A DNA stretch of 64,000 nucleotides from Microcaldota archaeon (GTDB lineage: Archaea; Micrarchaeota; Micrarchaeia; Micrarchaeales; Micrarchaeaceae): NCBI GenBank assembly GCA_021787495.1, contig JAJYLX010000001.1, positions 1 to 64,000 of the forward strand, written 5' to 3'. Made by a program: the position numbers and the translations under genes. Under the pieces are notes generated by a model. That model worked only from the letters and a program-made list of their open reading frames with translations. It searched no databases and was not told the origin of the DNA. Shown piece by piece: positions 1 through 64,000 of the stretch. Each line of letters starts with the position of its first letter. Position 1 is the first letter of the stretch.

Positions 1-177
1 CTAGTCCGTTTCTTTCCAGTTCTGTAACTGCATCTCCTCCTCTAACTTCTTTTGTACAAACTTGGAGAGGTTGATGCTTCTCGCCTCTATGAATCTCTGA
101 TGCCTTGGTAGTATCGTTATGGATTTGGCGATTGCCCTCCCATCAATCACCTTCTGCGTTTTTTCTTGTTTAGCCAT
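1..177 (-). CDS. small ribbon-helix-helix-like protein
   Basis: A 58-residue basic protein. Its C-terminal half (SINLSKFVQKKLEEEM) has the look of the helical part of a ribbon-helix-helix DNA-binding fold, as in many small archaeal regulators and antitoxins. I chose the ATG at 177 because a TATA-like palindrome at 197-210 lies about 25 bases upstream, giving a leaderless transcript; an in-frame ATG at 216 would add 13 residues. It is divergent from the transposase gene and shares its control region, so it may regulate that gene, or be an antitoxin or mobile-element accessory protein. The fold is inferred from pattern only. Confidence 0.55.
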   Translation of the reverse strand: MAKQEKTQKVIDGRAIAKSITILPRHQRFIEARSINLSKFVQKKLEEEMQLQNWKETD

Positions 178-189
178 ATTATGTTTATG

Positions 190-239
190 ATACATAAGGT
201 ATATATACCTTTGCATCCATAATATGCATTATACATAAG
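190..239. promoter_or_regulatory. divergent promoter with palindrome and direct repeats
   Basis: Positions 197-210 read AGGTATATATACCT, a perfect 14-bp palindrome that can serve as TATA box in both directions. The 9-mer ATACATAAG occurs at 190-198 and again at 231-239. This symmetry between a small DNA-binding-like gene and a transposase gene suggests an operator, but binding is inference. Confidence 0.5.
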
Positions 240-245
240 ATATAG

Positions 246-1424
246 ATGATGGCTATGGATAGAAGACAGCTAAAAGGACTTGAGATTGCAAGGACAGGGA
301 AGGTCGAGAAGGACTTTGACGGCTGGATAGTGCCGTCGCAAACAGACAAGAGCAAGGTCTATCATGTAGATGATAACTTTGTATGCGATTGTCCCGACTG
401 CCAGAAGCGCAAGCTGATGTGCAAGCACGGTTACGCAGCGAAGTATTCCATAAAGGTCGAGATAACCACCCCGAAAGGCACGATAATGAGGGAGAAGCGG
501 CTGACCTATCCGCAAGCGTGGGCAATATACAACAAGTGCCAAGAGAACGAAAAGCAGAGCTTCATGGAATTGTTGAAGGAAATATGCTTAGAGATAGAAG
601 AGCCTGTGCAAACCATCGGCAGACCTAGAGAATCCATGAGAGACCTTCTCTTTGCCTCTGCGCTGAAGGTCTACTCGCAGTTCTCCTTGAGACGCTTTAA
701 GACCGACCTAAAGACCGCGTTGGTTCAGAATATGGTTGGTAAGATGCCTTCAAGGTCGGCGATAAGCGAGTTCATGAACAAGGAGGAGCTAACTCCGATA
801 TTGACTAAGCTAATACAACTTTCGTCTTTGCCTCTGAAGGACTTGGAGACACAGTTCGCCATAGACAGTAGCGGTTTCCGCACCACCAAGTTCAACGAAT
901 ACTGCAAGATGAAGCACAACACAATGCAACACCACGAATGGTTGAAGTGCCACATAATGACAGGCGTGAAGACGAACATCATAACTGCAGTGAAAATAGG
1001 TCTGGAGGATTACAGCGCAGACAGCCCGAACTTCATACCTCTTCTTGACATGACGACAAAGAATGGATTTGACGTAAAGGAAGTGAGCGCAGACAAGGCG
1101 TACTCCTCGATAGCGAACTACGCTGCGGTTGACAAGCTCGGAGGCAAGGCATACATCGCCTTCAGGAACAATGCGCAGGAAAGCACGAAGATAAGCAAGC
1201 AGTCGGCATGGAACAAGATGTATCACTACTTCCAGCTAAACAGCGAGAAGTTCATGGAGAAATACCACAAGAGGAGCAACGTCGAGACAACCTTCTTCAT
1301 GATAAAATCGAAGTTCAACGACATGCTGAAGAGCAAGATGTTAAGGGCGCAGGTCAACGAACTATTGCTGAAGGTTCTGTGCCATAATATCGTAGTTGTG
1401 AATAATGAGGTTAATATAGAATGA
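246..1424 (+). CDS. SWIM zinc-finger DDE transposase
   Basis: A 392-residue transposase. Residues about 40-65 carry a SWIM-type zinc finger (CDCPDCQKRKLMCKHG: CxC, then C and H). Residues about 200-390 look like a DDE nuclease: first Asp in FAIDSSG, second in SADKAYSS, Glu in RSNVETTF, which fits the IS4/IS5-like DDE_Tnp_1 superfamily. The reading frame is intact, so the protein may be active. It starts at tandem ATGs just after the shared promoter. Its stop is only three bases from the stop of the convergent membrane gene, leaving no space for an IS end there. Codon use is more AT-rich than in the rest of the window, in keeping with recent acquisition. Confidence 0.85.
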   Translation: MMAMDRRQLKGLEIARTGKVEKDFDGWIVPSQTDKSKVYHVDDNFVCDCPDCQKRKLMCKHGYAAKYSIKVEITTPKGTIMREKRLTYPQAWAIYNKCQENEKQSFMELLKEICLEIEEPVQTIGRPRESMRDLLFASALKVYSQFSLRRFKTDLKTALVQNMVGKMPSRSAISEFMNKEELTPILTKLIQLSSLPLKDLETQFAIDSSGFRTTKFNEYCKMKHNTMQHHEWLKCHIMTGVKTNIITAVKIGLEDYSADSPNFIPLLDMTTKNGFDVKEVSADKAYSSIANYAAVDKLGGKAYIAFRNNAQESTKISKQSAWNKMYHYFQLNSEKFMEKYHKRSNVETTFFMIKSKFNDMLKSKMLRAQVNELLLKVLCHNIVVVNNEVNIE

Positions 1425-1427
1425 GAA

Positions 1428-1946
1428 TTATCTCCGTGACTGATAGTCATATTCTGCTCTATATAAACCGACACGAATCAAAGTTCCAATAGACTGTAAA
1501 ACTGCAAAGACTACATATAGAGTAAATAATGTCGTAAAGAAGAGCAGTGGAATGTTTAACCAGCCCATATCTAACTTTGCTTGTAGAGCTATAAAGGTAA
1601 GAACGTTGATTACTACACTTATTCCAGCGATGACAGTTATATACCAAAATAAAAATAAAAGTTTCCCATAAGTGTTCTTCTTTCTTAAGATATAGATAAA
1701 GTCCTTGTCTGCCAAGCTAACAATTATTGACAAGACTGCAATTACCAAAGCAATCATTGCAGCCGATATAGTCACATAAACAGTATTGGTGCTATTGAGT
1801 AGAATAGTAACTAGATTGTAATGATAAGCTAAAGCCGTTATAATTAAAGCTACAATAACCGCTCCGAGAAAATCTGGAGAAATTAGAATTTTTATACCAC
1901 CGAAACTTCTTAATAAACTGGTAAATTTAGTATCTCTATATCTCAT
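1428..1946 (-). CDS. four-helix membrane protein of accessory pair
   Basis: A 172-residue membrane protein with four likely transmembrane segments, near residues 25-45, 57-82, 98-122 and 132-158, and a short charged loop (SLADKDFIYILRKKNT) after the second. I do not recognise a named family. It overlaps the upstream 328-residue gene by four bases, so the two are translationally coupled. DNA is AT-rich. A small multi-helix membrane protein coupled to a larger soluble partner resembles sensor/effector pairs in anti-phage or abortive-infection systems; that function is inference only. Confidence 0.75.
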   Translation of the reverse strand: MRYRDTKFTSLLRSFGGIKILISPDFLGAVIVALIITALAYHYNLVTILLNSTNTVYVTISAAMIALVIAVLSIIVSLADKDFIYILRKKNTYGKLLFLFWYITVIAGISVVINVLTFIALQAKLDMGWLNIPLLFFTTLFTLYVVFAVLQSIGTLIRVGLYRAEYDYQSRR

Positions 1947-2929
1947 TTCTTATCACTTGTTTTCAAATATTTACCGAAGGCTGTAAGAATGTTGTTTACA
2001 AATTCGTCTACTGTTTTTCCTCTTTTAACATCTTCTTTAACGATTTTTGTACGAGAATAAAATGTTTTAAATCCTCCTTTATCTTTGTCTCTATACCTTG
2101 CTGAGTAATGCCCATATGCCGCATCGCCCATCGCGCGAGCAGAAGTGGCTATTCCCCCACCATTTATTTTGAGACCTTTTTTATTCCTGACTGTAAGCGT
2201 AACATTTGTCACGTCATCCTTTTTCATGCCTTCATCGAGAGGTTTGAAAATTGTGAAATCTACAGGGTTGGATGGTTTAAGACTGAAGGTCATCTGGATT
2301 ACTTCTTTATCTCTGAGGAACTCTAGAATCTCTGTTTCTTCAGTTTGGAGAGTTATCGTTAGAACAGTTAAATCCTTGAAATATTTTCTGTACATAGTTT
2401 CTATGATTTTTACAAATCTGTCTATTTGTAAATCTGGTTTTCTCTCTTCAAATATTATGCTATGCGAAGCAAAATGTATTATGAATGCAGAATATAGATT
2501 TCCGTAAGGTCTATTTGAAGTCTCTGCCTTTAAATGCCTATCCGAACTTACAATCAAATCGGTTCTTTGGTCTTTCTGCTTTACTAATCTTGCAAAGAGA
2601 ACATCCTCTTTTTGATTAATAGAAAGCATCTCTCTATCAACAAACTCCCATTTGCCATCCTCAAGAGGACTGGTGTAAGTAAAATCAGAATTGACTAGTT
2701 CTTTTAGTTTATCCTCCAGATTAAACCGCTCTGGAGAGGACATATACAGCCTTCCTATGACAAATTCGTGCTCGGCTGGTCTAGACATAGAACCCTTAGA
2801 ATCTTCAATTGGAGCTTTAATATATCTTATGCTCTTATCTGACGTAATTATAAAGTTATCTTTATATGAAGTGTATTCTGCGTCGTTTTTGTCCATAAAA
2901 GGATTCGGCTGTCCATAAAGTCGGCTCAT
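1943..2929 (-). CDS. soluble partner protein of accessory pair, unknown
   Basis: A 328-residue soluble protein with no signal peptide or membrane segment. The middle (about 140-220) has alternating strands and helices, with motifs such as IIFEERKPDLQIDRFV and LTVLTITLQTEETEIL; the C-terminal third is Lys- and Tyr-rich (YGHYSARYRDKDKGG). I cannot place it in a family with confidence; DUF4747-like or DUF4868-like defence proteins are possibilities to test. It is the first gene of a two-gene unit ending in a four-helix membrane protein. AT-rich composition and a transposase next door suggest horizontal gain. Confidence 0.75.
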   Translation of the reverse strand: MSRLYGQPNPFMDKNDAEYTSYKDNFIITSDKSIRYIKAPIEDSKGSMSRPAEHEFVIGRLYMSSPERFNLEDKLKELVNSDFTYTSPLEDGKWEFVDREMLSINQKEDVLFARLVKQKDQRTDLIVSSDRHLKAETSNRPYGNLYSAFIIHFASHSIIFEERKPDLQIDRFVKIIETMYRKYFKDLTVLTITLQTEETEILEFLRDKEVIQMTFSLKPSNPVDFTIFKPLDEGMKKDDVTNVTLTVRNKKGLKINGGGIATSARAMGDAAYGHYSARYRDKDKGGFKTFYSRTKIVKEDVKRGKTVDEFVNNILTAFGKYLKTSDKK

Positions 2930-2980
2930 AGAATCACTTTACGGACAAAGCCGCCGCGCTACCGAACAAAGGGCGGTTGC

Positions 2981-2990
2981 TATAAATATT
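2981..2990 (+). promoter_or_regulatory. TATA box
   Basis: TATAAATATT in an otherwise GC-rich spacer, about 38 bases before the ATG of the next plus-strand gene. The inverse reading AATATTTATA could also serve the minus-strand accessory pair. Confidence 0.55.
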
Positions 2991-3027
2991 TGGGTGCGGA
3001 ATTGGTTGAGAAACGAGGGACGGTGCC

Positions 3028-3324
3028 ATGGTGGGATTCAAGGAGGCGGTAAGGGCATCCTTCTCCGGCATGCTGAGGAGGAAGGAGCCCGCGGTCAGCC
3101 CGGAGGCCGCGAAGGAGGACGAGAAGAGGAGCATCGAGCTCATGTTCAGGGGCATGGACATCTACAGGGAATTCCACGCCTGGAAGAACGAGGCGTCGGA
3201 GCAGCTCGGCAGGTCCGCGGACCCCGAGGGCTCCAGGAAGCTGATAGAGACCCCGATGAAGCTGTTCGAGATAGACATGGAGGACCTGAGGGACGGCGGG
3301 AAGAAGGACAGGCAGAGGCGCTGA
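3028..3324 (+). CDS. hypothetical small charged protein
   Basis: A 98-residue, highly charged, probably helical protein without membrane segments. It follows a clear TATA box and has the strong GC preference at third codon positions seen in neighbouring genes. It marks the return to GC-rich DNA after the AT-rich island. No family recognised; convergent with the membrane protein at 3335-3652. Confidence 0.6.
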   Translation: MVGFKEAVRASFSGMLRRKEPAVSPEAAKEDEKRSIELMFRGMDIYREFHAWKNEASEQLGRSADPEGSRKLIETPMKLFEIDMEDLRDGGKKDRQRR

Positions 3325-3334
3325 CCAGCCCGCG

Positions 3335-3652
3335 CTATTCCCTGACCAGTATGACCCCTATCACGAACAGCGAGGCGCTGGCAGCGAACGAGGTCACGTT
3401 CAGGTCCAGGATCGTGCCCGGAAGGAACGGGATCGGGAACTGGATGTACGCCGTCGGTATGCAGACCCCGGTTATGTAGTCGTCGCACGCCGCCTCGTAG
3501 AACCTGTGGCCGTTGACGAACTGCGCGGTGTTCCTGAGCAGCGCGCCCATGCAGAACGAAACCAGCAGCAGGGCGAGCCCGAGCATCGCCCTCTTGTCAA
3601 GCCTCCTCCACCGCTTCGGCACGATGGACATAATCCCCCTCTTGGATCCCAT
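3335..3652 (-). CDS. two-helix membrane protein, unknown
   Basis: A 105-residue protein with a basic N-terminus (MGSKRGIMSIVPKRWRR) followed by a transmembrane segment near 24-40, an outside loop holding two Cys residues (EAACDDYITGVCIP), and a second segment near 83-103. A GGAGGTAAT ribosome-binding site precedes the ATG at 3652. The two loop Cys could form a disulfide. Function unknown. Confidence 0.6.
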   Translation of the reverse strand: MGSKRGIMSIVPKRWRRLDKRAMLGLALLLVSFCMGALLRNTAQFVNGHRFYEAACDDYITGVCIPTAYIQFPIPFLPGTILDLNVTSFAASASLFVIGVILVRE

Positions 3653-3741
3653 GGCATTACCTCCATAGCTTGGCCATGCCCAGCCTTATAATCCCATTCC
3701 GGTTGCTTCGGTTGCCGGGTCCGGCGCCGCGCCGAGAGCCG

Positions 3742-3749
3742 TTATATAC
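3742..3749 (+). promoter_or_regulatory. TATA box of PIF1-like helicase gene
   Basis: TTATATAC about 25 bases before the ATG at 3770. This spacing supports a leaderless transcript and argues against the in-frame TTG at 3752. Confidence 0.6.
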
Positions 3750-3769
3750 CCTTGCGCGAAAATACGAGC

Positions 3770-5089
3770 ATGAGCATCCAGCACAAACTCTCCAATGAGA
3801 TAGACCTCAACGGCGAGTTCCGGTCGATCCTGGACGACATGGAGAACACCGGCAGGAACATGCTCATAACCGGCAAGGCGGGCACGGGCAAGTCCACGCT
3901 GCTCGAGTACTTCCGCTCCGTCACGCTGAAGAACGTGGCGGTGCTGGCCCCGACCGGCGTGGCCGCGCTGAACGTGCGGGGCCAGACGATACACTCCTTC
4001 TTCCACTTCAAGCCTGACATAACCCCGGACTCGGTGCACCGGGTCGGCAGGATACAGTCGTTCATGTACAAGGCGCTCGACGCGATAATAATCGACGAGA
4101 TCTCGATGGTTCGCGCCGACCTCTTCGACTGCATGGACCGGTTCATGAGGCTGAACGGCCGCGACTCCTCGATGCCGTTCGGCGGCGCGCAGCTCATACT
4201 CATAGGCGACCTCTACCAGCTGCCGCCCGTCGTGACCAGGGACGAGGAGGACATATTCAAGGGCCACTACGCCAGCCAGTACTTCTTCGACTCCCACGCG
4301 TTCGGGCAGATGTCGTTCGAGCACGCGGAGCTGAGGACGCACTACAGGCAGAGGGACGAGAGGTTCATAGCGCTGCTCAACGCGATAAGGACGAACAGCG
4401 CGACGGACGCGCACATCCGCGAGCTCAACGACCGCTACGACCCGATCTTCAGGCCGAAGGAGTCCGACACCTACATAACGCTGACGTCGACGAACAGGCT
4501 GGCGGACGAGATAAACGCGGACCACCTGTCGAAGCTGTTCGGCGTCCCCCACTCGTACCGCGGGCAGATAACCGGGGAGTTCGACCGGAAGCTGCTGCCG
4601 ACGGACGAGACCCTCACGCTGAAGCAGGGGGCGCAGGTCATGCTGCTCAACAACGACAAGGAGAAGCGCTGGGTGAACGGGAGCATAGGGAAGATAGAGT
4701 CGATAGCGCACTACGAGACCGGGGACGAGGTGAGGGTGGCGCTGCTCGACGGCAGGACCGTCGACGTGGGCACCTACGCCTGGGACCTCTACCACTTCTC
4801 GTACGACGAGGTCCTGCGGAAGCTCGTGTCGAAGAAGATAGGCAGCTTCACGCAGTACCCGATAATGCTCGCATGGGCGGTGACGATCCACAAGAGCCAG
4901 GGCAAGACCTTCGACAAGGTCATCGTGGACGTGGGCCGCGGCACGTTCGCGCACGGCCAGCTCTACGTCGCGCTCAGCAGGTGCACCACCCTGGACGGGC
5001 TGGTGCTGCGCAACCTGGTCAAGAGGGAGCACATAATCATGGACGGGAGGGTCGTGCGGTTCCTTTCGGGGCTGGAGGGCCGCCGCTGA
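3770..5089 (+). CDS. PIF1-like ATP-dependent DNA helicase
   Basis: A 439-residue superfamily 1B helicase of the PIF1/RecD2 type, expected to translocate 5'-3' on DNA and to act on forks, R-loops or G-quadruplexes. Visible motifs: Walker A GKAGTGKST (35-43), Walker B IIIDEISMV (106-114), motif III LYQLPPV, Arg-rich motif IV-like HYRQRDERF, and the C-terminal TIHKSQGKTFDKV and LYVALSRC motifs typical of the family. No extra N- or C-terminal domains. PIF1 helicases are patchy in archaea; their presence fits a GC-rich genome. Start chosen by TATA spacing. Confidence 0.92.
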   Translation: MSIQHKLSNEIDLNGEFRSILDDMENTGRNMLITGKAGTGKSTLLEYFRSVTLKNVAVLAPTGVAALNVRGQTIHSFFHFKPDITPDSVHRVGRIQSFMYKALDAIIIDEISMVRADLFDCMDRFMRLNGRDSSMPFGGAQLILIGDLYQLPPVVTRDEEDIFKGHYASQYFFDSHAFGQMSFEHAELRTHYRQRDERFIALLNAIRTNSATDAHIRELNDRYDPIFRPKESDTYITLTSTNRLADEINADHLSKLFGVPHSYRGQITGEFDRKLLPTDETLTLKQGAQVMLLNNDKEKRWVNGSIGKIESIAHYETGDEVRVALLDGRTVDVGTYAWDLYHFSYDEVLRKLVSKKIGSFTQYPIMLAWAVTIHKSQGKTFDKVIVDVGRGTFAHGQLYVALSRCTTLDGLVLRNLVKREHIIMDGRVVRFLSGLEGRR

Positions 5090-5149
5090 GGCGTGAAGAA
5101 GGCATAAATATCACGTTTGCTGAGTTGCAAGCGTGGTCCGGTGCCGGAA

Positions 5150-5413
5150 ATGGAGAGGAATGCCGAGCCCCGCGCTTCGGCGGGGGACGGAAATCAGGGC
5201 GAGGCGTGGCGCGACGGCCCGCGCCTCAGGCGGGAGGTCCGCACGCCGGGCGACATCGTCCCGCAGCTGAAAGCCGCGGCCGCGACTGCGCTCTTCGTCG
5301 CCGCGCTCATACTGCTTACCCCTTCGGAGTGCGGCGGCGCGAAGGAAGCCGGCCCGCATTACGCGCCAACGGAGATGCGCGCGCCCCAGAGGGCCGCGCC
5401 GCTGAGGCGCTAG
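5150..5413 (+). CDS. possible small single-pass membrane protein
   Basis: An 87-residue frame starting at ATG 5150 (an in-frame GTG at 5141 is possible). It has a charged N-terminal half and one hydrophobic segment (LKAAAATALFVAALILL). A TATA-like CATAAATATC at 5103-5112 lies upstream. The opposite strand is also open here, so this may be a chance frame in GC-rich DNA. No family recognised. Confidence 0.4.
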   Translation: MERNAEPRASAGDGNQGEAWRDGPRLRREVRTPGDIVPQLKAAAATALFVAALILLTPSECGGAKEAGPHYAPTEMRAPQRAAPLRR

Positions 5414-5418
5414 CCTCA

Positions 5419-6000
5419 TCACGGTTTTGCGTGCCTTGAGAGAGCATCCCCGACCTTCTTCTCGCGTTCAGGCCCTTTGTCGTGCCCGATCTTATCCCCG
5501 ACCTTGTAGATTCCGGTTCCAGACCTGAAGACCGCGGGTCCCTCGCTCTCGTCTGCCCTGGCCTCCAGCACCTCCCCTATGAACATGACGTGGTCGCCCA
5601 CCTTCTCGTACTTGACGAGCCTGCACTCGAGGTTGAGCACCGCCCCCTCCACCATGTACGCGCCTATCCTGGCGGCCTTGTAGAACCTGAAGCCGAGCTC
5701 CTCCAGCGCCGCGACCTTGTCGGTCTTCTTGCCCGAGGAGTGCCCCGCTATGTCGACCAGCTCCGTCTGCGACTCGGACGCGAGGCTGACGCCGAACTCG
5801 CCCGACTCGATTATGTTGTCCGCGGTCGCATCGTAGTCATGGACGTTGACCGCGACCATCGCCGGGCTGTACGATATGTGGTGCGTCCACTCCGCGGTCA
5901 TTATGTCGTGCCCCCACTTGCCGCTGCTGGTAACCAGCCCGAGGTTCGTCACGAACTGCCTGGATTCCGCCTCTCCGTATTTCATCTCCATCTCGATCAC
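5419..6000 (-). CDS. flavin reductase-like FMN-binding protein
   Basis: A 193-residue protein of the flavin reductase-like split-barrel fold (flavoredoxin group), which binds FMN and passes electrons from NAD(P)H or ferredoxin partners. Typical features are the N-terminal LVTSSGKWGHDIMTAEW strand-turn, where the flavin phosphate binds, the SPAMVAVNVHD strand, GEFGVSLAS, and the ending FRSGTGIYKVGDKIG. The last 15 residues are charged. The gene ends beside the small DUF5320-like gene but is probably transcribed with it, since both run on the minus strand with a 24-base gap. Confidence 0.85.
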   Translation of the reverse strand: MIEMEMKYGEAESRQFVTNLGLVTSSGKWGHDIMTAEWTHHISYSPAMVAVNVHDYDATADNIIESGEFGVSLASESQTELVDIAGHSSGKKTDKVAALEELGFRFYKAARIGAYMVEGAVLNLECRLVKYEKVGDHVMFIGEVLEARADESEGPAVFRSGTGIYKVGDKIGHDKGPEREKKVGDALSRHAKP

Positions 6001-6024
6001 GCAAGCAAAAAATGGAGGGAAGGA

Positions 6025-6222
6025 TCAGTTGTCCTTCCCCAGAGCCTTTATGCGCTCGTCCACCGCCTTCAGCTCGTTCTGCAGGCTGTCCTTGTACTCC
6101 TTGAGGATCTCCGCCTTCTCGTCCTTCGTGAGGAACCTCCTCACCTCCATTCCGAATCCCTGGCCGCATCCGCAGCCCTCGTACGCTCCTCCGTGCATCT
6201 CGTCACCCATCATATAGGACAT
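6025..6222 (-). CDS. small DUF5320-like protein
   Basis: A 65-residue protein: a Gly/Cys-rich N-terminal part (GGAYEGCGCGQGFG) followed by a charged coiled-coil helix (about 30-62). This arrangement resembles DUF5320-type small proteins, often found next to PadR regulators. I chose the ATG at 6222 because the central TATA sequence at about 6245 puts the transcription start there; ATGs at 6213 and 6210 are alternatives. It is divergent from the PadR gene and shares two operator-like repeats, so PadR probably controls it. The two close Cys may bind a metal. Confidence 0.65.
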   Translation of the reverse strand: MSYMMGDEMHGGAYEGCGCGQGFGMEVRRFLTKDEKAEILKEYKDSLQNELKAVDERIKALGKDN

Positions 6223-6273
6223 GCTATATTGGTGCCGCCAAGGGTTTATAAACATATAGGACATCATATATGT
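6211..6273. promoter_or_regulatory. paired PadR operator candidates and shared TATA
   Basis: The 12-mer CATATAGGACAT occurs at 6211-6222 and 6253-6264. Each copy sits in an inverted repeat: ATATAG/CTATAT (6212-6217 and 6224-6229) and ACATATA/TATATGT (6252-6258 and 6267-6273). Between them TTTATAAA (about 6245-6252) can act as TATA box both ways. PadR proteins bind such AT-rich dyads and usually repress themselves, so autoregulation plus control of the divergent gene is likely. Confidence 0.65.
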
Positions 6274-6283
6274 AGCTGGTTAT

Positions 6284-6586
6284 ATGAAGAGCGCCGAATG
6301 CTGCGATATGCGCGGCTTCCTCTCGTTCCAGATCCTGTGGCTCCTCTCGAAGAGGGAGATGTGCGGCGAGGAGCTGGCTGGGGAGATAGGGAAGAGGCGC
6401 GGGGAGAGGCCCAAGGCCGGCACCATCTATCCTGCGCTGCGCGCCCTAAGGGCGGGCGGCATGATCGCGGGGAAGGAGGACGGGAAGATGGTCGTCTACT
6501 CCCTTACGGGCCGCGGCCGCGCGGCGGTGCAGGTCGCCAAGGCGCGGTTCATACGCTCGTTCGGAGACATACTCGCGGAGCGGTGA
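6284..6586 (+). CDS. PadR-family transcriptional regulator
   Basis: A 100-residue winged-helix protein. The PadR signature is clear: GFLSFQILWLLSKREMCGEEL (helices 1-2; shown here as one stretch at residues 11-31), then the wing region with TIYPALRALRAGGMI and VYSLTGRGRAAV. There is no large C-terminal dimer domain, so it belongs to the short PadR type. It starts leaderless just after two operator-like dyads. Regulation of itself and of the divergent DUF5320-like gene is inferred from position. Confidence 0.88.
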   Translation: MKSAECCDMRGFLSFQILWLLSKREMCGEELAGEIGKRRGERPKAGTIYPALRALRAGGMIAGKEDGKMVVYSLTGRGRAAVQVAKARFIRSFGDILAER

Positions 6587-6653
6587 CACGCACCCTACAT
6601 GTCGGCCGGCGCTCGTTTATTTAAAGCCGGGCGGCAGAAGTCTGAACGGTTCT

Positions 6654-7133
6654 ATGGCGGGTTCCAGGAGGGGGAAGCCCCCGAAGATATGGGCCGCTGG
6701 GATAGTGGTCGCTGCCGCGATAGTGATCGCCATTCTCGTGGTCTCGTACTCGTTCAACAACTCCGTGCAGGGCCGCTCCAGCAACCAGCCGTGCGTCCCG
6801 CAGTCGGGCTTCTACTGCCAGGACGTGGTGTTCCACAACGGCGTGCTGTCCTTGAGGTTCGGCCAGGGCACTGGGACGGACTGGACCTCTGGCGTCCTGT
6901 ACTTCGTGCCGTACGGGCAGCCGTACGACCAGAAGGCCGACACCTACTCCGAGATATCCGGGCTGGACAACAGGGTGTTCAACGTCACCATAGCGATCCC
7001 GAGCAGCGTCGCGTCGGGCTCCCCCGGATCAGAACTGGTAGGGTTCCTTTACGTGAACTACACCATGGGGCTCGGGGCGAACGCGACCCATGCGCTGGAG
7101 CACGCGGCCACGATCGCGGTGCCCGCGACATGA
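6654..7133 (+). CDS. membrane-anchored extracytoplasmic protein
   Basis: A 159-residue protein with a basic start (MAGSRRGKPPK), one N-terminal transmembrane anchor (about 14-33) and an outside beta-rich domain containing a Cys pair (QPCVPQSGFYCQD) and N-glycosylation sequons (NVT, NYT, NAT). The layout resembles other surface proteins in this window (47130-48434, 58787-59557). Pilin-like or receptor roles are possible; no family recognised. A TTTATTTAAA box lies about 40 bases upstream. Confidence 0.7.
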   Translation: MAGSRRGKPPKIWAAGIVVAAAIVIAILVVSYSFNNSVQGRSSNQPCVPQSGFYCQDVVFHNGVLSLRFGQGTGTDWTSGVLYFVPYGQPYDQKADTYSEISGLDNRVFNVTIAIPSSVASGSPGSELVGFLYVNYTMGLGANATHALEHAATIAVPAT

Positions 7134-7142
7134 CGCATCGCA

Positions 7143-7412
7143 TCAGAGCAACAGGACAGCGAACAGCGCCGCGACGATGACGATGCCGGCGAGCATCAGG
7201 TTCCTGATGTTCCTGCCCTTCCTCACGTATGCTCCCGCGGCCATCGCGTCCGCGCCGAGCAGGACGGGCAGCACCGCCGAGGCGCCATCCGCCAGGGTGA
7301 ACTGGCCGCCCGGGCCTCCAGATATGAAGAGGGACAGCAGGAACATCCAGACGAAGAGTATCAGGACGCCCATGGCGAAGAGGATGGCGGCGGCAAGCTT
7401 CCTCGCGTGCAT
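7143..7412 (-). CDS. three-helix membrane protein, unknown
   Basis: An 89-residue protein with three hydrophobic segments (about 7-30, 42-61 and 70-89). It lies four bases downstream of the methyltransferase gene, so the two form a likely operon. No family recognised. Confidence 0.6.
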   Translation of the reverse strand: MHARKLAAAILFAMGVLILFVWMFLLSLFISGGPGGQFTLADGASAVLPVLLGADAMAAGAYVRKGRNIRNLMLAGIVIVAALFAVLLL

Positions 7413-7416
7413 GCCA

Positions 7417-8175
7417 TCAGGCCTTCCTTGCCACCACGAGTATCCTCCTGTCCTTCGGCTTCGCGGGCTCCATCGAGTAGTCTGAGTATATCGCCAGGAC
7501 CTTGAAGCCCGCGCGCCTGAGCGTAGGCCTCACCTCCATCACGGGCAGGTGGCTTATCCTCCTTCTCGCCACCGCCATTATGTCATAGTGCCTGCCGTCC
7601 TTCCTTAGCAGCTCCATGTCCATGATCCAGCTCTTGCCGCTGGGATGGTTCCTCACAAGCCTTACTATCCCCGGGTCCGCATCGTCGGCGAACACGATGG
7701 GCGCGGCGCCGCCTGCAGGGCCGGCGGTGTTCGTCTGGAGAATCAGCAGCCCTCCCTTCCCAACGAGCCTGTTGAACTCGCGCAGGGTTTCCATGTTGCC
7801 CTTCCTGTCGAAGTAGCCGAACGAGGTGAACAGGTTCAGCACCGCATCGAACGATCCGGAAGGGAGGCCGGTGTGCCGCATGTCCCCCACCACGTAATGC
7901 TTCCCGTCCCCACTGTTCCTGGCTCTTGCAAGACCCACGAACTCCGGCTCTATGTCGACCCCGTACACGTCGAAGCCGGCCTTCTTGAGCGGCCCGTGGT
8001 GCCTTCCGAGGCCGCACGGGACGTCGAGAACCGTCCTGACCTTTATGTGTAGCCTCCTCTCCCAGTGCCTGATCACCTTCGCCACGAGCTTTGCCTCGCC
8101 CTCGGCGCGCTCCCCGGCCTGCATATCGGATATCGACCAGAGCGCGGCCTTCATCTGTGTGGATAACGACGCCAT
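7417..8175 (-). CDS. class I SAM-dependent methyltransferase
   Basis: A 252-residue Rossmann-fold methyltransferase. Motif I is VLDVPCGLGRHHGPL (about 49-63), followed by the acidic end of strand 2 (YGVDIEPEF), VVGDMRHTGLP (motif II-like) and the post-motif strand GGLLILQTNTAG. The substrate cannot be told from sequence; the pattern is that of a Methyltransf_11/25-type enzyme acting on a small molecule, lipid or quinone-like compound. It leads a small minus-strand unit with the membrane protein at 7143-7412. Confidence 0.8.
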   Translation of the reverse strand: MASLSTQMKAALWSISDMQAGERAEGEAKLVAKVIRHWERRLHIKVRTVLDVPCGLGRHHGPLKKAGFDVYGVDIEPEFVGLARARNSGDGKHYVVGDMRHTGLPSGSFDAVLNLFTSFGYFDRKGNMETLREFNRLVGKGGLLILQTNTAGPAGGAAPIVFADDADPGIVRLVRNHPSGKSWIMDMELLRKDGRHYDIMAVARRRISHLPVMEVRPTLRRAGFKVLAIYSDYSMEPAKPKDRRILVVARKA

Positions 8176-8206
8176 ACTCTCACTTCATGTTCAACCTATA
8201 AAAGCG

Positions 8207-8842
8207 TTATCTGCTGCTGGAGGGGCAGATGTCCCTGAGCACGCAGCCCTCGCAGCGCTTTACCCTCGCGGTGCAGACGTCCCTGCCAAGGGCGATGAAC
8301 AGGTGCGACACGTTGGCGTACTCCTTCCTGTCGACGAGCTTCATCAACCTCTCCTCTATTTTCACAGGATCCCTCGTCCTCGCTATGCCCAGCCTGTTGG
8401 CCACGGTTATGCAGTGCGTGTCTATCGCTATGCCAGCGTAGACGTGGAAGGCGTTCCCGAGCACGACGTTCGCGGTCTTCCTGCCCACGCCTGGAAGCTT
8501 CACCAGGTCGTCCATGGCCCTCGGCACCTCCCCGCCGTACCTGCCCTCCAGCATCCTCGCCGTCGCGACTATGTTCCTCGCCTTGCCCCTGTAGAGCCCG
8601 AGCACGCCTATGTAGGGATAGAGCTGGCCGGGCCTGAGCCTGGCAAACTCCTTCGGCGTCCTGTAGGCCTTGAAGAGCCTTGCCGTGACCTTGTTGACCT
8701 GCGCGTCCTGCGACTGCGCCGACAGCATCGTTGCGACGAGCAGCTCCCACGGGTTCGTGTGGTCGAGCGAGGTGCGCATCTGCGCCCTGTACCTCCTCTT
8801 CAGGCGGCGCATGACCTCGTCCATTAATTCCCTGCTGGCCAT
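8207..8842 (-). CDS. nth: endonuclease III, paralogue 1
   Basis: A 211-residue DNA glycosylase/AP lyase that removes oxidised pyrimidines. The helix-hairpin-helix LPGVGRKTANVVLG holds the catalytic Lys122; the catalytic Asp141 is in GIAIDTHC. A C-terminal [4Fe-4S] cluster motif uses Cys190, 197, 200 and 206 (C-x6-C-x2-C-x5-C). All catalytic features are intact. It is divergent from a second, different Nth at 8939-9553, so two glycosylases with distinct substrates are likely. Confidence 0.93.
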   Translation of the reverse strand: MASRELMDEVMRRLKRRYRAQMRTSLDHTNPWELLVATMLSAQSQDAQVNKVTARLFKAYRTPKEFARLRPGQLYPYIGVLGLYRGKARNIVATARMLEGRYGGEVPRAMDDLVKLPGVGRKTANVVLGNAFHVYAGIAIDTHCITVANRLGIARTRDPVKIEERLMKLVDRKEYANVSHLFIALGRDVCTARVKRCEGCVLRDICPSSSR

Positions 8843-8938
8843 CCGGCATCACACAGATATAAAGCTTTAAGCGGAATAGCTATTAAGTGGGGTGTATATA
8901 CGGCAGCAAAGCTCCTTCCCGGCAAGGAGGCAAAGGAA

Positions 8939-9553
8939 TTGGTGAGGACTCTCGCCGCCGAGTACAGGGACGCGAAGTACTACCTGGACTTCAGGACGCC
9001 GATAGACCTCGTGGCGGCGGCGATACTGTCCGCGCAGACCTTGGACGCCACGGTAAATAAGACTACGCCTGCCCTGTTCGCCAAGTACAGGACGGCGAAG
9101 GACTACGCGACCACCAAGCCGGAAGAGCTGATAGAGCTGATAAGGAGCGTCAGCTTCGCGGGCAACAAGGCGAAGAACATAATCGGCACCATGAAAGCCA
9201 TACAGGAAAGGCATGGAGGAAAGGTCCCGAACAGGATGGAGGAGCTCGTGGAACTGCCTGGCATAGGCAGGAAGACGGCCAACACGATACTGATAAACGC
9301 CTACGGCATAGTCGAGGGCATACCCGTCGACACATGGGTGATAAGCCGCTCGTACAGGTGGGGTCTCAGCCTGAACAGGGACCCCGAGAAGATAGAGCGG
9401 GACCTAATGAGGGTCATCGACAAGAGGTATTGGCACAACTGGGCGTACGTGGTGAAGACGCACGGGCGCGCCGTCTGCCAGACCGTGCCGTTGTGCAGCA
9501 AGTGCAAAGTTAGCAAGATGTGTCCGAAGAACGACGTGAAGAAGCAACTCTGA
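8939..9553 (+). CDS. nth: endonuclease III, paralogue 2
   Basis: A 204-residue Nth-family glycosylase. The HhH motif LPGIGRKTANTIL carries Lys112 and GIPVDTWVISR carries Asp131. The iron-sulfur motif is C180-x5-C186-x2-C189-x5-C195, one residue shorter in its first spacing than in paralogue 1. The start is a TTG at 8939, supported by AAGGAGG at 8924-8930; a GTG at 8942 is also possible. The frame stays open upstream with protein-like sequence but has no normal start. It is followed after four bases by the EndoQ gene, so it is likely co-transcribed. Confidence 0.9.
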   Translation: MVRTLAAEYRDAKYYLDFRTPIDLVAAAILSAQTLDATVNKTTPALFAKYRTAKDYATTKPEELIELIRSVSFAGNKAKNIIGTMKAIQERHGGKVPNRMEELVELPGIGRKTANTILINAYGIVEGIPVDTWVISRSYRWGLSLNRDPEKIERDLMRVIDKRYWHNWAYVVKTHGRAVCQTVPLCSKCKVSKMCPKNDVKKQL

Positions 9554-9557
9554 TAGC

Positions 9558-10826
9558 ATGAAGATAATAGCAGACCTGCAGGTGCACAGCAGATTCGCGC
9601 GAGCGACGAGCAAGGACATAACCCTCGAGAGCCTCGAGAAGTACGCGAGGATAAAGGGGCTCGGCCTTCTCGGCACGGCCGACTTCCAGCACCCGCAGTG
9701 GAACAAGGAGATAAAGAAGGCGCTGCGCGAGGACGACAACGGCATACTCTGGAGCAAGACCGGCTTCCCGTTCATCTGGCAGACCGAGATAAGCCTGATG
9801 TACTCGCAGGGAGGGAAGGGCCGTGCGGTGCACGTGCTCGTCTACGCGCCCGACACGATAATCGCGGACAGGATAATCTCCTACCTGGGCAGCAAGGGGC
9901 GCCTCGATTACGACGGCCGCCCGATATTCGGGATGTCGGTGCACGATGCCGTAAGGGACCTGAAGGCAATATCAGACGACATAGAGATAATCTTCGCGCA
10001 TTGCATGACTCCCTTCTTCGGCGTGTACGGCAGCAAGTCGGGCTTCGATTCCCTGAAGGAATGCCTCGGCGACCAGGCAGACAAGGTCTACGCGGTCGAG
10101 TCCGGCATGTCCGCCGACCCTGGCATGCTGTGGAGGTTCAAGGAGCAGTTCAACGTGGTCTCGTTCAGCGACGCGCACTCGATGTGGCCGTGGAGGATAG
10201 GCCGCGAGGCCACGATATTCGACGTCCCGAAGCTCACGTACAGGAACGTCATGCACGCGATACGCACGGGCGACGGGCTGGCAGGGACCATCGAGACGCC
10301 CCCCGCCTACGGGAGGTACCACTGGGACGGCCATAGGGACTGCGGCTTCGAGTCGTCACCAGAGGAGACGAAGAGGCTGGACGGCATCTGCCCGAAGTGC
10401 GGCAAGAAGCTCATAATCGGGGTGGACTACCGCGTGGAGGAGCTCGCCAAGGAGCCCGACGGCTACAGGCCGAGGGGCGCCAAGCCCTATTACACGCTCG
10501 TCCCGCTGCACGAGCTGATTGCCTTCCACCTGGGCACATCGCTGCTCTCGTCGAAGAAGGTCTGGGCGATATATGATGCGCTCATACACAGGTTCGGCAC
10601 GGAGTTCAGCATCCTGCTCGACGCCAAGGAGGATAATCTCAGCGCCGCCCTGCACGGCGATGAGGCCCTGGTCAGGCTGATAATGCTGAACAGGGAAGCA
10701 AAGCTGCCGATACGGCCTGGCTACGACGGGGTGTACGGCAGGATAAACCTGCCTGCCGGGGATCCTGAAGGGCCGCGGCAGGAGCCAGACCGCGGCCAGA
10801 AGGGCCTGTCCGGCTTCCTCGGATGA
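9558..10826 (+). CDS. endonuclease Q (PHP-domain DNA repair nuclease)
   Basis: A 422-residue protein of the EndoQ/TIGR00375 family, which in Thermococcales nicks DNA 5' of uracil, hypoxanthine or abasic sites. The PHP metal-binding motifs are visible: DLQVHSRFA (His near 10), GTADFQHP, FAHCMTPFFG, VESGMSADP and FSDAHSMWPWR. A Zn-finger (DGICPKCGKKL) follows, then the HhH-like C-terminal part. The last 30 residues are Pro/Gly/Arg-rich and may be a flexible tail that binds PCNA. Its tight link with nth makes a base-damage repair unit. Confidence 0.85.
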   Translation: MKIIADLQVHSRFARATSKDITLESLEKYARIKGLGLLGTADFQHPQWNKEIKKALREDDNGILWSKTGFPFIWQTEISLMYSQGGKGRAVHVLVYAPDTIIADRIISYLGSKGRLDYDGRPIFGMSVHDAVRDLKAISDDIEIIFAHCMTPFFGVYGSKSGFDSLKECLGDQADKVYAVESGMSADPGMLWRFKEQFNVVSFSDAHSMWPWRIGREATIFDVPKLTYRNVMHAIRTGDGLAGTIETPPAYGRYHWDGHRDCGFESSPEETKRLDGICPKCGKKLIIGVDYRVEELAKEPDGYRPRGAKPYYTLVPLHELIAFHLGTSLLSSKKVWAIYDALIHRFGTEFSILLDAKEDNLSAALHGDEALVRLIMLNREAKLPIRPGYDGVYGRINLPAGDPEGPRQEPDRGQKGLSGFLG

Positions 10827-10901
10827 GGCGTTTACCGCGGGTTCGCAAAAGCCACCGCGCAGTATTAATTTTTATTCGTGTCTAACGTGTAGGGTGAAAC
10901 C

Positions 10902-11498
10902 ATGCAGAGCTTGATAGACATAGGCGAGCCAGCCCCGGAGATAAACGCCCAATGCTATTTTCCCGACAGCAAGGAGATAAAGCAGTACAAGCTGAGCCAG
11001 GACAAGGGCAAGTGGGTCGTCCTGACGTTCTATCCGGGGGACTTCACGTTCGTCTGCGCCACCGACGTCGAGGCGTTCACCGCCGTGTACGACGAGTTCA
11101 GGAAGAACAAGGCGGAGGTGTACGCCGTGAGCACGGATAGCATATTCTCGCACAAGTCGTGGGCCGAGACCTCGCCGCGCGTCAAGGAGAGCAAGATACC
11201 GCTCATAGAGGACTTCACCAAGAGGACAACGGCCGAGTACGGCTTCCTGAACAGGCAGAGCGGCGCCGCCAGGAGGGGCACCGTCATAATAGACCCCGAG
11301 GGCAACGTGCAGTACATCTCGATACACAACGACGGCCTTGGCAAGGACGCCGAGCACATCTTCACCGAGTTCATGGGCCTGAAGACCATCCACGACACGC
11401 CTCCCGAGGCCGGGCACATCTGCGCGATACCCGCGAACTGGAGGGTGGGCAAGAAGACGCTCGACATCGACGTGCAGAAAGATATAGGAAAGCTGTAG
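10902..11498 (+). CDS. ahpC: 2-Cys peroxiredoxin (AhpC/TSA)
   Basis: A 198-residue peroxiredoxin that reduces hydrogen and organic peroxides. The peroxidatic Cys52 lies in GDFTFVCATDVEAF; the resolving Cys174 lies in AGHICAIPANW, which makes it a typical 2-Cys AhpC/Prx1 enzyme. No AhpF or thioredoxin reductase is nearby. AGGGTGAAACC upstream of the ATG is the ribosome-binding site. With EncFtn and the VIT1 fusion elsewhere in the window it would form part of peroxide and iron defence (inference). Confidence 0.93.
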   Translation: MQSLIDIGEPAPEINAQCYFPDSKEIKQYKLSQDKGKWVVLTFYPGDFTFVCATDVEAFTAVYDEFRKNKAEVYAVSTDSIFSHKSWAETSPRVKESKIPLIEDFTKRTTAEYGFLNRQSGAARRGTVIIDPEGNVQYISIHNDGLGKDAEHIFTEFMGLKTIHDTPPEAGHICAIPANWRVGKKTLDIDVQKDIGKL

Positions 11499-11520
11499 TC
11501 GCATATATGACTGATCATCG

Positions 11521-12249
11521 ATGGACACGACCATACTCCTGTTAGCCCTTGCGACATGCGCCTCCACGCTCATAGGGGGCGCAATCGCGATACGCCTCAG
11601 GAAGGTGCTGCACTACTTCTTCGCGTTCTCCGCCGGGGCGCTCATAGCGGTGTCGTTCCTGGACATACTGCCAGAGAGCATAGACACGGCGCAGTTGCTC
11701 GGCTTCCCGATTAGGTACATATTCATCGCTGTGGTGGTCTCGTTCTTCGTCTACAACCTGATAGAGCGTGCGTTCGCCACGCACCACATCGACAAGGACG
11801 CGCACGGCATGACGCACGGCCACATAATGGGGCCGATAGGGGCGGGCGGGCTGGTGATACACAGCTTCCTAGATGGCGTCGCGATCGGCAGCGCCTTCCA
11901 GCTCAGCCCCGTGGCGGGCGCGATAGTCGCGCTGGCCGTGATATCGCACGACTTCACTGACGGGATAAACACCGTGGTGGTGATGCTCAAGAACGGGCAC
12001 ACCTCAAGGAACGCGTCGAAGTTCCTCATCGCCGACGCGCTCGCCCCAGTGGCCGGCCTGCTCATAATATCGCAGTTCAGCATAGACCCCGTGATACTCT
12101 CGGTGATACTGGCCGTCTTCGTCGGCGAGTTCATCTACCTCGGGGCGTCGAACATACTGCCAGAGACGAGGCAGCACACCGCCTGGAAGATGATGCTGCT
12201 CATGGCGGTGGGCATAACCGTCATAGCGGTGCTCACGTCGTTCATCTGA
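11521..12249 (+). CDS. ZIP-family divalent metal transporter
   Basis: A 242-residue transporter with about eight membrane segments. The ZIP binuclear metal site is present: HSFLDGVAIG in TM4 and ISHDFTDGIN in TM5 (here Asp and Asp replace some usual His/Glu residues). A His-rich cytoplasmic loop between TM3 and TM4 (THHIDKDAHGMTHGHI) is typical. It most likely imports Zn2+ or another divalent ion. It starts 22 bases after ahpC, so may be co-transcribed, and it is convergent with the ribosomal cluster. Confidence 0.87.
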   Translation: MDTTILLLALATCASTLIGGAIAIRLRKVLHYFFAFSAGALIAVSFLDILPESIDTAQLLGFPIRYIFIAVVVSFFVYNLIERAFATHHIDKDAHGMTHGHIMGPIGAGGLVIHSFLDGVAIGSAFQLSPVAGAIVALAVISHDFTDGINTVVVMLKNGHTSRNASKFLIADALAPVAGLLIISQFSIDPVILSVILAVFVGEFIYLGASNILPETRQHTAWKMMLLMAVGITVIAVLTSFI

Positions 12250-12261
12250 ACGGGCCGTGGG

Positions 12262-12942
12262 TCACGCGCTGGCCTTGACGTGCAGGGCCTGGACGTTCTT
12301 CATGTGGTTGACGCTCGTCAGGGCGCGGTAGGCCGCCATTATCGTGTTGTACTTCGACCTCGTCCTTCCCTTGGAGAAGCTCCATAGGTCCCTGACCCCG
12401 ACAAGCGTCAGCATCTTCTTGAGCGGGTCGCTCGCCACTAGGCCCAGCCCCTTCGGCCCGGGCTTGAGCGTGACCTCGACGGACCCGCATTTTCCCTTCA
12501 CGGTTATGGGGAGGCTGTGCTCGGTGCCGCACTGGCACTGCCACGAGCCGCACCCGAATATCACCGGCACGATGTTCTTCTTCGCGTTGACCGTCGCGGT
12601 GTCTATCGCCGCCCTGACCTCCGTGTCCTTTCCGGCGCCGATGCCCACGTGGCCGTTCCCGTCCCCGACCACGACCGTCACCCTGAACTTCGCCTTGCGG
12701 TTGTTCTTCGTCATGCGCTGGACGTTCATTATCTCTATGACCTCGCTCTTCAGGCCAGGCAGCAGCGCCTCCGCGATGCCCCTCTCCTCTATCTTGTGGC
12801 CCTGGTGGAAGATCTGCTCTATCGACGTGATCTCGCGGGCCTTGACCCTCTTGCCGACCTCCGTGACCGGGCTCCAGCCCTCCATGTCGAACGGCTTTAC
12901 CTCCTCCTCGTATCTCCTTCTCTCTCTTCTTCCTCTCTGCAA
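12262..12942 (-). CDS. rps5: ribosomal protein uS5
   Basis: A 226-residue small-subunit protein at the last position of this ribosomal cluster. It shows the archaeal S5 pattern, including the Cys-rich insertion FGCGSWQCQCG, VVGDGNGHVGIGAGK, and VRDLWSFSKGRTRS. It starts with TTG at 12942, supported by a GTGAT ribosome-binding motif a few bases upstream. In most archaea uL30, uL15 and SecY follow; here the operon ends with uS5. Confidence 0.95.
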   Translation of the reverse strand: MQRGRRERRRYEEEVKPFDMEGWSPVTEVGKRVKAREITSIEQIFHQGHKIEERGIAEALLPGLKSEVIEIMNVQRMTKNNRKAKFRVTVVVGDGNGHVGIGAGKDTEVRAAIDTATVNAKKNIVPVIFGCGSWQCQCGTEHSLPITVKGKCGSVEVTLKPGPKGLGLVASDPLKKMLTLVGVRDLWSFSKGRTRSKYNTIMAAYRALTSVNHMKNVQALHVKASA

Positions 12943-12946
12943 AATA

Positions 12947-13480
12947 TCACTTCTGTTTTATGGCGCCGCTCACCTTGCCGAACAGCTCGTCTATCTTCGC
13001 AACGTCCACGTTGCCCTTCCTGTAAAGCGCGAATGCGTCCTTGTTCTCCGCCGCGTAGGCCTTGATGTGCTCGCCGCGTATCCTCTTCTCGTCGAACTCT
13101 ATGCTGTTCCTTATCTTGAGGCCGTTGTCTATGGCCCCCTTCGCGGCCGCGAAGAGTATCGATGCCTTCGTGGGCTTCCTTAGCCCCGTGTCGAGCGTGC
13201 ATTCCCCTACGTTCAGCTTTGCGGCCTTCCTGGCCAGCAGCTCCCCCGTGAGGTAGGCCGTGGGCGTGTTCCTCTTGGGCATCCAGCCGAACTCCCTGAG
13301 CTCGTTCGAGTGCGCCATCGCGACGACCTTGTCGCCCCCGCGCTCGTACGAGACGATCTGCATCGAGACGCTCCTGTTGGACCTCCTCACCACCACCCTG
13401 GGTAGCCTGCCCTTGAGCAGCCTGACCCTCTTCGAGTAGTCGGTGCGTCCCTCCCTTCTCCTTCTCCTTATCGTGCGCAT
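12947..13480 (-). CDS. rpl18: ribosomal protein uL18
   Basis: A 177-residue 5S rRNA-binding protein, close to the usual archaeal length. The N-terminal basic stretch (RRRRREGRTDYSKRVRLLKG) and LVVRRSNRS-like region with KATKASILFAAAKGAIDNGL-type helix are characteristic. ATG is preceded by GTGATCTG. It lies four bases before uS5. Confidence 0.94.
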   Translation of the reverse strand: MRTIRRRRREGRTDYSKRVRLLKGRLPRVVVRRSNRSVSMQIVSYERGGDKVVAMAHSNELREFGWMPKRNTPTAYLTGELLARKAAKLNVGECTLDTGLRKPTKASILFAAAKGAIDNGLKIRNSIEFDEKRIRGEHIKAYAAENKDAFALYRKGNVDVAKIDELFGKVSGAIKQK

Positions 13481-13484
13481 CAGA

Positions 13485-13955
13485 TCACAGCTTCTTCAGT
13501 TCCGCGGCCCTCTCGTCCGTCATCTTGACCGACGTGCGTATGTGGTTTATCAGCGACAGCTTCGTCTGGAAGGTGCCTCCCTTGACGAGGGCGTAATACC
13601 TCTTGAACATCACGTTGTCTATCTCGTTCGCGCCCTTCAGCGAGGCGAGTATCCTCCTCTGGGCCCTCACCTTCTTCACGTACGGCGAGCCGCTCCTCGC
13701 CTTGTGGCTGCCCTTCCTCCTTCCGGGGCCCCTCGCCCTGCCGGCGCGCCTCTTCCTCTTCAGCTCCCTCCCGTGCAGGCTGAGCGTCGTCTTCTCCTTG
13801 ATGGCGTAGACCTTGCCCGACTTTATGAGCGCGCGTACGTCCTCCTTGGTTATGGCCTTCTTCGCGTCCTCCAGCGAGCCCTCCTGTATGCGTATGCTGT
13901 TGACGCCCCTCTTCATTATCTGGGCCGCCGCCCTCTTCGTAAGCTTAATGCTCAT
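13485..13955 (-). CDS. rpl19e: ribosomal protein eL19
   Basis: A 156-residue archaeal/eukaryotic-specific large-subunit protein. The basic central segment (RELKRKRRAGRARGPGRRKG) and SPYVKKVRAQRRIL helix identify it. Its start overlaps the end of eL32 by 11 bases, indicating coupled translation. Confidence 0.95.
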   Translation of the reverse strand: MSIKLTKRAAAQIMKRGVNSIRIQEGSLEDAKKAITKEDVRALIKSGKVYAIKEKTTLSLHGRELKRKRRAGRARGPGRRKGSHKARSGSPYVKKVRAQRRILASLKGANEIDNVMFKRYYALVKGGTFQTKLSLINHIRTSVKMTDERAAELKKL

Positions 13956-14487
13956 TCACTGCACCTCCGTTCTCCTTCGCCGCCCCAGCCGCCTGCGGCG
14001 GTTTCGGCCCTTCCCGCCCCTTGGCGGGCCCCTGCCCCTTCTGCGCGGCCTCTGCCTTAGCCTCCGCCTTGGCCGCCTTCGCCTCCTTGCCCGCCTTGGG
14101 CTTCCTCTCCAGGTCCGCGCCGGGGTTTGCGACCTCGATGCCGCGCTTCTTCGCGGCCTCGACTATCATCCTGCGCGTGCGCTTCGAGACGGAGTGCGCT
14201 ATTATGGCGTCGTGCGTCTCGTGCATTTTGCTCTCGTGGAAGAGCTCCAGGTCGCGCACGTTGCGTATCATGGCGCTCGTCTTGCCGCTCCTGCGCACGT
14301 GCCGCACCGCCTCCGGGTTGCGGTAGCCGATCGTCGGCTCGGCGCCCATGTGCGCCTTCTTCACGCGCTTCTTGTTGTCGATGCCGCGCTGCTTCCTCCA
14401 CCTGGCCAGGACGTGCTTCCTGCTCTTCGCGCCGTAGTTCGGCACGTTGAAGTTCGGGTGTCCCTTCTTCCTTATCTTGACTGCCAT
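13945..14487 (-). CDS. rpl32e: ribosomal protein eL32 with low-complexity tail
   Basis: A 180-residue protein. The eL32 core is at about residues 1-125 (HPNFNVPNYGAKSRKHVL, RWRKQRGIDNKKR, PTIGYRNP). It is followed by a 50-residue Ala/Lys/Gly/Pro tail that is not part of the family. The ATG at 14487 is favoured over one at 14496 because GGAGTGAT lies at the right distance. Confidence 0.93.
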   Translation of the reverse strand: MAVKIRKKGHPNFNVPNYGAKSRKHVLARWRKQRGIDNKKRVKKAHMGAEPTIGYRNPEAVRHVRRSGKTSAMIRNVRDLELFHESKMHETHDAIIAHSVSKRTRRMIVEAAKKRGIEVANPGADLERKPKAGKEAKAAKAEAKAEAAQKGQGPAKGREGPKPPQAAGAAKENGGAVNEH

Positions 14488-14492
14488 GAGCA

Positions 14493-15014
14493 TCACTCCT
14501 CTATCGCGTAGTATATCCCGTCCTGGAAGACGCGTATGTCGCGCCTCCTTATCTTCGTAGCGTTGCGTATGTTGGCCGCGGTCTGGCTGACGTCGTCCAG
14601 GTTCGTGCCGTAGACGCGCACGCTCTGCCCCTTGACCTCGACCTTCGTGCTTCCCACTATGTTCGCCCTCCTGACGGCGCGCTCGCCGAACATGTTCTTT
14701 ATCTGCACCTCCGGGCCCTTCGCCTCCACCACCATCGGGAAGTGGGCGAACACGATGCTCATGCGCCTCTCGAAGTGCTTCGTGACGCCCTCCATGTCGT
14801 TCCTGACCTCCTTGGCGAACGCGTTTACGGCCTTGCCGGCCTTCTTCGCGAGCGCTCCCTTCCCTATCGCGCTGACCTCGACGGCATCGCCGTCGACCTT
14901 GACGCCGAGGAGCACGTCGTTGAACCTCCTCGCGTTGGAGCCGAGGCTGCCGGAGGTGTGCACCTCGCCGCCCTTCACCTCGACCTTCACCCCGCTCGGA
15001 ATCTCGATCTTCAT
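14493..15014 (-). CDS. rpl6: ribosomal protein uL6
   Basis: A 173-residue protein with two L6 domains: N-terminal (GVKVEVKGGEVHTSGSLG) and C-terminal (EVKGQSVRVYGTNLDDVSQ, FQDGIYY). The start at 15014 is favoured over 15023 by the TGATGATG motif just upstream. Essential for the factor-binding region of the large subunit. Confidence 0.94.
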   Translation of the reverse strand: MKIEIPSGVKVEVKGGEVHTSGSLGSNARRFNDVLLGVKVDGDAVEVSAIGKGALAKKAGKAVNAFAKEVRNDMEGVTKHFERRMSIVFAHFPMVVEAKGPEVQIKNMFGERAVRRANIVGSTKVEVKGQSVRVYGTNLDDVSQTAANIRNATKIRRRDIRVFQDGIYYAIEE

Positions 15015-15022
15015 GAGCATCA

Positions 15023-15403
15023 TCAGTAAACGTACGCCAGTAGCTTGCCCCCTATGTTCTGCTGCTTCACGTCTCTGCTGGTCATCACGCCCTTCGACGT
15101 CGATATGACGAGCATGCCGAAGTCCTTGCTCGGGACGTACCTTGCCTCGTACTTCTGTATGTCGTCCTTGCCAGCGCTGAACCTGGGCTTTATGACCCCT
15201 ATGTCGTTTATCCTGTTGGAGAGCGCAACCCTGAGCATCCTCGCCCTACCCTCGGTGTACTCCTCGTAGCCGCCGATGTAGCCCTCCCTCTTCATGACGT
15301 CGAGCACCGCCCTGACGAGCTTCGTCGAGTAGACGCTGCACTCCCTCCTGCCGAGCAGCTCGTGCGTCTTTATCGTGTTGATCGTGTCAGCAAACCTGTC
15401 CAT
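15023..15403 (-). CDS. rps8: ribosomal protein uS8
   Basis: A 126-residue 16S rRNA-binding protein. Typical features: DRFADTINTIKTHELLGRRE at the N-terminus, KREGYIGGYEEY, and the C-terminal KDFGMLVISTSKGVMTSRD loop. Length is as usual for archaea (about 130). Confidence 0.95.
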   Translation of the reverse strand: MDRFADTINTIKTHELLGRRECSVYSTKLVRAVLDVMKREGYIGGYEEYTEGRARMLRVALSNRINDIGVIKPRFSAGKDDIQKYEARYVPSKDFGMLVISTSKGVMTSRDVKQQNIGGKLLAYVY

Positions 15404-15407
15404 GCCA

Positions 15408-15566
15408 TCATCCGTATTTCTTGAAGCCCAGGCTGGGCGCGACCTCCCTGAGGCAGCGCCTGCAGATGTAGAGCCTGTGGGCCCTTATCAGCCCCCTCGT
15501 TGTCCCGCAGATCCTGCACTTCCTGTGGCCCTTGCCCTTGAATTTCTCCTCGATTCTTACCTGCAT
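15408..15566 (-). CDS. rps14: ribosomal protein uS14, zinc-binding type
   Basis: A 52-residue protein that fills the 168-base space between uL5 and uS8, the conserved position for uS14. Reading the minus strand from ATG at 15566 gives a protein with the zinc ligands Cys17, Cys20, Cys35 and Cys38 (HRKCRICGTTRG and LYICRRCLRE) and the C-terminal GFKKYG typical of archaeal S14/eukaryotic S29. A GTGATATTC motif provides the ribosome-binding site. Confidence 0.95.
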   Translation of the reverse strand: MQVRIEEKFKGKGHRKCRICGTTRGLIRAHRLYICRRCLREVAPSLGFKKYG

Positions 15567-15571
15567 GAATA

Positions 15572-16081
15572 TCACGCTACCTCTGCCTTGAGCACGCCCT
15601 TCAGGTACTCCTCTATCTCGGCCGGGGCGACCACCGCCTGCGACTTCGCGACCCTGCCCGGCTTTATCTTCCTGATCGAGACGCGGGTGCCGGGGCGCTT
15701 GAACGAGAGGTTGACGTTCATGCCCAGCATGCCTATCTTCGGGTCGTACTTCACCCCGGAGATGTCGATGTACTCGCGTATTCCGAAGCTCGCGGTGTTG
15801 TTGCTTATCGAGCCCTGCTTGACCCTGTTGTCCACGGCATCGAGCAGCCTCTTCGCGAGCTGCTCCGTGCCCCTCCTCACCGTCACGTAGGCCCCTATCT
15901 TCGTGCCCGGGGATATCTTGAACGCGGGTATCCTCCTCTTCGAGCGCTCGTCCACGGGCTTCCTGCCCGTTATGAGCTCGAGCAGCCTCTTCGCGTTGGC
16001 CTGCTTGGCCTCGTCGTTGCCCGTGCCTATGTTTATGACGACCTTGTCGAGCCTTACATCCCTCATCTTGTTGTCTGCCAT
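15572..16081 (-). CDS. rpl5: ribosomal protein uL5
   Basis: A 169-residue 5S rRNA-binding protein: MRDVRLDKVVINIGTG at the N-terminus, GRKPVDERSKRRIPAFKI, YVTVRRG and FGIREYIDISG. The ATG at 16081 follows GGTGCTC, preferred over an upstream ATG at 16090. Confidence 0.95.
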   Translation of the reverse strand: MADNKMRDVRLDKVVINIGTGNDEAKQANAKRLLELITGRKPVDERSKRRIPAFKISPGTKIGAYVTVRRGTEQLAKRLLDAVDNRVKQGSISNNTASFGIREYIDISGVKYDPKIGMLGMNVNLSFKRPGTRVSIRKIKPGRVAKSQAVVAPAEIEEYLKGVLKAEVA

Positions 16082-16091
16082 GAGCACCAAC

Positions 16092-16763
16092 CTATCCAGT
16101 CACCATGACGTTGCTTACCGTGGTCTCGAACGTGCCGCCCTTCGACGCGACGATCACGCTCTTCTCGCTGTGCATGTTCCCCTCCTTTATGTCCTCGACC
16201 TTGCCCTCCGCGCCGACGTTCACGCCGGCTATGACGACGCATTTCGCGCCCTTCTCGAGCCTGAGCACCGCCCTCACCTTCCTGTCCGTGCCTATGCGCA
16301 CCGAGTCGTTGACCCTGGCCTCGCCGTTACCCCCCACCACGCTGCCGTCGTGGAGGCCGAACATGAGCTTGCCCCCCTTCCCGATGTACTTCCTGACCAG
16401 CTTGTACGTCATCTCGTCGGGCTTCTCGGCCTTCGCGAACACGGACCTGGAGTTGCTGTTTATGCCCACGAGGTAGTGGGCCTCCCCCACGGTTATGACG
16501 TCGCTCAGCCCGACCGGGTACTTGACGTCGCGCACGCGCTTGCCGTCCACGGAGACCTTGCCGTCGTTGAGTATCTTGATCGCGTCGGACGTGGTCCGCG
16601 CCAGGCCCTCGCGCTTCAGGAAGACCACGATCGGCAGGCTCCTCTCCCTGGAATGCCTGCCCGCCCTCGCCTTCATGACGTACTTGCTGTCCTTCCTGTG
16701 GACCCCCATGTACGCCGGCGATTCGAGCGCCTTCATGTGCCTGTCGTTTCCCTTGCTTGCCAT
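16092..16763 (-). CDS. rps4e: ribosomal protein eS4
   Basis: A 223-residue archaeal/eukaryotic small-subunit protein, slightly shorter than the usual 240. It has an S4-like RNA-binding segment (REGLARTTSDAIKILNDG, KVSVDGKRVRDVKYPVGL), the central domain and a C-terminal KOW segment (GGTFETTVSNVMVTG). ATG follows GTGATACC. Confidence 0.94.
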   Translation of the reverse strand: MASKGNDRHMKALESPAYMGVHRKDSKYVMKARAGRHSRERSLPIVVFLKREGLARTTSDAIKILNDGKVSVDGKRVRDVKYPVGLSDVITVGEAHYLVGINSNSRSVFAKAEKPDEMTYKLVRKYIGKGGKLMFGLHDGSVVGGNGEARVNDSVRIGTDRKVRAVLRLEKGAKCVVIAGVNVGAEGKVEDIKEGNMHSEKSVIVASKGGTFETTVSNVMVTG

Positions 16764-16767
16764 GGTA

Positions 16768-17229
16768 TCACGCCGTTGCCTGCGCCGCCAGCTGCGGCGC
16801 CTCCTCAGTCTCCTTCGCCTGCCTCTCGGCCTTGGGCGGCTGCCTCGCCGGCTGCTTCTCGGCCACCGCCTTCACCTTGAGCTTCGCCGCCCTCGCCTTG
16901 TCGGAGAGGTTCAGGTCCGTTATGTAGACGTTGCTGCTGCTTATCGGTATGCTGTACTCCTTGCCGCGCGCGTTCTTCTTCTTTAGCGCGTCTATGAATA
17001 TGCTGCCCCTGCGCATGTTGACCGCCGTGACCTTGCCGGACTTGCCCCTGCTGCCACCGGCCATGACCTTCACCGAGTCGCCCCTCGATATCTGCACCGC
17101 CCTGACCTTGATGCCGAGCTTCTGCCTCAGCTGCCTGTCGAGGTGCGCGTGCACGAAGTGCTGGCGCTGGTGCATGTCCGCGTTGAACCTGAACTTGCGC
17201 TGCTTCCTCGGCTTGCTGCTGCTTATCAT
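16768..17229 (-). CDS. rpl24: ribosomal protein uL24 with extended C-terminus
   Basis: A 153-residue protein. The KOW core is at residues 48-80 (GDSVKVMAGGSRGKSGKVTA); the N-terminus SSSKPRKQRKFRFNADMHQR is the archaeal L24 signature. The last 35 residues are Ala/Lys/Gln/Glu-rich low complexity, similar in style to the tail of eL32. It overlaps uL14 by one base. Confidence 0.94.
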   Translation of the reverse strand: MISSSKPRKQRKFRFNADMHQRQHFVHAHLDRQLRQKLGIKVRAVQISRGDSVKVMAGGSRGKSGKVTAVNMRRGSIFIDALKKKNARGKEYSIPISSSNVYITDLNLSDKARAAKLKVKAVAEKQPARQPPKAERQAKETEEAPQLAAQATA

Positions 17230-17627
17230 CAGACCACCCTCGACGCCACGTTCGCTATCTTCGCGAACCTCGCTATGACCTCCCTGGCTATCGGCCCCTT
17301 GACGGCCGTGCCTATCGGGAGGTTTGTGTCGTTCACCAGTATGGCTGCGTTGTCCTCGAACTTGATGCGCATGCCGTCAGCCCTCCTCATCGGCTGCTTC
17401 TGCCTGATTATTACGGCGCGCACGACCTTCTTGACGTACTGCGGGTTGCCGCTCTTGACGCTGGCGCTGACGAGGTCCCCCACGCCGGACTTGCTGTACC
17501 TGCCCTTGCTGCCCGACTTGCCTATCTTGTTGATTATCATCAGCTTGTAGGCGCCGCTGTTGTCGGCGCACTCGAGCACCGTGCTCGGTATGAGCGTCTT
17601 CGGTATCTTCGTCGCCACGCCCTTCAT
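17229..17627 (-). CDS. rpl14: ribosomal protein uL14
   Basis: A 132-residue protein of normal length. Signature VLECADNSGAYKLMIINKIG, AVIIRQKQPMRRADG, IKFEDNAAILVND. It overlaps uS17 by four bases (coupled translation). Confidence 0.96.
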   Translation of the reverse strand: MKGVATKIPKTLIPSTVLECADNSGAYKLMIINKIGKSGSKGRYSKSGVGDLVSASVKSGNPQYVKKVVRAVIIRQKQPMRRADGMRIKFEDNAAILVNDTNLPIGTAVKGPIAREVIARFAKIANVASRVV

Positions 17628-17920
17628 TCGTGTCCCCCCTTGATTACCTTCGTTATCACGAAAGACTTAGTCTTGCTGAGCCTCCTCGTGTTCGCTATCC
17701 TGACCACGTCGCCCTGCTTCGCGGATATGCAGGCCGGGTTGTACGCCGGTATCCTGCTCGTCTTCCTGAGCGAACGCTCGTACTTGTGCAGGAAGATGCT
17801 GTACTCCCTCTTCACTATGGCCGTCTTCGCGGCCTTCGCGCTGACGACGACGCCGTCGAACTCATAGCCGTGCGTCTTCAGCTGCCCGTGAATCGGGCAC
17901 TTTGGGTCTGTGCATTCCAA
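17624..17920 (-). CDS. rps17: ribosomal protein uS17
   Basis: A 98-residue small-subunit protein with the OB-fold core (FDGVVVSAKAAKTAIVKREY, GDVVRIANTRRLSKTKSF). The N-terminus has an archaeal Cys/His pattern (CTDPKCPIHG). GTGATCG upstream of the ATG acts as ribosome-binding site. Confidence 0.95.
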   Translation of the reverse strand: MECTDPKCPIHGQLKTHGYEFDGVVVSAKAAKTAIVKREYSIFLHKYERSLRKTSRIPAYNPACISAKQGDVVRIANTRRLSKTKSFVITKVIKGGHE

Positions 17921-17957
17921 ACGATCACTTCACTTCCAGCTCCAGGACAGGACTAGC

Positions 17958-18248
17958 TCATAGATGCCTCTTCCTGTAGTATTTCATGCTTTTCTCTATA
18001 CGCTCGTAAGGACGAAAAGCAATCTCGTTGCCGTGAACTGTAAATACCTTTTTGTCAGCAATGAATTTAAATGTTGATATTCTCTTGCTTATCCTCCTCT
18101 CGCCCTGTTTTGTGGCTATCACGAGCGTGTTCTTGGTCTCGTCGACGACAACGCCGCTTATGCCCCTCTGCGACCTGTCGCGGCTGTCCGCCACCCTCGC
18201 CCTCAGGCCTATCAGCTCGTGCAGCACTATGTTCCTGTTGTCGTACAC
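17958..18248 (-). CDS. rnp1: RNase P protein component 1 (Rpp29/Pop4)
   Basis: A 96-residue Sm-like barrel protein of archaeal RNase P, which matures tRNA 5' ends together with RNase P RNA. Features: NIVLHELIGLRARVADS, QRGISGVVVDETKNTLVI and the C-terminal PYERIEKSMKYYRKRH. It opens the ribosomal cluster here; in many archaea uL22, uS3 and uL29 come before it. The start is GTG at 18248, with a TTAATT box about 25 bases upstream suggesting a leaderless start of the operon transcript. Confidence 0.93.
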   Translation of the reverse strand: MYDNRNIVLHELIGLRARVADSRDRSQRGISGVVVDETKNTLVIATKQGERRISKRISTFKFIADKKVFTVHGNEIAFRPYERIEKSMKYYRKRHL

Positions 18249-18312
18249 CCGTCCATATCTGCCGGCAACAATTAAGAACCCTCGCAGGGAGGGAGAAAAG
18301 CGGAACTGCGGG

Positions 18313-19533
18313 TCACTTCACGGTGACCCTGTCGGCTATGTTCGTTATCCTGTCTATGTCGTAGTTGACCACGGTGCCGTAGTTCGTCCTGATGGCGATT
18401 ATGCCGTTCCCGGGAAGCACCTTCACTATCCTGCCGATGTAGGCGCCTATGTCGTTTATCACGACCTTGCCCTTCATCCTGGCGCCCTTTATCGCCATCC
18501 TCCTCAGGTGCGCGCTGAACAGCGAGATGCCGTAGCCGGCCACTATAGTAATTATGCTGTAGAGCAGCAGCTCCCAGAAGTATATCTGGCCGATGAACCA
18601 CGCGGCCGTGAGGTAGAGCAGCACTATGCCCATGACCCCGTACCCGATGTACGAGCCCTCGCGTATGGCCTTGTAGCGCAGCCTCCTCGCCTCCAGGTCT
18701 ATTATCCTCCCCGCGACGTAGAGCGCGAGGCTTATCGGGAGTATCAGTATGAAGCCCTCTATGGCATACGAGACTATGCTCACCGCGTCAGAGCTCGTCT
18801 TCGCGGCGTAGGCGTAGCTGCCGTAGGCGACGACGAGCGCTATCACGAAGAAGAGTATGCTCCCCACGTAGAATATGAAGCTGAGGCGCTCGATGCTGAA
18901 CCCGAGGCCGCGGAAGCTGTAGCTGATCCTGTCCTCCAGGCCTACGCCCTTTATCACAAGGTACAGGCCTATCAGCGCGACCGGGGGCTGCCATCCGTAG
19001 TTGAGGTAGTAGCTGATCGCGAAGAGAAGCATTATGACGGCCGGCACCCCGAAGACTATGCGCGCGTAGTGCGGCTCCTTGAGCTTCTCCAGTATCGCGA
19101 AGTAGGTGTTCTCGAGCTGCTCGGCCTGCTTCATGCGCACGATGTCGACGCTGTTGACCTTTATCCTGTTCTTCAGCAGCGGCAGTATCCGCGAGTCGCT
19201 CGCCCCGTCCGTGACGAGCACGCACGCGTCGACCTTGAACCTGTCTATGACTATCTCCATCTGCCTTGAGAGCTCCGCGTCGGCGACGTATCCCTCCCTC
19301 TCCGCTCCGGTGAGCGTCGCGACCCTCACGCCGTATCCCTGCCTCTTGAGCTCGTCGTACTTGCGCACGGCCTCGAACATCGTGTTCGCGTCCGTGTCCT
19401 GCGGGTCCTTGAGCGCCAGCGCCGCGGCCGCCTTGAGGTTCTCCTCCCTTCCCAGCACCGGTCCCGTTACTCTCGTCTTCCTGTACAGGTCGTTGTCTAT
19501 GTCGACTGCCAGTACGAGAACCCTTTCCTGCAT
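18313..19533 (-). CDS. DUF373-family membrane protein
   Basis: A 406-residue protein of the archaeal DUF373 family. The N-terminal soluble part (1-155) starts LVLAVDIDNDLYRKT and includes VLVTDGASDSRILP, resembling a nucleotide or phosphate-binding Rossmann-like domain. Six or seven membrane segments follow (about 160-350), then a C-terminal small beta domain (KVVINDIGAYIGRIVKVL), which may be a mechanosensitive-channel-like beta fold. Function of the family is unknown. It is often found near core information genes in archaea. Confidence 0.85.
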   Translation of the reverse strand: MQERVLVLAVDIDNDLYRKTRVTGPVLGREENLKAAAALALKDPQDTDANTMFEAVRKYDELKRQGYGVRVATLTGAEREGYVADAELSRQMEIVIDRFKVDACVLVTDGASDSRILPLLKNRIKVNSVDIVRMKQAEQLENTYFAILEKLKEPHYARIVFGVPAVIMLLFAISYYLNYGWQPPVALIGLYLVIKGVGLEDRISYSFRGLGFSIERLSFIFYVGSILFFVIALVVAYGSYAYAAKTSSDAVSIVSYAIEGFILILPISLALYVAGRIIDLEARRLRYKAIREGSYIGYGVMGIVLLYLTAAWFIGQIYFWELLLYSIITIVAGYGISLFSAHLRRMAIKGARMKGKVVINDIGAYIGRIVKVLPGNGIIAIRTNYGTVVNYDIDRITNIADRVTVK

Positions 19534-19686
19534 GGCGCCACTCTCGTAACCTGCTCAATGCAGTAATAAAAAGCTATCCCAGGCGTACGTGGATGGGCGA
19601 TGCCCTTCCGCGCGCCGGCGCGCCAGGATCCGCCGCGCCCTCCGAAAGCCTTATCTATCTGGAAAGAGATTGGGTTGCGTGGTCGA

Positions 19687-20229
19687 ATGACGATGATCTC
19701 CGGCTCCAGGAAAAACACGCGCATATTGCTGGTAGAGAACAACGCCGAGCTGCGGAAGGGCAGCATGGCGAACGTGCCGGAATCCGTAACCGATCCGTGG
19801 TTCGTGGAGAACGTCTGGAGGTCGGGGCTCGTGGTTGCCATGTCGGGCGAGAAGATGCCGAGGCAGATCGGGCTGTACGAGGTCGACCCGAACCAGGAAG
19901 TCATAACCGCCGTAAACCAGGAGGAGTTCAACTCCCTCTCCCACCTCAGGAGGATGATGGTCCTGCGTTCCGCGATAGGGTTCGCCGAGAGCGGCATGGA
20001 CGTCAGCATGCGCGTGGGCCCGCTCGGAGACGGGTCCGAGAACAGCAACCTTCCCGCGATAATACTCTTCGGCGGCGGCCTCCCGCAGTGGGCGGCGGTG
20101 CGCGAGGACTACAAGCGCACGGACATACCGCCGCTCGCAAAGGACGAGTACATCGTGCTCGTCTCCCCACGCGGTGGCGAGACCGTCATAAAGCCCGAGA
20201 AGGGCATGAAGATCGAGATCCGGCGCTGA
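19687..20229 (+). CDS. conserved-looking protein of unknown function
   Basis: A 180-residue soluble protein. I start it at ATG 19687 because a TTATCTAT box lies about 33 bases upstream and the 29 residues before it look like frame read-through. It has alternating strands and helices (RILLVENNAEL, SGLVVAMSGEKMPRQIGLYEV, AIILFGGGLPQWAAVREDY). The pattern of a beta-rich N-terminus and GGG loop does not match a family I can name. It lies upstream of the diadenylate cyclase-like gene. Confidence 0.7.
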   Translation: MTMISGSRKNTRILLVENNAELRKGSMANVPESVTDPWFVENVWRSGLVVAMSGEKMPRQIGLYEVDPNQEVITAVNQEEFNSLSHLRRMMVLRSAIGFAESGMDVSMRVGPLGDGSENSNLPAIILFGGGLPQWAAVREDYKRTDIPPLAKDEYIVLVSPRGGETVIKPEKGMKIEIRR

Positions 20230-20331
20230 GCTGCGCCCCCGTCGCCGCGCTTATACGCCGCGACACAGCCGCGCTGTTCCGCAAATGCGGCGCGCACACA
20301 AGGAATATAAACCTTTTTCGAGCACCTTCTA

Positions 20332-21006
20332 ATGGCGACGCAGTTGAGGGACCTGAGCGCGAATGCGGTAGTGGACGCCTGCCTGAAGATGAGCTACAAC
20401 CAGCCGGAGGGCTGCCTCTTCGTCGTGGAGCTCGAGGGCACGAGGGGCTACTACGAGCAGTCGAACATGCAGATATTCAGGAAGAGCGGCCGCAGGCTGT
20501 CCGTGCTCAGGGAGGGCGACAACGTCATAATAAGGAAGCTCGCCAGCCTCGACGGCGCGATGATAGTCAACAAGGAGGGGGAGCTGCTGCAGGTCGGCGC
20601 TACGCTCACGCACTCAAGGAACTTCCTGAGCCACGGCAAGCGCCACGCGTTCGCCCTCGGCACCAGCGCCTACTCCCCGAACCTCGTCTGCATCCTCGCG
20701 AGCGAGGAGGACAGGCACATACGCACCTTCAGGGAGGGCTACCTGGTCGCGAGCATAAACTCGGAGACGCACATGCCCGTGACGACGACCAACAAGGTCG
20801 TGGAACTGCTCACCTCAAGGGTGACGAGCTTGGTCATAGCCAGCGGCATAGCGGCCAGCCTCCTCACGGTCAACCCGATACCCGCCATAGTCACCATAAG
20901 CGGCACGCAGGTCATAACGTTCGAGGGATTCGAGAAGGTCAGGGAGTTCTTCATAGGGAAGCGTTCCCAGCAGGACCAGCGCCAGCAGCTGCTGGCGAAG
21001 GCATAA
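20332..21006 (+). CDS. diadenylate cyclase-like (DAC) protein
   Basis: A 224-residue protein with a DisA_N-type domain at about 65-140, the fold that makes c-di-AMP from two ATP. The DGA motif is at 74-76 (LDGAMIVNKEG), the usual GxRHRAA motif appears as GKRHAFALG (102-110), and the following SEE is present. The second Arg of RHR is replaced by Ala, which may lower activity. Archaeal DacZ enzymes are similar in size. A hydrophobic stretch at 167-190 may be buried or membrane-associated. It has its own TATA box (AATATAAAC, near 20305) and a leaderless ATG. Confidence 0.8.
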   Translation: MATQLRDLSANAVVDACLKMSYNQPEGCLFVVELEGTRGYYEQSNMQIFRKSGRRLSVLREGDNVIIRKLASLDGAMIVNKEGELLQVGATLTHSRNFLSHGKRHAFALGTSAYSPNLVCILASEEDRHIRTFREGYLVASINSETHMPVTTTNKVVELLTSRVTSLVIASGIAASLLTVNPIPAIVTISGTQVITFEGFEKVREFFIGKRSQQDQRQQLLAKA

Positions 21007-21034
21007 ATTCGTTCCATGCGCAGTAGGCGCGTCT

Positions 21035-22750
21035 GTGACGAGAGTGGTCAGGTTGGGCGCAAGCGGATCCGCCGGAGGGCAGTGGTCCAGTTCCGCGCAT
21101 TCGCTGCACGCCTTCGCGCTCCGCCATTCCGGCGCGTTCGTGCTCGCGGCGATAATCGCGCTCGCGCTGGCGCTCGCGGCCTCGCACCACACCGGCACGA
21201 GCTGGCTGGGCGGCTCGGACAACTTCATCTACACCTTCTCGGCCGCGCAGGTGTCGCACGGCAGCCTGGCGACGCTGCCGTGCTGCGGCGAGGACAACGT
21301 CAAGTACCTGCTGTACTTCGGCATCTCGCTCTTCTACAACGGCCTGTTCGGGTACACGCCGCTCACGCAGTCGATGTTCGGCCTGCTCTGCATGGCGCTC
21401 ACCGTGGTCTCGGTGTACCTGATCGGGAAGAGGGTCTACGGCGCCAAGGCGGGCCTCGCGGCCGCGTTCGTCTACCCTATCATACCCCTCGTCTCCATAG
21501 AGAGCACGGGCGCGGGGGACAGCGTACCGATGGCCTTCCTCGCGACGCTCTCGATACTGCTCATAGTCTACGCGATGCCGCGCCCGGGCCGCAGGCCGCC
21601 CGCCGGCTGCCCCGCCGGCGGGAGCATCCTCCTTGCGCTGTCGGGGTTCGTCGCAGTGGTCAACTTCCTCATAGTGCCCGAGGCGACGATAGGGTTCATG
21701 ATATCCGCCGTGCTAGTGCTGTACCTGCTGCTGACCAGGAGGGTCACCGGGCCCGGCCTCGCCCTCTTTCTCGTCGGGTCGCTGCTCGGCGCGGCCGCGA
21801 TAATGGGGGTTTCGCAGTCATTCAACGGCAGCCCCCTCTACATATTCGCCACCGACATGCGGTCGTTCGACGTCGCCTACACCATGCAGCCGTTCGCGAC
21901 GTACATGCAGTTCATGTTCCCGGAGAACGTGGTGCAGAAGACGCTCTCGCTCGCCGGCCCCGCGCTTCCCGGCACGTACGCCGCGCTCCTATGGAGCTAC
22001 TTCGCCCCGCTGGGCGGCTACCAGCAGCTCGAGTTCGGCTACATCGGCTATGCGCTCGCCGCCGCGGCCGCGTACCTGATAGCAACGAGGGAGAGGAGGG
22101 CCGCCCTCCCAGCCTTCTGGTTCTCCTTCGCATTCCTCTACCTGAGCTTCGGCTCGCAGGGCATAACCAGGTACATACCGCTCTTCGCCGAGCAGAGGTT
22201 CCTCGTGCTGCTCTGCCCCGCCATCGCGCTGCTGGTGGGCATCGCCGCGGCGAGGTTCGCGTCCGGGTTCGGGCGCCCGGCCGTACGGGCGGCCGCCTGG
22301 GCGGCGGTGCTGGCCCTGCTGGCGGCGCTGCTCTGCTCCTCGGCCGCCAACATAATCGCGGTCGATACCGCGCAGTACTATTTCACGGAGCCGATGATGC
22401 AGACCGCCCAGTACGTCAATTCGCTTCCGTACAACGCGACGGTCTTCACCACCAGCGCCATAGAATGGGAGGTCTTCACGGACCAGGCGCACACGGTCCT
22501 CATGCGCATGCGGCCGATAGCGGACGCCGGGTCGTGCGGGCAGGCGCTGTCCGCGGCCGGCGCGCATCACGGCGACTACGTCGTGGACAACCTGGACGCC
22601 CCCGGAGGCCCCCCGAACCTCTCGGCCTGCGGCCTGGAGACGGTCTTCTCCCCGGGCGTGCCCCGATGGCTGCTCGGCCAGACGCTGTTCGGCGGGCAGC
22701 CGAACTTCTGGAACGTCGCGGTCTACAGGTACGTCAGTACCAGCCCCTAG
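21035..22750 (+). CDS. GT-C glycosyltransferase-like membrane protein
   Basis: A 571-residue polytopic protein with about 11-12 membrane segments and an outside C-terminal domain. The first outside loop carries an acidic motif (WLGGSDNFIYTFSA) where GT-C enzymes such as PMT and ArnT have their catalytic Asp. Lipid-linked sugar would be the donor, used for glycosylation of surface proteins; the window holds several with many sequons. GTG start at 21035, about 30 bases after CATAAATT. It overlaps the end of gdhA (convergent) by 17 bases. Confidence 0.75.
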   Translation: MTRVVRLGASGSAGGQWSSSAHSLHAFALRHSGAFVLAAIIALALALAASHHTGTSWLGGSDNFIYTFSAAQVSHGSLATLPCCGEDNVKYLLYFGISLFYNGLFGYTPLTQSMFGLLCMALTVVSVYLIGKRVYGAKAGLAAAFVYPIIPLVSIESTGAGDSVPMAFLATLSILLIVYAMPRPGRRPPAGCPAGGSILLALSGFVAVVNFLIVPEATIGFMISAVLVLYLLLTRRVTGPGLALFLVGSLLGAAAIMGVSQSFNGSPLYIFATDMRSFDVAYTMQPFATYMQFMFPENVVQKTLSLAGPALPGTYAALLWSYFAPLGGYQQLEFGYIGYALAAAAAYLIATRERRAALPAFWFSFAFLYLSFGSQGITRYIPLFAEQRFLVLLCPAIALLVGIAAARFASGFGRPAVRAAAWAAVLALLAALLCSSAANIIAVDTAQYYFTEPMMQTAQYVNSLPYNATVFTTSAIEWEVFTDQAHTVLMRMRPIADAGSCGQALSAAGAHHGDYVVDNLDAPGGPPNLSACGLETVFSPGVPRWLLGQTLFGGQPNFWNVAVYRYVSTSP

Positions 22751-23990
22751 CCTTCATCGCCGCGGCCACCCTCCCTATGGCGATCGTGTACGCGGCCATG
22801 CGGTAGTTGATCTTCCTGCCCTTGTGCTCCCTCTGCGCGTTCACGACGTCGCGGAAGGAGCGCGTTATTATCGTGTCCAGCCTGCTGTAGACGTCCTCCT
22901 TCGTCCAGTAGTACCCAGATATGTTCTGCGCCCACTCGAAGTACGAGACTATGACGCCCCCGGAGTTGACGAGGAAGTCCGGCATGCTCGGTATGCCGCG
23001 CTCGAACAGGATCTTGTCCGCCTCGGGGGTGACGGGCCCGTTCGCCAGCTCGAGCACCATCTTCGCCCTCACCTTGTCGGCGTTGGCCTTGGTTATCTGG
23101 TTCTCTATGGCCGCCGGTATGAGCACGTCGACGTCCAGGTCGAGCAGCTCCTCGTTGGTTATCTTCTGCCCTCCCCTGTAGTCGTCCACGGAGCCCTTCG
23201 CCTTCGCCTCCTGCAGCTTCTTGTAGTCGAGGCCGCCAGGGCTGTACACGCCCCCGCCGGAATCGCTTATCGCCACGACCTTCGACCCGAACATCTTGGT
23301 GACGAGGTCGAGCGCGAAATGCCCCGCGTTCCCGAAGCCCTGCACCGCCACCCTCGCCTTCCTGAGGTTCATCTTCCTGAGCTTCGCGGCCTCGCGGAGG
23401 ACGTACATGCCCCCGACGGCCGTGGAGTCGAACCTGCCCTGCGAGCCCCAGAGCTCGAGCGGCTTTCCGGTGATCATCCCGAACTCGTCGCGCCCGTGCA
23501 TCTTGCTGTACTCGTCGGCCATCCACGCCATTATCTGCGGGTTGGTATAGACGTCCGGCGCCGGCACGTCCGTGTGCGGGCCCACGAAGCTGCCTATCGA
23601 GCGGATGTACTGCCTCGAGAGGGCCTCGAGGTCAGTCTCTGACATCCTCTTGGTGTCGACTATCACCCCGCCCTTCGCCCCGCCGAACGGTATGTCGGCG
23701 AGCGCGCACTTCCACGTCATCCACGCGGCGAGCGCCTTCACGGTGTCGATGTTCTCCGCGGGGTGGAACCTTATGCCGCCCTTCCCCGGGCCCCTCGCGT
23801 TGTTGTAGAGCACGCGGAAGCCCGTGAACTCCTTCGTTGCGCCGCTGTGCATCCTTACCGGGAAGTTCACCGTGACGCTCTGCATCGGCTCCCTCAGCAT
23901 CGCGTGCACCTGCTTGTCCAGGTCCATTATCTCGGCAGCCTCGTCGAGCTGTATCTGCGCTATCTTGAAGGGGTCGAGCTCTTCAGCCAT
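22734..23990 (-). CDS. gdhA: glutamate dehydrogenase
   Basis: A 418-residue enzyme interconverting glutamate and 2-oxoglutarate plus ammonia. Substrate site: GPGKGGIRFHP and PFGGAKGGV, containing the catalytic Lys, followed by the Asp in VPAPDVYTN. Nucleotide-binding fold with VQGFGNAGHFAL and Asp at the end of the next strand (AISDSGG), which suggests NAD preference. Length fits the hexameric archaeal type. ATG follows TGTGATACT. Confidence 0.96.
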   Translation of the reverse strand: MAEELDPFKIAQIQLDEAAEIMDLDKQVHAMLREPMQSVTVNFPVRMHSGATKEFTGFRVLYNNARGPGKGGIRFHPAENIDTVKALAAWMTWKCALADIPFGGAKGGVIVDTKRMSETDLEALSRQYIRSIGSFVGPHTDVPAPDVYTNPQIMAWMADEYSKMHGRDEFGMITGKPLELWGSQGRFDSTAVGGMYVLREAAKLRKMNLRKARVAVQGFGNAGHFALDLVTKMFGSKVVAISDSGGGVYSPGGLDYKKLQEAKAKGSVDDYRGGQKITNEELLDLDVDVLIPAAIENQITKANADKVRAKMVLELANGPVTPEADKILFERGIPSMPDFLVNSGGVIVSYFEWAQNISGYYWTKEDVYSRLDTIITRSFRDVVNAQREHKGRKINYRMAAYTIAIGRVAAAMKARGWY

Positions 23991-24052
23991 AGTATCACAA
24001 GCCTACAAACCACTGCTCAATTATTTATACTCTTACAATGCTTATCGGTATC

Positions 24053-24538
24053 ATGCCGTCAACATCGAGGGTCGCGGCCGCCCAGACGGTCGCCTCCCTG
24101 TTCGTCGTCGCGTTCATCTATGTCGCGCTCTCGGCCAGGCAGCCCGCGCCCGGCCTACCGGCATCGTTTGCCGTCTCGGGCCACAGCTTCGACTTCAGCG
24201 CCTACGCCGTGACGCAGCAGCAGCAGGAGCAGGGCCTGATGAACCAGACAGTGACGAACGGCACGTTCATGCTCTTCGTCTTCTCCAAGCCATCGATATA
24301 CCGGTTCTGGATGTACGACACCTACGACGCCCTCGACATCATCTGGCTGAACGGGACGCGGGACGGCGCGACCGTGGTCTACGTCGCGGCGAACGCGCAG
24401 CCGTGCGTAAACGCGCCGCAGCAGGACTGCGCGGTATACGCGCCGGACGCGGCGGCGAACTACGTCATAGAGGCGAAGGCGGGGTTCGCGCCTGCCTACG
24501 GGATCGGGGTCGGCACGCGTGTCTCGTTCGCGCGCTGA
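24053..24538 (+). CDS. DUF192 protein with membrane anchor
   Basis: A 161-residue protein with an N-terminal hydrophobic anchor (about 8-27) and an outside DUF192 domain: QQEQGLMNQT, FVFSKPSIYRFWMYDT, DIIWLNG and ending with ATNYVIE-like AANYVIEAKAGF. DUF192 proteins are small beta-barrels of unknown function, common in secreted form in archaea. A TTATTTATA box at 24021-24029 puts the transcription start near 24050, which favours ATG 24053 over ATG 24038. Confidence 0.8.
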   Translation: MPSTSRVAAAQTVASLFVVAFIYVALSARQPAPGLPASFAVSGHSFDFSAYAVTQQQQEQGLMNQTVTNGTFMLFVFSKPSIYRFWMYDTYDALDIIWLNGTRDGATVVYVAANAQPCVNAPQQDCAVYAPDAAANYVIEAKAGFAPAYGIGVGTRVSFAR

Positions 24539-24597
24539 TCAATCGTCGAGGCCTGAAGGAATGAATAAATATTTAGTCAGGAGGTAAGATAGTGTAG

Positions 24598-26103
24598 ATG
24601 GTGGGAAAGATGGTGTCCAAGACGGCTGGGGCGGCCCAGAAAAGCGAGAAAATTGGGTACGGCAAGGAGGCCGAGGCCATATGCGGCATGGCCCAGAAGA
24701 ACCTGCAGGACACCCTTGACAGGCTGGGCAGGCTCAAGTCCGGGCTGGACGGGTACGCGGAGGCGTATGTCGAGCTGGTGAGGGAGGACAAGAGGCTCAT
24801 ATCCGCCGCCAAGAGGGAGGGGCGGCAGCCGTCGGCGCAACTGCTGAAGGAGTTCGACGAGGACAGGGAGCGCCTCGCGCTCCTCAAGAAGGCGTCGGAC
24901 GTCATGGGCTCGATTGGTGGGCCAGTGAAAGAGGGGGCGACCCTGGAGGTCAAGCTGCTCAAGCGCGAGTTCGGCACGTACCATTACGTGAAGGCGCATC
25001 CGGATTCAGCAGTGAACGCGCTGAACAAGGAGTTCGGCGACGCCCTGCTGGAGGCAAAGGGAAGGGTAAGGGACGCGATAAAGGGGGCGCTGTCCGGAGG
25101 CACGAGCCTGGACAGGATGGTGAAGGCCTCCCGCACCGCAGAGCTTAAGGCGCGCGCCGGGATCGACAGCGACAGGGCGTGGCGCGCCATCTACGCGCTC
25201 AGCAAGGAGATAAAGGCCGACGTTCACGGCACCAAGGTTGGGACGAGCGGGATGTTCGAGGCGGGAGAGAAGATGTTCGAGAGGCTCGGCGAGCTTGTTA
25301 ACGACAGGTCCGGCGTCGAGTCATACCTCAGGGACCAGGCATCGGCCTACGCCGCCGCCAAGGTGATAGGCGAGGCCTCGGAGGCGCTGGGCAGGAGCGG
25401 AAACCCATTCGAAATCCCGAAGTTCTTCAGCGGCGTGAATCCGGACGACTACGTGCCGAAGGCGAATCCTGGCCAGGCCAAGGCCCCAGACAAATCCCCG
25501 TCCAAGAAATCGGCGGCGAAGTCCGACTTCATGGCGAAGCTTGTATCGCTCGACGAGTATTACGTGGACCTCAAGCCGCTGGTCGGGTCCGGCGACCTGG
25601 ACAAGAGGATAGCCGAGAAGATCGCGGCAGCCAAGCTGAGCAGCGCGGACGAGGTCGCCTTCACGGAGGCTCGGGGCCTGGTGAACGAGGCATGGATAAG
25701 GTTCGCGAGCGGCCTCGACGACGCCGCCAAGCGCGACCTGCTCAAGAACAACGCGAAGACGATGACTGCGCAGGAGCAGGACTCCCTCCTTAACATGGAG
25801 CTGGTGCTCTTCCTGGAGAAGAACGGCGCCTACTACGCCAAAGGCGCGCTGCCCGAAGGGAGCGTCAAGTTCGCCAAGGGCATCGCGGAAAAGAGGTTCA
25901 AGGTGGACAGCTACGCCGAGACGGACTTCGCGATGAACGCCGACTGGGAGGAGCTCTGGAAGAACGCGTGGAAGGTCTATTACAGGCTGAGGAGGGGGGA
26001 GGCGGAAGAGCGGCCGAGCGTCATGCTGCCCGCAGGCGGCGACATGGGCGCCGCCGCGGTGGCGCTCCTCGCATCCGGCGCTGCGCCAAAGGCCAAGGGG
26101 TGA
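24598..26103 (+). CDS. large helical protein of unknown function
   Basis: A 501-residue soluble, Lys/Ala/Glu-rich protein predicted to be almost all helical, in two halves (about 1-270 and 310-480) joined by a Pro/Lys/Ser-rich linker (ANPGQAKAPDKSPSKKSAAK). No signal peptide or membrane segments, and no catalytic motif recognised. AGGAGGT lies 12 bases upstream of the ATG and a TAAATATTT box further up, so it is well expressed by design. It stands alone between the DUF192 gene and the RNA polymerase operon. Confidence 0.75.
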   Translation: MVGKMVSKTAGAAQKSEKIGYGKEAEAICGMAQKNLQDTLDRLGRLKSGLDGYAEAYVELVREDKRLISAAKREGRQPSAQLLKEFDEDRERLALLKKASDVMGSIGGPVKEGATLEVKLLKREFGTYHYVKAHPDSAVNALNKEFGDALLEAKGRVRDAIKGALSGGTSLDRMVKASRTAELKARAGIDSDRAWRAIYALSKEIKADVHGTKVGTSGMFEAGEKMFERLGELVNDRSGVESYLRDQASAYAAAKVIGEASEALGRSGNPFEIPKFFSGVNPDDYVPKANPGQAKAPDKSPSKKSAAKSDFMAKLVSLDEYYVDLKPLVGSGDLDKRIAEKIAAAKLSSADEVAFTEARGLVNEAWIRFASGLDDAAKRDLLKNNAKTMTAQEQDSLLNMELVLFLEKNGAYYAKGALPEGSVKFAKGIAEKRFKVDSYAETDFAMNADWEELWKNAWKVYYRLRRGEAEERPSVMLPAGGDMGAAAVALLASGAAPKAKG

Positions 26104-26244
26104 CCTGCCCGTGGCGTCGCTCGTCGCGCCCGCCGCTATACACATTGCAAGCCTTGACTTCCGCTTTTTTGGAATTTTCGCAAGATATTTATTCCTTTCC
26201 AATGTAATATTAGGCAGTGCCGCCCTTTCTCTTCAGGTGAAACT

Positions 26245-26469
26245 TTGGTTTACGGTTACGACCTCGTCCCGAAACATGAGCTCCTCAGCGAGAGCGAGGC
26301 CAAGAAGGTATCCAAGAAGTTCAACATCCCGATTGACAAGTTCCCGAAGATACTCGAGAGCGACCCGCAGGTCACCGCGCTGGGGGCGAAGCCAGGGCAG
26401 CTCATCGAGATAACGAGGAACGACGGCACCGGCAACTACCCGTACTACAGGTACGTTGTGAAGGGCTGA
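26245..26469 (+). CDS. rpoH: RNA polymerase subunit H (Rpb5 C-terminal type)
   Basis: A 74-residue subunit matching the C-terminal domain of eukaryotic Rpb5: LVPKHELLSESEAKKV, IPIDKFPKILESDP, GAKPGQLIEITR. It starts with TTG at 26245, placed by AGGTGA a few bases upstream. First gene of the polymerase operon, with a 140-base leader region containing an AT-rich promoter (near 26185). Confidence 0.95.
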   Translation: MVYGYDLVPKHELLSESEAKKVSKKFNIPIDKFPKILESDPQVTALGAKPGQLIEITRNDGTGNYPYYRYVVKG

Positions 26470-26516
26470 CTGCAGTATCTACCCCGGTGCAACAGCCGGG
26501 CGGCTTGAGTGGTCTA

Positions 26517-28013
26517 ATGAAGAAGCACGAAGTGTTGGAATCCTACCTGTCTTCCGTGTCGATGGTGCAGCAGCAGATAGAGAGCTACAACCGCTTCATC
26601 CACACCGGCATAAACAGGACGGTGGAGAGCCAGAACGTCATAGAGCCCGACGTGTCGGACTTTGCAATCAAACTTAACGGGATAAGGCTGGAGCAGCCTA
26701 AGATAATAGAATCAGACAGCTCGATCCGCAGCTTCCTGCCGCACGAGGCGCTGATTAGGAATCTGACGTACGCCGCGCCGATGTATCTGACGTACACGCC
26801 TGTCATAAGCGGCGTCGAGAAGACGATAAACACAGGGGAGGCATACATAGGCGACCTGCCTGTCATGGTCAAGAGTGACCTCTGCTACACGAAGAACATG
26901 AGCTACGAGCAGCTGCTCAACGAGGGCGAGGACCCAGACGACCCCGGCGGCTTCTTCATAATAAAGGGCACGGAGCGCGTCCTCGTCGGCATCGAGGACC
27001 TCGCGCCCAACAAGATAATCTGCACCAAGGAGAGCAGCGGCGACACAGTGGCGAAGGTCTTCTCGTCAACGCAGCTCAACTTCAGGGGCAGGTGCTCGAT
27101 ATCCAGGGACGAGTACGGGGTGTACACCCTCATGTTCCCTACGCTGTCGAAGAGCCTCGACCTTGTGCTCGTGCTCAAGGCGCTCGGCCTGGCGAACAAC
27201 AAGATGTCTGAGGCCATGGTTGACAAGGACTCCAGGAACGACATGCTGCTCAACATAGGGATAAGCAGGGCGAAGGACATGTCGGTGCAGGACGCAGTCG
27301 GCGAGCTCGGAAGGATATCGGCGCCCAACCAGGCGAAGGTCTACCAGGACAAGAGGGCCGAGTTCCAGCTCGACACGTACATACTGCCGCACCTGGGCCT
27401 CAAGCCAGAGGCGAGAATCGAGAAGGCGTACTATCTATTGAGGATGGCGGAGAGGGCGTCGCTCGTTGCGTACGGCCACATGAAGCCCGACGACCGCGAC
27501 AACTACGCGAACAAGCGCATCAACCTCGCCGGCGACCTGATGGAGGTGCTGTTCAGCAGCGCGTTCAAGTTCTTCATACGCGACGTCAAGTACCACGTGG
27601 AGCGCACCACGGCGAGGGGGAGGAAGCTCACCGTGCGCACTAACATAAATCCGGATACGTTAACCGAGAAAATCCTCTACTCAATGGGCACTGGCTCGTG
27701 GCCCGCCGGACAGACTGGAGTCTCGCAGGTCCTCGACAGGGTGAACATGTTCAGCTCGCTTTCCCACCTCAGGAGGGTCAAGTCCCCACTGACGAAGAAG
27801 CACTCGCACCTGAGGGCGAGGGATGTCCACGGCACCCACATAGGCAAGATTTGCCCGTCGGAGACGCCAGAGGGGCCTGAGGTCGGGCTGACAAGGTACC
27901 TCGCGCTGATGTCGAAAGTAACCGTGGGGGCCGACGAGGGCATAACGTCCGCGAAGCTCAAGGAGATAATGCACGGCAGCAGGGACAGGCCTGCAAAGGA
28001 GAAAGAGGTATGA
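26517..28013 (+). CDS. rpoB2: RNA polymerase subunit B''
   Basis: A 498-residue N-terminal half of the second-largest polymerase subunit (lobe and protrusion). Conserved pieces: GGFFIIKGTERVLVGIEDLAPN, LSHLRRVKSPL, HLRARDVHGTHIGKICPSETPEGP near the end. The split from B' lies at the usual place found in methanogens and halophiles. ATG 26517 chosen; GTG 26487 is a possible earlier start, but neither has a strong ribosome-binding site. Confidence 0.95.
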   Translation: MKKHEVLESYLSSVSMVQQQIESYNRFIHTGINRTVESQNVIEPDVSDFAIKLNGIRLEQPKIIESDSSIRSFLPHEALIRNLTYAAPMYLTYTPVISGVEKTINTGEAYIGDLPVMVKSDLCYTKNMSYEQLLNEGEDPDDPGGFFIIKGTERVLVGIEDLAPNKIICTKESSGDTVAKVFSSTQLNFRGRCSISRDEYGVYTLMFPTLSKSLDLVLVLKALGLANNKMSEAMVDKDSRNDMLLNIGISRAKDMSVQDAVGELGRISAPNQAKVYQDKRAEFQLDTYILPHLGLKPEARIEKAYYLLRMAERASLVAYGHMKPDDRDNYANKRINLAGDLMEVLFSSAFKFFIRDVKYHVERTTARGRKLTVRTNINPDTLTEKILYSMGTGSWPAGQTGVSQVLDRVNMFSSLSHLRRVKSPLTKKHSHLRARDVHGTHIGKICPSETPEGPEVGLTRYLALMSKVTVGADEGITSAKLKEIMHGSRDRPAKEKEV

Positions 28014-28022
28014 GGTGTGCTC

Positions 28023-29849
28023 ATGGATGGAAACGAAGCGTGCAATGTCTACATAAACGGGAAGCTCCTGGGAATCGTCAAGGACGGGAGGGCGTACGCC
28101 AACGAGATAAGGGCAAACAGGCGCAACGGCATAATCTCCGGGGAGGTAAACGTCACCTACTCGAAAAGGCTCAACGAGGTGCACGTCTTTACCGACCGCG
28201 GGAGGGTGAGGAAGCCCTACATAATAATCGAGAATGGCAAGAGCAGGCTCACCGAAGAACTGAAACAGAAGCTTGAGGCAAAGGAGATAGACTTCAACTA
28301 CCTAGTTCGCAGGGGCATAATCGAGTACCTGGACGCCGAGGAAGAGGAGAACATACTCGCGGCAATCGACGAAGAGCACATAACCCAGAAGACCACGCAT
28401 CTCGAGATAGACCCAGCGTCCAACCTCAGCCTCATAATAAACGCGAGCGTGTTCCCGGAGTACAACACTATCGGGAAGCACTCGCTGATATCAAACTTCA
28501 TGAAGCAGGCGCAGGGGCTCTACACGCTCAACTTCAGGAACAGGTACGACGCCAGGGCGTTCCTGCTCTACTACCCGCAGATGCCGATGGTGACGAGCAC
28601 CACCTACAGGCAGCTCAAGATGTACAGGCACGCCATCGGACAAAACTTCGTGGTGGCGCTCAGCACTTACTACGGCTATAACATGCAGGACGCCGTGGTG
28701 CTGAACCGCTCGGCGGTGGATAGGGGGCTGGCGCGCAGCATCTTCTACCGCTCATACTCGGACGAGGAGAGAAGGTATCCGGGTGGGCAGCAGGACCACT
28801 TCAAGATCCCCGCGCCTACTTCGGACGGCTACAAGGGGGAGCATGCCTACACCAAGCTGAGCGATGACGGGATAATCGAGCCCGAGATGAACATAGAAGA
28901 GGGCAGCGTGCTCATCGGAAAGGTTTCCCCGCCCAGGTTCCTCGAAGAGCAGACAAGCTTCGGGATAGCGGAGGAGAAGAGCAGGGACAACTCCGTGCTG
29001 CTCAGGTCGGGCGAGGAGGGGGTTGTGGACAGCATCGCCATCAGCGAGACGACCGGCGCGACGAAGATAGTCAAGGTCAGGGTGCGCAGCGTCAAGATCC
29101 CAGAGTACGGGGACAAGTTTGCCAGCAGGCAGGCGCAGAAGGGGGTCGTCGGCCTCATACTAAGGAACGAGGACATGCCGTTCACCGCGTCGGGCATAGT
29201 GCCGGACCTGCTGCTGAACCCGCACAGCCTTCCCGGAAGGATGACGTTCGGCCACATGCTTGAGATGATGGTCGGCAAGGCGGCCTCGCTGGACGGCAAC
29301 ACTGCCGACGGGACGCCCTTCTCGACCAACGGCACCGAGGTCATAGACAGCTACGGCGCGATACTCGAAAAGAACGGCTTTGACAAGTTCGGGGACGAGT
29401 GGCTGTATGATGGAAGGACGGGGAAGAAGTTCGCGGCGAAGGTCTTCACCGGCGTCGTATATTACAACAAACTGCATCAGATGGTCAGCCTCAAGCTCCA
29501 GGTCAGGGGAAGGGGGCCGATGCAGATACTCACACACCAGCCGACGGAGGGTAAGCCCAGGAAGGGTGGCCTCAGGTTCGGAGAGATGGAACGCGATGCG
29601 CTCGTCGGCCACGGCGCCTCGCTGCTGCTCAAGGAGAGGATGCTCGACCAGAGCGACAAGACTACAATATGGGTCTGCAAGGACTGCGGGGACATCGGCT
29701 ACCACGACAACATAAAGAACGTGCCGGTATGCATGACGTGCGGCGGCAACAACCTGAAGGAGCTCGAGATCAGCTACGGGTTCAAGGTGCTGCTCGACGA
29801 GATAAAGTCGCTGCACATACTGCCGAGGATACGCCTGAAGAGCGAATGA
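28023..29849 (+). CDS. rpoB1: RNA polymerase subunit B'
   Basis: A 608-residue C-terminal half of the second-largest subunit. It holds the hybrid-binding and catalytic parts: YYGYNMQDAVVLNRS, VRSVKIPEYGDKFASRQAQKG, GRGPMQILTHQPTEG, and a C-terminal Zn motif (WVCKDCGDIGYH, VCMTCGG). The start at 28023 follows GAGGTG. It begins ten bases after the end of B''. Confidence 0.96.
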   Translation: MDGNEACNVYINGKLLGIVKDGRAYANEIRANRRNGIISGEVNVTYSKRLNEVHVFTDRGRVRKPYIIIENGKSRLTEELKQKLEAKEIDFNYLVRRGIIEYLDAEEEENILAAIDEEHITQKTTHLEIDPASNLSLIINASVFPEYNTIGKHSLISNFMKQAQGLYTLNFRNRYDARAFLLYYPQMPMVTSTTYRQLKMYRHAIGQNFVVALSTYYGYNMQDAVVLNRSAVDRGLARSIFYRSYSDEERRYPGGQQDHFKIPAPTSDGYKGEHAYTKLSDDGIIEPEMNIEEGSVLIGKVSPPRFLEEQTSFGIAEEKSRDNSVLLRSGEEGVVDSIAISETTGATKIVKVRVRSVKIPEYGDKFASRQAQKGVVGLILRNEDMPFTASGIVPDLLLNPHSLPGRMTFGHMLEMMVGKAASLDGNTADGTPFSTNGTEVIDSYGAILEKNGFDKFGDEWLYDGRTGKKFAAKVFTGVVYYNKLHQMVSLKLQVRGRGPMQILTHQPTEGKPRKGGLRFGEMERDALVGHGASLLLKERMLDQSDKTTIWVCKDCGDIGYHDNIKNVPVCMTCGGNNLKELEISYGFKVLLDEIKSLHILPRIRLKSE

Positions 29850-29859
29850 GGTGAATGGG

Positions 29860-32800
29860 ATGCAGGCAGAAATGATTGATCACATAAGGTTCACGGCGAT
29901 ATCGCCAGACATGGTAAAGAAGATGAGCGTTGCCAAGATAGTCGTCGCAGACACGTGCAACGACGATGGATACCCGATCGACGGGGCGCTGCTGGACCAG
30001 CGCATGGGTGTCATAGACCCAGGGCTAAAGTGCAAAACTTGCGGAGGAAGGCCGAAGACCTGCCCCGGCCACTTCGGCCACATAGAGCTCGTCAGGCCGA
30101 CGATACATCCGGAGTTCGCAAAGAGCATCTACCTGATGCTGAGCGCGACCTGCGAGAGCTGCCACCGCGTGCTCCTGAACGAGAAGCAGATCGAGGCGCT
30201 GAGGCCGGAGATAGAGCATATAATGTCAGAGGACGACTTCTCGGAGAACACGACAGAGTCGCAGAGCAAGAGCCTCAACACGATAAAGAAGCTCAAGACA
30301 GTGAAGAAGTGCCCTCACTGCGGCGTCGTGCAGCACAAGCTCAAGTTCGAACGCCCCACCTTCTTCTACATGGAAGGCAACAAGATGAAGCCGGACGAGA
30401 TACTCGACTGGCTCAGCAAGATCAGCAACGAGGACCTCTCGCTGCTCAGGATAGACGGCACGGTGACGAGGCCCGAGTGGTTCGTCCTGACCGCGCTGCT
30501 CGTGCCTCCGGTCAACATACGCCCTTCGATAACGCTAGAGTCAGGGGAGAGGAGCGAGGACGACCTGACGCACAAGCTGCTCGACATAATAAGGACGAAT
30601 CAGCGCCTCGAGCAGGACATAGACGCTGGCGCGCCGCAGATAATCATAGACGACCTGTGGGAGCTGCTCCAGTACCAGGTGACAACATACTTCAACAACG
30701 AGACCCCCGGCGTGCCGGTCGCGAGGCACAGGTCAACGAGGCCGCTCAAGACGCTTGCGCAGAGGCTGAAGGGCAAGGAGGGGAGGGTGAGGTACAACCT
30801 CTCCGGTAAGAGGGTCAACTTCTCCGCTAGGACGGTAATCAGCCCGGACAACAACCTCGAGCTAGACCAGGTCGGCGTCCCGCAGAGGATAGCCGAGAAC
30901 CTTTCCGTGCCGCTGTACGTGACCAAATGGAACTTTGACATAGCGAAGAGGTACATGCAGAACATCGCCTATCCACTCGTCACAAACCACATAACGAAGG
31001 ATGGGATAAGGAAGCGCGTGACCGAGACGAACAGGGAGGAGCTGCTCGCGGCGCTGCAGCCCGGCGACATCCTTGAGCGCCAGCTCATAGACGAGGACAT
31101 AGTGCTCTTCAACAGGCAGCCGACGCTGCACAGGATATCGATGATGGCGCACCGCGTCAAGGTGCTGCCGGGCAAGACGTTCAGGATACACCTGAGTGCC
31201 TGCACGCCGTACAATGCAGACTTCGACGGGGACGAGATGAACATGCACGTCCCGCAGAGCATAGAGGCGCAGGCCGAGGCCAGGTTCCTCATGCCAGTGG
31301 CGCGCATGATACTCTCAGCGAGGGACGGCATGCCCGTGATGTTCCTCAGCGAGGACATCATATCTGGGCTGTTCGCACTCACCAAGGATGGCACCGCGTT
31401 CCAGAAGGAGGAAGCCATGCGCATGCTCACCGGCGTCGGCGTCTACGAGCTACCAAAGGGAAGCAAGGGCATGTACACGGGCAGGGCGATATTCTCCATG
31501 ATACTGCCGCGCGACCTGAACCTTGAGGTCTCTGGCCGCGAGACCAAGATAGTTATAAAGAACGGGCAGCTCATTGAGGGCTACATAAACAAGGGCGTCG
31601 TCGGGTCGCACGGCGCACTTCTCATAGAGCTGTTCAACAGGTACGGTCCCGATGAGGCGAAGCGCTTCATCGACAACGCGACCAAGCTCGCCGGGAGGGT
31701 CGTCTACACCGCCGGAACGACTATCAGCCTCAAGGACTACTACAACTCGGAAGAGATGAAGAGGCAGCGCGAGAAGATAATCTCCGAGGTGCAGGCCAAC
31801 GTCGACACGCTCTACAAGCGCTATAAGGACAAGCAGATAGAGCCGCTGCCGGGATACACGCGCAGGCAGACGTACGAGCTCGAGACGTTCACCACGCTCA
31901 ACGTGGCAAGGGACATGATAGACAAGGTGCTGCGCAGCCACCTGACGCTCAGCAACAACGCGATGCTCATGGCATCGATAGGATCAAGGGGTTCGTCCCT
32001 CAACCTCGTGCAGACGAGCATGTTCCTCGGCCAGCAGTCTGTAAGGGGAGAGCGCCCCTCGAGGGGCTACTCAAAGCGCATCCTCCCGTACTTCAAGAGT
32101 GGAGATCGCAACCCCGAGACCAGGGGTTTCGTGAAGTCGAACTTCCTCAACGGGATGAGCTTCATAGACTACTACCTGCATGCGATGGGGGCGAGGGACT
32201 CGGCGGTAGGGAAGCCGCTCATGACCGCAGACTCGGGATACTTGCAGCGTAGGCTGATCAACGCGCTCCAGGACTTCTACGTCGAGAAGGACCTCTCTGT
32301 GAGGGATGCGAGCGGCTCGGTCATACAGACCATATACGGCGGGGACGGCGTGGACCCTGTGAAGGTGACGCTCGCCGAAAGCATCGGCGACAAGAAGGCA
32401 TGCGCCGTCGCCCCTGGCGAAGCTGTGGGAACGGTTGCTGCACAGTCACTTGGGGAGCCGGGCACGCAGATGCTGCTCAAGACGTTCCATCAGGCGGGGG
32501 TAATGTCGACAATGACAGTCAAGGGGCTGCCGCGCATCAAGGAACTAGTGGACGCAAGGAAGTCCCCGAAGACGCCGATGATAGAGATACAGCTCGAGAA
32601 AGGCGTGGCCAGGGACCTCGAGAAGGCGAACGCGATAAAGAAAAAGATTGAGGAGGTCAAGGTCAAGAGGCTGCTGTCGTCGTTCGATGAGGACTTCAAG
32701 GGGGAGTCGATGAGACTGGCGCTCAGTAAGGAGAAGCTCGCGCTCTACGAGCTGTCGGAGCACCACGTGCTCAGCAAGCTCGGCAAGATTGAGGGCGTGA

Positions 32801-33432
32801 AGGTAGGCCTTGCCGACCACGTAATCAAGGTCGAACTGAAGAAGCAGAAGGAGCAGCCGAGAGGCATAAAGGACCTCAGGATACGCTTCATACACATACG
32901 CGACACTTCGATAAAGGGCGTGAAGGGGATAAGCAAGGTTACCATAAACCAGATGAAAGACGGCGGCTTCTACCTGCTCGCGCTAGGAAACAACATAGAG
33001 GGGGTGATGCAGATAGACGGGGTGGACAGGAGGCACGTCTACAGCAACAACCCGTTTGAGGTCTCCAGGGTTCTCGGCATAGAGGCCGCGAGGACGCTGA
33101 TAATGCACGAGCTCGACAGCACGGTGCGCGAGGCGGACATAACGGTCAGCATAAGGCACATAGGCCTCATCGCGGATGCCATGACATTCCAGGGCAACAT
33201 AAAGAGCGTCGGCCGCCACGGCATAGTCGGTGGCAAGAACTCGGTCTTCGCGCGGGCGGCCTATGAGGAGACAGTAAAGCATTTCACGAATGCCTGCATA
33301 TTCGGCGAGCGCGACATGCTGACTGGCGTGGCGGAGAACATACTGATCGGCAAGCAGGTCAACATAGGGACCGGGACCGTGAAGCTCGGGATCAAGAAGG
33401 AGAACCTCAAGGCGCTGAAGGCCGAGGATTAG
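29860..33432 (+). CDS. rpoA: RNA polymerase subunit A, fused A' and A''
   Basis: A 1190-residue largest subunit. Zn motif CKTCGGRPKTCPGHFGH near 47-63; active-site NADFDGDEMNMH at about 452-463; the trigger-loop region and the A''-type VAPGEAVGTVAAQSLGEPG begin near 850 in the same uninterrupted frame. Most archaea split A' and A'' into two genes near this point. Here a single chain is encoded while B is split. No intein or frameshift is seen. GAGGTGAAT precedes the ATG at 29860. Confidence 0.96.
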   Translation: MQAEMIDHIRFTAISPDMVKKMSVAKIVVADTCNDDGYPIDGALLDQRMGVIDPGLKCKTCGGRPKTCPGHFGHIELVRPTIHPEFAKSIYLMLSATCESCHRVLLNEKQIEALRPEIEHIMSEDDFSENTTESQSKSLNTIKKLKTVKKCPHCGVVQHKLKFERPTFFYMEGNKMKPDEILDWLSKISNEDLSLLRIDGTVTRPEWFVLTALLVPPVNIRPSITLESGERSEDDLTHKLLDIIRTNQRLEQDIDAGAPQIIIDDLWELLQYQVTTYFNNETPGVPVARHRSTRPLKTLAQRLKGKEGRVRYNLSGKRVNFSARTVISPDNNLELDQVGVPQRIAENLSVPLYVTKWNFDIAKRYMQNIAYPLVTNHITKDGIRKRVTETNREELLAALQPGDILERQLIDEDIVLFNRQPTLHRISMMAHRVKVLPGKTFRIHLSACTPYNADFDGDEMNMHVPQSIEAQAEARFLMPVARMILSARDGMPVMFLSEDIISGLFALTKDGTAFQKEEAMRMLTGVGVYELPKGSKGMYTGRAIFSMILPRDLNLEVSGRETKIVIKNGQLIEGYINKGVVGSHGALLIELFNRYGPDEAKRFIDNATKLAGRVVYTAGTTISLKDYYNSEEMKRQREKIISEVQANVDTLYKRYKDKQIEPLPGYTRRQTYELETFTTLNVARDMIDKVLRSHLTLSNNAMLMASIGSRGSSLNLVQTSMFLGQQSVRGERPSRGYSKRILPYFKSGDRNPETRGFVKSNFLNGMSFIDYYLHAMGARDSAVGKPLMTADSGYLQRRLINALQDFYVEKDLSVRDASGSVIQTIYGGDGVDPVKVTLAESIGDKKACAVAPGEAVGTVAAQSLGEPGTQMLLKTFHQAGVMSTMTVKGLPRIKELVDARKSPKTPMIEIQLEKGVARDLEKANAIKKKIEEVKVKRLLSSFDEDFKGESMRLALSKEKLALYELSEHHVLSKLGKIEGVKVGLADHVIKVELKKQKEQPRGIKDLRIRFIHIRDTSIKGVKGISKVTINQMKDGGFYLLALGNNIEGVMQIDGVDRRHVYSNNPFEVSRVLGIEAARTLIMHELDSTVREADITVSIRHIGLIADAMTFQGNIKSVGRHGIVGGKNSVFARAAYEETVKHFTNACIFGERDMLTGVAENILIGKQVNIGTGTVKLGIKKENLKALKAED

Positions 33433-33489
33433 CAAGCCTTATAAACCGTCGCAGCCAAAATCATGTTGTTTGAGTATTCGGTGTGTTAA

Positions 33490-33717
33490 ATGACAACGAA
33501 CGAGAGACCGTTTGACCTGCTCAACAAGTCGGTCGGGCAGAGGGTCTTCATAAGGCTGAAAAACAACGTCAACATACGCGGCAGGATGTCGAGCTTCGAC
33601 GCTCACATGAACGTCGTCTTGGAGGAGGCGGAGGAGCTGGACGGCTCCGAGCTGAAGACAAAGCTCGGCACCATACTGCTGAGAGGGGGCAACATAATCT
33701 TCGTCAGCCCGGCGTGA
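33490..33717 (+). CDS. Sm-like archaeal protein (SmAP)
   Basis: A 75-residue LSm protein that forms a heptameric or hexameric RNA-binding ring. Sm1: GQRVFIRLKNNVNIRGRMSSFDAHMNVVLEEAEE; Sm2: GTILLRGGNIIFVSP (the family core RG and N residues are present). It has its own promoter (CTTATAAAC near 33438-33446) in the spacer after rpoA. Confidence 0.95.
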   Translation: MTTNERPFDLLNKSVGQRVFIRLKNNVNIRGRMSSFDAHMNVVLEEAEELDGSELKTKLGTILLRGGNIIFVSPA

Positions 33718-33824
33718 TTGATACCGCGAACAATACAGTGGTTGCGACACTGCCGATTTCACTCTGCTGAACTGGATGGCTGTCACAAGGCTATTAAGAC
33801 CTCATTTGCAATTCATATCCTGTT

Positions 33825-33896
33825 GGGCTCTTGGCGCAACGGTAGCGCGCCTGCATGGCATGCAGGAGGTTGCGGGTTCAAATCCCGCAGAGTCCA
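33825..33896 (+). tRNA. tRNA-Ala (GGC)
   Basis: A complete cloverleaf of 72 bases: acceptor GGGCTCT/AGAGTCC, D stem GCGC/GCGC, anticodon stem CCTGC/GCAGG with loop ATGGCAT (anticodon GGC), T stem GCGGG/CCCGC. The third base pair is G-U, the alanine identity element. CCA is not encoded and no intron is present. Confidence 0.97.
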
Positions 33897-33954
33897 TATC
33901 GATCCCATACAGCCAGCGCATAGCATGCTTAATGGCCGTGCGGGTTCAGATGTG

Positions 33955-34021
33955 GGAAAGCTAAGGCAATCGCCATACTCCAGCTTTCTGGGCGGTCGAT
34001 GCACCCCCCATCGTGGTGCCC
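33955..34021 (+). other. structured intergenic segment, possible small RNA
   Basis: The 188 bases between tRNA-Ala and EncFtn have no gene. Two hairpins can form: GAAAGCT (33956-33962) with AGCTTTC (33982-33988), and CGATG (33997-34001) with CATCG (34009-34013) inside GGGC/GCCC (33990-33993 and 34018-34021). Could be a small RNA processed from the tRNA transcript, or chance. Confidence 0.25.
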
Positions 34022-34084
34022 GTCGCGCCTCGTGCCCCGACTCAGCTTATTAAGCGTGCGCTGCGATACCTCCCTGTGATTACC

Positions 34085-34336
34085 ATGCCAAGCTACGAGG
34101 ACAGGAAGGTCCTGAAGTCAGAGACGCTCGATCTGGAGAGGGCGCGTCAGTCGCTAGTCGAGGAGCTGCAGGCGATAGACTGGTATCAGGAGAGGATAGA
34201 CGCCACGAAGAGTGCATCGCTCAGGAAGGTGCTCTCGCACAACCGCGACGAGGAGAAGGAGCACGCCGCGATGCTGCTCGAGTGGATAAACGCGAACGAT
34301 TCCGTGCAGGCGAAGAAGTTCATCGAGCACGATTAG
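34085..34336 (+). CDS. encapsulated-ferritin-like protein (EncFtn)
   Basis: An 83-residue two-helix ferritin-like protein of the EncFtn family, a ferroxidase that normally works inside an encapsulin shell. Helix 1 has LVEELQAIDWYQERID, helix 2 has LSHNRDEEKEHAAMLLEWI. By alignment with the Rhodospirillum rubrum protein, the ligands Glu32, Glu62 and His65 correspond to Glu27, Glu57 and His60 here, and Trp38/Tyr39 to Trp33/Tyr34. The chain ends 16 residues after the second helix, with no visible encapsulin-targeting peptide. No encapsulin gene lies in the window. ATG follows GTGATTACC; a TTATTAAG box is upstream. Confidence 0.85.
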   Translation: MPSYEDRKVLKSETLDLERARQSLVEELQAIDWYQERIDATKSASLRKVLSHNRDEEKEHAAMLLEWINANDSVQAKKFIEHD

Positions 34337-34899
34337 AGGATGAATACGGCTGCCGAGACCGCGCACGTCCACAGGCCGTCTTTTCCGACGACCGTGGACT
34401 GCGTTACATCGTTCGTCTTCACTATCTTGTTGCTCATCTTGAAGACCTGCTCCTTCTCATCCCAGCCCGAGTTCACGTCAAAGTCTATGCCGAGCGTCGA
34501 GGCCAGCATCGTCGCGGCGAGCTCCTCGGCCTTTTCCCCGGCGGTCTCGTCACTCTCCCCGTATTCCTCGTACTCGCTGAGATATCCGTAGTTGTTCGGG
34601 TCCCTCGGCAGTGCCACGCCTATGCTGGCGGCCATCAGCCTGTTCGGCTCCTTCGATTCTATCCTGCTGAGCACGAGGAACGTCACCCCTCCCGGCTTGA
34701 GTTCCTGCAGCCCCGCATCCTTGCCGACCACCATCACGTTCGGAGGCACGATGCTAGAGACCCTCACCAGGTTGAACTTCTCTATGCCCGCGCTCCTGAG
34801 CGCGGCCTCGAACGCCGCAAGCTTCTCCTTCGCCCTTCCTACCCCCTTCGTGAAGAACATCTTCTTCGGCACCAGGTTTCCCGCAATGACTTCTTCCAT
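34333..34899 (-). CDS. pdaD: pyruvoyl-dependent arginine decarboxylase
   Basis: A 188-residue enzyme converting arginine to agmatine, the first step of archaeal polyamine synthesis (agmatine is also used to modify tRNA-Ile2). The proenzyme self-cleaves between Ser48 and Ser49 in LVRVSSIVPPN to make the pyruvoyl group. Other conserved parts: GGVTFLVLSRIES and ATMLASTLGIDFDVNSGWDEKEQVF. Length is close to the Methanocaldococcus enzyme (165) with a slightly longer middle. Convergent with EncFtn, overlapping by four bases. Confidence 0.92.
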   Translation of the reverse strand: MEEVIAGNLVPKKMFFTKGVGRAKEKLAAFEAALRSAGIEKFNLVRVSSIVPPNVMVVGKDAGLQELKPGGVTFLVLSRIESKEPNRLMAASIGVALPRDPNNYGYLSEYEEYGESDETAGEKAEELAATMLASTLGIDFDVNSGWDEKEQVFKMSNKIVKTNDVTQSTVVGKDGLWTCAVSAAVFIL

Positions 34900-34943
34900 C
34901 TCGGCTCACTTGTTTGTTAACAGGAAAAATAAAGCATTGAAAT

Positions 34944-34953
34944 ACTTATAAAT
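34944..34953 (+). promoter_or_regulatory. TATA box of giant surface-protein gene
   Basis: ACTTATAAAT, about 30 bases before the ATG at 34981, inside an AT-rich 80-base spacer. This is a strong archaeal promoter pattern for the 12-kb gene and the gene overlapping it. Confidence 0.6.
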
Positions 34954-34980
34954 GTTGATACTGAAAGGTTAAGGGATACT

Positions 34981-37900
34981 ATGGGCGGCCCGCGCGGCAA
35001 ACATATTAAGCTGCTACTTCTCCTTGCCGGCATGCTCATCTTTTCGTCGCTGATTGCGATGCCTCGTGCGCAGGTTGTGGACAGGAGCGGCAGCACATCG
35101 ACCGCGCAGTGCATAGGGATAGGCGGCGCCGACTTCCTCGGCGGCCTCCTCGGAAAGATAGTCTCATTCATCTCGAACTTCGACATCACCAAGATAGGCC
35201 AGAGCATAAGCAACTTCATAAGCAGCATATCGGTACAGGATGCCCTGAACGCCATAGTCAACGGGTTACAGGACCTGGTAAACAACATACCCAACTACCT
35301 CGCCCAGCTGGAGGGCGTAGTCAGCAACGCGGTGCTCACGGCGATCAACAATATAATAGCCTCCCTGCCAGGGGCGCTGATCGACCTCGCCAGCAAGGTG
35401 CTCACGTCGATAACGGACATAGGCAACGAGCTGGGGAGCCTCATGTCGCAGCTCGCGCAAGCCACCGTGGTCATGACGCAGTCCGCCGCCAGCGCGCTCA
35501 GCACCCTCGCTAACCAGCTTTCCACGGTGATATCGAGCATACAGATAGACCTTCCCAGCATCGACCTGTCGTCCATCTTCGGCACCTCGAACGCGATAAG
35601 CGAGCAGTCCCTGGCGATAGCCACGAATGCCAATGCGCTGGTCGCGAACGCGATCGCCTGCGCGAACAAACTCGGCAGCGCAGAGGCGAGGACGCTGGCC
35701 ACCTCAGCCGCGGCGGTCGAGGACAACGCGATGTGGGGCTATACATACACGTCCGACATCGCGTACCGCACCGTATTGATAACCCAGACAATCGCCAAGC
35801 TCAGCGCCGCGGTCACAAACGTCTCGTCGCTGATGAACCAGATGACGCTGGTGCAGGTGGGCCAGCAGAGCGGCACCCTGTGCCTGAACATAGGCCTGGC
35901 CAATGGCAACATCCAGACGATCTCCAGGCTGCTCGGCCTCCTCAACACTAACATGGCATACATAAAGAACGACATAGCCGCGGTCGACGGGCCGTCCGGC
36001 AAGATAATGGCCGTTGAGACATCGATTGCCGCCCTGCCGGTGCAGACCGCAACGGTGTATACGCAGTGCAGCGGGTACAACGTCAGGTATCTCGAGCAGC
36101 AGCTCGTCAAGGTCTACAACAGCTACGGCGGCCTGCCTTATGCGAGCTACAACAACCAGTTGAGCGCCGCGTACGTGGCTGTGAACAACGAGGCCACGCA
36201 GACGAGCAAGGACATCAACAGCCTGATAAAGTACACCGACTTCACGGCCGTTGAGGCCAACGTCAACCTCCTGGGGAGCGAGCAGTTATCCCCGAGCTAC
36301 GTCGCCTCCGCGCAGTCCACCGTCGAGGCCGCGATGGGCCCGGCCAACGACGTGATAAACAGCATCAACTCCAACCTCAGCACGCTGAACAGCTACATAA
36401 GCATAATAGGCAGCAACATGGTCAAGGCCCAGGCGATAGTGGCCAACGTCGTCAAGGACATAAACACCGTGAACGGCCCGCTTACTACGATCAGGAAGAC
36501 GGTGGGCGGCAACGTTGGCAGCTTTACGTGCAGCGGGGTCTCTTTCGCTACAGGAGGCTCTACTGCCTGCCAGACGTATGCGGCGATGGTCACCCAGATA
36601 GCCGGGGACATAACCGAGATAATAGGCGACGTCAACCAGATAAACGCCTCCACGGCCGACATAGTGAGGAGCGTGACCATGGTCGAGGGGAGCACCGTTT
36701 ACCAGACCGTAGGCAGCAGCGTCTCGAGCGCGATGGCAGCGCAGTGGGCCAGCATAGCGGGCGACGTGGGCGCCGGCATAGCCGACGGTGTGCAACAGGG
36801 CGTCTCAAGTATAAGCCAGAGCACATGGAGCAGCATGGTCTCGGGCAACAAGGCTGCCGAGGCAGCGGTGGTCAGCGCCATAACCTCGAACGTCCAGAAT
36901 GCGGTAGAGAACAACCTCCTGTCGGATCAGCAGGTCGCCGCCGCGGCCACATCGATAACTGACGCGATACATGCCGCGGTCACCGACCAGAACCTGTGGT
37001 ACAGCGTGCAGGACCAGGTGCAGTCGTCCGTCCAGAATGCGATACCGTCGGCGGTATGGGGCTACGTCCAGATCTACGCGCCATCTGCGGTACAGTCGGC
37101 CATCGAAGGCAGCATAGCGGCAGGGGTCACGGACAAGGCGAGCGTCTCTTCCGCGATATCCAGCGCGATAACGGCCAGCCTCGCCCCCGGATTCTCAGTC
37201 CAGGCGGGCAACCCTTACCTTCCACCTGGCTCGACGCTCCTCACCGTGCGCAGCAACATAGACCTCGCGATAGTCAAGAGCATACAGGCGATGCTGTCCA
37301 GCGGCGACTGGAGCGCGGTCAACGGCGTGGCCGCCATACAGGCTTCGCTGTACAGCGTGCAGAACGACTTCCGCGCGATAGACCAGAACATGACGCTCAT
37401 ACACAACGCGCTGCTGCCAGACGGCACGCTGACCTGCAGCGTGCAGGCCAAGCTCGGAAGGGATATAGCGAACGTCACCGCTAAGCTCAACGACCTCTCG
37501 CAGGCCCCGAACAGGATATACGACGCGGTCAACGGCGCGGTGCTGCTCGTGCAGACCGTCGTCGACAACATAGAGAACGACGTGCAGACGATTGAGTCGG
37601 CGTTCAACGACATAGTCGCGTCTATACAGGACATAGGAAATGCGATAAACAACGCTGCCTCCGGATCCACCGCCGTAGCTCCGATACCGAAGATAGGCGG
37701 CTGCCTCGGCGTCGCGGTCGACATACGCTCTACGAACTATCCAGGCGCGGGCAACGGCTGCGTGGTCAACATCGCATTGCAGACGAACCAGCCCAAGACG
37801 ACCGTAGCTCTGGAGAGCAGCATAAACCAGGGCGTGTGGGGCACCGTCTCCGGGGCCGAATCCAGCATACAGCAGAGCGTCGAGGGCAGCGTGGTCTCTT

Positions 37901-40900
37901 CGATAATGGGCAGCATAGAGGGCAGCGTGCTGGTGAGCATCAACAACGACATCTCGCTCAACCTCTACAGCGGCCTCCGGGCCGGTTTCACGTCGCAGGC
38001 CTGGAGCAGCATATGGTCCAGCGTCACCTCGGGCGTCTCGTCTGGCGTTAACTCCGGAGCCAACGCCGTGCCGTCCGCCACGTGGTCGCAGTTCGCCAGC
38101 GGCAACCCCACGTTGCAGCAGCAGGCCGAGGCCGCAATCTATGCGTCGATGGACCAGAGCATAGCCGCGAGCGTCCAGCAGAGCCTGCAGGGAGGCGTGA
38201 CCCAGAGCGCGATCACCGGCATATATGCGGGCATAAGCACCAACGTCGACAATGCGGTGTTCAGCAACGTGCAGCAGAGCCTCACCACGAGCATACAAAC
38301 CGCCATACAGGAGGGCGTGTGGACCGGGATAAAGTCGACCGTCGACTCCGCCATCAGCTCGGTGCTGGGCAGCAGCCTGCAAGGCGACACGGCCTCGGAA
38401 AGCCAAGTAAAGAGCGCGCTTATCTCGTCGATAAACGCCGCGATACAGAACAGCGTCAATGCGGGCCTGCAGGACCAGGTGCAATCGAGCATACAGACGA
38501 AGCTGCAGGTCTCGATGGCGACCACCGTCTGGAACAACATACGCGGGCCGATATACACGAAGGTCGTCAACACATATGAGGGCACGATGACGAGCCAGGT
38601 CTGGGGCAACGTATGGAACGGCGTCCAGCAGAGCCTGGTCTCGAGCACGGCGAGCGTCGTGGGCAGCGCCGGCACGTCAATTCTCACCTCCGGGACCAGC
38701 GGGGTGGCGTCGAGCATATCGTCGGCCGCCGAGCAGCAGGTCAAGAACAGCGTCCAGGCCGCCATTACCGGGAGCGTCACGACCTCGTTCAGCCAGGGCG
38801 TCGCGCAGGCGATAGCCCCATCTATCGCGCCGGCGCTGTGGAGCATAATAAAGGACGGCATCAGCCCGAGCGTGCAGGCGAACTTCTCCAGCAGCATGGC
38901 GTCTAGCCTCTGGGCCAGCGTGGAGGAGAAGGTCGTGGAGGGGATCGGCACTGCGCTGCTCAACAGCTTCTCGCCGCAGATAGGCGGCATAACGAAGTGC
39001 CTGCTAAGCATCGGGACCGTCTCGATAGGCGGCATACTGGAGAACGGTTCCTCGCAACAACAGCAGCCGCAGCAGCTGCTTGCGGGGATAGGCGCCAACC
39101 AGTCCGCATTCAACTATGCAGTGCCGCAGAACATGGCGGGTGCGGCGCTACAGCCGCTCCCCGGCACCGATACGATAAGCAGCCTGGTCAACAAGTATGG
39201 CGGCGGCCTCCTCCAGGGCGTCGCCAGCCTGATTGGCACGGCCACGCCCCCCACATCCGTAATACAGCAGTACAACAACAACAACGCGGGGAGCCTGATA
39301 ACCTGCCCGAACACGCCTTCCAACACCATAATGGACTACTTCGTCAGCGACCCGCTCTCCAATACGGATAGGTACATAGCTGGGGACAGGTGCCTCGCCG
39401 TGGCGACCACGCTGCGCACGCTCGTCTCGATGACGGTCACGTCGAGCTACGGGACGCAGGTAATGCTGGGAGACCAGCGCACCGTCGCGCAGATAATCTT
39501 CGACACGGTCAAGCAGGTCATAAAGAACCCGCTCAAGCTCGCGAACCCGATAATCACGGTCAATCTTGTGCGCAACAGCCCCGCGACAATAACCGGCATA
39601 CACTTCAGCGTCGGCTTGCCGCCGACCTCGCAGCTGAGGGTCGGGCCCCTCGTCATACCGATGCCCCCCGGCGTGAAGCAGGGGATACAGATAGCCGAGA
39701 CGGTGGGCCTCGGCACATCGGCCATAACCTCACTCCAGAACCTCGGCTATTCCGGCCAGGCGGCCCTCCAGGGCGGCAGCCAGTACGAGATAGCAGGCTC
39801 GTATAACACCAACACGCTCATCTTCGGGTCGCCAACCCCCGCGGTGCAGCGCGGCCTCTGGGCCTGGACCGCGCAGTACGTGGACCTCTCTTACTATGAG
39901 ACGCATCCGGAAGCGCTGAAGAACCTCGAGGCGAAGGCGGTCGGGCAGAAGGCCAACTTCGTCAGCGCTGCCTTTAGCACCAACCTGGTTCAGGATGCGA
40001 AGGTCATCGCCGCAGGGCCCTTGGCCCTGAGCTACCAGGTCTTCCTCTGCAACTACCAGTACACCTACGGCTTCGACGTGAAGGTAACGTCGATAGCGCC
40101 TACTAACATACCAATACCTAATGCCATAAGCTGGACCCCCAACGGCAAGGCCCTCAATGTTCCGCAGGACTTCAACAACTCGTTCGCCGTACAGTATAGG
40201 CAGCCGAACGTAATACAGTGGGCCAATGCGCCGATATTCCCGTACTTCCTGTACAACACGAGCATGCCCGCGTCGTACAGCAACCTGAACGGCCAGGTCA
40301 GCTACCTGAACGAGTCGTACGACCTGTACAGCCCGCACAACTTCCTGGCGCCCAACACGTTCCTCGACCCGTTCCCGATCGGCGCCGGGTCGGCATTCCT
40401 GGCATACATGAACGGCAACCTCGTCGAGTTCCCGTACAACGCGGTGTCTCTCTCGTCGACCGACTACAACGCGTTCAACAGCATAAGCCCGCTGCAGATG
40501 TTCATAGCCTCCGCCTACGGCAACGGGACAGCGGCCATATCCAACTACCAGGCCGCGACCGGCGGCCATATGGCGATCAATTGGCGCGACATCGGGCTAG
40601 GTTTCAGTGTGCCGACCGGGCTGCCGTGCGCCTATGCGGACGTGCTGGACGGCACCTGCACGCCTGGCGCGGTGCAGGTGGGCCAGTTGCTCGGCGTCCA
40701 GATACCCAACCCCGTCTTCATGACCGAGGCGCCCAACGGTGATGTCTACGTGCTTAACTACACCTACAGCTCCGGTTCGTTCGGCTTCAACCCGTCCACC
40801 AGAGCGAACCTCTACGTGCTGAAGTTCACGCCGTTCGGCCAGTTCAACCCGCCGAATCCGTTCCCGCCGCAGATAGTGGCAGGGAACACGAAGCTCAAGT

Positions 40901-43900
40901 TCGACGGCATAACCGGCCAGAAGCCGACCGACCTCGGCCAGGTCGGTGCCCAGCTCACGGCATCGTGGAGTGGCGGCTATCCACCCTACACCGTGACGTG
41001 GTACACCGGAACGCAGAGCAACTGCGGAAACCCAAACGGGCAGCCGATCGTGGCGCAGGTGGACTCAAACATAGCCGACTACAGCGACACGATAGGCGTG
41101 ACCCCCGGAAACGTGCCTGTTGCGCCGTCGCTCTTCCAGTGGCAGAAGGTCGACTATGGCATCAGCGGCTCCCAGGAGAATCCGAACGTAGGGTACAGCT
41201 ACTGCGCCAAGGTGACGGACGGCTTCGGCACCGTCGTGTGGTCATCGGCAAATGTGATCGTGCCAGTGTTCCCGTCGATGGGCCAGCTCACCGCGTATGT
41301 GGTCGGCCAGCAGCCCGTCACCGACCCGAACATCGGCAGCGGCAACTCCGTGACGATAACGCTCGGCCAGCCTATCGACGTCAACCTGCAGTGGTCCGGA
41401 GGGGCGCCCCTCTATGACGTCTACGGATACATATACCCGGCGCCGGGCAACACGAACCTCGTGCCTACGGTCAACGAGCCCGGCTACGGGACGGCGTCCC
41501 AACAGGGCGTGTCCGTGCCGCAGAACTGCTACCAGTTCTACAGCGGCGACAAGAGCGGTGCCTCCAAATTCGGCATACCTGTTTCCGGGTCTTGGGGGTC
41601 AACGCTGGTGGCGAACGTCAAGATATACGCCCACCTGGCGCAGATAGAGACGACGTCGCTGTCAACTGACCTGCGGATACAGTTCCCGGTCCTCGGCGGC
41701 CTGCCCGGCGAATACTATCTCTGCTTCTCGGTCATCGACGCCGCTGGCGCAACGTCTTACACCCCGACCATATCTCCAGCATCCAACCTGCCGCAGCCGT
41801 ACACCCAGCTCTTCCTCAACTCGCAGGGCGGGGGCGGCGCGACGCTGCCGATACCAATCATAAGCTCATCGCAGGGCGTTACGGTTGGGGTAGACAACAA
41901 CAATGGCGGCTGGTGCACGAGTTGCGGCGCCCGCGACATAGTCGCCGTCCTCCCAGATCCGAGCGGCAGCAAGCAGGTTACGCTCAAGGCCAACCTGAAC
42001 GTCCAGAACAGCCAGCTTGTCTACAACTACGACTGGTACAGCTCAGACACCTCCGAGGGCTGCCTCCAGGCAGCTTCTACCGGCTTAGGCGTGCTGATCT
42101 CGACCAGCCAGTCCGTTACCGTTTCGCCCTCACAGAACACGTGGTACTGTGTGACCGTGACGGCTCCAGGCTCGTCGGCAAGCACCCCGCTCTCATCTAC
42201 GTCCGTGCCTGGCGAGGTGCTTGTAGGGGGTTCCGTGAGCAGCGTCGCGCTAAGCGTCGTGCCGTCGTCGAGCCAGACCCTCGGCCAGGCGCTCAGCAGC
42301 ACCAACCTCAACCTCGAGTTGGACTGGACCGGTGCGAGCAATGCGAGGATCCTGCTGTACAATGACGCGTCCGAATCCGCCCAGTGCGCTTCTGGGACGA
42401 GCGTCGCGTTCACCTCGCAGCCCAACGCGCAGTTCAGCATACCTGGGGAGTATTCGGACATACTCACCATAACGCCCTCAGGCAGCCAGGAGTATCTCTG
42501 TGCCACGGTCGAGGACCCGACCAGCCTAATGACGGCCAATTCGAACTTCGTGAGCATACCGCCCATGGTTACGAACGTGCAGCTGTCGCAGCCGCCGTCC
42601 TCCGCGCTGATCACGCCTCCACCGGGCAATACCCTCGTCTCGGTGGGATGGGTGGGCGGCACGAGCCCGTACACAATTTCGCTGTTCGGGTCAACGGCGC
42701 AGATACCACCGCAGTCGTGCGACACCAGCTCGCCAATCTATGCCTATGAGGTCGGTTCTACCCCACCCAGCCCAGTCTCGTACGTCACCGCGTCCGGGAC
42801 GTCGACAATCGTCGCGGTCCCAATCGTGCAGGGCGAGAGCGTGTGCGCCGAGGTGACCGACTATACAGGATTCTTCTCGACATCAACATACATGACGCTA
42901 TCATCCGGCGCGGCAGCGGCGGGCCTTCCGATACAGTCCGTGCACACGTCCGGCGCGGCAGGCGTGCAGGATACCGTCGCCACGGGAGTGCAGCAAACCA
43001 ATTCCACTAACATGGCCGCCTCCATGTCGTTCGGGAAGCCGCTGCCCTTCCTTTGCATCAAGGGCGGCATATTCGGCCTCCTGAAGTGCTCGGGGAGCAG
43101 CCCGCAGAGCGCGGCGCAGGAGGCCTTGCAGCAATGGATAAACGAGTGGAAGCAGTACTGGAACGACATGCTGGCGGAGCAGTCCGGAGACCTCTATCTG
43201 GTCGGGGACGTGCGCCTCGCGCAGCAGGAGAACAGCTGGTTCGGAATATTCCAGAACTTCAAGTCATCTGCATCCTTCAACTTCCTGCCCACGGCTGTCG
43301 CGGCCGACTACTCCGGGGACATCTTCATACTCGGTTCGGCAAGCTGCGGCACCAACACCGCGGCAGGGCAGTCGCCGTCCGGCCTGCGCTTCGGGATAAT
43401 ATACGCAAACGGGGTCTCGACTTCCATACCGCTCAGCGGGGTCAACACCAACGGTTGCCGCGGCGCCAATATCCAGGCATCGAGCGAGTTCGCGGTGTCG
43501 CCAGGAGGCCAGATCGGCTATCTGGCCGACCCTATACTGCCGGGCAATGTCATGGTCTTCAACTTGCAGAGCGGCGCGTTCCTCGGGAACATAAGCCTGT
43601 CGTATTCGACCCAGGACTACAAGCTCGACATATCGAAGTACCTGGCGAATGGCGGCCCGTACGGCGTGCAGGACCTCGCGCAGCAGTATCAGGGCGCGAT
43701 ACCCACGAACGACGTGAACGGAAACCACCAGCCACTGTACATAACGGACGAGGACGGCACGCTCTACGTGCTCGACCGCTGGTCCTTCGACGCGGGAGGT
43801 TATGGCCCGTCTTCCATGCTCATGCTGCGCGCGTTCAGCGCAAACGGCGTAGAGGTGAATGTCGACCCGGCGAGCACCAACGACGTTACCGTGCTGACGA

Positions 43901-46900
43901 ACAACGCGGTATTCGCATCCACGCGTGCTGGGGTCAGCTATCCGCCGTACGGATGGCCCCTCTCGTTCAACATCTCCACTCCAGGATCCGCGCAGTACAC
44001 GCCCGACCAGAGCAGCGCCGACAAGGGCATGCACAACACAGCCTGCATAGCAGGGTGCGACGAGACGCCCACCGTATTCATCCAAGGGCAGAAGCAGGGC
44101 ATCAGCCTCTACACGAACACCAACTACCTGCCGCTCGGCCCGTGGATACAGGCCCACTACTCGTGCGGCTTCCTCGCGACGCTCGGAGGGTTCCTGAACT
44201 CGGTGATAGGCCAGGCGCTCGGCCAGCCTTACTACGCATCATGCCAGGGCTCCGCGGTAGGCACCTCGATGAGCTTCTCGTCCAACTTTGAGAACATTGC
44301 TTACCTCACGGCGAACGTGAGCATGGGCAACGTGAACGGCCAGGACAGGTCGTACAGCGAACTGCTCGCGTTCCACATAGGGACCGTGAACTATACCAAC
44401 CCGTCACTCATGGCGAACGCGAGCTACATATGCTACCTAGCGCCGCACGCCTCCACTCCAGTGGGGTCGACGTTCTACGACGACCTGTCGAAGACCGCCA
44501 CGCCGTGCTCCATCGTGAAGCCTGGCACGCAGGGCTCGGACGTCATACAGGCGATACAGGGGCCGCTGCTCGGCGCGCCGGACGCGTTCGGCTACGTGGA
44601 GAACCAGGGCTCTCCGGAGCTTTCGCTGACGCTGCCGAACGTCGCGTCGCAGATCGAGCCGGTCGTCCAGCAGAGCGGCGGCGGCTTCCAGTGCACGGGA
44701 TCAGCATGCGCGACCGCCAACCCTTACAGCGGCCAGCCGGCATCCGTGGCGATAACCCCGCAGTACGTGCCGCAGGAGTACCTGCAAAGCAAGATATCGG
44801 GCAGCGTGCTCGTGCCGTACGTCGTCAGCTACACGGAGCAGCAGACTTACTCGCCGCAGCAGGAGCAGGGGACCGCCACCGTGATACCGATGCTCACGAG
44901 CGCGGACATGCAGGGCACCACGGCGAGCTGCCCGAATTACGACTTCAGCAAGCTGGCGTGCCAGGGCAGCGGATGCCAGTTCACGGTCTACGGATTCAGC
45001 CTAGTGCCCGTGCAGCCCAGCACGGCGAATGACCTGATAAACGGCGGCCCGACGTATCTCGTGTACAACAACACCAACTTCAACCAGTACTACATGCCCA
45101 ACGTGTCGGACGCGGGCACGATACTGCCCCCCAACTTGGACTACAGGGTGCTGACCGACAGGCTGCTCGGCGAGATCTACGTCAACCAGAGCGTGATGCC
45201 GAACCCGGCCGCCGGAATAACCATCGCAGGGTCTATCGAGCTCAGCAAGCTCTCTTCGATGCTCGGCAGCCTCAAACCCGTGGCATACCAGCTGCCCATA
45301 ATGATTGCGGTCAACCAGACGCACATCTACGACTACATACCGCAGTATTACTATTCGGTCGAGACCAACCCGAACCAGCTGGGCATGAACAAGCAGTCGC
45401 TCGCCACGCCCGCGTACATGACTTACACGCTTGTGCCCAATGGCTACACAGGGTACAGCAACGCGAACATCGTGACGGCCATAATAAAGGGCGGCGCATC
45501 GTACATACCAAACACGGTGTCGAAATACACGGGCCCGGCCGCGCTGCTGAAAGTCGTCGCACCGTTCTACTTCAGCGTGGCATACCTGACGGGCATAGCG
45601 TCTTCTGCAACGCTGCCCGGATACTCGGCGCTCGTTGCGAGCGCGGCAGGCGGCGCCACTGTGGTCGACGCCGCATATGCGGCGTTCGGCGTGCCGGCGC
45701 AGACCCTTCTCTGCGGCGGATCGCAGTCCGCCCTGTCCGGCATGCTCAGCAGCATGGGGCTGTCATCGCTCGCAGGCCTGACGAAGACATCATTCTGCAA
45801 CGACCAGTTCACGTACGCCGACCTCTCGGGGCAGGGCCCGGCCAGCCTGCAGATACTCGACACGTACAAGACTCTGACCCACCAGTACGAGGCGAGGCTC
45901 AACTGGTCGCAGAACAACAACGTGCTCGGCTACAACAGGCTCATCTACACGTTCGTCGACGTGTTCAACAACACGATATCGGCGCCTATAGACGTCGACC
46001 TCGCCAACATCACGGCGATAACGCTTTCTTCGAACACGGTCGTCAACCCGAACAACTACAACGACACCTCGGTCACGGTAACAGGCACCGCCGGGTACTA
46101 CCCGCAGGGCACGGGCGGCCAGTTCATACCGCTGCCCGAAGGCTCGCCGGTATACCTCTACTACGACCAGAACCTCAATTACTACTCGAGCAACAGCATG
46201 CTGAGCCCGGTCGCCGCCAGCCCGTCGGAGTTCGGGAACTACATGAAGTACGTGCAGCTCTGCGCCTTCGGCAACCAGGACGGCTGCGCCCTCGCCAACC
46301 CGCTCAACGCGACACAGCTCGGCGAGGTCTTCCAGGGGTTCGGCTACACGTATGCCACCACACCGACGTACGCCAGCCTGTCCGGCACGACCGCGGGATG
46401 CCCGAGCCCGCCATCAGGGCTGCTGGAAGCAACGTCCCTCTCGTCGCTCTACGAGTGCAACATATATGGCAGCTACGGGCTGCCGGCGTCGTGCCCTGAC
46501 CTGCTGAACTCAGCCACGCTCAAGCAGCAGGCATCCAGCTGCACCACGCAGATGCTGCAGGACGCCATCACGCGCCAGACCCCGAGCTGCGTGCTCGCGC
46601 AGGACATCAGCCTGTGCAGCAGGTATGTGTCCAGCGCCGCGCAGCTCACCTCGGCCGGCAACCCGCGCCTGCCGTTCTGCGTGCCCGACTTCATCAACGG
46701 CACCGGCACGTTCACGACGCAGATAGGCCTGCTGCCGCCAAGCGGCAACATAGCGCAGCAGGCGGCCTCCGTGGCCATCAACAGCGGCACCGTGCAGACC
46801 GCGAAGGACGGGACGTTCTCGTACACCACGAACGTCTGCGGCGCCGGCGTCGGTACGATCACCGCGCAGTACTACGGCGCGCCGTTCCCGCAGCCTGGGA

Positions 46901-47133
46901 ACGTCGTCCAGACGGTGCTGGCCAACTCGCTCATTCCGGGCGTGATAAGCACGCCGACGAAGACATATTCAGAGTACTCTTACACGTTTGCTCCCGCCTC
47001 GGCGACCACATCATTCACGCTCGCGAGCTATCAGCTGAGCTTCGGCGGCGTTGACGCCGCAATCATCGTGACGATAATAGCTGCCGCCGCGCTGGCGATA
47101 TACGCGCATGGCAGGAGGGCGAAGGGGAGATGA
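34981..47133 (+). CDS. giant secreted membrane-anchored surface protein
   Basis: One uninterrupted frame of 4050 residues. It has an N-terminal signal peptide (basic GKHIK, hydrophobic core about 10-26, AMPRA cleavage-like site) and a C-terminal membrane anchor (about 4022-4042) with a basic tail (GRRAKGR), so nearly all of it lies outside. Residues about 50-1340 are Ser/Ala/Ile/Val/Gln-rich helical or solenoid repeats. Residues about 1990-2640 hold Ig-like beta domains with W-x-GG motifs (Trp 1995, 2138, 2449 and 2557). Strands of the GD-hydrophobic-Y/F type near 1921, 2736, 2780 and 2926 suggest propeller-like parts. Many Cys and sequons. No enzyme motif recognised. S-layer, adhesin or cell-cell contact protein are possibilities. 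Confidence 0.9.
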   Translation: MGGPRGKHIKLLLLLAGMLIFSSLIAMPRAQVVDRSGSTSTAQCIGIGGADFLGGLLGKIVSFISNFDITKIGQSISNFISSISVQDALNAIVNGLQDLVNNIPNYLAQLEGVVSNAVLTAINNIIASLPGALIDLASKVLTSITDIGNELGSLMSQLAQATVVMTQSAASALSTLANQLSTVISSIQIDLPSIDLSSIFGTSNAISEQSLAIATNANALVANAIACANKLGSAEARTLATSAAAVEDNAMWGYTYTSDIAYRTVLITQTIAKLSAAVTNVSSLMNQMTLVQVGQQSGTLCLNIGLANGNIQTISRLLGLLNTNMAYIKNDIAAVDGPSGKIMAVETSIAALPVQTATVYTQCSGYNVRYLEQQLVKVYNSYGGLPYASYNNQLSAAYVAVNNEATQTSKDINSLIKYTDFTAVEANVNLLGSEQLSPSYVASAQSTVEAAMGPANDVINSINSNLSTLNSYISIIGSNMVKAQAIVANVVKDINTVNGPLTTIRKTVGGNVGSFTCSGVSFATGGSTACQTYAAMVTQIAGDITEIIGDVNQINASTADIVRSVTMVEGSTVYQTVGSSVSSAMAAQWASIAGDVGAGIADGVQQGVSSISQSTWSSMVSGNKAAEAAVVSAITSNVQNAVENNLLSDQQVAAAATSITDAIHAAVTDQNLWYSVQDQVQSSVQNAIPSAVWGYVQIYAPSAVQSAIEGSIAAGVTDKASVSSAISSAITASLAPGFSVQAGNPYLPPGSTLLTVRSNIDLAIVKSIQAMLSSGDWSAVNGVAAIQASLYSVQNDFRAIDQNMTLIHNALLPDGTLTCSVQAKLGRDIANVTAKLNDLSQAPNRIYDAVNGAVLLVQTVVDNIENDVQTIESAFNDIVASIQDIGNAINNAASGSTAVAPIPKIGGCLGVAVDIRSTNYPGAGNGCVVNIALQTNQPKTTVALESSINQGVWGTVSGAESSIQQSVEGSVVSSIMGSIEGSVLVSINNDISLNLYSGLRAGFTSQAWSSIWSSVTSGVSSGVNSGANAVPSATWSQFASGNPTLQQQAEAAIYASMDQSIAASVQQSLQGGVTQSAITGIYAGISTNVDNAVFSNVQQSLTTSIQTAIQEGVWTGIKSTVDSAISSVLGSSLQGDTASESQVKSALISSINAAIQNSVNAGLQDQVQSSIQTKLQVSMATTVWNNIRGPIYTKVVNTYEGTMTSQVWGNVWNGVQQSLVSSTASVVGSAGTSILTSGTSGVASSISSAAEQQVKNSVQAAITGSVTTSFSQGVAQAIAPSIAPALWSIIKDGISPSVQANFSSSMASSLWASVEEKVVEGIGTALLNSFSPQIGGITKCLLSIGTVSIGGILENGSSQQQQPQQLLAGIGANQSAFNYAVPQNMAGAALQPLPGTDTISSLVNKYGGGLLQGVASLIGTATPPTSVIQQYNNNNAGSLITCPNTPSNTIMDYFVSDPLSNTDRYIAGDRCLAVATTLRTLVSMTVTSSYGTQVMLGDQRTVAQIIFDTVKQVIKNPLKLANPIITVNLVRNSPATITGIHFSVGLPPTSQLRVGPLVIPMPPGVKQGIQIAETVGLGTSAITSLQNLGYSGQAALQGGSQYEIAGSYNTNTLIFGSPTPAVQRGLWAWTAQYVDLSYYETHPEALKNLEAKAVGQKANFVSAAFSTNLVQDAKVIAAGPLALSYQVFLCNYQYTYGFDVKVTSIAPTNIPIPNAISWTPNGKALNVPQDFNNSFAVQYRQPNVIQWANAPIFPYFLYNTSMPASYSNLNGQVSYLNESYDLYSPHNFLAPNTFLDPFPIGAGSAFLAYMNGNLVEFPYNAVSLSSTDYNAFNSISPLQMFIASAYGNGTAAISNYQAATGGHMAINWRDIGLGFSVPTGLPCAYADVLDGTCTPGAVQVGQLLGVQIPNPVFMTEAPNGDVYVLNYTYSSGSFGFNPSTRANLYVLKFTPFGQFNPPNPFPPQIVAGNTKLKFDGITGQKPTDLGQVGAQLTASWSGGYPPYTVTWYTGTQSNCGNPNGQPIVAQVDSNIADYSDTIGVTPGNVPVAPSLFQWQKVDYGISGSQENPNVGYSYCAKVTDGFGTVVWSSANVIVPVFPSMGQLTAYVVGQQPVTDPNIGSGNSVTITLGQPIDVNLQWSGGAPLYDVYGYIYPAPGNTNLVPTVNEPGYGTASQQGVSVPQNCYQFYSGDKSGASKFGIPVSGSWGSTLVANVKIYAHLAQIETTSLSTDLRIQFPVLGGLPGEYYLCFSVIDAAGATSYTPTISPASNLPQPYTQLFLNSQGGGGATLPIPIISSSQGVTVGVDNNNGGWCTSCGARDIVAVLPDPSGSKQVTLKANLNVQNSQLVYNYDWYSSDTSEGCLQAASTGLGVLISTSQSVTVSPSQNTWYCVTVTAPGSSASTPLSSTSVPGEVLVGGSVSSVALSVVPSSSQTLGQALSSTNLNLELDWTGASNARILLYNDASESAQCASGTSVAFTSQPNAQFSIPGEYSDILTITPSGSQEYLCATVEDPTSLMTANSNFVSIPPMVTNVQLSQPPSSALITPPPGNTLVSVGWVGGTSPYTISLFGSTAQIPPQSCDTSSPIYAYEVGSTPPSPVSYVTASGTSTIVAVPIVQGESVCAEVTDYTGFFSTSTYMTLSSGAAAAGLPIQSVHTSGAAGVQDTVATGVQQTNSTNMAASMSFGKPLPFLCIKGGIFGLLKCSGSSPQSAAQEALQQWINEWKQYWNDMLAEQSGDLYLVGDVRLAQQENSWFGIFQNFKSSASFNFLPTAVAADYSGDIFILGSASCGTNTAAGQSPSGLRFGIIYANGVSTSIPLSGVNTNGCRGANIQASSEFAVSPGGQIGYLADPILPGNVMVFNLQSGAFLGNISLSYSTQDYKLDISKYLANGGPYGVQDLAQQYQGAIPTNDVNGNHQPLYITDEDGTLYVLDRWSFDAGGYGPSSMLMLRAFSANGVEVNVDPASTNDVTVLTNNAVFASTRAGVSYPPYGWPLSFNISTPGSAQYTPDQSSADKGMHNTACIAGCDETPTVFIQGQKQGISLYTNTNYLPLGPWIQAHYSCGFLATLGGFLNSVIGQALGQPYYASCQGSAVGTSMSFSSNFENIAYLTANVSMGNVNGQDRSYSELLAFHIGTVNYTNPSLMANASYICYLAPHASTPVGSTFYDDLSKTATPCSIVKPGTQGSDVIQAIQGPLLGAPDAFGYVENQGSPELSLTLPNVASQIEPVVQQSGGGFQCTGSACATANPYSGQPASVAITPQYVPQEYLQSKISGSVLVPYVVSYTEQQTYSPQQEQGTATVIPMLTSADMQGTTASCPNYDFSKLACQGSGCQFTVYGFSLVPVQPSTANDLINGGPTYLVYNNTNFNQYYMPNVSDAGTILPPNLDYRVLTDRLLGEIYVNQSVMPNPAAGITIAGSIELSKLSSMLGSLKPVAYQLPIMIAVNQTHIYDYIPQYYYSVETNPNQLGMNKQSLATPAYMTYTLVPNGYTGYSNANIVTAIIKGGASYIPNTVSKYTGPAALLKVVAPFYFSVAYLTGIASSATLPGYSALVASAAGGATVVDAAYAAFGVPAQTLLCGGSQSALSGMLSSMGLSSLAGLTKTSFCNDQFTYADLSGQGPASLQILDTYKTLTHQYEARLNWSQNNNVLGYNRLIYTFVDVFNNTISAPIDVDLANITAITLSSNTVVNPNNYNDTSVTVTGTAGYYPQGTGGQFIPLPEGSPVYLYYDQNLNYYSSNSMLSPVAASPSEFGNYMKYVQLCAFGNQDGCALANPLNATQLGEVFQGFGYTYATTPTYASLSGTTAGCPSPPSGLLEATSLSSLYECNIYGSYGLPASCPDLLNSATLKQQASSCTTQMLQDAITRQTPSCVLAQDISLCSRYVSSAAQLTSAGNPRLPFCVPDFINGTGTFTTQIGLLPPSGNIAQQAASVAINSGTVQTAKDGTFSYTTNVCGAGVGTITAQYYGAPFPQPGNVVQTVLANSLIPGVISTPTKTYSEYSYTFAPASATTSFTLASYQLSFGGVDAAIIVTIIAAAALAIYAHGRRAKGR
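36700..38960 (+). repeat. degenerate amphipathic repeats in giant protein
   Basis: In residues about 574-1327 the pattern Q-S-hydrophobic-x-x-A/G-hydrophobic recurs with aromatic steps such as SAVWGYVQ, GVWGTVSG, GVWTGIKS, TTVWNNIR, SQVWGNVWNG and PALWSIIKDG. Blocks of about 40-60 residues alternate these with SIEGS/SVEGS or SVQQSL runs. Repeats are diverged at DNA level, so they are old. They suggest a long rod or solenoid. Confidence 0.6.
40950..42700 (+). repeat. Ig-like domain repeats in giant protein
   Basis: At least four diverged copies of a strand motif: LTASWSGGYPPYTVTWY, VNLQWSGGAPLYDVYGY, LELDWTGASNARILLY and VSVGWVGGTSPYTISLF, with spacings of 143, 311 and 108 residues. The 311-residue gap probably hides one or two more copies. 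The pattern fits PKD/Ig-like surface domains. Confidence 0.6.
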
Positions 47134-48434
47134 CAATGGAAGGCAAAAGGATAATGCTGGTGGGCCTGCTCGCCATGGTCGGGCTAGTCGTGATTATCGC
47201 CTTCTTCCTAATGGGAAGGGGAGGGCCGTACGTGGCACCGAACACGACAACGACATCAGCCACGGGCAGCACCACGATATACGTGCCGACAACGCTGCCG
47301 TACAATTACGTCCAACCGCAGAATGCCACGACGACCATACCCGCGGACGCGTCGAGCGCGTGGGTCAGGCTCAACGCCGACCTGAACCTGTTCAGGAACG
47401 TCACGCCGATAACGCTGGAATACAATGCGACAGGGCCGTACCCTCTCTTCCTGAACGGCAGCCAGACGACGGTGTACAGGCAGGGTGGCTCGTACTCGTT
47501 CGACACCGTGCGCGTGATCCAGGGCTTGGAGGTGCCGGTCAGGGTCTACGGCGGCTTCGGCACGGTCCCGATATGCTCCAACCTGCCGCTGGCGCTCTTC
47601 AATTCCACGCTCTCGTGCACCACGGGAGCCGTCAGCTTCCCGGACCCCGTCAGCCTGCTCACCCTGAACGCCAGCGCCTATTCAAACGTAACGTACAATG
47701 GCCAGAGCAGCTTCGACGGGGACGCGTGCGACAGCTTCACGGCCAGCGTCTCGTTCCAGGAGGCCCTGAGGCTGGACAATATCTCGTCGTCCGGCCCGTT
47801 CTCGGCTGATATGTGCATAAACACGCAGTACGGCTACCCCGACTACTACAGGCTGAACGAGCCCTCGAAGCAGGTCACGTATGCGTTCAACGGCACGTTC
47901 CTCGGGATACAGGACACCGCCGTGCTGCAGCCTCCGTCGAACTTCTCGATCCAGTCGGCTGCGTGCAGCCCGAATTCGATAGGTGTTACCTTCACGCCGT
48001 TCAGCAACATGACCGACCCGACGTTCACCCTCGCCGTGTCGCAGGTCAACAGCACCGCAATGTCACTACAGACCGAGCTAGGCTACGAGCAGCTGCTCCT
48101 GACGCACAGGCTCATGACCAACGCGACGCTGTTCAACGAGGCGATCAACAACGACTCGTTCATCAGCCAGTACTTCCAACAGCAGCTGAGCAACATAACG
48201 TATGACGGCTACAACCTCTGGGCCGCGTACCTGATGTTCAACAGCACCAACGGCACGACGGTGAGCCTGTACGAGAACGCGTCGATGAACTTCACTCAGG
48301 CCGGGCAGTATGCGGCCATGAGGACGTACACCATCGCGCTGCCGATCAACAACATGTACCCGCTCGGCGGGTTCACCCTGTGCGCTGACAACTCCTGCCA
48401 GGAGGTCTACAATTGCACGTTCCAGTCGGACTGA
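47130..48434 (+). CDS. glycoprotein-like anchored surface protein
   Basis: A 434-residue protein with an N-terminal membrane anchor (about 9-28), a Thr-rich linker (NTTTTSATGSTTIYVPTT) and a large outside domain rich in sequons (many NXT/NXS) and in paired Cys. The start ATG overlaps the stop of the giant gene (ATGA), so the two are translated together and probably work together. Type II topology is complementary to the C-terminal anchor of the giant protein. Function unknown; assembly partner or co-receptor is inference. Confidence 0.82.
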   Translation: MTMEGKRIMLVGLLAMVGLVVIIAFFLMGRGGPYVAPNTTTTSATGSTTIYVPTTLPYNYVQPQNATTTIPADASSAWVRLNADLNLFRNVTPITLEYNATGPYPLFLNGSQTTVYRQGGSYSFDTVRVIQGLEVPVRVYGGFGTVPICSNLPLALFNSTLSCTTGAVSFPDPVSLLTLNASAYSNVTYNGQSSFDGDACDSFTASVSFQEALRLDNISSSGPFSADMCINTQYGYPDYYRLNEPSKQVTYAFNGTFLGIQDTAVLQPPSNFSIQSAACSPNSIGVTFTPFSNMTDPTFTLAVSQVNSTAMSLQTELGYEQLLLTHRLMTNATLFNEAINNDSFISQYFQQQLSNITYDGYNLWAAYLMFNSTNGTTVSLYENASMNFTQAGQYAAMRTYTIALPINNMYPLGGFTLCADNSCQEVYNCTFQSD

Positions 48435-48500
48435 CGCGCCGGCATGCCGCAGCAGGACTGCAGTTTATTTATAGGTAGGAGCAGAATAACCAGTGATGCA

Positions 48501-49790
48501 ATGCTGCCGCTCGCGCAGACCGCGATAGTGCTGAGCTTCAACGCGATCAACACACTGATACCCATAATCGTCATAGTCATACTCATAGGGGCGGCGGCAG
48601 GGCTGATGCGCGGTCTCGACATCTTCAACATCTTCGGCTTCGGCGCCCTGATGGGCCTCACCTCCGGCGCGGCAAGGGGGAGGGCCAAGGGCCTTGCGGG
48701 CGGTAAGCACGTCGGCAAGACCCCCGGGAAGGTGCAGAGGCAGTCGATGAAAAAGAAGATATTCGGGAAAGGGGGTTCGATCGGGCTCAAGGGCGGGAAG
48801 GCGCTGAACTTCAGCAAGGACGACCCCCACGGCGCCGCCGCTCGCGCCGCGATGCGCGCCACGAGAGACAGTGCGACGAAATCCGCAGGCGAAATATTCA
48901 AGTCCGGCGAGGACGCCCTCAAGAACAGTGGCGTGATGGCGCCGGCGTCGGCCGTGCCGCTGGAGAGCGCGCTCAAGGGCTACAACAGAGAGCAGAGGCT
49001 CAGGGGGAAACGCGCACAGAAGCAGGCATCATACGACGCACTGGTAAGCACCGGCGCGGGCGAGGCGAAATCGAGGAAGCTGGGAGGGCAGATATCCAGA
49101 CTCGACAACAGGATTACTGCACTGTACGGCAAGCGCATACTGGGCCGCAAGAAAGCCAGAGAGGTGATATATGCGTCCCAGATGGCGACGTCGCTCGGCC
49201 TGGTCAGCGGCAAGGTGACCGAGGGGCGCGCGACCACCAGCGCGTGGGAACTGGAGGCCTCGAACAGGGCCAAGCGGCACGGCGAGGCGCTCGGCGAGAT
49301 GGGGAGCAGGAAGGCCGAGTACGCAACTGCGCGTTCCGGAGGCGACAAGTCGAGGATCAAGGCGGCCGCATCCGCCTACCGCGCGTCGAAGCAAAGGGCC
49401 AAAGCCGCTTTTGGCGATTATAGGAAGGCCCAGGAGGGCCTTAAAGCAGCAACCGAAGGATATAGAGCGAATGATAAATACGTCAGGACGCTGGCTAAGC
49501 ACGTATCCGCGCTCGAGGTGTCAACCGGCGAGTCAGGGGCGGCGGTATTGCAGCTCTCGAAGACGGCTGCAGACCGCAACAATTACGGAAAGATTGTTGA
49601 CACAATCAAGGCGACGTATTTCGGTCGCAAGCGCGAGTTCCAGACAGAGTTTTCCATGCCGTCTCCGCCTTCTATTCCACCTCTTTCCGAGCATTCATGG
49701 CGCGAGACGGATGAGCAGAATGCAAGGATATCGGGAGCGATCTCCCGCCTTGGCGGCGCCCTGCCGCCCAACACACCGGCCAGTACATGA
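48501..49790 (+). CDS. basic membrane-anchored coiled-coil protein
   Basis: A 429-residue protein. One strong membrane segment near 12-32 (LIPIIVIVILIGAAAGL) and a weaker one after it are followed by a long, very basic Ala/Lys/Arg/Gly-rich part (GRAKGLAGGKHVGKTPGK) and helical, coiled-coil-like stretches to about 350, then a Pro/Ser-rich tail. The cytoplasmic location of the basic part follows the positive-inside rule. The ATG at 48501 is chosen because GTTTATTTATAGG at 48461-48473 would start transcription there; an earlier frame start is upstream of that point. It may tether DNA, RNA or the envelope; no family recognised. Confidence 0.72.
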   Translation: MLPLAQTAIVLSFNAINTLIPIIVIVILIGAAAGLMRGLDIFNIFGFGALMGLTSGAARGRAKGLAGGKHVGKTPGKVQRQSMKKKIFGKGGSIGLKGGKALNFSKDDPHGAAARAAMRATRDSATKSAGEIFKSGEDALKNSGVMAPASAVPLESALKGYNREQRLRGKRAQKQASYDALVSTGAGEAKSRKLGGQISRLDNRITALYGKRILGRKKAREVIYASQMATSLGLVSGKVTEGRATTSAWELEASNRAKRHGEALGEMGSRKAEYATARSGGDKSRIKAAASAYRASKQRAKAAFGDYRKAQEGLKAATEGYRANDKYVRTLAKHVSALEVSTGESGAAVLQLSKTAADRNNYGKIVDTIKATYFGRKREFQTEFSMPSPPSIPPLSEHSWRETDEQNARISGAISRLGGALPPNTPAST

Positions 49791-50548
49791 GCATCGACGA
49801 AACGATGGATGCGCATTTCGGCATGATAAGCAGGGAGCAGGCGGCGTCAATATCCGGCGCGGAGGACGATACGGCCGGCGGAAAGCTGGGGACCAACGAC
49901 ATCGCCACGTCCCGGGCGCTGCTGGAGTTCATTGCGGCGAACAGGGATTCGACGCAGCAGGCCTATGCGGTCAACGTAAAGGACAGGGTGTACCGCATCT
50001 TCAACCCGCTGAGGCGCGGCGACAGGCCGGAGTCCTACAGGACGGTGGTGCTCGGGAGCGAGGGCTCAACGATACAGATGAGGGCCTCGGGGGGCATCTC
50101 CGACTACATCGACAGCGCGGCGGTGTGCAGGGGGGACCTCGTGTTCGTGAAGGGCGCGGTACTTGACATGAAATCGGAGTCGCTCGCCGTGTCGAGAAGG
50201 ACCCTCCTGACCAAGCTGGCCTCGTCGGCGGTGCCTGCGGTGTCGGACTTCTCAGCGTTGAGGGAGGGCCAGAGGAACATAGACGTGGTCGGAAGGGTCA
50301 CCGAGATCGGGCAGATAAGGAACGTGGCGAAGCTCGGCGGCGACGGGAACGTTGCGGTGTCTGACTGCATCCTGAGCGATGGCGCAGGCACCCTGCGCGT
50401 CTCGATGTGGGAGTCGTCCGCCGCCGCGACGTCGTCAATGCGGATAAACTCGACTGTGAGGATCGAGTTCTGCAGCGTCAGGCTGCGCAACGGCGAAACG
50501 GAACTCTATGCGAGCGACCTGTCCAGGGTGCTGCAGTTCAAGGGCTAG
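49787..50548 (+). CDS. OB-fold (RPA-like) nucleic-acid-binding protein
   Basis: A 253-residue protein overlapping the previous gene by four bases. After a disordered N-terminus (about 1-55) come two beta-barrel-like segments: about 60-145 and 165-253. The second (VVGRVTEIGQIRNV, VSDCILSDGAGTLRVSMWES, SVRLRNGETELYAS) closely resembles the OB folds of archaeal RPA/SSB proteins. Single-stranded DNA or RNA binding is likely. It is odd to find it in an operon with a membrane protein. Confidence 0.7.
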   Translation: MSIDETMDAHFGMISREQAASISGAEDDTAGGKLGTNDIATSRALLEFIAANRDSTQQAYAVNVKDRVYRIFNPLRRGDRPESYRTVVLGSEGSTIQMRASGGISDYIDSAAVCRGDLVFVKGAVLDMKSESLAVSRRTLLTKLASSAVPAVSDFSALREGQRNIDVVGRVTEIGQIRNVAKLGGDGNVAVSDCILSDGAGTLRVSMWESSAAATSSMRINSTVRIEFCSVRLRNGETELYASDLSRVLQFKG

Positions 50549-53301
50549 CCGCCCCTCCTCCCGTACTTCGCGGCGAACTCAGAATAGCCGTTCATCTCAG
50601 ACGCGGGGGCCGATGGCTTGGTGTTCTTTATTATAGTCATCACGTCGTCCGTGGATATGCCGCTCTCCGCGCCCGTGCTGACGAACTTCTCGAGCGCGGC
50701 CGTCTTTATCTCCCTGCAGATATCCGCTATGTCCGCCCCGGTGTAACCCTCGCTCGCTCTGCCCAGCGCGTCGAAGTCCACTTCCCTCGCAGGAGCCCCC
50801 GACAGGTAAAGCTTGAAGAGCTCCGCCCTCTGCTGCGCGTTCGGCGGCCTGACGAACACGATCTTGTCGAACCTGCCTGGCCTCAGTATCGCCGTGTCCA
50901 GCACCTCGGGCCTGTTCGTCGCGGCCACGACTATGATCTTATACGATTTTTCAAGGCCGTCCATCTGCTTGAGTAGTTCGGTGGTTATCTCGGATGTTAT
51001 CCAGCTCTGCGTCCCCCTCGCGGGCGCTATCCCGTCTATCTCGTCTATGAAGATGAGCGCCGGCTCGTTCTCCCTGGCAAGGTTGAAGGTCTCCTTGATC
51101 GCCGCGTTGGCCTTGTCTATGCCCTCCTCCGCGAGCTCGGAGCCGCTTACCGTCAGCATCTTGACGCCGCGCATGCTCTCGTCGTTCATCGCCGCCTTCA
51201 TCAGCATGGTCTTGCCGTTGCCTGGGGGACCGAACATCAGTATGCCCCTTATCGACCTTACCTTGTAGCGCTCCACCAGGTCGGGGTGTAACAGCGGTAT
51301 CTGTATCGCCTCTACCAGCGCCTTCTTGACGTTGTCCAGACCCACGACGTTCGACAGGTCGACCGAGTCGGCCAGCCTCTCCGAAGCCTCGCCGTGCACG
51401 CTCCTCTCGAACTTTATCCTGAACTTCTCGTACATGTCGAGCTGCGCGAGCGAAGTGGAAGGCTTGACCGCGGCTACGGTGTCGAGTATATTCCTCTGGG
51501 TTATCCTTAGGACCTTGTGCTCCTCCGTGGCATCCTGCGCGACCGTCTGCGCCACCGTGTTGCAGATCATCTTTATGTCGGCGCCGGAGTATCTCTCGGT
51601 CTTGGCCACGAGCACGCTGATGTCTATCTTGTCATCGAGCGGGTATCTCTTCAGGTACATCTGGAAGATGAGCCTCCTCGCCTTGGCGGACGGCAGCGGC
51701 ATGTATATGACCTTGTCGACCCTCCCGGCCCTCATCAGCGCCGGGTCGAGCATGTCCGGGACGTTCGTCGCGCCCACGAATATGACCCTCTCAATCTTCT
51801 GGAAGCCGTCAAGCTCTATCAGCAGCTGCGAGAGCGCCTTGCTCCTCGCCTCGTCGCTCGTCTTCTCCCTGCTCGCGCCTATCGAGTCTATCTCGTCGAA
51901 GAACAGGACGCACGGCGTGTGCTTCTTCGCTATCGCGAATATGTTTGATATCTTGCGCTCGCTCTCGCCGGCGAAGGCGGAGAGGAGATCCGACGCCTTG
52001 ACGTAGAAGAACGAGGCGTGTATCTCGTTTGCGAGGGCCCTCATCATCATCGTCTTGCCCGTGCCGGGTGGCCCGAAGAAGAGCAGGCCTTTTGCAGGGG
52101 TTATGTTGTACGCGCGGGCTATGCTCCTCGCCTCGAGCGGATCGAGCACCGCGTCCTTCAGCTCCTTCTTCGTGCTCTCGTAGTTGCCTATGTCCTTGAA
52201 ACGCTCAAGGCTCGTGCCGAACTGGAGGTCCTCGAAGGCCTCGCCGAACTTCATGCGCGTGTCCTCCTTCCTCACGTCCAGCGCCTTCACGACGTCTATG
52301 TCATAGATCTGCAGGAAATAGACGATGAACGGCCCTATGAGCACGCTTATCACCATGACCAGATACGCGTCAAGGGTGAGCGCGGCCCCGCCGGTCAGCG
52401 CAAGGTACGCGAGCGGATATGCTGCACCGAAGAACCCGGCCTCCACACCCCTGTACCTGTCCCTGCTGCTAACGACGTACTCGTCTATTGCTATAGCCAT
52501 GAACGCGAGCACGGCGAATTCGACCACGTAGACGAACTGCGGGGAGGTGAACGCCGCTATCGCATACCCTATCGTCGCCACGGAGCTGGCTATCATCCCG
52601 AGGCTGGTCGCGTTGGCCACCATGCCGGAGACTGCGCCGGGGAAGCCCGTCACCGATGGGTACGGCTTGCCCGGTGTGAGGTACTGCGCCACGCCGACGG
52701 ACTTCAGGGCCGTCTGGTTCAACGGAGGCACGTAGATGAGATAGGCGCTGTTCTGCACGCTCGTCAGGCCGGAGAGCGCAACGACCCCGGCGACGAACAG
52801 CGCGAGCATCAGCATCTCCCTCTTCCTGCCGAGCACCAGGCTCGACACCACGACCACCGGCACTATGAACAGAAGGCCGAGCTGGGAGAATGCGACCGCC
52901 ACCGCCATGAACGCGAAGACTATGGTCCTGTAGTACTTGTAGCCGAACACGAGGCAGAACGTTATGGCGAGCGCGACCACGGGCGCCACGGCCGGCGCCT
53001 GGTAGAACAGCGCCGGCAGCGTGGCGGCTATCGTTATTATCAGCCCGAGGAACGGGTGGTAGAGCGCCGCGAGGAAGACCGCCACGACTATTATCGGGGC
53101 TATCAGCCACGGGTAGAACGGGACCGCAAAGAGCGACGCGACGAATGCGAGCGTTATTATCACTGTATCGAAGAACGTCGGCCTCTGGGTCGTGTTTATT
53201 ACGATGTCCTTGAGCTTGTAGAACGCGAGCGGCATGACATAGCGCCTGCGCAGTACCTCGGTGGGACTGTCCCCGTTGCCGCCAGCGCCTTTGGTTGCCA
53301 T
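50545..53301 (-). CDS. polytopic membrane protein with two AAA+ modules
   Basis: A 918-residue protein. Residues about 25-350 form ten or so membrane segments; then two AAA+ domains of the CDC48/VAT type. First module: Walker A GPPGTGKTM (near 408), Walker B LFFDEIDSIG (near 468). Second: Walker A GPPGNGKTM (near 690), Walker B IFIDEIDGIA (near 753) and ATNRPEVLDTAILRPGRFD. No protease domain follows, so it is not FtsH. The substrate-binding N-domain of CDC48 is replaced by a membrane domain. It probably extracts or remodels membrane or surface proteins. GTTTATAAGG sits about 25 bases upstream: leaderless. Confidence 0.88.
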   Translation of the reverse strand: MATKGAGGNGDSPTEVLRRRYVMPLAFYKLKDIVINTTQRPTFFDTVIITLAFVASLFAVPFYPWLIAPIIVVAVFLAALYHPFLGLIITIAATLPALFYQAPAVAPVVALAITFCLVFGYKYYRTIVFAFMAVAVAFSQLGLLFIVPVVVVSSLVLGRKREMLMLALFVAGVVALSGLTSVQNSAYLIYVPPLNQTALKSVGVAQYLTPGKPYPSVTGFPGAVSGMVANATSLGMIASSVATIGYAIAAFTSPQFVYVVEFAVLAFMAIAIDEYVVSSRDRYRGVEAGFFGAAYPLAYLALTGGAALTLDAYLVMVISVLIGPFIVYFLQIYDIDVVKALDVRKEDTRMKFGEAFEDLQFGTSLERFKDIGNYESTKKELKDAVLDPLEARSIARAYNITPAKGLLFFGPPGTGKTMMMRALANEIHASFFYVKASDLLSAFAGESERKISNIFAIAKKHTPCVLFFDEIDSIGASREKTSDEARSKALSQLLIELDGFQKIERVIFVGATNVPDMLDPALMRAGRVDKVIYMPLPSAKARRLIFQMYLKRYPLDDKIDISVLVAKTERYSGADIKMICNTVAQTVAQDATEEHKVLRITQRNILDTVAAVKPSTSLAQLDMYEKFRIKFERSVHGEASERLADSVDLSNVVGLDNVKKALVEAIQIPLLHPDLVERYKVRSIRGILMFGPPGNGKTMLMKAAMNDESMRGVKMLTVSGSELAEEGIDKANAAIKETFNLARENEPALIFIDEIDGIAPARGTQSWITSEITTELLKQMDGLEKSYKIIVVAATNRPEVLDTAILRPGRFDKIVFVRPPNAQQRAELFKLYLSGAPAREVDFDALGRASEGYTGADIADICREIKTAALEKFVSTGAESGISTDDVMTIIKNTKPSAPASEMNGYSEFAAKYGRRGG

Positions 53302-53360
53302 CGTATCGTCTGCCCTTATAAACCTTGTAACCCAGTATTTATATATTCTCTAGCACAATA

Positions 53361-53390
53361 AGCCTCTATGCCTTTACGTGACAAGAGGCT
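53361..53390. other. inverted repeat upstream of tRNA-Tyr
   Basis: AGCCTCT (53361-53367) and AGAGGCT (53384-53390) form a perfect 7-bp inverted repeat with a 16-base loop, between the AAA+ gene promoter and tRNA-Tyr. It may be an RNA hairpin in the tRNA leader, or chance. Confidence 0.25.
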
Positions 53391-53403
53391 ATCGTAAAAC
53401 CAA

Positions 53404-53499
53404 CCCGTCGTAGCTCAATGGTAGAGCGGCCGGCTGTAGTTTGGTGCTGCCAACGCGGCAGATACCGGCAGGTTGGGTGTTCAACTCACCCCGACGGGA
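53404..53499 (+). tRNA. tRNA-Tyr (GTA) with 24-base intron
   Basis: Acceptor CCCGTCG/CGACGGG with the C1-G72 pair of archaeal tRNA-Tyr, D stem GCTC/GAGC, anticodon stem GCCGG/CCGGC, anticodon GTA, T stem GGGTG/CACCC. The intron is at the canonical site 37/38, positions 53440-53463. The splice structure fits: central helix CTGT (53434-53437) with GCAG (53458-53461), 5' bulge AG|T and 3' bulge AT|A. CCA is not encoded. Confidence 0.95.
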
Positions 53500-53547
53500 T
53501 TTCGCTATAAACAAGGAATATAAAGCTGAACACCGAATCATAATAGT

Positions 53548-53619
53548 GCCTCGATGGTGTAGTGGTTAGCATACGACCCTGTCACGGTCGAAACTCGGGT
53601 TCGAATCCCGATCGAGGCG
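53548..53619 (+). tRNA. tRNA-Asp (GTC)
   Basis: Acceptor GCCTCGA/TCGAGGC, anticodon stem CGACC/GGTCG with loop CTGTCAC (anticodon GTC), T stem TCGGG/CCCGA, discriminator G as expected for Asp. No intron, no encoded CCA. A GAATATAAA box lies about 25 bases upstream. Confidence 0.96.
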
Positions 53620-53628
53620 TTCAGCTTC

Positions 53629-54069
53629 ATGGTAGAGAGAGTGGACGAAGCAGAGGAGGATAAGATTGCGGACGAGAACGCGCAAATCATGCTCCTCGGT
53701 GCGCAGGCCTCTGCAGATGCGTCCGGAACGGAAAACCGGATCGGAGCCGTTCCATTCGGCCTTGGTCTGCTTGTCGGCATCGCAGTGGGCGGCCTCGTCT
53801 GGTTTGCTACGAACACTGACGTCTCAATCCCTCGCCCCCAGGTGCCTCCAGAGTACTTCTCGTTTGCGCTCACGGCGCTCTACGGCTCGATGTTTCCGTT
53901 CATCTTTGGAATAGCGTGCATCATTTTGCTGGCGGTGATGCGCCTCAGGCTGCGTGCCCATGGCAAGCAGCTTACTCCGCTGCAGAACTTCGAGACCGGT
54001 GTGTTAATCGGACCGATAGTGGTTGTCTCATTCATGGCACTGCGCGGGCTCTGGTGGTCGTGGGCTTAA
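53629..54069 (+). CDS. three-helix membrane protein, unknown
   Basis: A 146-residue protein with an acidic N-terminus (MVERVDEAEEDKIADENAQ) and three membrane segments (about 42-60, 78-105 and 124-143). The ATG lies nine bases after the tRNA-Asp gene with no separate promoter visible, so the mRNA may be released from the tRNA by tRNA 3' processing. No family recognised. Confidence 0.65.
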   Translation: MVERVDEAEEDKIADENAQIMLLGAQASADASGTENRIGAVPFGLGLLVGIAVGGLVWFATNTDVSIPRPQVPPEYFSFALTALYGSMFPFIFGIACIILLAVMRLRLRAHGKQLTPLQNFETGVLIGPIVVVSFMALRGLWWSWA

Positions 54070-54084
54070 CATCGTGAGCGGGAA

Positions 54085-54245
54085 ATCCCACATGCTTCAG
54101 CGGTGGGATGAGGTCGAACCGCAGGATAAATAGAAAAGGAAGGCATATAAAAATGAATGCAGAAACACACAACATGAAGGCCATAAGGGCATACAAATTC
54201 AGGATTTACCCGGATGCAAGATTCAAACATGCCATGACCGGGTGA
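54085..54245 (+). mobile_element. remnant of IS605/TnpB-type element
   Basis: ATCCCAC (54085-54091) and GTGGGAT (54103-54109) form a hairpin around a CTTCAGC-containing loop, like the subterminal hairpins and RNA scaffolds of IS200/IS605 elements. It lies about 45 bases before a short frame that matches the start of TnpB. No TnpA and no right end are seen; the element is a left-end stub. Confidence 0.55.
54153..54245 (+). pseudogene. TnpB N-terminal fragment
   Basis: A 30-residue frame: after seven residues it reads MKAIRAYKFRIYPDA, the classic N-terminus of IS605-family TnpB, then diverges and stops. All of the RuvC and Zn-finger parts are missing. It ends four bases before the next gene. 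Upstream AAAAGGAAGG and CATATAAAA resemble the original signals. Confidence 0.7.
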
Positions 54246-54249
54246 TAAG

Positions 54250-54666
54250 ATGGACGCAAAGACCTTCTCGAAATTCCTCTATGCGGAGATGGGCCTGCTC
54301 GTTGTGCAGTTCCTGCTCGGTATGTACGTCAACCTGTACATCAACATACCTACGACGCTGACCACATCGTTCTGGGAGGCGGCGAGCACGCCGTTAGTGA
54401 TTGCGCACATGTGGGTCGGGACTGCTCTCCTTGGAGTGGCGATATACCTCGCGCTGCGCAGCGGTGCGGCGATAAACCCCGCAGCCAGGTGGGCGGCGTA
54501 CAGTGGCCTATTCTGGGTTGCGTTCGCGTTTGCAAGCGGCATTGCCTTCCTCTTCGGAGGGGCGGATAATGTGTACTCGTACCTTATGTCAGCCGGATTC
54601 CTTTTTGCCGTGATGTCGTACGGCTTCGCCGCGGGAGCGACGACGTTCCGTAGCCGCACGGCATGA
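54250..54666 (+). CDS. four-helix membrane protein, unknown
   Basis: A 138-residue protein with four membrane segments (about 10-30, 45-68, 80-102 and 108-130). Conserved-looking His in segment 2 (VIAHMWVGTALLG) may bind heme or metal. The ATG is preceded by GGTGATAAG. No family recognised. It follows the TnpB fragment directly, so the upstream control region may have been brought in by the insertion. Confidence 0.7.
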   Translation: MDAKTFSKFLYAEMGLLVVQFLLGMYVNLYINIPTTLTTSFWEAASTPLVIAHMWVGTALLGVAIYLALRSGAAINPAARWAAYSGLFWVAFAFASGIAFLFGGADNVYSYLMSAGFLFAVMSYGFAAGATTFRSRTA

Positions 54667-54721
54667 CAGCATACGTTTTAGATAGCTTTCTGCGTATTAT
54701 GTGCAGGCACTGGTTGGTGCG

Positions 54722-55642
54722 ATGGAACGCATAGTCATAGCTGTAGGCGGGAACGCGCTGCTCGACCCCTCTGGAGGGCAGTCGATATCCAGGGAGAACA
54801 GGAACATGACGAAGGTCTCTGACAGCATCGCAAAGCTGTGCAAGACCGGAAGCTACAGCGTGGTGGTGACGCACGGCAACGGCTCGCAGGTCGGGGACGA
54901 GATAGAGAGGAACGAGCACGCGAAGTCGCGCGTGCCGAAGCTGCCGTTGTACGCGCTCAACGCGGAGACGCAGGCCACCATAGGCAGCGTGATAGAGACA
55001 TCGCTGCGCAACAGTCTCGCCAAGGCAAAGGTGAAGCGCGGCGTGTGCGCCATACTCGCGCACGTGCTCGTCGACAAGAGGGACGCCGCATTCGGGCACC
55101 CGACCAAGCAGGTGGGTCCGTTCTACACGAGGGCCGAGCTGAGGGCGGAGCTAAGGCTCGACAGGTTCGATTACATAGAGCGCAACGGGAAGTACAGGAT
55201 GGTCGTCCCGTCGCCGGAGCCGCTCCGCATACTCGAGATAGACTCGATAAAGGCCGCTGCGAATGAGGGCATAGTCGTGACCTGCGGCGGTGGCGGCATA
55301 CCATCGTCGGTTGAGGGAGGAAGGGTGCGCGGCGTCAACGCCGTGATAGACAAGGACCTGACCAGCCAGCTGCTCGCCACGTCGCTGGGCGCCTCGAGGC
55401 TCGTCATATTGACCAACGCCGACCGGCTCTACAGGGACTTCTCGGACAGGGGCAGCGGCATATCAGAGATCCGCGCCAGTGAGGCGAAGAGGCTGGCGCG
55501 CGGCATGGAGGAGGGGACTATACGCCCAAAGGCCGAAGCATGCGCCAGGTTCATAGAGAATGGCGGGAAGGCCGCCTATATAGGGAACATATTCGAGCTT
55601 GAGGGTATCCTCGCAGGCCGGGCGGGCACTACGATACACTAG
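54722..55642 (+). CDS. arcC: carbamate kinase
   Basis: A 306-residue amino-acid kinase making ATP from carbamoyl phosphate, or the reverse. Motifs: VIAVGGNALLD at the N-terminus, VVVTHGNGSQVGDE, EGIVVTCGGGGIP, GVNAVIDKDLTSQLLATSLGA and LVILTNADRLYRDF. The ATG at 54722 gives the typical length. It is convergent with the OTC gene and overlaps it by four bases. Together they could run the last steps of arginine or citrulline fermentation; arginine deiminase is not seen. Confidence 0.93.
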   Translation: MERIVIAVGGNALLDPSGGQSISRENRNMTKVSDSIAKLCKTGSYSVVVTHGNGSQVGDEIERNEHAKSRVPKLPLYALNAETQATIGSVIETSLRNSLAKAKVKRGVCAILAHVLVDKRDAAFGHPTKQVGPFYTRAELRAELRLDRFDYIERNGKYRMVVPSPEPLRILEIDSIKAAANEGIVVTCGGGGIPSSVEGGRVRGVNAVIDKDLTSQLLATSLGASRLVILTNADRLYRDFSDRGSGISEIRASEAKRLARGMEEGTIRPKAEACARFIENGGKAAYIGNIFELEGILAGRAGTTIH

Positions 55643-56547
55643 TGCGCCCGCTTGGAGAGGTACGCAAGCAGCGCCCTCTCTATCGTCAGCTTGTTCAGCG
55701 CCTGTTCCCAGACTATGCTGTGCGGTCCGTCTATCACATCGGCAGATATCTCCTCGCCGCGGTGCGCCGGCAGTGGGTGCATCACCACCGCGTCCCTCTT
55801 GGCGTACGAGAGCGCCTTCCTATCCAGCTGGTACGGCATGAACAGCCTCCTCCTCCTCGCGGCCTCGGCCTCGTCGCCCATGCTGACGAACGTGTCGGTG
55901 TACAGCGCATCCGCCCCGTCGAGCCCCTTCTCCATCGATTCGGTGACCGTCACCGAGGCGTGCCTCCTCGCCTCCCTCACGTATACAGGATTGGGCCTGC
56001 TGCCGCACGGCCCGACGAGCGAAACAGAGGCGCCCAGCTTGGCTGCGGTCACCATGAGCGAGTTGGCCGTGTTCTGCGCTATGTCGCCGACGAACGCGAC
56101 CTTGAGCCCCTTGACGGACCCCTTCCTCTCGCGCAGCGTGTAGCAGTCTGCGAGCGCCTGCGTGGGATGTTCGAGGTGCGTCAGCGCGTTTATCACCGGC
56201 ACTGGGGCGCTCTTCGCTATCGTCTCCAGCCCGTCATGGTCGTTCATCCTGACGACTATAAAGTCGCAGTAGGAACCCAGCACCCTCGCAGTGTCGGAGA
56301 GCTCCTCGCCCCTAGACCTCTGCGAGGTGCGAGCGTCTATATATATCGGGGTCCCGCCGAGCTGCGCCACAGCGACCTCGAACGAGACGCGCGTCCTCGT
56401 GGAAGGCTCCTCGAAGAAGAGCGCCACGGACTTGCCGGCCAGCGGCTTTGCTCGCCTCTCGCCCTTCAGCGAATCGGCGAGCGAGAATACATCTCTTATC
56501 ATTCTGCCTGTGAGTTCGAGCGAGCTCAGGAAATCCATGCTATGCAA
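55639..56547 (-). CDS. argF: ornithine carbamoyltransferase with HPLP motif
   Basis: A 302-residue carbamoyltransferase. STRTR (carbamoyl-phosphate site), HPTQALAD and the OTC-specific SMG loop (TDTFVSMGDEAE) place it in the OTC family. The usual OTC motif HCLPAHRGEE is HPLPAHRGEE here: the active-site Cys is Pro258 (codon at 55774-55776), as in aspartate carbamoyltransferases, but the flanks remain OTC-like. Activity or substrate may be altered. No AUG-proximal leader: ATG 56547, with M4 as an alternative. Confidence 0.85.
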   Translation of the reverse strand: MHSMDFLSSLELTGRMIRDVFSLADSLKGERRAKPLAGKSVALFFEEPSTRTRVSFEVAVAQLGGTPIYIDARTSQRSRGEELSDTARVLGSYCDFIVVRMNDHDGLETIAKSAPVPVINALTHLEHPTQALADCYTLRERKGSVKGLKVAFVGDIAQNTANSLMVTAAKLGASVSLVGPCGSRPNPVYVREARRHASVTVTESMEKGLDGADALYTDTFVSMGDEAEAARRRRLFMPYQLDRKALSYAKRDAVVMHPLPAHRGEEISADVIDGPHSIVWEQALNKLTIERALLAYLSKRAH

Positions 56548-56626
56548 CCCGTGCGGCAGTGAGCTATCTGCGGCAAGCTATAAATATCATGCATCGAAAA
56601 TACAATTATCTCCTGCGGGTGTGCGA

Positions 56627-57736
56627 ATGATGCACAATGACACGCTAGCCTCTGCGCGCATAAGGGCGGTGAACTTTGCCTACGCGCACCTTGCCAAGCC
56701 GATCTATTTCAGGCGCGATCCGGAGCGCGTGCACAACGACCTGCTTGCGGCGGGCTCCAAGCTCGGCTCCAGCGGGCTCGGGATGAGGCTGGCGTCCGCG
56801 GTGTTCGACCACCAGGACGGCCGCCTCGCCCAGCAGGTCATGGGCATAAGGTTCAGGAATCCGGTGGGGCTGTCGGCGGGCTTCGACAAGAACGGGACGA
56901 ACGCCAGCATAATGGCGAGCGTGGGGTTCGGCTTCTCCGAGGTCGGGAGCGTCACCAGGAACCCATGCGCCGGCAACCCCGGGACCAGGCTGAAGAGGCT
57001 GCCGGAGGACAGGAGCATATGGGTGCACCTCGGCCTGAATAACGACGGGGCGGATGCGATACACGAGAGGCTGTGGCGCGTGGTGCACAGGATACCTATC
57101 TGCATAAGCGTGGCGAAGACCAACTCTCCGGAGACGAAGGATTCGGACGTGGGGCTCGCAGACTACCTCTACACGGTAAAGAGGTTCGGCGACGTTGCGG
57201 ACATGTTCGACCTCAATATAAGCTGCCCGAATGCGTTCGGCGCGAAGGACTTCGCTGACCCATCTCTGTTCGAGCAGCTCGCCTCCGGCGTCATGGGTCT
57301 CAGGCCTCGGCAGCCCATCCTGGTGAAGCTCTCGCCTGACCTGGACGAGGGGAACATGGACAGGATAGTGGAGATAGCCGCAGACAACGGTATATCTGGG
57401 TTCATCTGCACCAACCTGACGGAGAGGCACGGCGAAGGGAGCGGTGGCCTGTCCGGCAAGCGCGTCGAAGCCGCATCGAACGGGACGCTCTCGTACATAA
57501 GCCGCAGGTCGAGGGAAATGGGGGCCAGGTTCACGCTCGTCGGCGTTGGCGGAATCTTCTCGGCGGAGGACGCGTACAGGAAGATAAGGATTGGCGCCAG
57601 CCTGGTAGAGCTGATAACCGGCATGATATACGAGGGCCCGGGCCTGATCGGCGCGATAAACCTCGGCCTCGCGAAGCTGCTCGAGCGGGACGGCTTCTCG
57701 AGCATATCGCAGGCTGTCGGCGCCGACGCCAGATAA
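56627..57736 (+). CDS. pyrD: dihydroorotate dehydrogenase, class 2-like
   Basis: A 369-residue FMN enzyme of pyrimidine synthesis, oxidising dihydroorotate to orotate. The N-terminal helix (KPIYFRRDPERVHNDL) and FRNPVGLSAGFDKNG are class 2 features that point to a quinone partner at the membrane. The catalytic-base motif, however, reads LNISCPN with Cys200, as in class 1 enzymes; class 2 normally has Ser there. The C-terminal GVGGIFSAEDAY and the GASLVEL site bind FMN. CTATAAATAT at 56579-56588 sets the start near 56615. Confidence 0.9.
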   Translation: MMHNDTLASARIRAVNFAYAHLAKPIYFRRDPERVHNDLLAAGSKLGSSGLGMRLASAVFDHQDGRLAQQVMGIRFRNPVGLSAGFDKNGTNASIMASVGFGFSEVGSVTRNPCAGNPGTRLKRLPEDRSIWVHLGLNNDGADAIHERLWRVVHRIPICISVAKTNSPETKDSDVGLADYLYTVKRFGDVADMFDLNISCPNAFGAKDFADPSLFEQLASGVMGLRPRQPILVKLSPDLDEGNMDRIVEIAADNGISGFICTNLTERHGEGSGGLSGKRVEAASNGTLSYISRRSREMGARFTLVGVGGIFSAEDAYRKIRIGASLVELITGMIYEGPGLIGAINLGLAKLLERDGFSSISQAVGADAR

Positions 57737-57776
57737 GCGCGGCACGCTTAATAGCCTTACCGTCATTACCTAATGT

Positions 57777-58712
57777 ATGGCACGGATGGGGAAGAGCGAG
57801 TATTTCGAGGCCCTCTACAGGAAGGAGCTCCTGCACATGGGCGTGTACGGCAGGCTGATGCGGTACGAGAAGGATCCTGGATTGAGGAGCATACTGGGCA
57901 GGCTGTCGAGGCTTGAGGGGCGGCACGCTGCACTGTGGCGCAGCCTTGTGAGCAGTGATGGTTCCAAGCCGAACCCGGTCGCGGAGTCTGCGAGAGTCTC
58001 GCTCTACAGGGCGTTCAGGTTCTGCTTCGGCCTTTCGATGACGATAAAGGTCATAGAGTACAATGAGGCGCAGCTCCACAAGAGGCTCGACTCCGTGCTC
58101 GCGTCATCCGGCTCTACGCCGCGTCAGAGGGAGGTGATAAGGAGGATACACGCGAGCGAGGGGGAGAGGGAGGACCCCCTGGTCAACAAAGTGGCCGAGC
58201 ACAGCACCATACTGAACAACATACGGGACGTGATATTCGGGATGAACGATGGCCTCGTAGAGATACTGGCCGCTACCGTGGGAATAAGCGCTGCCCTGCA
58301 GAGCTCGCTGCTCGTGCTCGTCGCCGGGCTGATCGTCGCGCTGTCGGGCACCCTGTCCATGGCCGGCGGCGCGTACCTTTCTACGGCATACGAGAAGCAG
58401 CTGCGCATGATACAGAGGAAATCGTTCAAGAAGCCCGCGAAGTCCGCGCTCTACGTCGGCATATCATACATAGTCGGCGCGATGTTCCCGCTCATGCCGT
58501 TCATGGCCGGCTACAGCGGCGCCGTCGGGATAGCCATGTCAGTACTGATAACCGCGCTGGTGCTGACAATGGTCGCCTCGACCATAGCCGTGATAACCGA
58601 CGTCAGCATAAAGCGCAGGGTCGCCTCGACGCTGCTCATAACCCTCGGCATAGCCGCGCTGACGATAGTGATAGGCTATTTCGCCAGGGTCTGGCTAGGC
58701 CTCAGCATCTGA
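57777..58712 (+). CDS. ferritin-like/VIT1 fusion membrane protein
   Basis: A 311-residue protein. Residues 1-130 are a ferritin-like or rubrerythrin-like helical domain (YRKELLHMGVYGRL, RLEGRHAALWRSL), and 150-311 a VIT1/CCC1-type transporter with five membrane segments (GMNDGLVEILAATVGIS, SMAGGAYLSTAYE). This matches membrane-bound ferritin (MbfA-like) proteins, which export Fe2+ or Mn2+. A TTAATAG box upstream gives a leaderless ATG. Confidence 0.85.
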   Translation: MARMGKSEYFEALYRKELLHMGVYGRLMRYEKDPGLRSILGRLSRLEGRHAALWRSLVSSDGSKPNPVAESARVSLYRAFRFCFGLSMTIKVIEYNEAQLHKRLDSVLASSGSTPRQREVIRRIHASEGEREDPLVNKVAEHSTILNNIRDVIFGMNDGLVEILAATVGISAALQSSLLVLVAGLIVALSGTLSMAGGAYLSTAYEKQLRMIQRKSFKKPAKSALYVGISYIVGAMFPLMPFMAGYSGAVGIAMSVLITALVLTMVASTIAVITDVSIKRRVASTLLITLGIAALTIVIGYFARVWLGLSI

Positions 58713-58786
58713 CGCCGCATCCTGCGCCGCCGCACAAACATATTAAATCATTGCATCCGAATAATTGGATAGGCAGCGGATTGCCC

Positions 58787-59557
58787 ATGCTGATATCGAT
58801 GTCAAGGTACCTTGTCTTGATTGCCGCGCTGTCCATCGTAGCGCTAGCGGGCACATCGTTCGCATCATACAACGTGTCGAGCATAAACACGACGGTGACG
58901 ATAAGCCAGAACGGCTCGGCGTACGTGACGGACGTGCTGCACGTGACGGTCGGAAACGCGTCCGTGGAGCAGTACACGGTAGACAGGTCCGGGCTGAACC
59001 TGACGCTCAGCGACTGGCAGTCCCTCATAGGCCCGCAGCTGGTGCCGCACGTGATCAACAAGCGCAGCGGGATCTACGGGTTCAACCTGCTGCCCGGGCC
59101 GGTCTTCCTCCAGAACGCGAGGCACGTCGCGAACATCTACATGCATTACTACGTCTCAAATATAGCGACAATCAACCAGACGGGCCCGAGGACGTACAAG
59201 TACACATTCAATGCGAGCGACCTGAACTTCGCGCAGGGCGTGGGAGGGGTCGTGCTGGGGCAGAACATGCGCCTTAACATAATACTGCCGAACGCCTCAA
59301 CGGTCATAACGGCGTATCCGCTGCCGGACTACCCGTCGCCTTCGCAGAACCTGACGTCCGCGCAGGCCCTCAGCTGGTACGCCGGCGAGCCGCTCTACAG
59401 CTTCGAGCTTGTGTTCCAGGTCAAGACAAGCACAACCACGGAGGTGCTCGACTTCTTCGGCTCGATATACAGCGCGCTCGGCTCGCTCGTCTACATACTC
59501 ATAGGCGGGGCGGTGCTGCTATTCATAATCTACACCTACTTCAAGATTGGGAGATAG
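58787..59557 (+). CDS. secreted, C-terminally anchored surface protein
   Basis: A 256-residue protein with a signal peptide (about 1-26, ending SFASY), an outside beta-rich domain with many sequons (NTT, NAS, NLT, NQT) and a C-terminal membrane segment (about 228-250). ATG 58787 is preferred over an upstream TTG; a TATTAAAT box lies near 58741. It shares style with the other anchored proteins in the window. No family recognised. Confidence 0.75.
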   Translation: MLISMSRYLVLIAALSIVALAGTSFASYNVSSINTTVTISQNGSAYVTDVLHVTVGNASVEQYTVDRSGLNLTLSDWQSLIGPQLVPHVINKRSGIYGFNLLPGPVFLQNARHVANIYMHYYVSNIATINQTGPRTYKYTFNASDLNFAQGVGGVVLGQNMRLNIILPNASTVITAYPLPDYPSPSQNLTSAQALSWYAGEPLYSFELVFQVKTSTTTEVLDFFGSIYSALGSLVYILIGGAVLLFIIYTYFKIGR

Positions 59558-59562
59558 CGCGG

Positions 59563-61221
59563 CTATCCGGGGGCGAGCGCGTCCACGCCTATCTCGAAGG
59601 CGGCCACGGGCATCTCTATCCCCCAGCTCCTCAGCACCTTCGGGCTTATCTCGCCGATGAACCCGGCGGCCTTCCCGTTGATCAGGACGCTCGCGCACCT
59701 CCCCGTTATGAAGCTTGGGTGCTTCAGCGGAACCGTCTCGAGCTCCGCGCCGAACGCGCGGGCTAGGTTCTGCAGCTCTGACTTCATCGTGTTGTACTGG
59801 GCGTCCATCCCGCACATGGCGGCCGCCGCCTTCCATGCCGTGGCGCAGCCCAGGTCTATCTTGCCGTCGAGGAGCATGGCTTGCCCGACCTCGCTCAGGT
59901 TCTGCGGGTACTGCCTCGTGCGGTTGTTAGAAAGCACCTGCATCAATGAGGGCAGCAGCCACGTCCTCACGATCGTGTACTGTTCAGAATAAGGGTTCTC
60001 AATCTCGACGGCCGTACCATCGTCCCCGATGCCCATCCTCCCATAGTTGGAGTCCTTGTCCGTGAGCATGAAGTTCAGCAGGTCCTGGAAGCCCTCCCCT
60101 ACCAGCACGTCGCGCACGGCGCCGGTGAGCTTGGTCGTGCGTGTGAGCTCGCCTATCGTAGGGGTTGCGGGATACGATGGCGTGAGGTTGTTGAACCCGT
60201 ACGCCCTCCCTATGTCATCGACCACGTCCTTCGCGTGCAGCACGTCCGCCCTGTACGGCGGCACGGTCACCGTGATCGATTTGCCGCCCTGCCCGCCGCC
60301 GAAGCCTGACTTCGCCAGCAGCGAGCGTATCTGCGCCGCAGTGAATTCCGTGCCCAGGACACTGTTGACGTATTCGGGGGTTATGCCCAGCTTCTCGGTC
60401 TTGAGGCTGGGCTCGATCTCAGTAGCGCTCCCCGACCTCACCCTTAATGAGTGCACCTTGCCGCCCCTGTCGGAGAGCATGTAGAGCAGGATGTTGAGCA
60501 TCCTCTCTATCGTGCCCCTATCCTCGCCGGTCAGCTCGACCAGTAGGTTCCTCGTCGATGTAGTCACCTCTGTCCTTGCGCTGTTGATTATCGGCGGGAA
60601 CGAGAATATGCCAGCGGCGTCGTATATCGCCGGGAGGGCGCCCTTGCCGTCGACTATGTGGCCGTACTGCCTGCCCTTCTCATGCTCCCTGAGGGCCCCT
60701 CCGAGGGTCATCCGCTCCGTTTTGCCGAGCGGGACGAAGGTGTCACCCTCCGGCTTCACCGCCCTGTAGGTTATCGACGTGCCGGACAGTTTGTCGAGGT
60801 CGTGTATCCCTATCGCGCCCTTCCTCCTGTTCCTGCCGAAGGTGCCGTGCAGCTTCTCCTGCACCTGCATCAGCGATTTTATCAGGCCGTCCGTAACCCT
60901 TATGTCCTTGACTATCGCGCAGGTTATGTACGGGCGTATGCCGCGCATGCTCGGATCGACCACGCACGTGAACTCCGACTTCTGCACCTCTGGGACGCGC
61001 ACCTTCGTCTCAAGGCCGTAATGGTAGCGCAGCAGCCTCGCGATGCCCTCCACGGAGAGGAGGTCCGGCCTGTCCGCGGTCACGTCCAGCGTGATGTCGT
61101 CGCCATTTTGCTCCTCAGTCTCAAGGCCGAGGTCGAAGAGGTCGCCCTGGAGCCTGCGGCTATCAATCTCCCTGCCGACCATGGCGCAGAGCTCCTTCCT
61201 GTTCAGGGTCATAGTGGCCAT
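59563..61221 (-). CDS. pheT: phenylalanyl-tRNA synthetase beta subunit
   Basis: A 552-residue archaeal/eukaryotic-type beta subunit. B3/B4 region carries RRKGAIGIHDLDKL, IIPPIINSARTEV-like PPIINSARTEV with the editing site, and GYGFNNLTPSYP-like AYGFNNLTPSYP. No EMAP or anticodon-binding extras, as expected for the archaeal form. GGTGATCGC precedes the ATG. It lies 12 bases after pheS. Confidence 0.95.
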   Translation of the reverse strand: MATMTLNRKELCAMVGREIDSRRLQGDLFDLGLETEEQNGDDITLDVTADRPDLLSVEGIARLLRYHYGLETKVRVPEVQKSEFTCVVDPSMRGIRPYITCAIVKDIRVTDGLIKSLMQVQEKLHGTFGRNRRKGAIGIHDLDKLSGTSITYRAVKPEGDTFVPLGKTERMTLGGALREHEKGRQYGHIVDGKGALPAIYDAAGIFSFPPIINSARTEVTTSTRNLLVELTGEDRGTIERMLNILLYMLSDRGGKVHSLRVRSGSATEIEPSLKTEKLGITPEYVNSVLGTEFTAAQIRSLLAKSGFGGGQGGKSITVTVPPYRADVLHAKDVVDDIGRAYGFNNLTPSYPATPTIGELTRTTKLTGAVRDVLVGEGFQDLLNFMLTDKDSNYGRMGIGDDGTAVEIENPYSEQYTIVRTWLLPSLMQVLSNNRTRQYPQNLSEVGQAMLLDGKIDLGCATAWKAAAAMCGMDAQYNTMKSELQNLARAFGAELETVPLKHPSFITGRCASVLINGKAAGFIGEISPKVLRSWGIEMPVAAFEIGVDALAPG

Positions 61222-61233
61222 GCGATCACCATG

Positions 61234-62484
61234 TCAGTACTCCCAGACGATTGGGACCTCCCTCAGGAAATCGAGGTCGCACAGCGTACCGTGCAGGTTC
61301 CTTATGTCGTCGTAGTTGTTGAGCAGCATTATAGTCCTCTCCAGCCCGAGCCCCCACGCCATGACATCTGACTTGACGCCGAGCGCCCTGAGCATCTCAT
61401 CCCTGAACATGCCGGAGTTGCCTATCTCCAGCCACCTCCCGAGTTTCGGGTGGCGCCCGTATATCTCGAAGCTGGGCTCTGTGTAGGGGTTGTACGTCGG
61501 CTTGAACTTTATGTCCCTTATGCCCAGCTTCCTGTAGAACTCTCCGAACGTCCCCATCAGGTCGCGCACCGTGAGGTGCCCGTCCATCACCCATCCCTCT
61601 ATCTGGTAGAACTCGAGCAGGTGGGTCTTGTCGAGCGAGTCGTTCCTGAATATCTTGTCTATCGAGAAGTACCTGTTCGGGGGGCTGTTGTGCTCTAGCA
61701 GGTAGCGCGCCGTGACCGAAGTGGTGTGGCCGCGCAGCATCATCCTCATCGCTATATCCTTGTCCCACGAATAGCCCCAGCCCTTCGAGCCCGTGCCGCC
61801 GCCGTGCTCATGCGCGGCCTTGACCCTCCTGACCACATCCGCTGGCAGCTTCCTTATAGTCTTGGGCTTCGACAGCGAGAACTGGTCCCACGCCGTCCTC
61901 GCAGGATGGTCCTGCGGTGTGAAGAGGCAGTCGTACACGTAGAACTCGGCATCGGCTATCGGTCCCTCCATCTCCTTGAAGCCCATCTCGACCAGCACCC
62001 TGGATATCCTGTCTATGGCCATGCGCAGCACGTGCTTCCTGCCGTAGCTGATCTCAGGCATCCGGAGCGACACGTCATACCTCTTGAACGGCACCCTCTC
62101 CCATGCGCCCGACCTGATTATATCTGGGGTGAGCTGCAGTATCTCCCCATCATTGATGATAGGGGATTCGCGCCTCTCCTCGACGAGCTTCCTGGAGAGC
62201 AGCGGCTCCGCGAGCTTCGCGCTCACCTCCCTGCCCCTCTCCACGTCCGCCAGGACCGCCTCGATGTCGGACTTCACGGACTTCGCCCCAGCTTCGGCCC
62301 TTATCTCGCCGCCGCTCACCGTCACCCAGCCGTTCTTTTTCGCCCACATCAGCCCTATCGTGAAATAGGGAAGCCTCTGCAGCTCCTTCATTGAGGTCCT
62401 GCCCGAAAGGACCTCCTTCACGAGCCTGACCTCGGGCAGGCCGTTCTTCAGGTATTCCTCCCCTTCCCTCGTCAAAGCGTACAT
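61234..62484 (-). CDS. pheS: phenylalanyl-tRNA synthetase alpha subunit, short
   Basis: A 416-residue class II catalytic subunit. Motif 2: FRNDSLDKTHLLEFYQIEG; motif 3: GLGLERTIMLLN; the N-terminal winged-helix part starts at TREGEEYLKNGLPE. Archaeal alpha subunits are usually about 490-500 residues; this one lacks the first 60-80 residues (one DNA-binding-like winged helix). The catalytic core is complete. First gene of the pheST operon. Confidence 0.93.
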   Translation of the reverse strand: MYALTREGEEYLKNGLPEVRLVKEVLSGRTSMKELQRLPYFTIGLMWAKKNGWVTVSGGEIRAEAGAKSVKSDIEAVLADVERGREVSAKLAEPLLSRKLVEERRESPIINDGEILQLTPDIIRSGAWERVPFKRYDVSLRMPEISYGRKHVLRMAIDRISRVLVEMGFKEMEGPIADAEFYVYDCLFTPQDHPARTAWDQFSLSKPKTIRKLPADVVRRVKAAHEHGGGTGSKGWGYSWDKDIAMRMMLRGHTTSVTARYLLEHNSPPNRYFSIDKIFRNDSLDKTHLLEFYQIEGWVMDGHLTVRDLMGTFGEFYRKLGIRDIKFKPTYNPYTEPSFEIYGRHPKLGRWLEIGNSGMFRDEMLRALGVKSDVMAWGLGLERTIMLLNNYDDIRNLHGTLCDLDFLREVPIVWEY

Positions 62485-62577
62485 CCTGCAGCACCGTCAA
62501 AACAGATATGCAAACCCACAGATTTTATGCCTTGTGTTTCGGGAAAACCATATAAATCCAGCAACCGTACAATTATA

Positions 62578-63531
62578 ATGCGCATAATGCTTGTGCCCGG
62601 GAACGGGAACGCTGACGTGCATTCCGAGATCTGGTATCAGTGGATGACGAAGCAGCTGCGCTCGCTGGGCCTCGAGGTCGTCGCGGAGAACATGCCCGAC
62701 GCGGATTTGGCAAGGAGGGAGTACTGGCTGCCGTTCATCGAGGCCAAGCTGGAAGGCGACGACAACCCTGTCATAATAGGGCACTCCTCCGGCGCTACCG
62801 CCGCGATGAGGTTCGCAGAGACACATAGGCTGCTGGGCATGGCGCTCGTAAGCGCCTGCTATACCGACCTGGGGTACGACAGCGAGAAGGTCAGCCATTA
62901 CTTCGACGACCCATGGCAGTGGGAAAAGATAAAGGGAAACGTAAAATGGATAATCCAGTTCCACTCGCTGAATGACCCATACATACCGGTCGAAGAGGCC
63001 AGGTTCGTAGCCGAGCGACTAGGTAGCGACTACAAAGAGTATCCTGACCAGGGTCATTTCAGTTCCGACGTCAACAAAACCGAGTTCCCGGAGTTGCTGG
63101 AAGCGCTGAAGAAGAGGCTCGGGCCATGGACTGGTTCCATGAAGACAATATTGGTCGACGCCGTATACACCTTCGTGATACAGGAGGAGGGTTCATTCAA
63201 GATATTCGAAGAAATGCGCGGTCTGCTGGACGCGTTCCCGAACAGGAAAATCATCTTGACCATGGCAGATAAGGAAGGGTTCAAGAGATACGGCCTTGAT
63301 AAGATGCCCTATGAGGTTTTTACCACAGGGCGCAACCCGGAAAAGGCAGACCCGAAATACTACGAGACGGTGCTGAAGCACTTTGGTCTGAGCAAGGATG
63401 ATGTGGTTTATTTCGAGCATGACGAGAAGGCCGTGGAAAGTGCCCGCTCAATCGGCATAAAGGCTTACCATTATGACAGCGGGAAAAGGGATCTCGCAGC
63501 ACTGAAGAGGTTCCTTGATGAAAACCTTTAG
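62578..63531 (+). CDS. RBBP9-like serine hydrolase fused to HAD-like domain
   Basis: A 317-residue two-domain protein. Residues 1-185 form an alpha/beta hydrolase of the RBBP9/YdeN type with nucleophile Ser70 (IIGHSSGA), Asp in SLNDPYIP and His in DQGHFS. Residues about 195-317 look like a small HAD domain (TILVDAVYTFVIQE, LTMADKEGF, VYFEHDEKAVESARSIGI). The HAD DxD motif reads DAV, so the second Asp is missing and the phosphatase may be inactive. ATATAAAT at 62550-62557 supports a leaderless ATG at 62578. Confidence 0.82.
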   Translation: MRIMLVPGNGNADVHSEIWYQWMTKQLRSLGLEVVAENMPDADLARREYWLPFIEAKLEGDDNPVIIGHSSGATAAMRFAETHRLLGMALVSACYTDLGYDSEKVSHYFDDPWQWEKIKGNVKWIIQFHSLNDPYIPVEEARFVAERLGSDYKEYPDQGHFSSDVNKTEFPELLEALKKRLGPWTGSMKTILVDAVYTFVIQEEGSFKIFEEMRGLLDAFPNRKIILTMADKEGFKRYGLDKMPYEVFTTGRNPEKADPKYYETVLKHFGLSKDDVVYFEHDEKAVESARSIGIKAYHYDSGKRDLAALKRFLDENL

Positions 63532-64000
63532 GCAGTCTGCTGCGGGCTGTAGACCTCGGGATGCTGCAGCTCGTACTTCTTCTGGTACTCCTTGAACTGC
63601 ACCTCCTTCCTCTCCCTGACCTCGCGCATCTTCTTCTCCCAGGCGGGCTTCATCCTCTTCCACTGCTCGTCAGTGTACCCGTACGGGGCATGCTCCCTTA
63701 TGACCGGTGAGTTGAAGGCGTATGAGTAGAACTCCCTGTAGTAGTCGTAGTCCCTCTCGCTGGAGCTGTTCCTGTCAACATGGACCCCCTCCTTCCCGAG
63801 GAACTGGATTATGTCGTCCAAGGACATCTTCTCGCGGATGTTGTCCGCGCCCGTGGGGTTGTATATCACGGTTATGCGCTCCTTGACGAACTCAACCCAG
63901 GCCTTTATGACCGGGTCGAGCAGGAGCAGCCTGTACTGCAGCCTCGCGGCGTGCTGCTGGTCGACCATGTCCTGCCTGCTCACACCGGTGAAGATGACCT
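63528..64000 (-). CDS. partial protein running off the window end
   Basis: At least 157 residues of a minus-strand frame that remains open at the edge (VIFTGVSRQDMV continues upstream). The visible C-terminal part is charged and helical with many Tyr and Lys (KEYQKKYELQHPEVYSP), and includes ADNIREKMSLDDIIQFLGKEG. I do not recognise the family from this piece. It overlaps the hydrolase-HAD gene by four bases (convergent). Confidence 0.6.
   Translation of the reverse strand, partial: VIFTGVSRQDMVDQQHAARLQYRLLLLDPVIKAWVEFVKERITVIYNPTGADNIREKMSLDDIIQFLGKEGVHVDRNSSSERDYDYYREFYSYAFNSPVIREHAPYGYTDEQWKRMKPAWEKKMREVRERKEVQFKEYQKKYELQHPEVYSPQQTA

What the first reader, a model, noticed from the sequence alone, without database searches (positions are those of the whole stretch)
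34981..49790. Giant 4050-residue surface protein in a three-gene cluster
A 12-kb frame takes nearly a fifth of the window in a genome of otherwise small genes. It has a signal peptide, rod-like repeats, Ig-like and propeller-like parts, and a C-terminal anchor. It is translationally coupled to a sequon-rich anchored protein and followed by a basic anchored coiled-coil protein. No known system with this trio comes to mind. Possible host-contact or cell-envelope machine of an episymbiotic archaeon (inference).
Basis: partly seen in the sequence, partly recalled or inferred. Interest (0 to 1): 0.68.

Follow-up and report, generated by a model that had tools for sequence, protein, structure and literature searches.

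The report
Giant surface arm of secretion machine
A tiny, probably host-dependent archaeon encodes a huge 4,050-residue surface protein with a membrane-anchored partner, and comparison of related genomes suggests that both are parts of a type IV secretion-like machine found across its phylum, which could be how such cells contact and exchange material with other cells.

Summary
In detail: one open 4,050-codon frame with a signal peptide, rod, Ig-like and propeller parts and a C-terminal anchor, overlapped by gene 2 and followed by gene 3. The trio is not conserved as a trio. The giant and gene 3 are: giants were found in 48 of 60 relatives, all of which also have gene 3, usually next door and in one genus fused. 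Typical giants are 1,600-2,400 aa; the window's is long because of a genus-specific rod-bearing extension. Gene 2 is a local addition. The decisive evidence lies elsewhere. All 41 relatives searched carry a VirB4/HerA-like ATPase, in an operon that, where complete, also has six polytopic membrane proteins and often VirB2-like pilins. Gene 3 lies in or beside this operon in 11 genomes. The gene 2 homolog lies in it in a sister species. In another family of the class, giant homologs are encoded in it. Best reading: the cluster is the surface-contact module of a chromosomal type IV secretion-like machine of Micrarchaeota. It resembles nanohaloarchaeal giant (SPEARE) proteins, but here the ATPase is a separate, unlinked gene and the cytoplasmic part a separate basic, sometimes J-domain, protein. 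Function is inferred from genomics only.

The parts
34981..47133 (+). Giant surface protein, 4,050 aa
   Evidence: Open frame; homologs in 48 of 60 relatives; core HMM in 111 of 276 phylum genomes, some of those matches weak propeller-repeat hits only
35005..35061 (+). Signal peptide hydrophobic core, residues 9-27
   Evidence: Hydropathy
37801..39063 (+). Rod: strict 4-residue hydrophobic repeat (xxx[IVL]), residues 941-1361, inside the genus-specific N-terminal extension (residues 1 to about 1440)
   Evidence: Spectral power 22.3 vs shuffle maximum 8.6; the same periodicity in giants of G001, G048 and a G012 paralog
39232..41265 (+). Conserved N-terminal beta-rich module ('ITCP' module), residues 1418-2095
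   Evidence: Alignments A2 and A5; AlphaFold2 pLDDT 75.6 on homolog L097; no PDB fold match at E<=0.001
41308..43050 (+). Extra Ig-like (PKD-like) repeats, residues about 2110-2690
   Evidence: By sequence inspection; outside the conserved core
43066..45210 (+). Conserved core, first part: propeller (YVTN/YncE-like) and beta-rich region, residues 2696 to about 3410
   Evidence: HMM; AlphaFold2 and Foldseek on homolog L097; PDB 1l0q E 7.7e-7 over about 55 residues
45778..47040 (+). Conserved core, second part: LGYNRL/FNNTI beta module, Cys-rich part and membrane-proximal Ig-like domain, residues about 3600-4020; the part shared with giants encoded in the secretion operon of family f15
   Evidence: hhalign with f15 giants prob 98.8, E 1e-16, reversed control prob 0.3
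47050..47106 (+). C-terminal membrane anchor, residues 4024-4042; family consensus 'IGxYxLSFGxI' before the helix and basic residues after it
   Evidence: Hydropathy; C-termini of homologs
47130..48434 (+). Gene 2: 434-aa N-anchored, sequon-rich ectodomain protein; lineage-specific addition
   Evidence: 4 of 60 genomes have a match; the homolog in sister species G002 lies in the secretion operon between P6 and T1
48501..49790 (+). Gene 3: membrane anchor plus basic cytoplasmic tail (ORF from 48444; probable start 48501)
   Evidence: Homologs in 53 of 60 relatives and 113 of 147 genomes of the order; N-terminal consensus LSFxAIxxLIPIIIIxILIAAAAGLTRGxDxFALFGxGTLMG
48552..48608 (+). Gene 3 membrane helix
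   Evidence: Hydropathy

Best explanation
The cluster encodes the surface-contact module of a chromosomal type IV secretion-like (VirB/Ced-like) machine of Micrarchaeota. The machine's core is encoded elsewhere in the genome (own genome G000:C1, about 121-138 kb): three VirB2-like pilins, a 6-TM protein, a series of polytopic membrane proteins (P1-P6), two 2-TM proteins, a VirB4/HerA-like ATPase and a protein with an N-terminal membrane part and a large soluble part (X8). Inferred mechanism: the giant is exported by Sec, stays anchored by its C-terminal helix, and holds a propeller/Ig body and a long N-terminal rod out to touch another cell. Gene 3 sits beside that anchor through a similar helix and carries a basic, coiled or J-domain tail in the cytoplasm that couples the giant to the membrane complex, its ATPase or its substrate. 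Gene 2 is an optional surface component. Shown: gene structure, conservation, fusion, co-occurrence and the exchange of positions between the giant locus and the secretion operon. Inferred: physical complex, transport, host contact. Unknown: substrate and direction.
For: (1) In family f15 of the same class, giants of about 2.7-3.5 kaa with a C-terminal anchor start directly after X8 in G146, G147, G149 and G150; G152 has a split giant after X8; G148 has a giant but its contig does not show X8. The operon in G147 reads M0-pilins-P genes-T1-T2-ATPase-Zn ribbon-wHTH-X8-giant-K/R-rich TM protein. Homology to the window's family: hhalign prob 98.8, E 1e-16, reversed control 0.3. (2) Gene 3 lies in or beside the operon in 11 genomes: between P6 and T1 in G041, G042, G044, G045, G046, G052; before P1 in ARM-1 (G026), G195, G050, G048; antisense between M0 and P1 in G021. 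Rough chance for 8 of 14 family-f2 genomes about 6e-8, for 4 of 8 genera about 3e-4. (3) The gene 2 homolog of sister species G002 occupies the same P6|T1 slot. (4) Giant and gene 3: 48 genomes with both, 0 with the giant only, Fisher p 2e-6; of 72 loci with enough sequence 41 adjacent, 3 about 2 kb away, 1 fused in frame; fusion in three genomes of genus g7. (5) Machine identity: ATPase Pfam HerA 3e-14, AAA_10 1e-11, TraG 3e-8, VirB4-like PDB 4ag5 6e-8, matches in 41 of 41 relatives; pilins match TrbC/VirB2 in 10 of 17, best 1e-7; X8 in 192 of 216 phylum genomes. (6) Giant C-terminus and gene 3 N-terminus look alike (hhalign prob 76.6, E 2e-5; reversed control prob 10, E 3e-3).
Against: In the window's own genome the operon is on another contig, so the link is by position in relatives. 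In the class-level loci examined outside family f15 no giant follows X8, nor in f15 member G145. The operon is present in genomes without the giant (e.g. G004, G005, G014), so the giant is not essential to it. Several hallmarks are missing or unsought: no relaxase or VirB11 was searched, and P6 has no Pfam match. The ATPase is as close to HerA helicases as to VirB4. The f15 neighbour of the giant has gene 3's architecture but no detectable homology to it (prob 2.7). The gene 2 link rests on one genome. No protein-level evidence of a complex.
Confidence: 0.6

Rival explanations
1. Stand-alone adhesin with a cytoplasmic anchor: giant and gene 3 form a two-part cell-attachment complex that has nothing to do with the secretion-like machine; gene order links are neighbourhood effects among envelope genes.
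For: Giant and gene 3 usually sit together away from the operon. A class-III pilin-like surface protein, with a DUF2341 match, lies near the giant in 27 loci. The operon is present in genomes without the giant.
Against: Three different genes of the cluster (gene 3, gene 2, giant) are each found in the operon in some lineage, which coincidence explains poorly.
Confidence: 0.2
2. Cell-envelope scaffold or S-layer protein: the giant is a structural subunit of the micrarchaeal surface layer anchored by its C-terminal helix.
For: Order-wide; C-terminal anchor; a short propeller match to the surface-layer protein 1l0q. ARM-1 has a six-fold S-layer whose subunit organisation is unresolved (PMC11329633).
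Against: Length of complete members varies from about 1,560 to 4,050 aa with lineage-specific rods, unlike a lattice subunit; not detected in 12 of 60 relatives; encoded in a secretion operon in family f15. An S-layer protein of A_DKE is reported in a paper not held here (Gfrerer 2022, cited in PMC8975820); from memory, untested, it is a different and smaller protein.
Confidence: 0.1
3. DNA-uptake or exchange system (Ced/Ted-like): the machine imports DNA and the giant is its mating-contact adhesin, with no special host-exploitation role. This is a special case of the best explanation that differs in substrate; its confidence overlaps with it.
For: VirB4/HerA ATPase and VirB2-like pilins are shared in kind with the archaeal DNA-import systems Ced and Ted (PMC9905601); gene 3's tail is basic and could bind nucleic acid.
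Against: Sequence homology to Ced or Ted parts was not tested directly; six polytopic proteins instead of one CedA; no substrate evidence.
Confidence: 0.25

Closest known systems
Nanohaloarchaeal giant surface proteins (SPEARE; Hamm 2019 PMC6642349; reinterpreted in PMC10266531)
   Same: DPANN, thousands of residues, Sec signal, Ig-like and propeller parts, C-terminal transmembrane anchor with a cytoplasmic portion, proposed link to type IV secretion and host contact.
   Different: There the cytoplasmic portion is a fused VirB4/TraG-like ATPase plus a coiled coil and a second VirB4-like gene lies next door. Here the ATPase is a separate, unlinked gene, the cytoplasmic part is a separate basic or J-domain protein (fused only in genus g7), and VirB2-like pilins and six polytopic proteins are encoded with the ATPase. 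No direct sequence comparison with a SPEARE protein was made.
Ced and Ted archaeal DNA-import systems (PMC9905601)
   Same: VirB4/HerA-like ATPase, polytopic channel protein, small two-helix pilin-like proteins, chromosomal.
   Different: Six polytopic proteins plus a 6-TM M0, X8, wHTH and Zn-ribbon proteins, and a giant anchored surface protein; homology of the polytopic parts to CedA not shown.
Rickettsiales type IV secretion systems with duplicated VirB6 (PMC2653234; PMC7648143)
   Same: Several duplicated polytopic channel-type genes; one VirB6 paralog of Anaplasma is over 4,000 aa because of a C-terminal extension (abstract).
   Different: Bacterial, diderm; there the giant is a VirB6 with an extension, here it is a single-anchor surface protein.
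YVTN-propeller surface-layer protein (PDB 1l0q)
   Same: Propeller repeat in an archaeal surface protein.
   Different: Match covers about 55 residues only; the rest of the giant is unrelated.

Membership tests
Type IV secretion system (machine whose part this would be) | VirB4-family ATPase | tested here: met
   501-505-aa protein: Pfam HerA, AAA_10, TraG P-loop; 4ag5 VirB4-like E 5.7e-8; own genome G000:C1:132616-134109. HerA helicases match about as well.
Type IV secretion system (machine whose part this would be) | VirB2-like pilin | tested here: met
   Signal plus two-helix proteins of about 130 aa; TrbC/VirB2 match in 10 of 17 members, best 1e-7; the window genome's own copy (1.4e-5, 25.6 bits) is just below the curated cut-off of 27.9
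Type IV secretion system (machine whose part this would be) | VirB6-like polytopic channel | tested here: inconclusive
   P1-P6 have 5-9 TM each; P6 alignment has no Pfam match; no structure predicted
Type IV secretion system (machine whose part this would be) | Relaxase, coupling protein, VirB11, VirB8/10 | not tested
   Not searched
Component of that machine (giant, gene 3, gene 2) | Encoded in the machine's operon | tested here: met
   Met in relatives only: gene 3 in 11 genomes, gene 2 in 1, giant homologs directly after X8 in four genomes of family f15, split in a fifth; not in the window's own genome
Component of that machine (giant, gene 3, gene 2) | Physical association with it | not testable with these tools
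   Needs biochemistry or cryo-ET
SPEARE / nanohaloarchaeal giant proteins | C-terminal VirB4/TraG-like ATPase domain on the giant | tested here: not met
   No AAA match in the giant or gene 3; the giant ends 8 residues after its anchor
SPEARE / nanohaloarchaeal giant proteins | Signal peptide, Ig-like/propeller ectodomain, C-terminal anchor | tested here: met
SPEARE / nanohaloarchaeal giant proteins | Laminin-G adhesion domains | tested here: not met
   No Pfam match in the giant
S-layer protein | Member of a curated S-layer family | tested here: not met
   No Pfam or NCBIfam family matched the giant above chance
S-layer protein | Forms a two-dimensional lattice | not testable with these tools
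   Needs imaging
J-domain protein (gene 3) | DnaJ domain with HPD motif | tested here: not met
   Absent in the window's gene 3; present above the Pfam cut-off in four homologs L099, L152, L167, L094 and in the frames of the G011 and G043 homologs

The most novel reading that the evidence does not exclude
Micrarchaeota carry a phylum-wide chromosomal type IV secretion-like machine of a distinct architecture, with multiplied channel proteins, a giant anchored surface arm and a separate basic or J-domain anchor protein, used to connect to other archaeal cells; DPANN lineages have tied giant surface proteins to VirB4-type machines more than once.
Probability: 0.4. Interest if true: 0.87.

Novelty: new variant of a known kind. 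Interest (0 to 1): 0.72.

Why it matters
How DPANN archaea attach to and exchange material with hosts is an open question; cryo-tomography of Micrarchaeota co-cultures shows contacts but few candidate proteins. This gives a named, conserved gene set (giant, gene 3, pilins, P1-P6, T1, T2, ATPase, X8). The giant and gene 3 are present in both cultured Micrarchaeota (A_DKE and ARM-1), and most of the operon was read in ARM-1, so the idea can be tested there by proteomics, immunolabelling and tomography.

Tried and rejected
Viral origin of the giant: no hit in viral contigs; Foldseek hits in the viral library are generic Ig or propeller. A conserved trio: rejected, gene 2 matches only 4 of 60 genomes and is elsewhere in G002. 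A curated family for giant, gene 2 or gene 3: none (gene 2's weak Pfam hits are below cut-off). Function from the N-terminal module's fold: no PDB match at E<=0.001. Weak Pfam Phlebovirus G2 hit in the A_DKE homolog (E 0.0085, below cut-off): treated as chance. Gene 3's PDB hits are coils of unrelated proteins. Giant-after-X8 as the general arrangement of the phylum: rejected, seen only in family f15. Sequence homology between gene 3 and the giant's neighbour in family f15: not supported (prob 2.7). The rod was not modelled; its 3D form is unknown.
Full report
WHAT IS THERE. The frame at 34981-47133 is a real, uninterrupted 4,050-codon gene with a signal peptide and one C-terminal membrane anchor. 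Gene 2 overlaps its stop by four bases and gene 3 follows. The neighbouring genes are ordinary archaeal ones (RNA polymerase subunits upstream, an OB-fold protein and a Cdc48-like ATPase downstream). Relatives are Micrarchaeota: a search of named genomes returned 75 loci, from records labelled Micrarchaeota or, in some MAGs, Marsarchaeota (probably mislabelled), among them the cultured Ca. Micrarchaeum A_DKE and ARM-1.

A CONSERVED PAIR, NOT A TRIO. In 60 genomes gene 3 has matches in 53, the giant in 48, gene 2 in 4. No genome has the giant without gene 3 (48 both, 5 gene 3 only, 7 neither; Fisher p 2e-6; relatedness is not corrected for; the more sensitive profile search adds weak giant matches in a few genomes). 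Of 72 loci with enough downstream sequence, 41 have gene 3 within 300 nt of the giant and 3 at about 2 kb. In genus g7 the two are one polypeptide (3,365 aa in G008; also G033 and G214), so the fusion is unlikely to be an assembly error. The same two neighbours without gene 2 between them occur in both sister species, though gene 3 of G001 has a broken frame.

ANATOMY OF THE GIANT. The family's conserved core is the C-terminal 1.1-1.35 kaa (window residues 2696-4049), preceded by a conserved beta-rich module (residues 1418-2095). AlphaFold2 on homolog L097 gives a propeller-like first part, a long beta region, a membrane-proximal Ig-like domain and a terminal helix (pLDDT 69.7); Foldseek matches YncE propellers and Ig domains. 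The N-terminal module has no known fold match. The first 1,440 residues are a genus-level extension. Residues 941-1361 repeat a hydrophobic residue every fourth position; the same periodicity appears in giants of other genera, most strongly in G048 as (S[QS]S[LI])n, so rods of this kind recur.

ANATOMY OF GENE 3. Homologs share the start 'LSFxAIxxLIPIIIIxILIAAAAGLTRGxDxFALFGxGTLMG', then a divergent, K/R-rich tail (13-24% K+R) of roughly 200-900 residues. Charge distribution places the tail inside the cell (inference). The giant's own end, 'IGxYxLSFGxI' plus helix plus basic residues, resembles gene 3's start (hhalign prob 76.6 against 10 for a reversed control), and in the fused proteins the giant's ectodomain runs into gene 3's helix and tail. 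In several lineages of both families the tail ends in a J-domain (Pfam DnaJ above cut-off in four homologs; also in the frames of the G011 and G043 homologs). The window's gene 3 has none.

THE LINK TO A SECRETION-LIKE MACHINE. In genomes where gene 3 is not beside the giant its position was read. In ARM-1, G195, G050 and G048 it directly precedes P1, and in G041, G042, G044, G045, G046 and G052 it sits inside, a fixed operon: pilins - M0 - P1 to P6 - T1 - T2 - ATPase - Zn-ribbon - wHTH - X8; in ARM-1 the operon is split and the ATPase half lies elsewhere. In G021 gene 3 lies antisense in it. The gene 2 homolog of sister species G002 is in the very slot (between P6 and T1) that gene 3 occupies in six others. 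In family f15 of the same class, giants of about 2.7-3.5 kaa start directly after X8 in G146, G147, G149 and G150; G152 has a split giant after X8, and in G148 the contig does not show X8. In G146-G150 each giant is followed by a TM protein with a K/R-rich tail. These giants are homologous to the window's family through the C-terminal region including the anchor (prob 98.8, E 1e-16; reversed control 0.3). Thus three different genes of the cluster are each found in this operon in some lineage. A rough chance estimate for gene 3 alone is 6e-8 by genome and 3e-4 by genus, taking positions as random.

WHAT THE MACHINE IS. The ATPase matches HerA, AAA_10 and TraG models and VirB4-like structures and has matches in 41 of 41 genomes, including the window's (G000:C1:132616-134109; the match in G006 is weak). 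The small upstream proteins match TrbC/VirB2 pilins (10 of 17); the window's genome has three near-identical copies. X8 is found in 192 of 216 genomes of the phylum. The polytopic P proteins are unassigned. This is VirB2 plus VirB4-type ATPase plus multiple channel-like proteins: type IV secretion-like, with VirB6 identity unproven. No paper in the held library was found to describe such a machine in Micrarchaeota (most subscription journals and all bioRxiv preprints are not held).

COMPARISON. Nanohaloarchaeal giant surface proteins carry a VirB4/TraG-like ATPase after their C-terminal anchor and were proposed to serve type IV secretion into hosts (PMC10266531), correcting the earlier SPEARE reading (PMC6642349). 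The micrarchaeal system works like that in outline but is not a member by the test of a fused ATPase. Ced and Ted (PMC9905601) share ATPase and pilin types. In ARM-1 co-culture, tubes between host and symbiont were described as originating from the host (PMC11329633), so the present machine is not evidently that tube.

CONFIDENCE. Shown: genes, conservation, fusion, positional exchange, protein family matches. Inferred: complex formation, transport, host contact. Substrate and direction are unknown. Gene calls in relatives are mechanical longest-ORF calls.

Noticed in passing
G000:C1 about 121-138 kb (loci L187, L199); L189-L193, L205-L231, L235: A conserved uncharacterised operon (VirB2-like pilins, 6-TM M0, six polytopic proteins, two 2-TM proteins, VirB4/HerA-like ATPase, Zn ribbon, wHTH, X8), with X8 in 192 of 216 genomes of the phylum; a finding in its own right.
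   Followed up: partly
L099, L152, L167, L094, frames of G011 and G043: C-terminal J-domains on a membrane-anchored basic protein next to or in this system, in both families of the order; what Hsp70 would do there is unexplained.
   Followed up: partly
window 37801-39063; L096 (G048) residues 301-1081; L090 residues 201-681: Rods with exact 4-residue hydrophobic periodicity over hundreds of residues, not heptad or hendecad; structure unknown.
   Followed up: partly
upstream of the giant in 27 of L097-L171: A class-III pilin-like surface protein of about 500 aa (two tested: DUF2341 match above cut-off in one, just below in the other) lies near the giant in 27 loci, usually on the opposite strand; ksgA in 30 loci.
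   Followed up: no
L193:13905-14831 (G044): A class-III pilin-like protein with a laminin-G domain inserted inside the secretion operon, another possible adhesin.
   Followed up: no
genus g4 genomes, e.g. L176 (G005), L177 (G226): Gene 3 kept beside a ksgA-like and a metallo-hydrolase-like gene, frequent neighbours of the giant elsewhere, but the giant itself is not found.
   Followed up: partly
L183:12563-18271 and equivalents in G148-G150: Proteins of 1,590-1,920 aa or more (some cut by contig or fetch ends) with N-terminal hydrophobic segments and a K/R-rich tail (SMC-like coil in G147), directly after the giant.
   Followed up: partly
G000:C1 about 121.2-122.6 kb (L187:9186-10556): Three tandem, near-identical VirB2-like pilin genes, one with a Gly-rich C-terminal extension.
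   Followed up: no
window 53404-53499: A 96-nt tRNA with an odd anticodon call by ARAGORN; probably an intron or long variable arm.
   Followed up: no
window 26487-29849: RNA polymerase subunit B is encoded by two genes (508 and 610 aa), a known archaeal arrangement.
   Followed up: no
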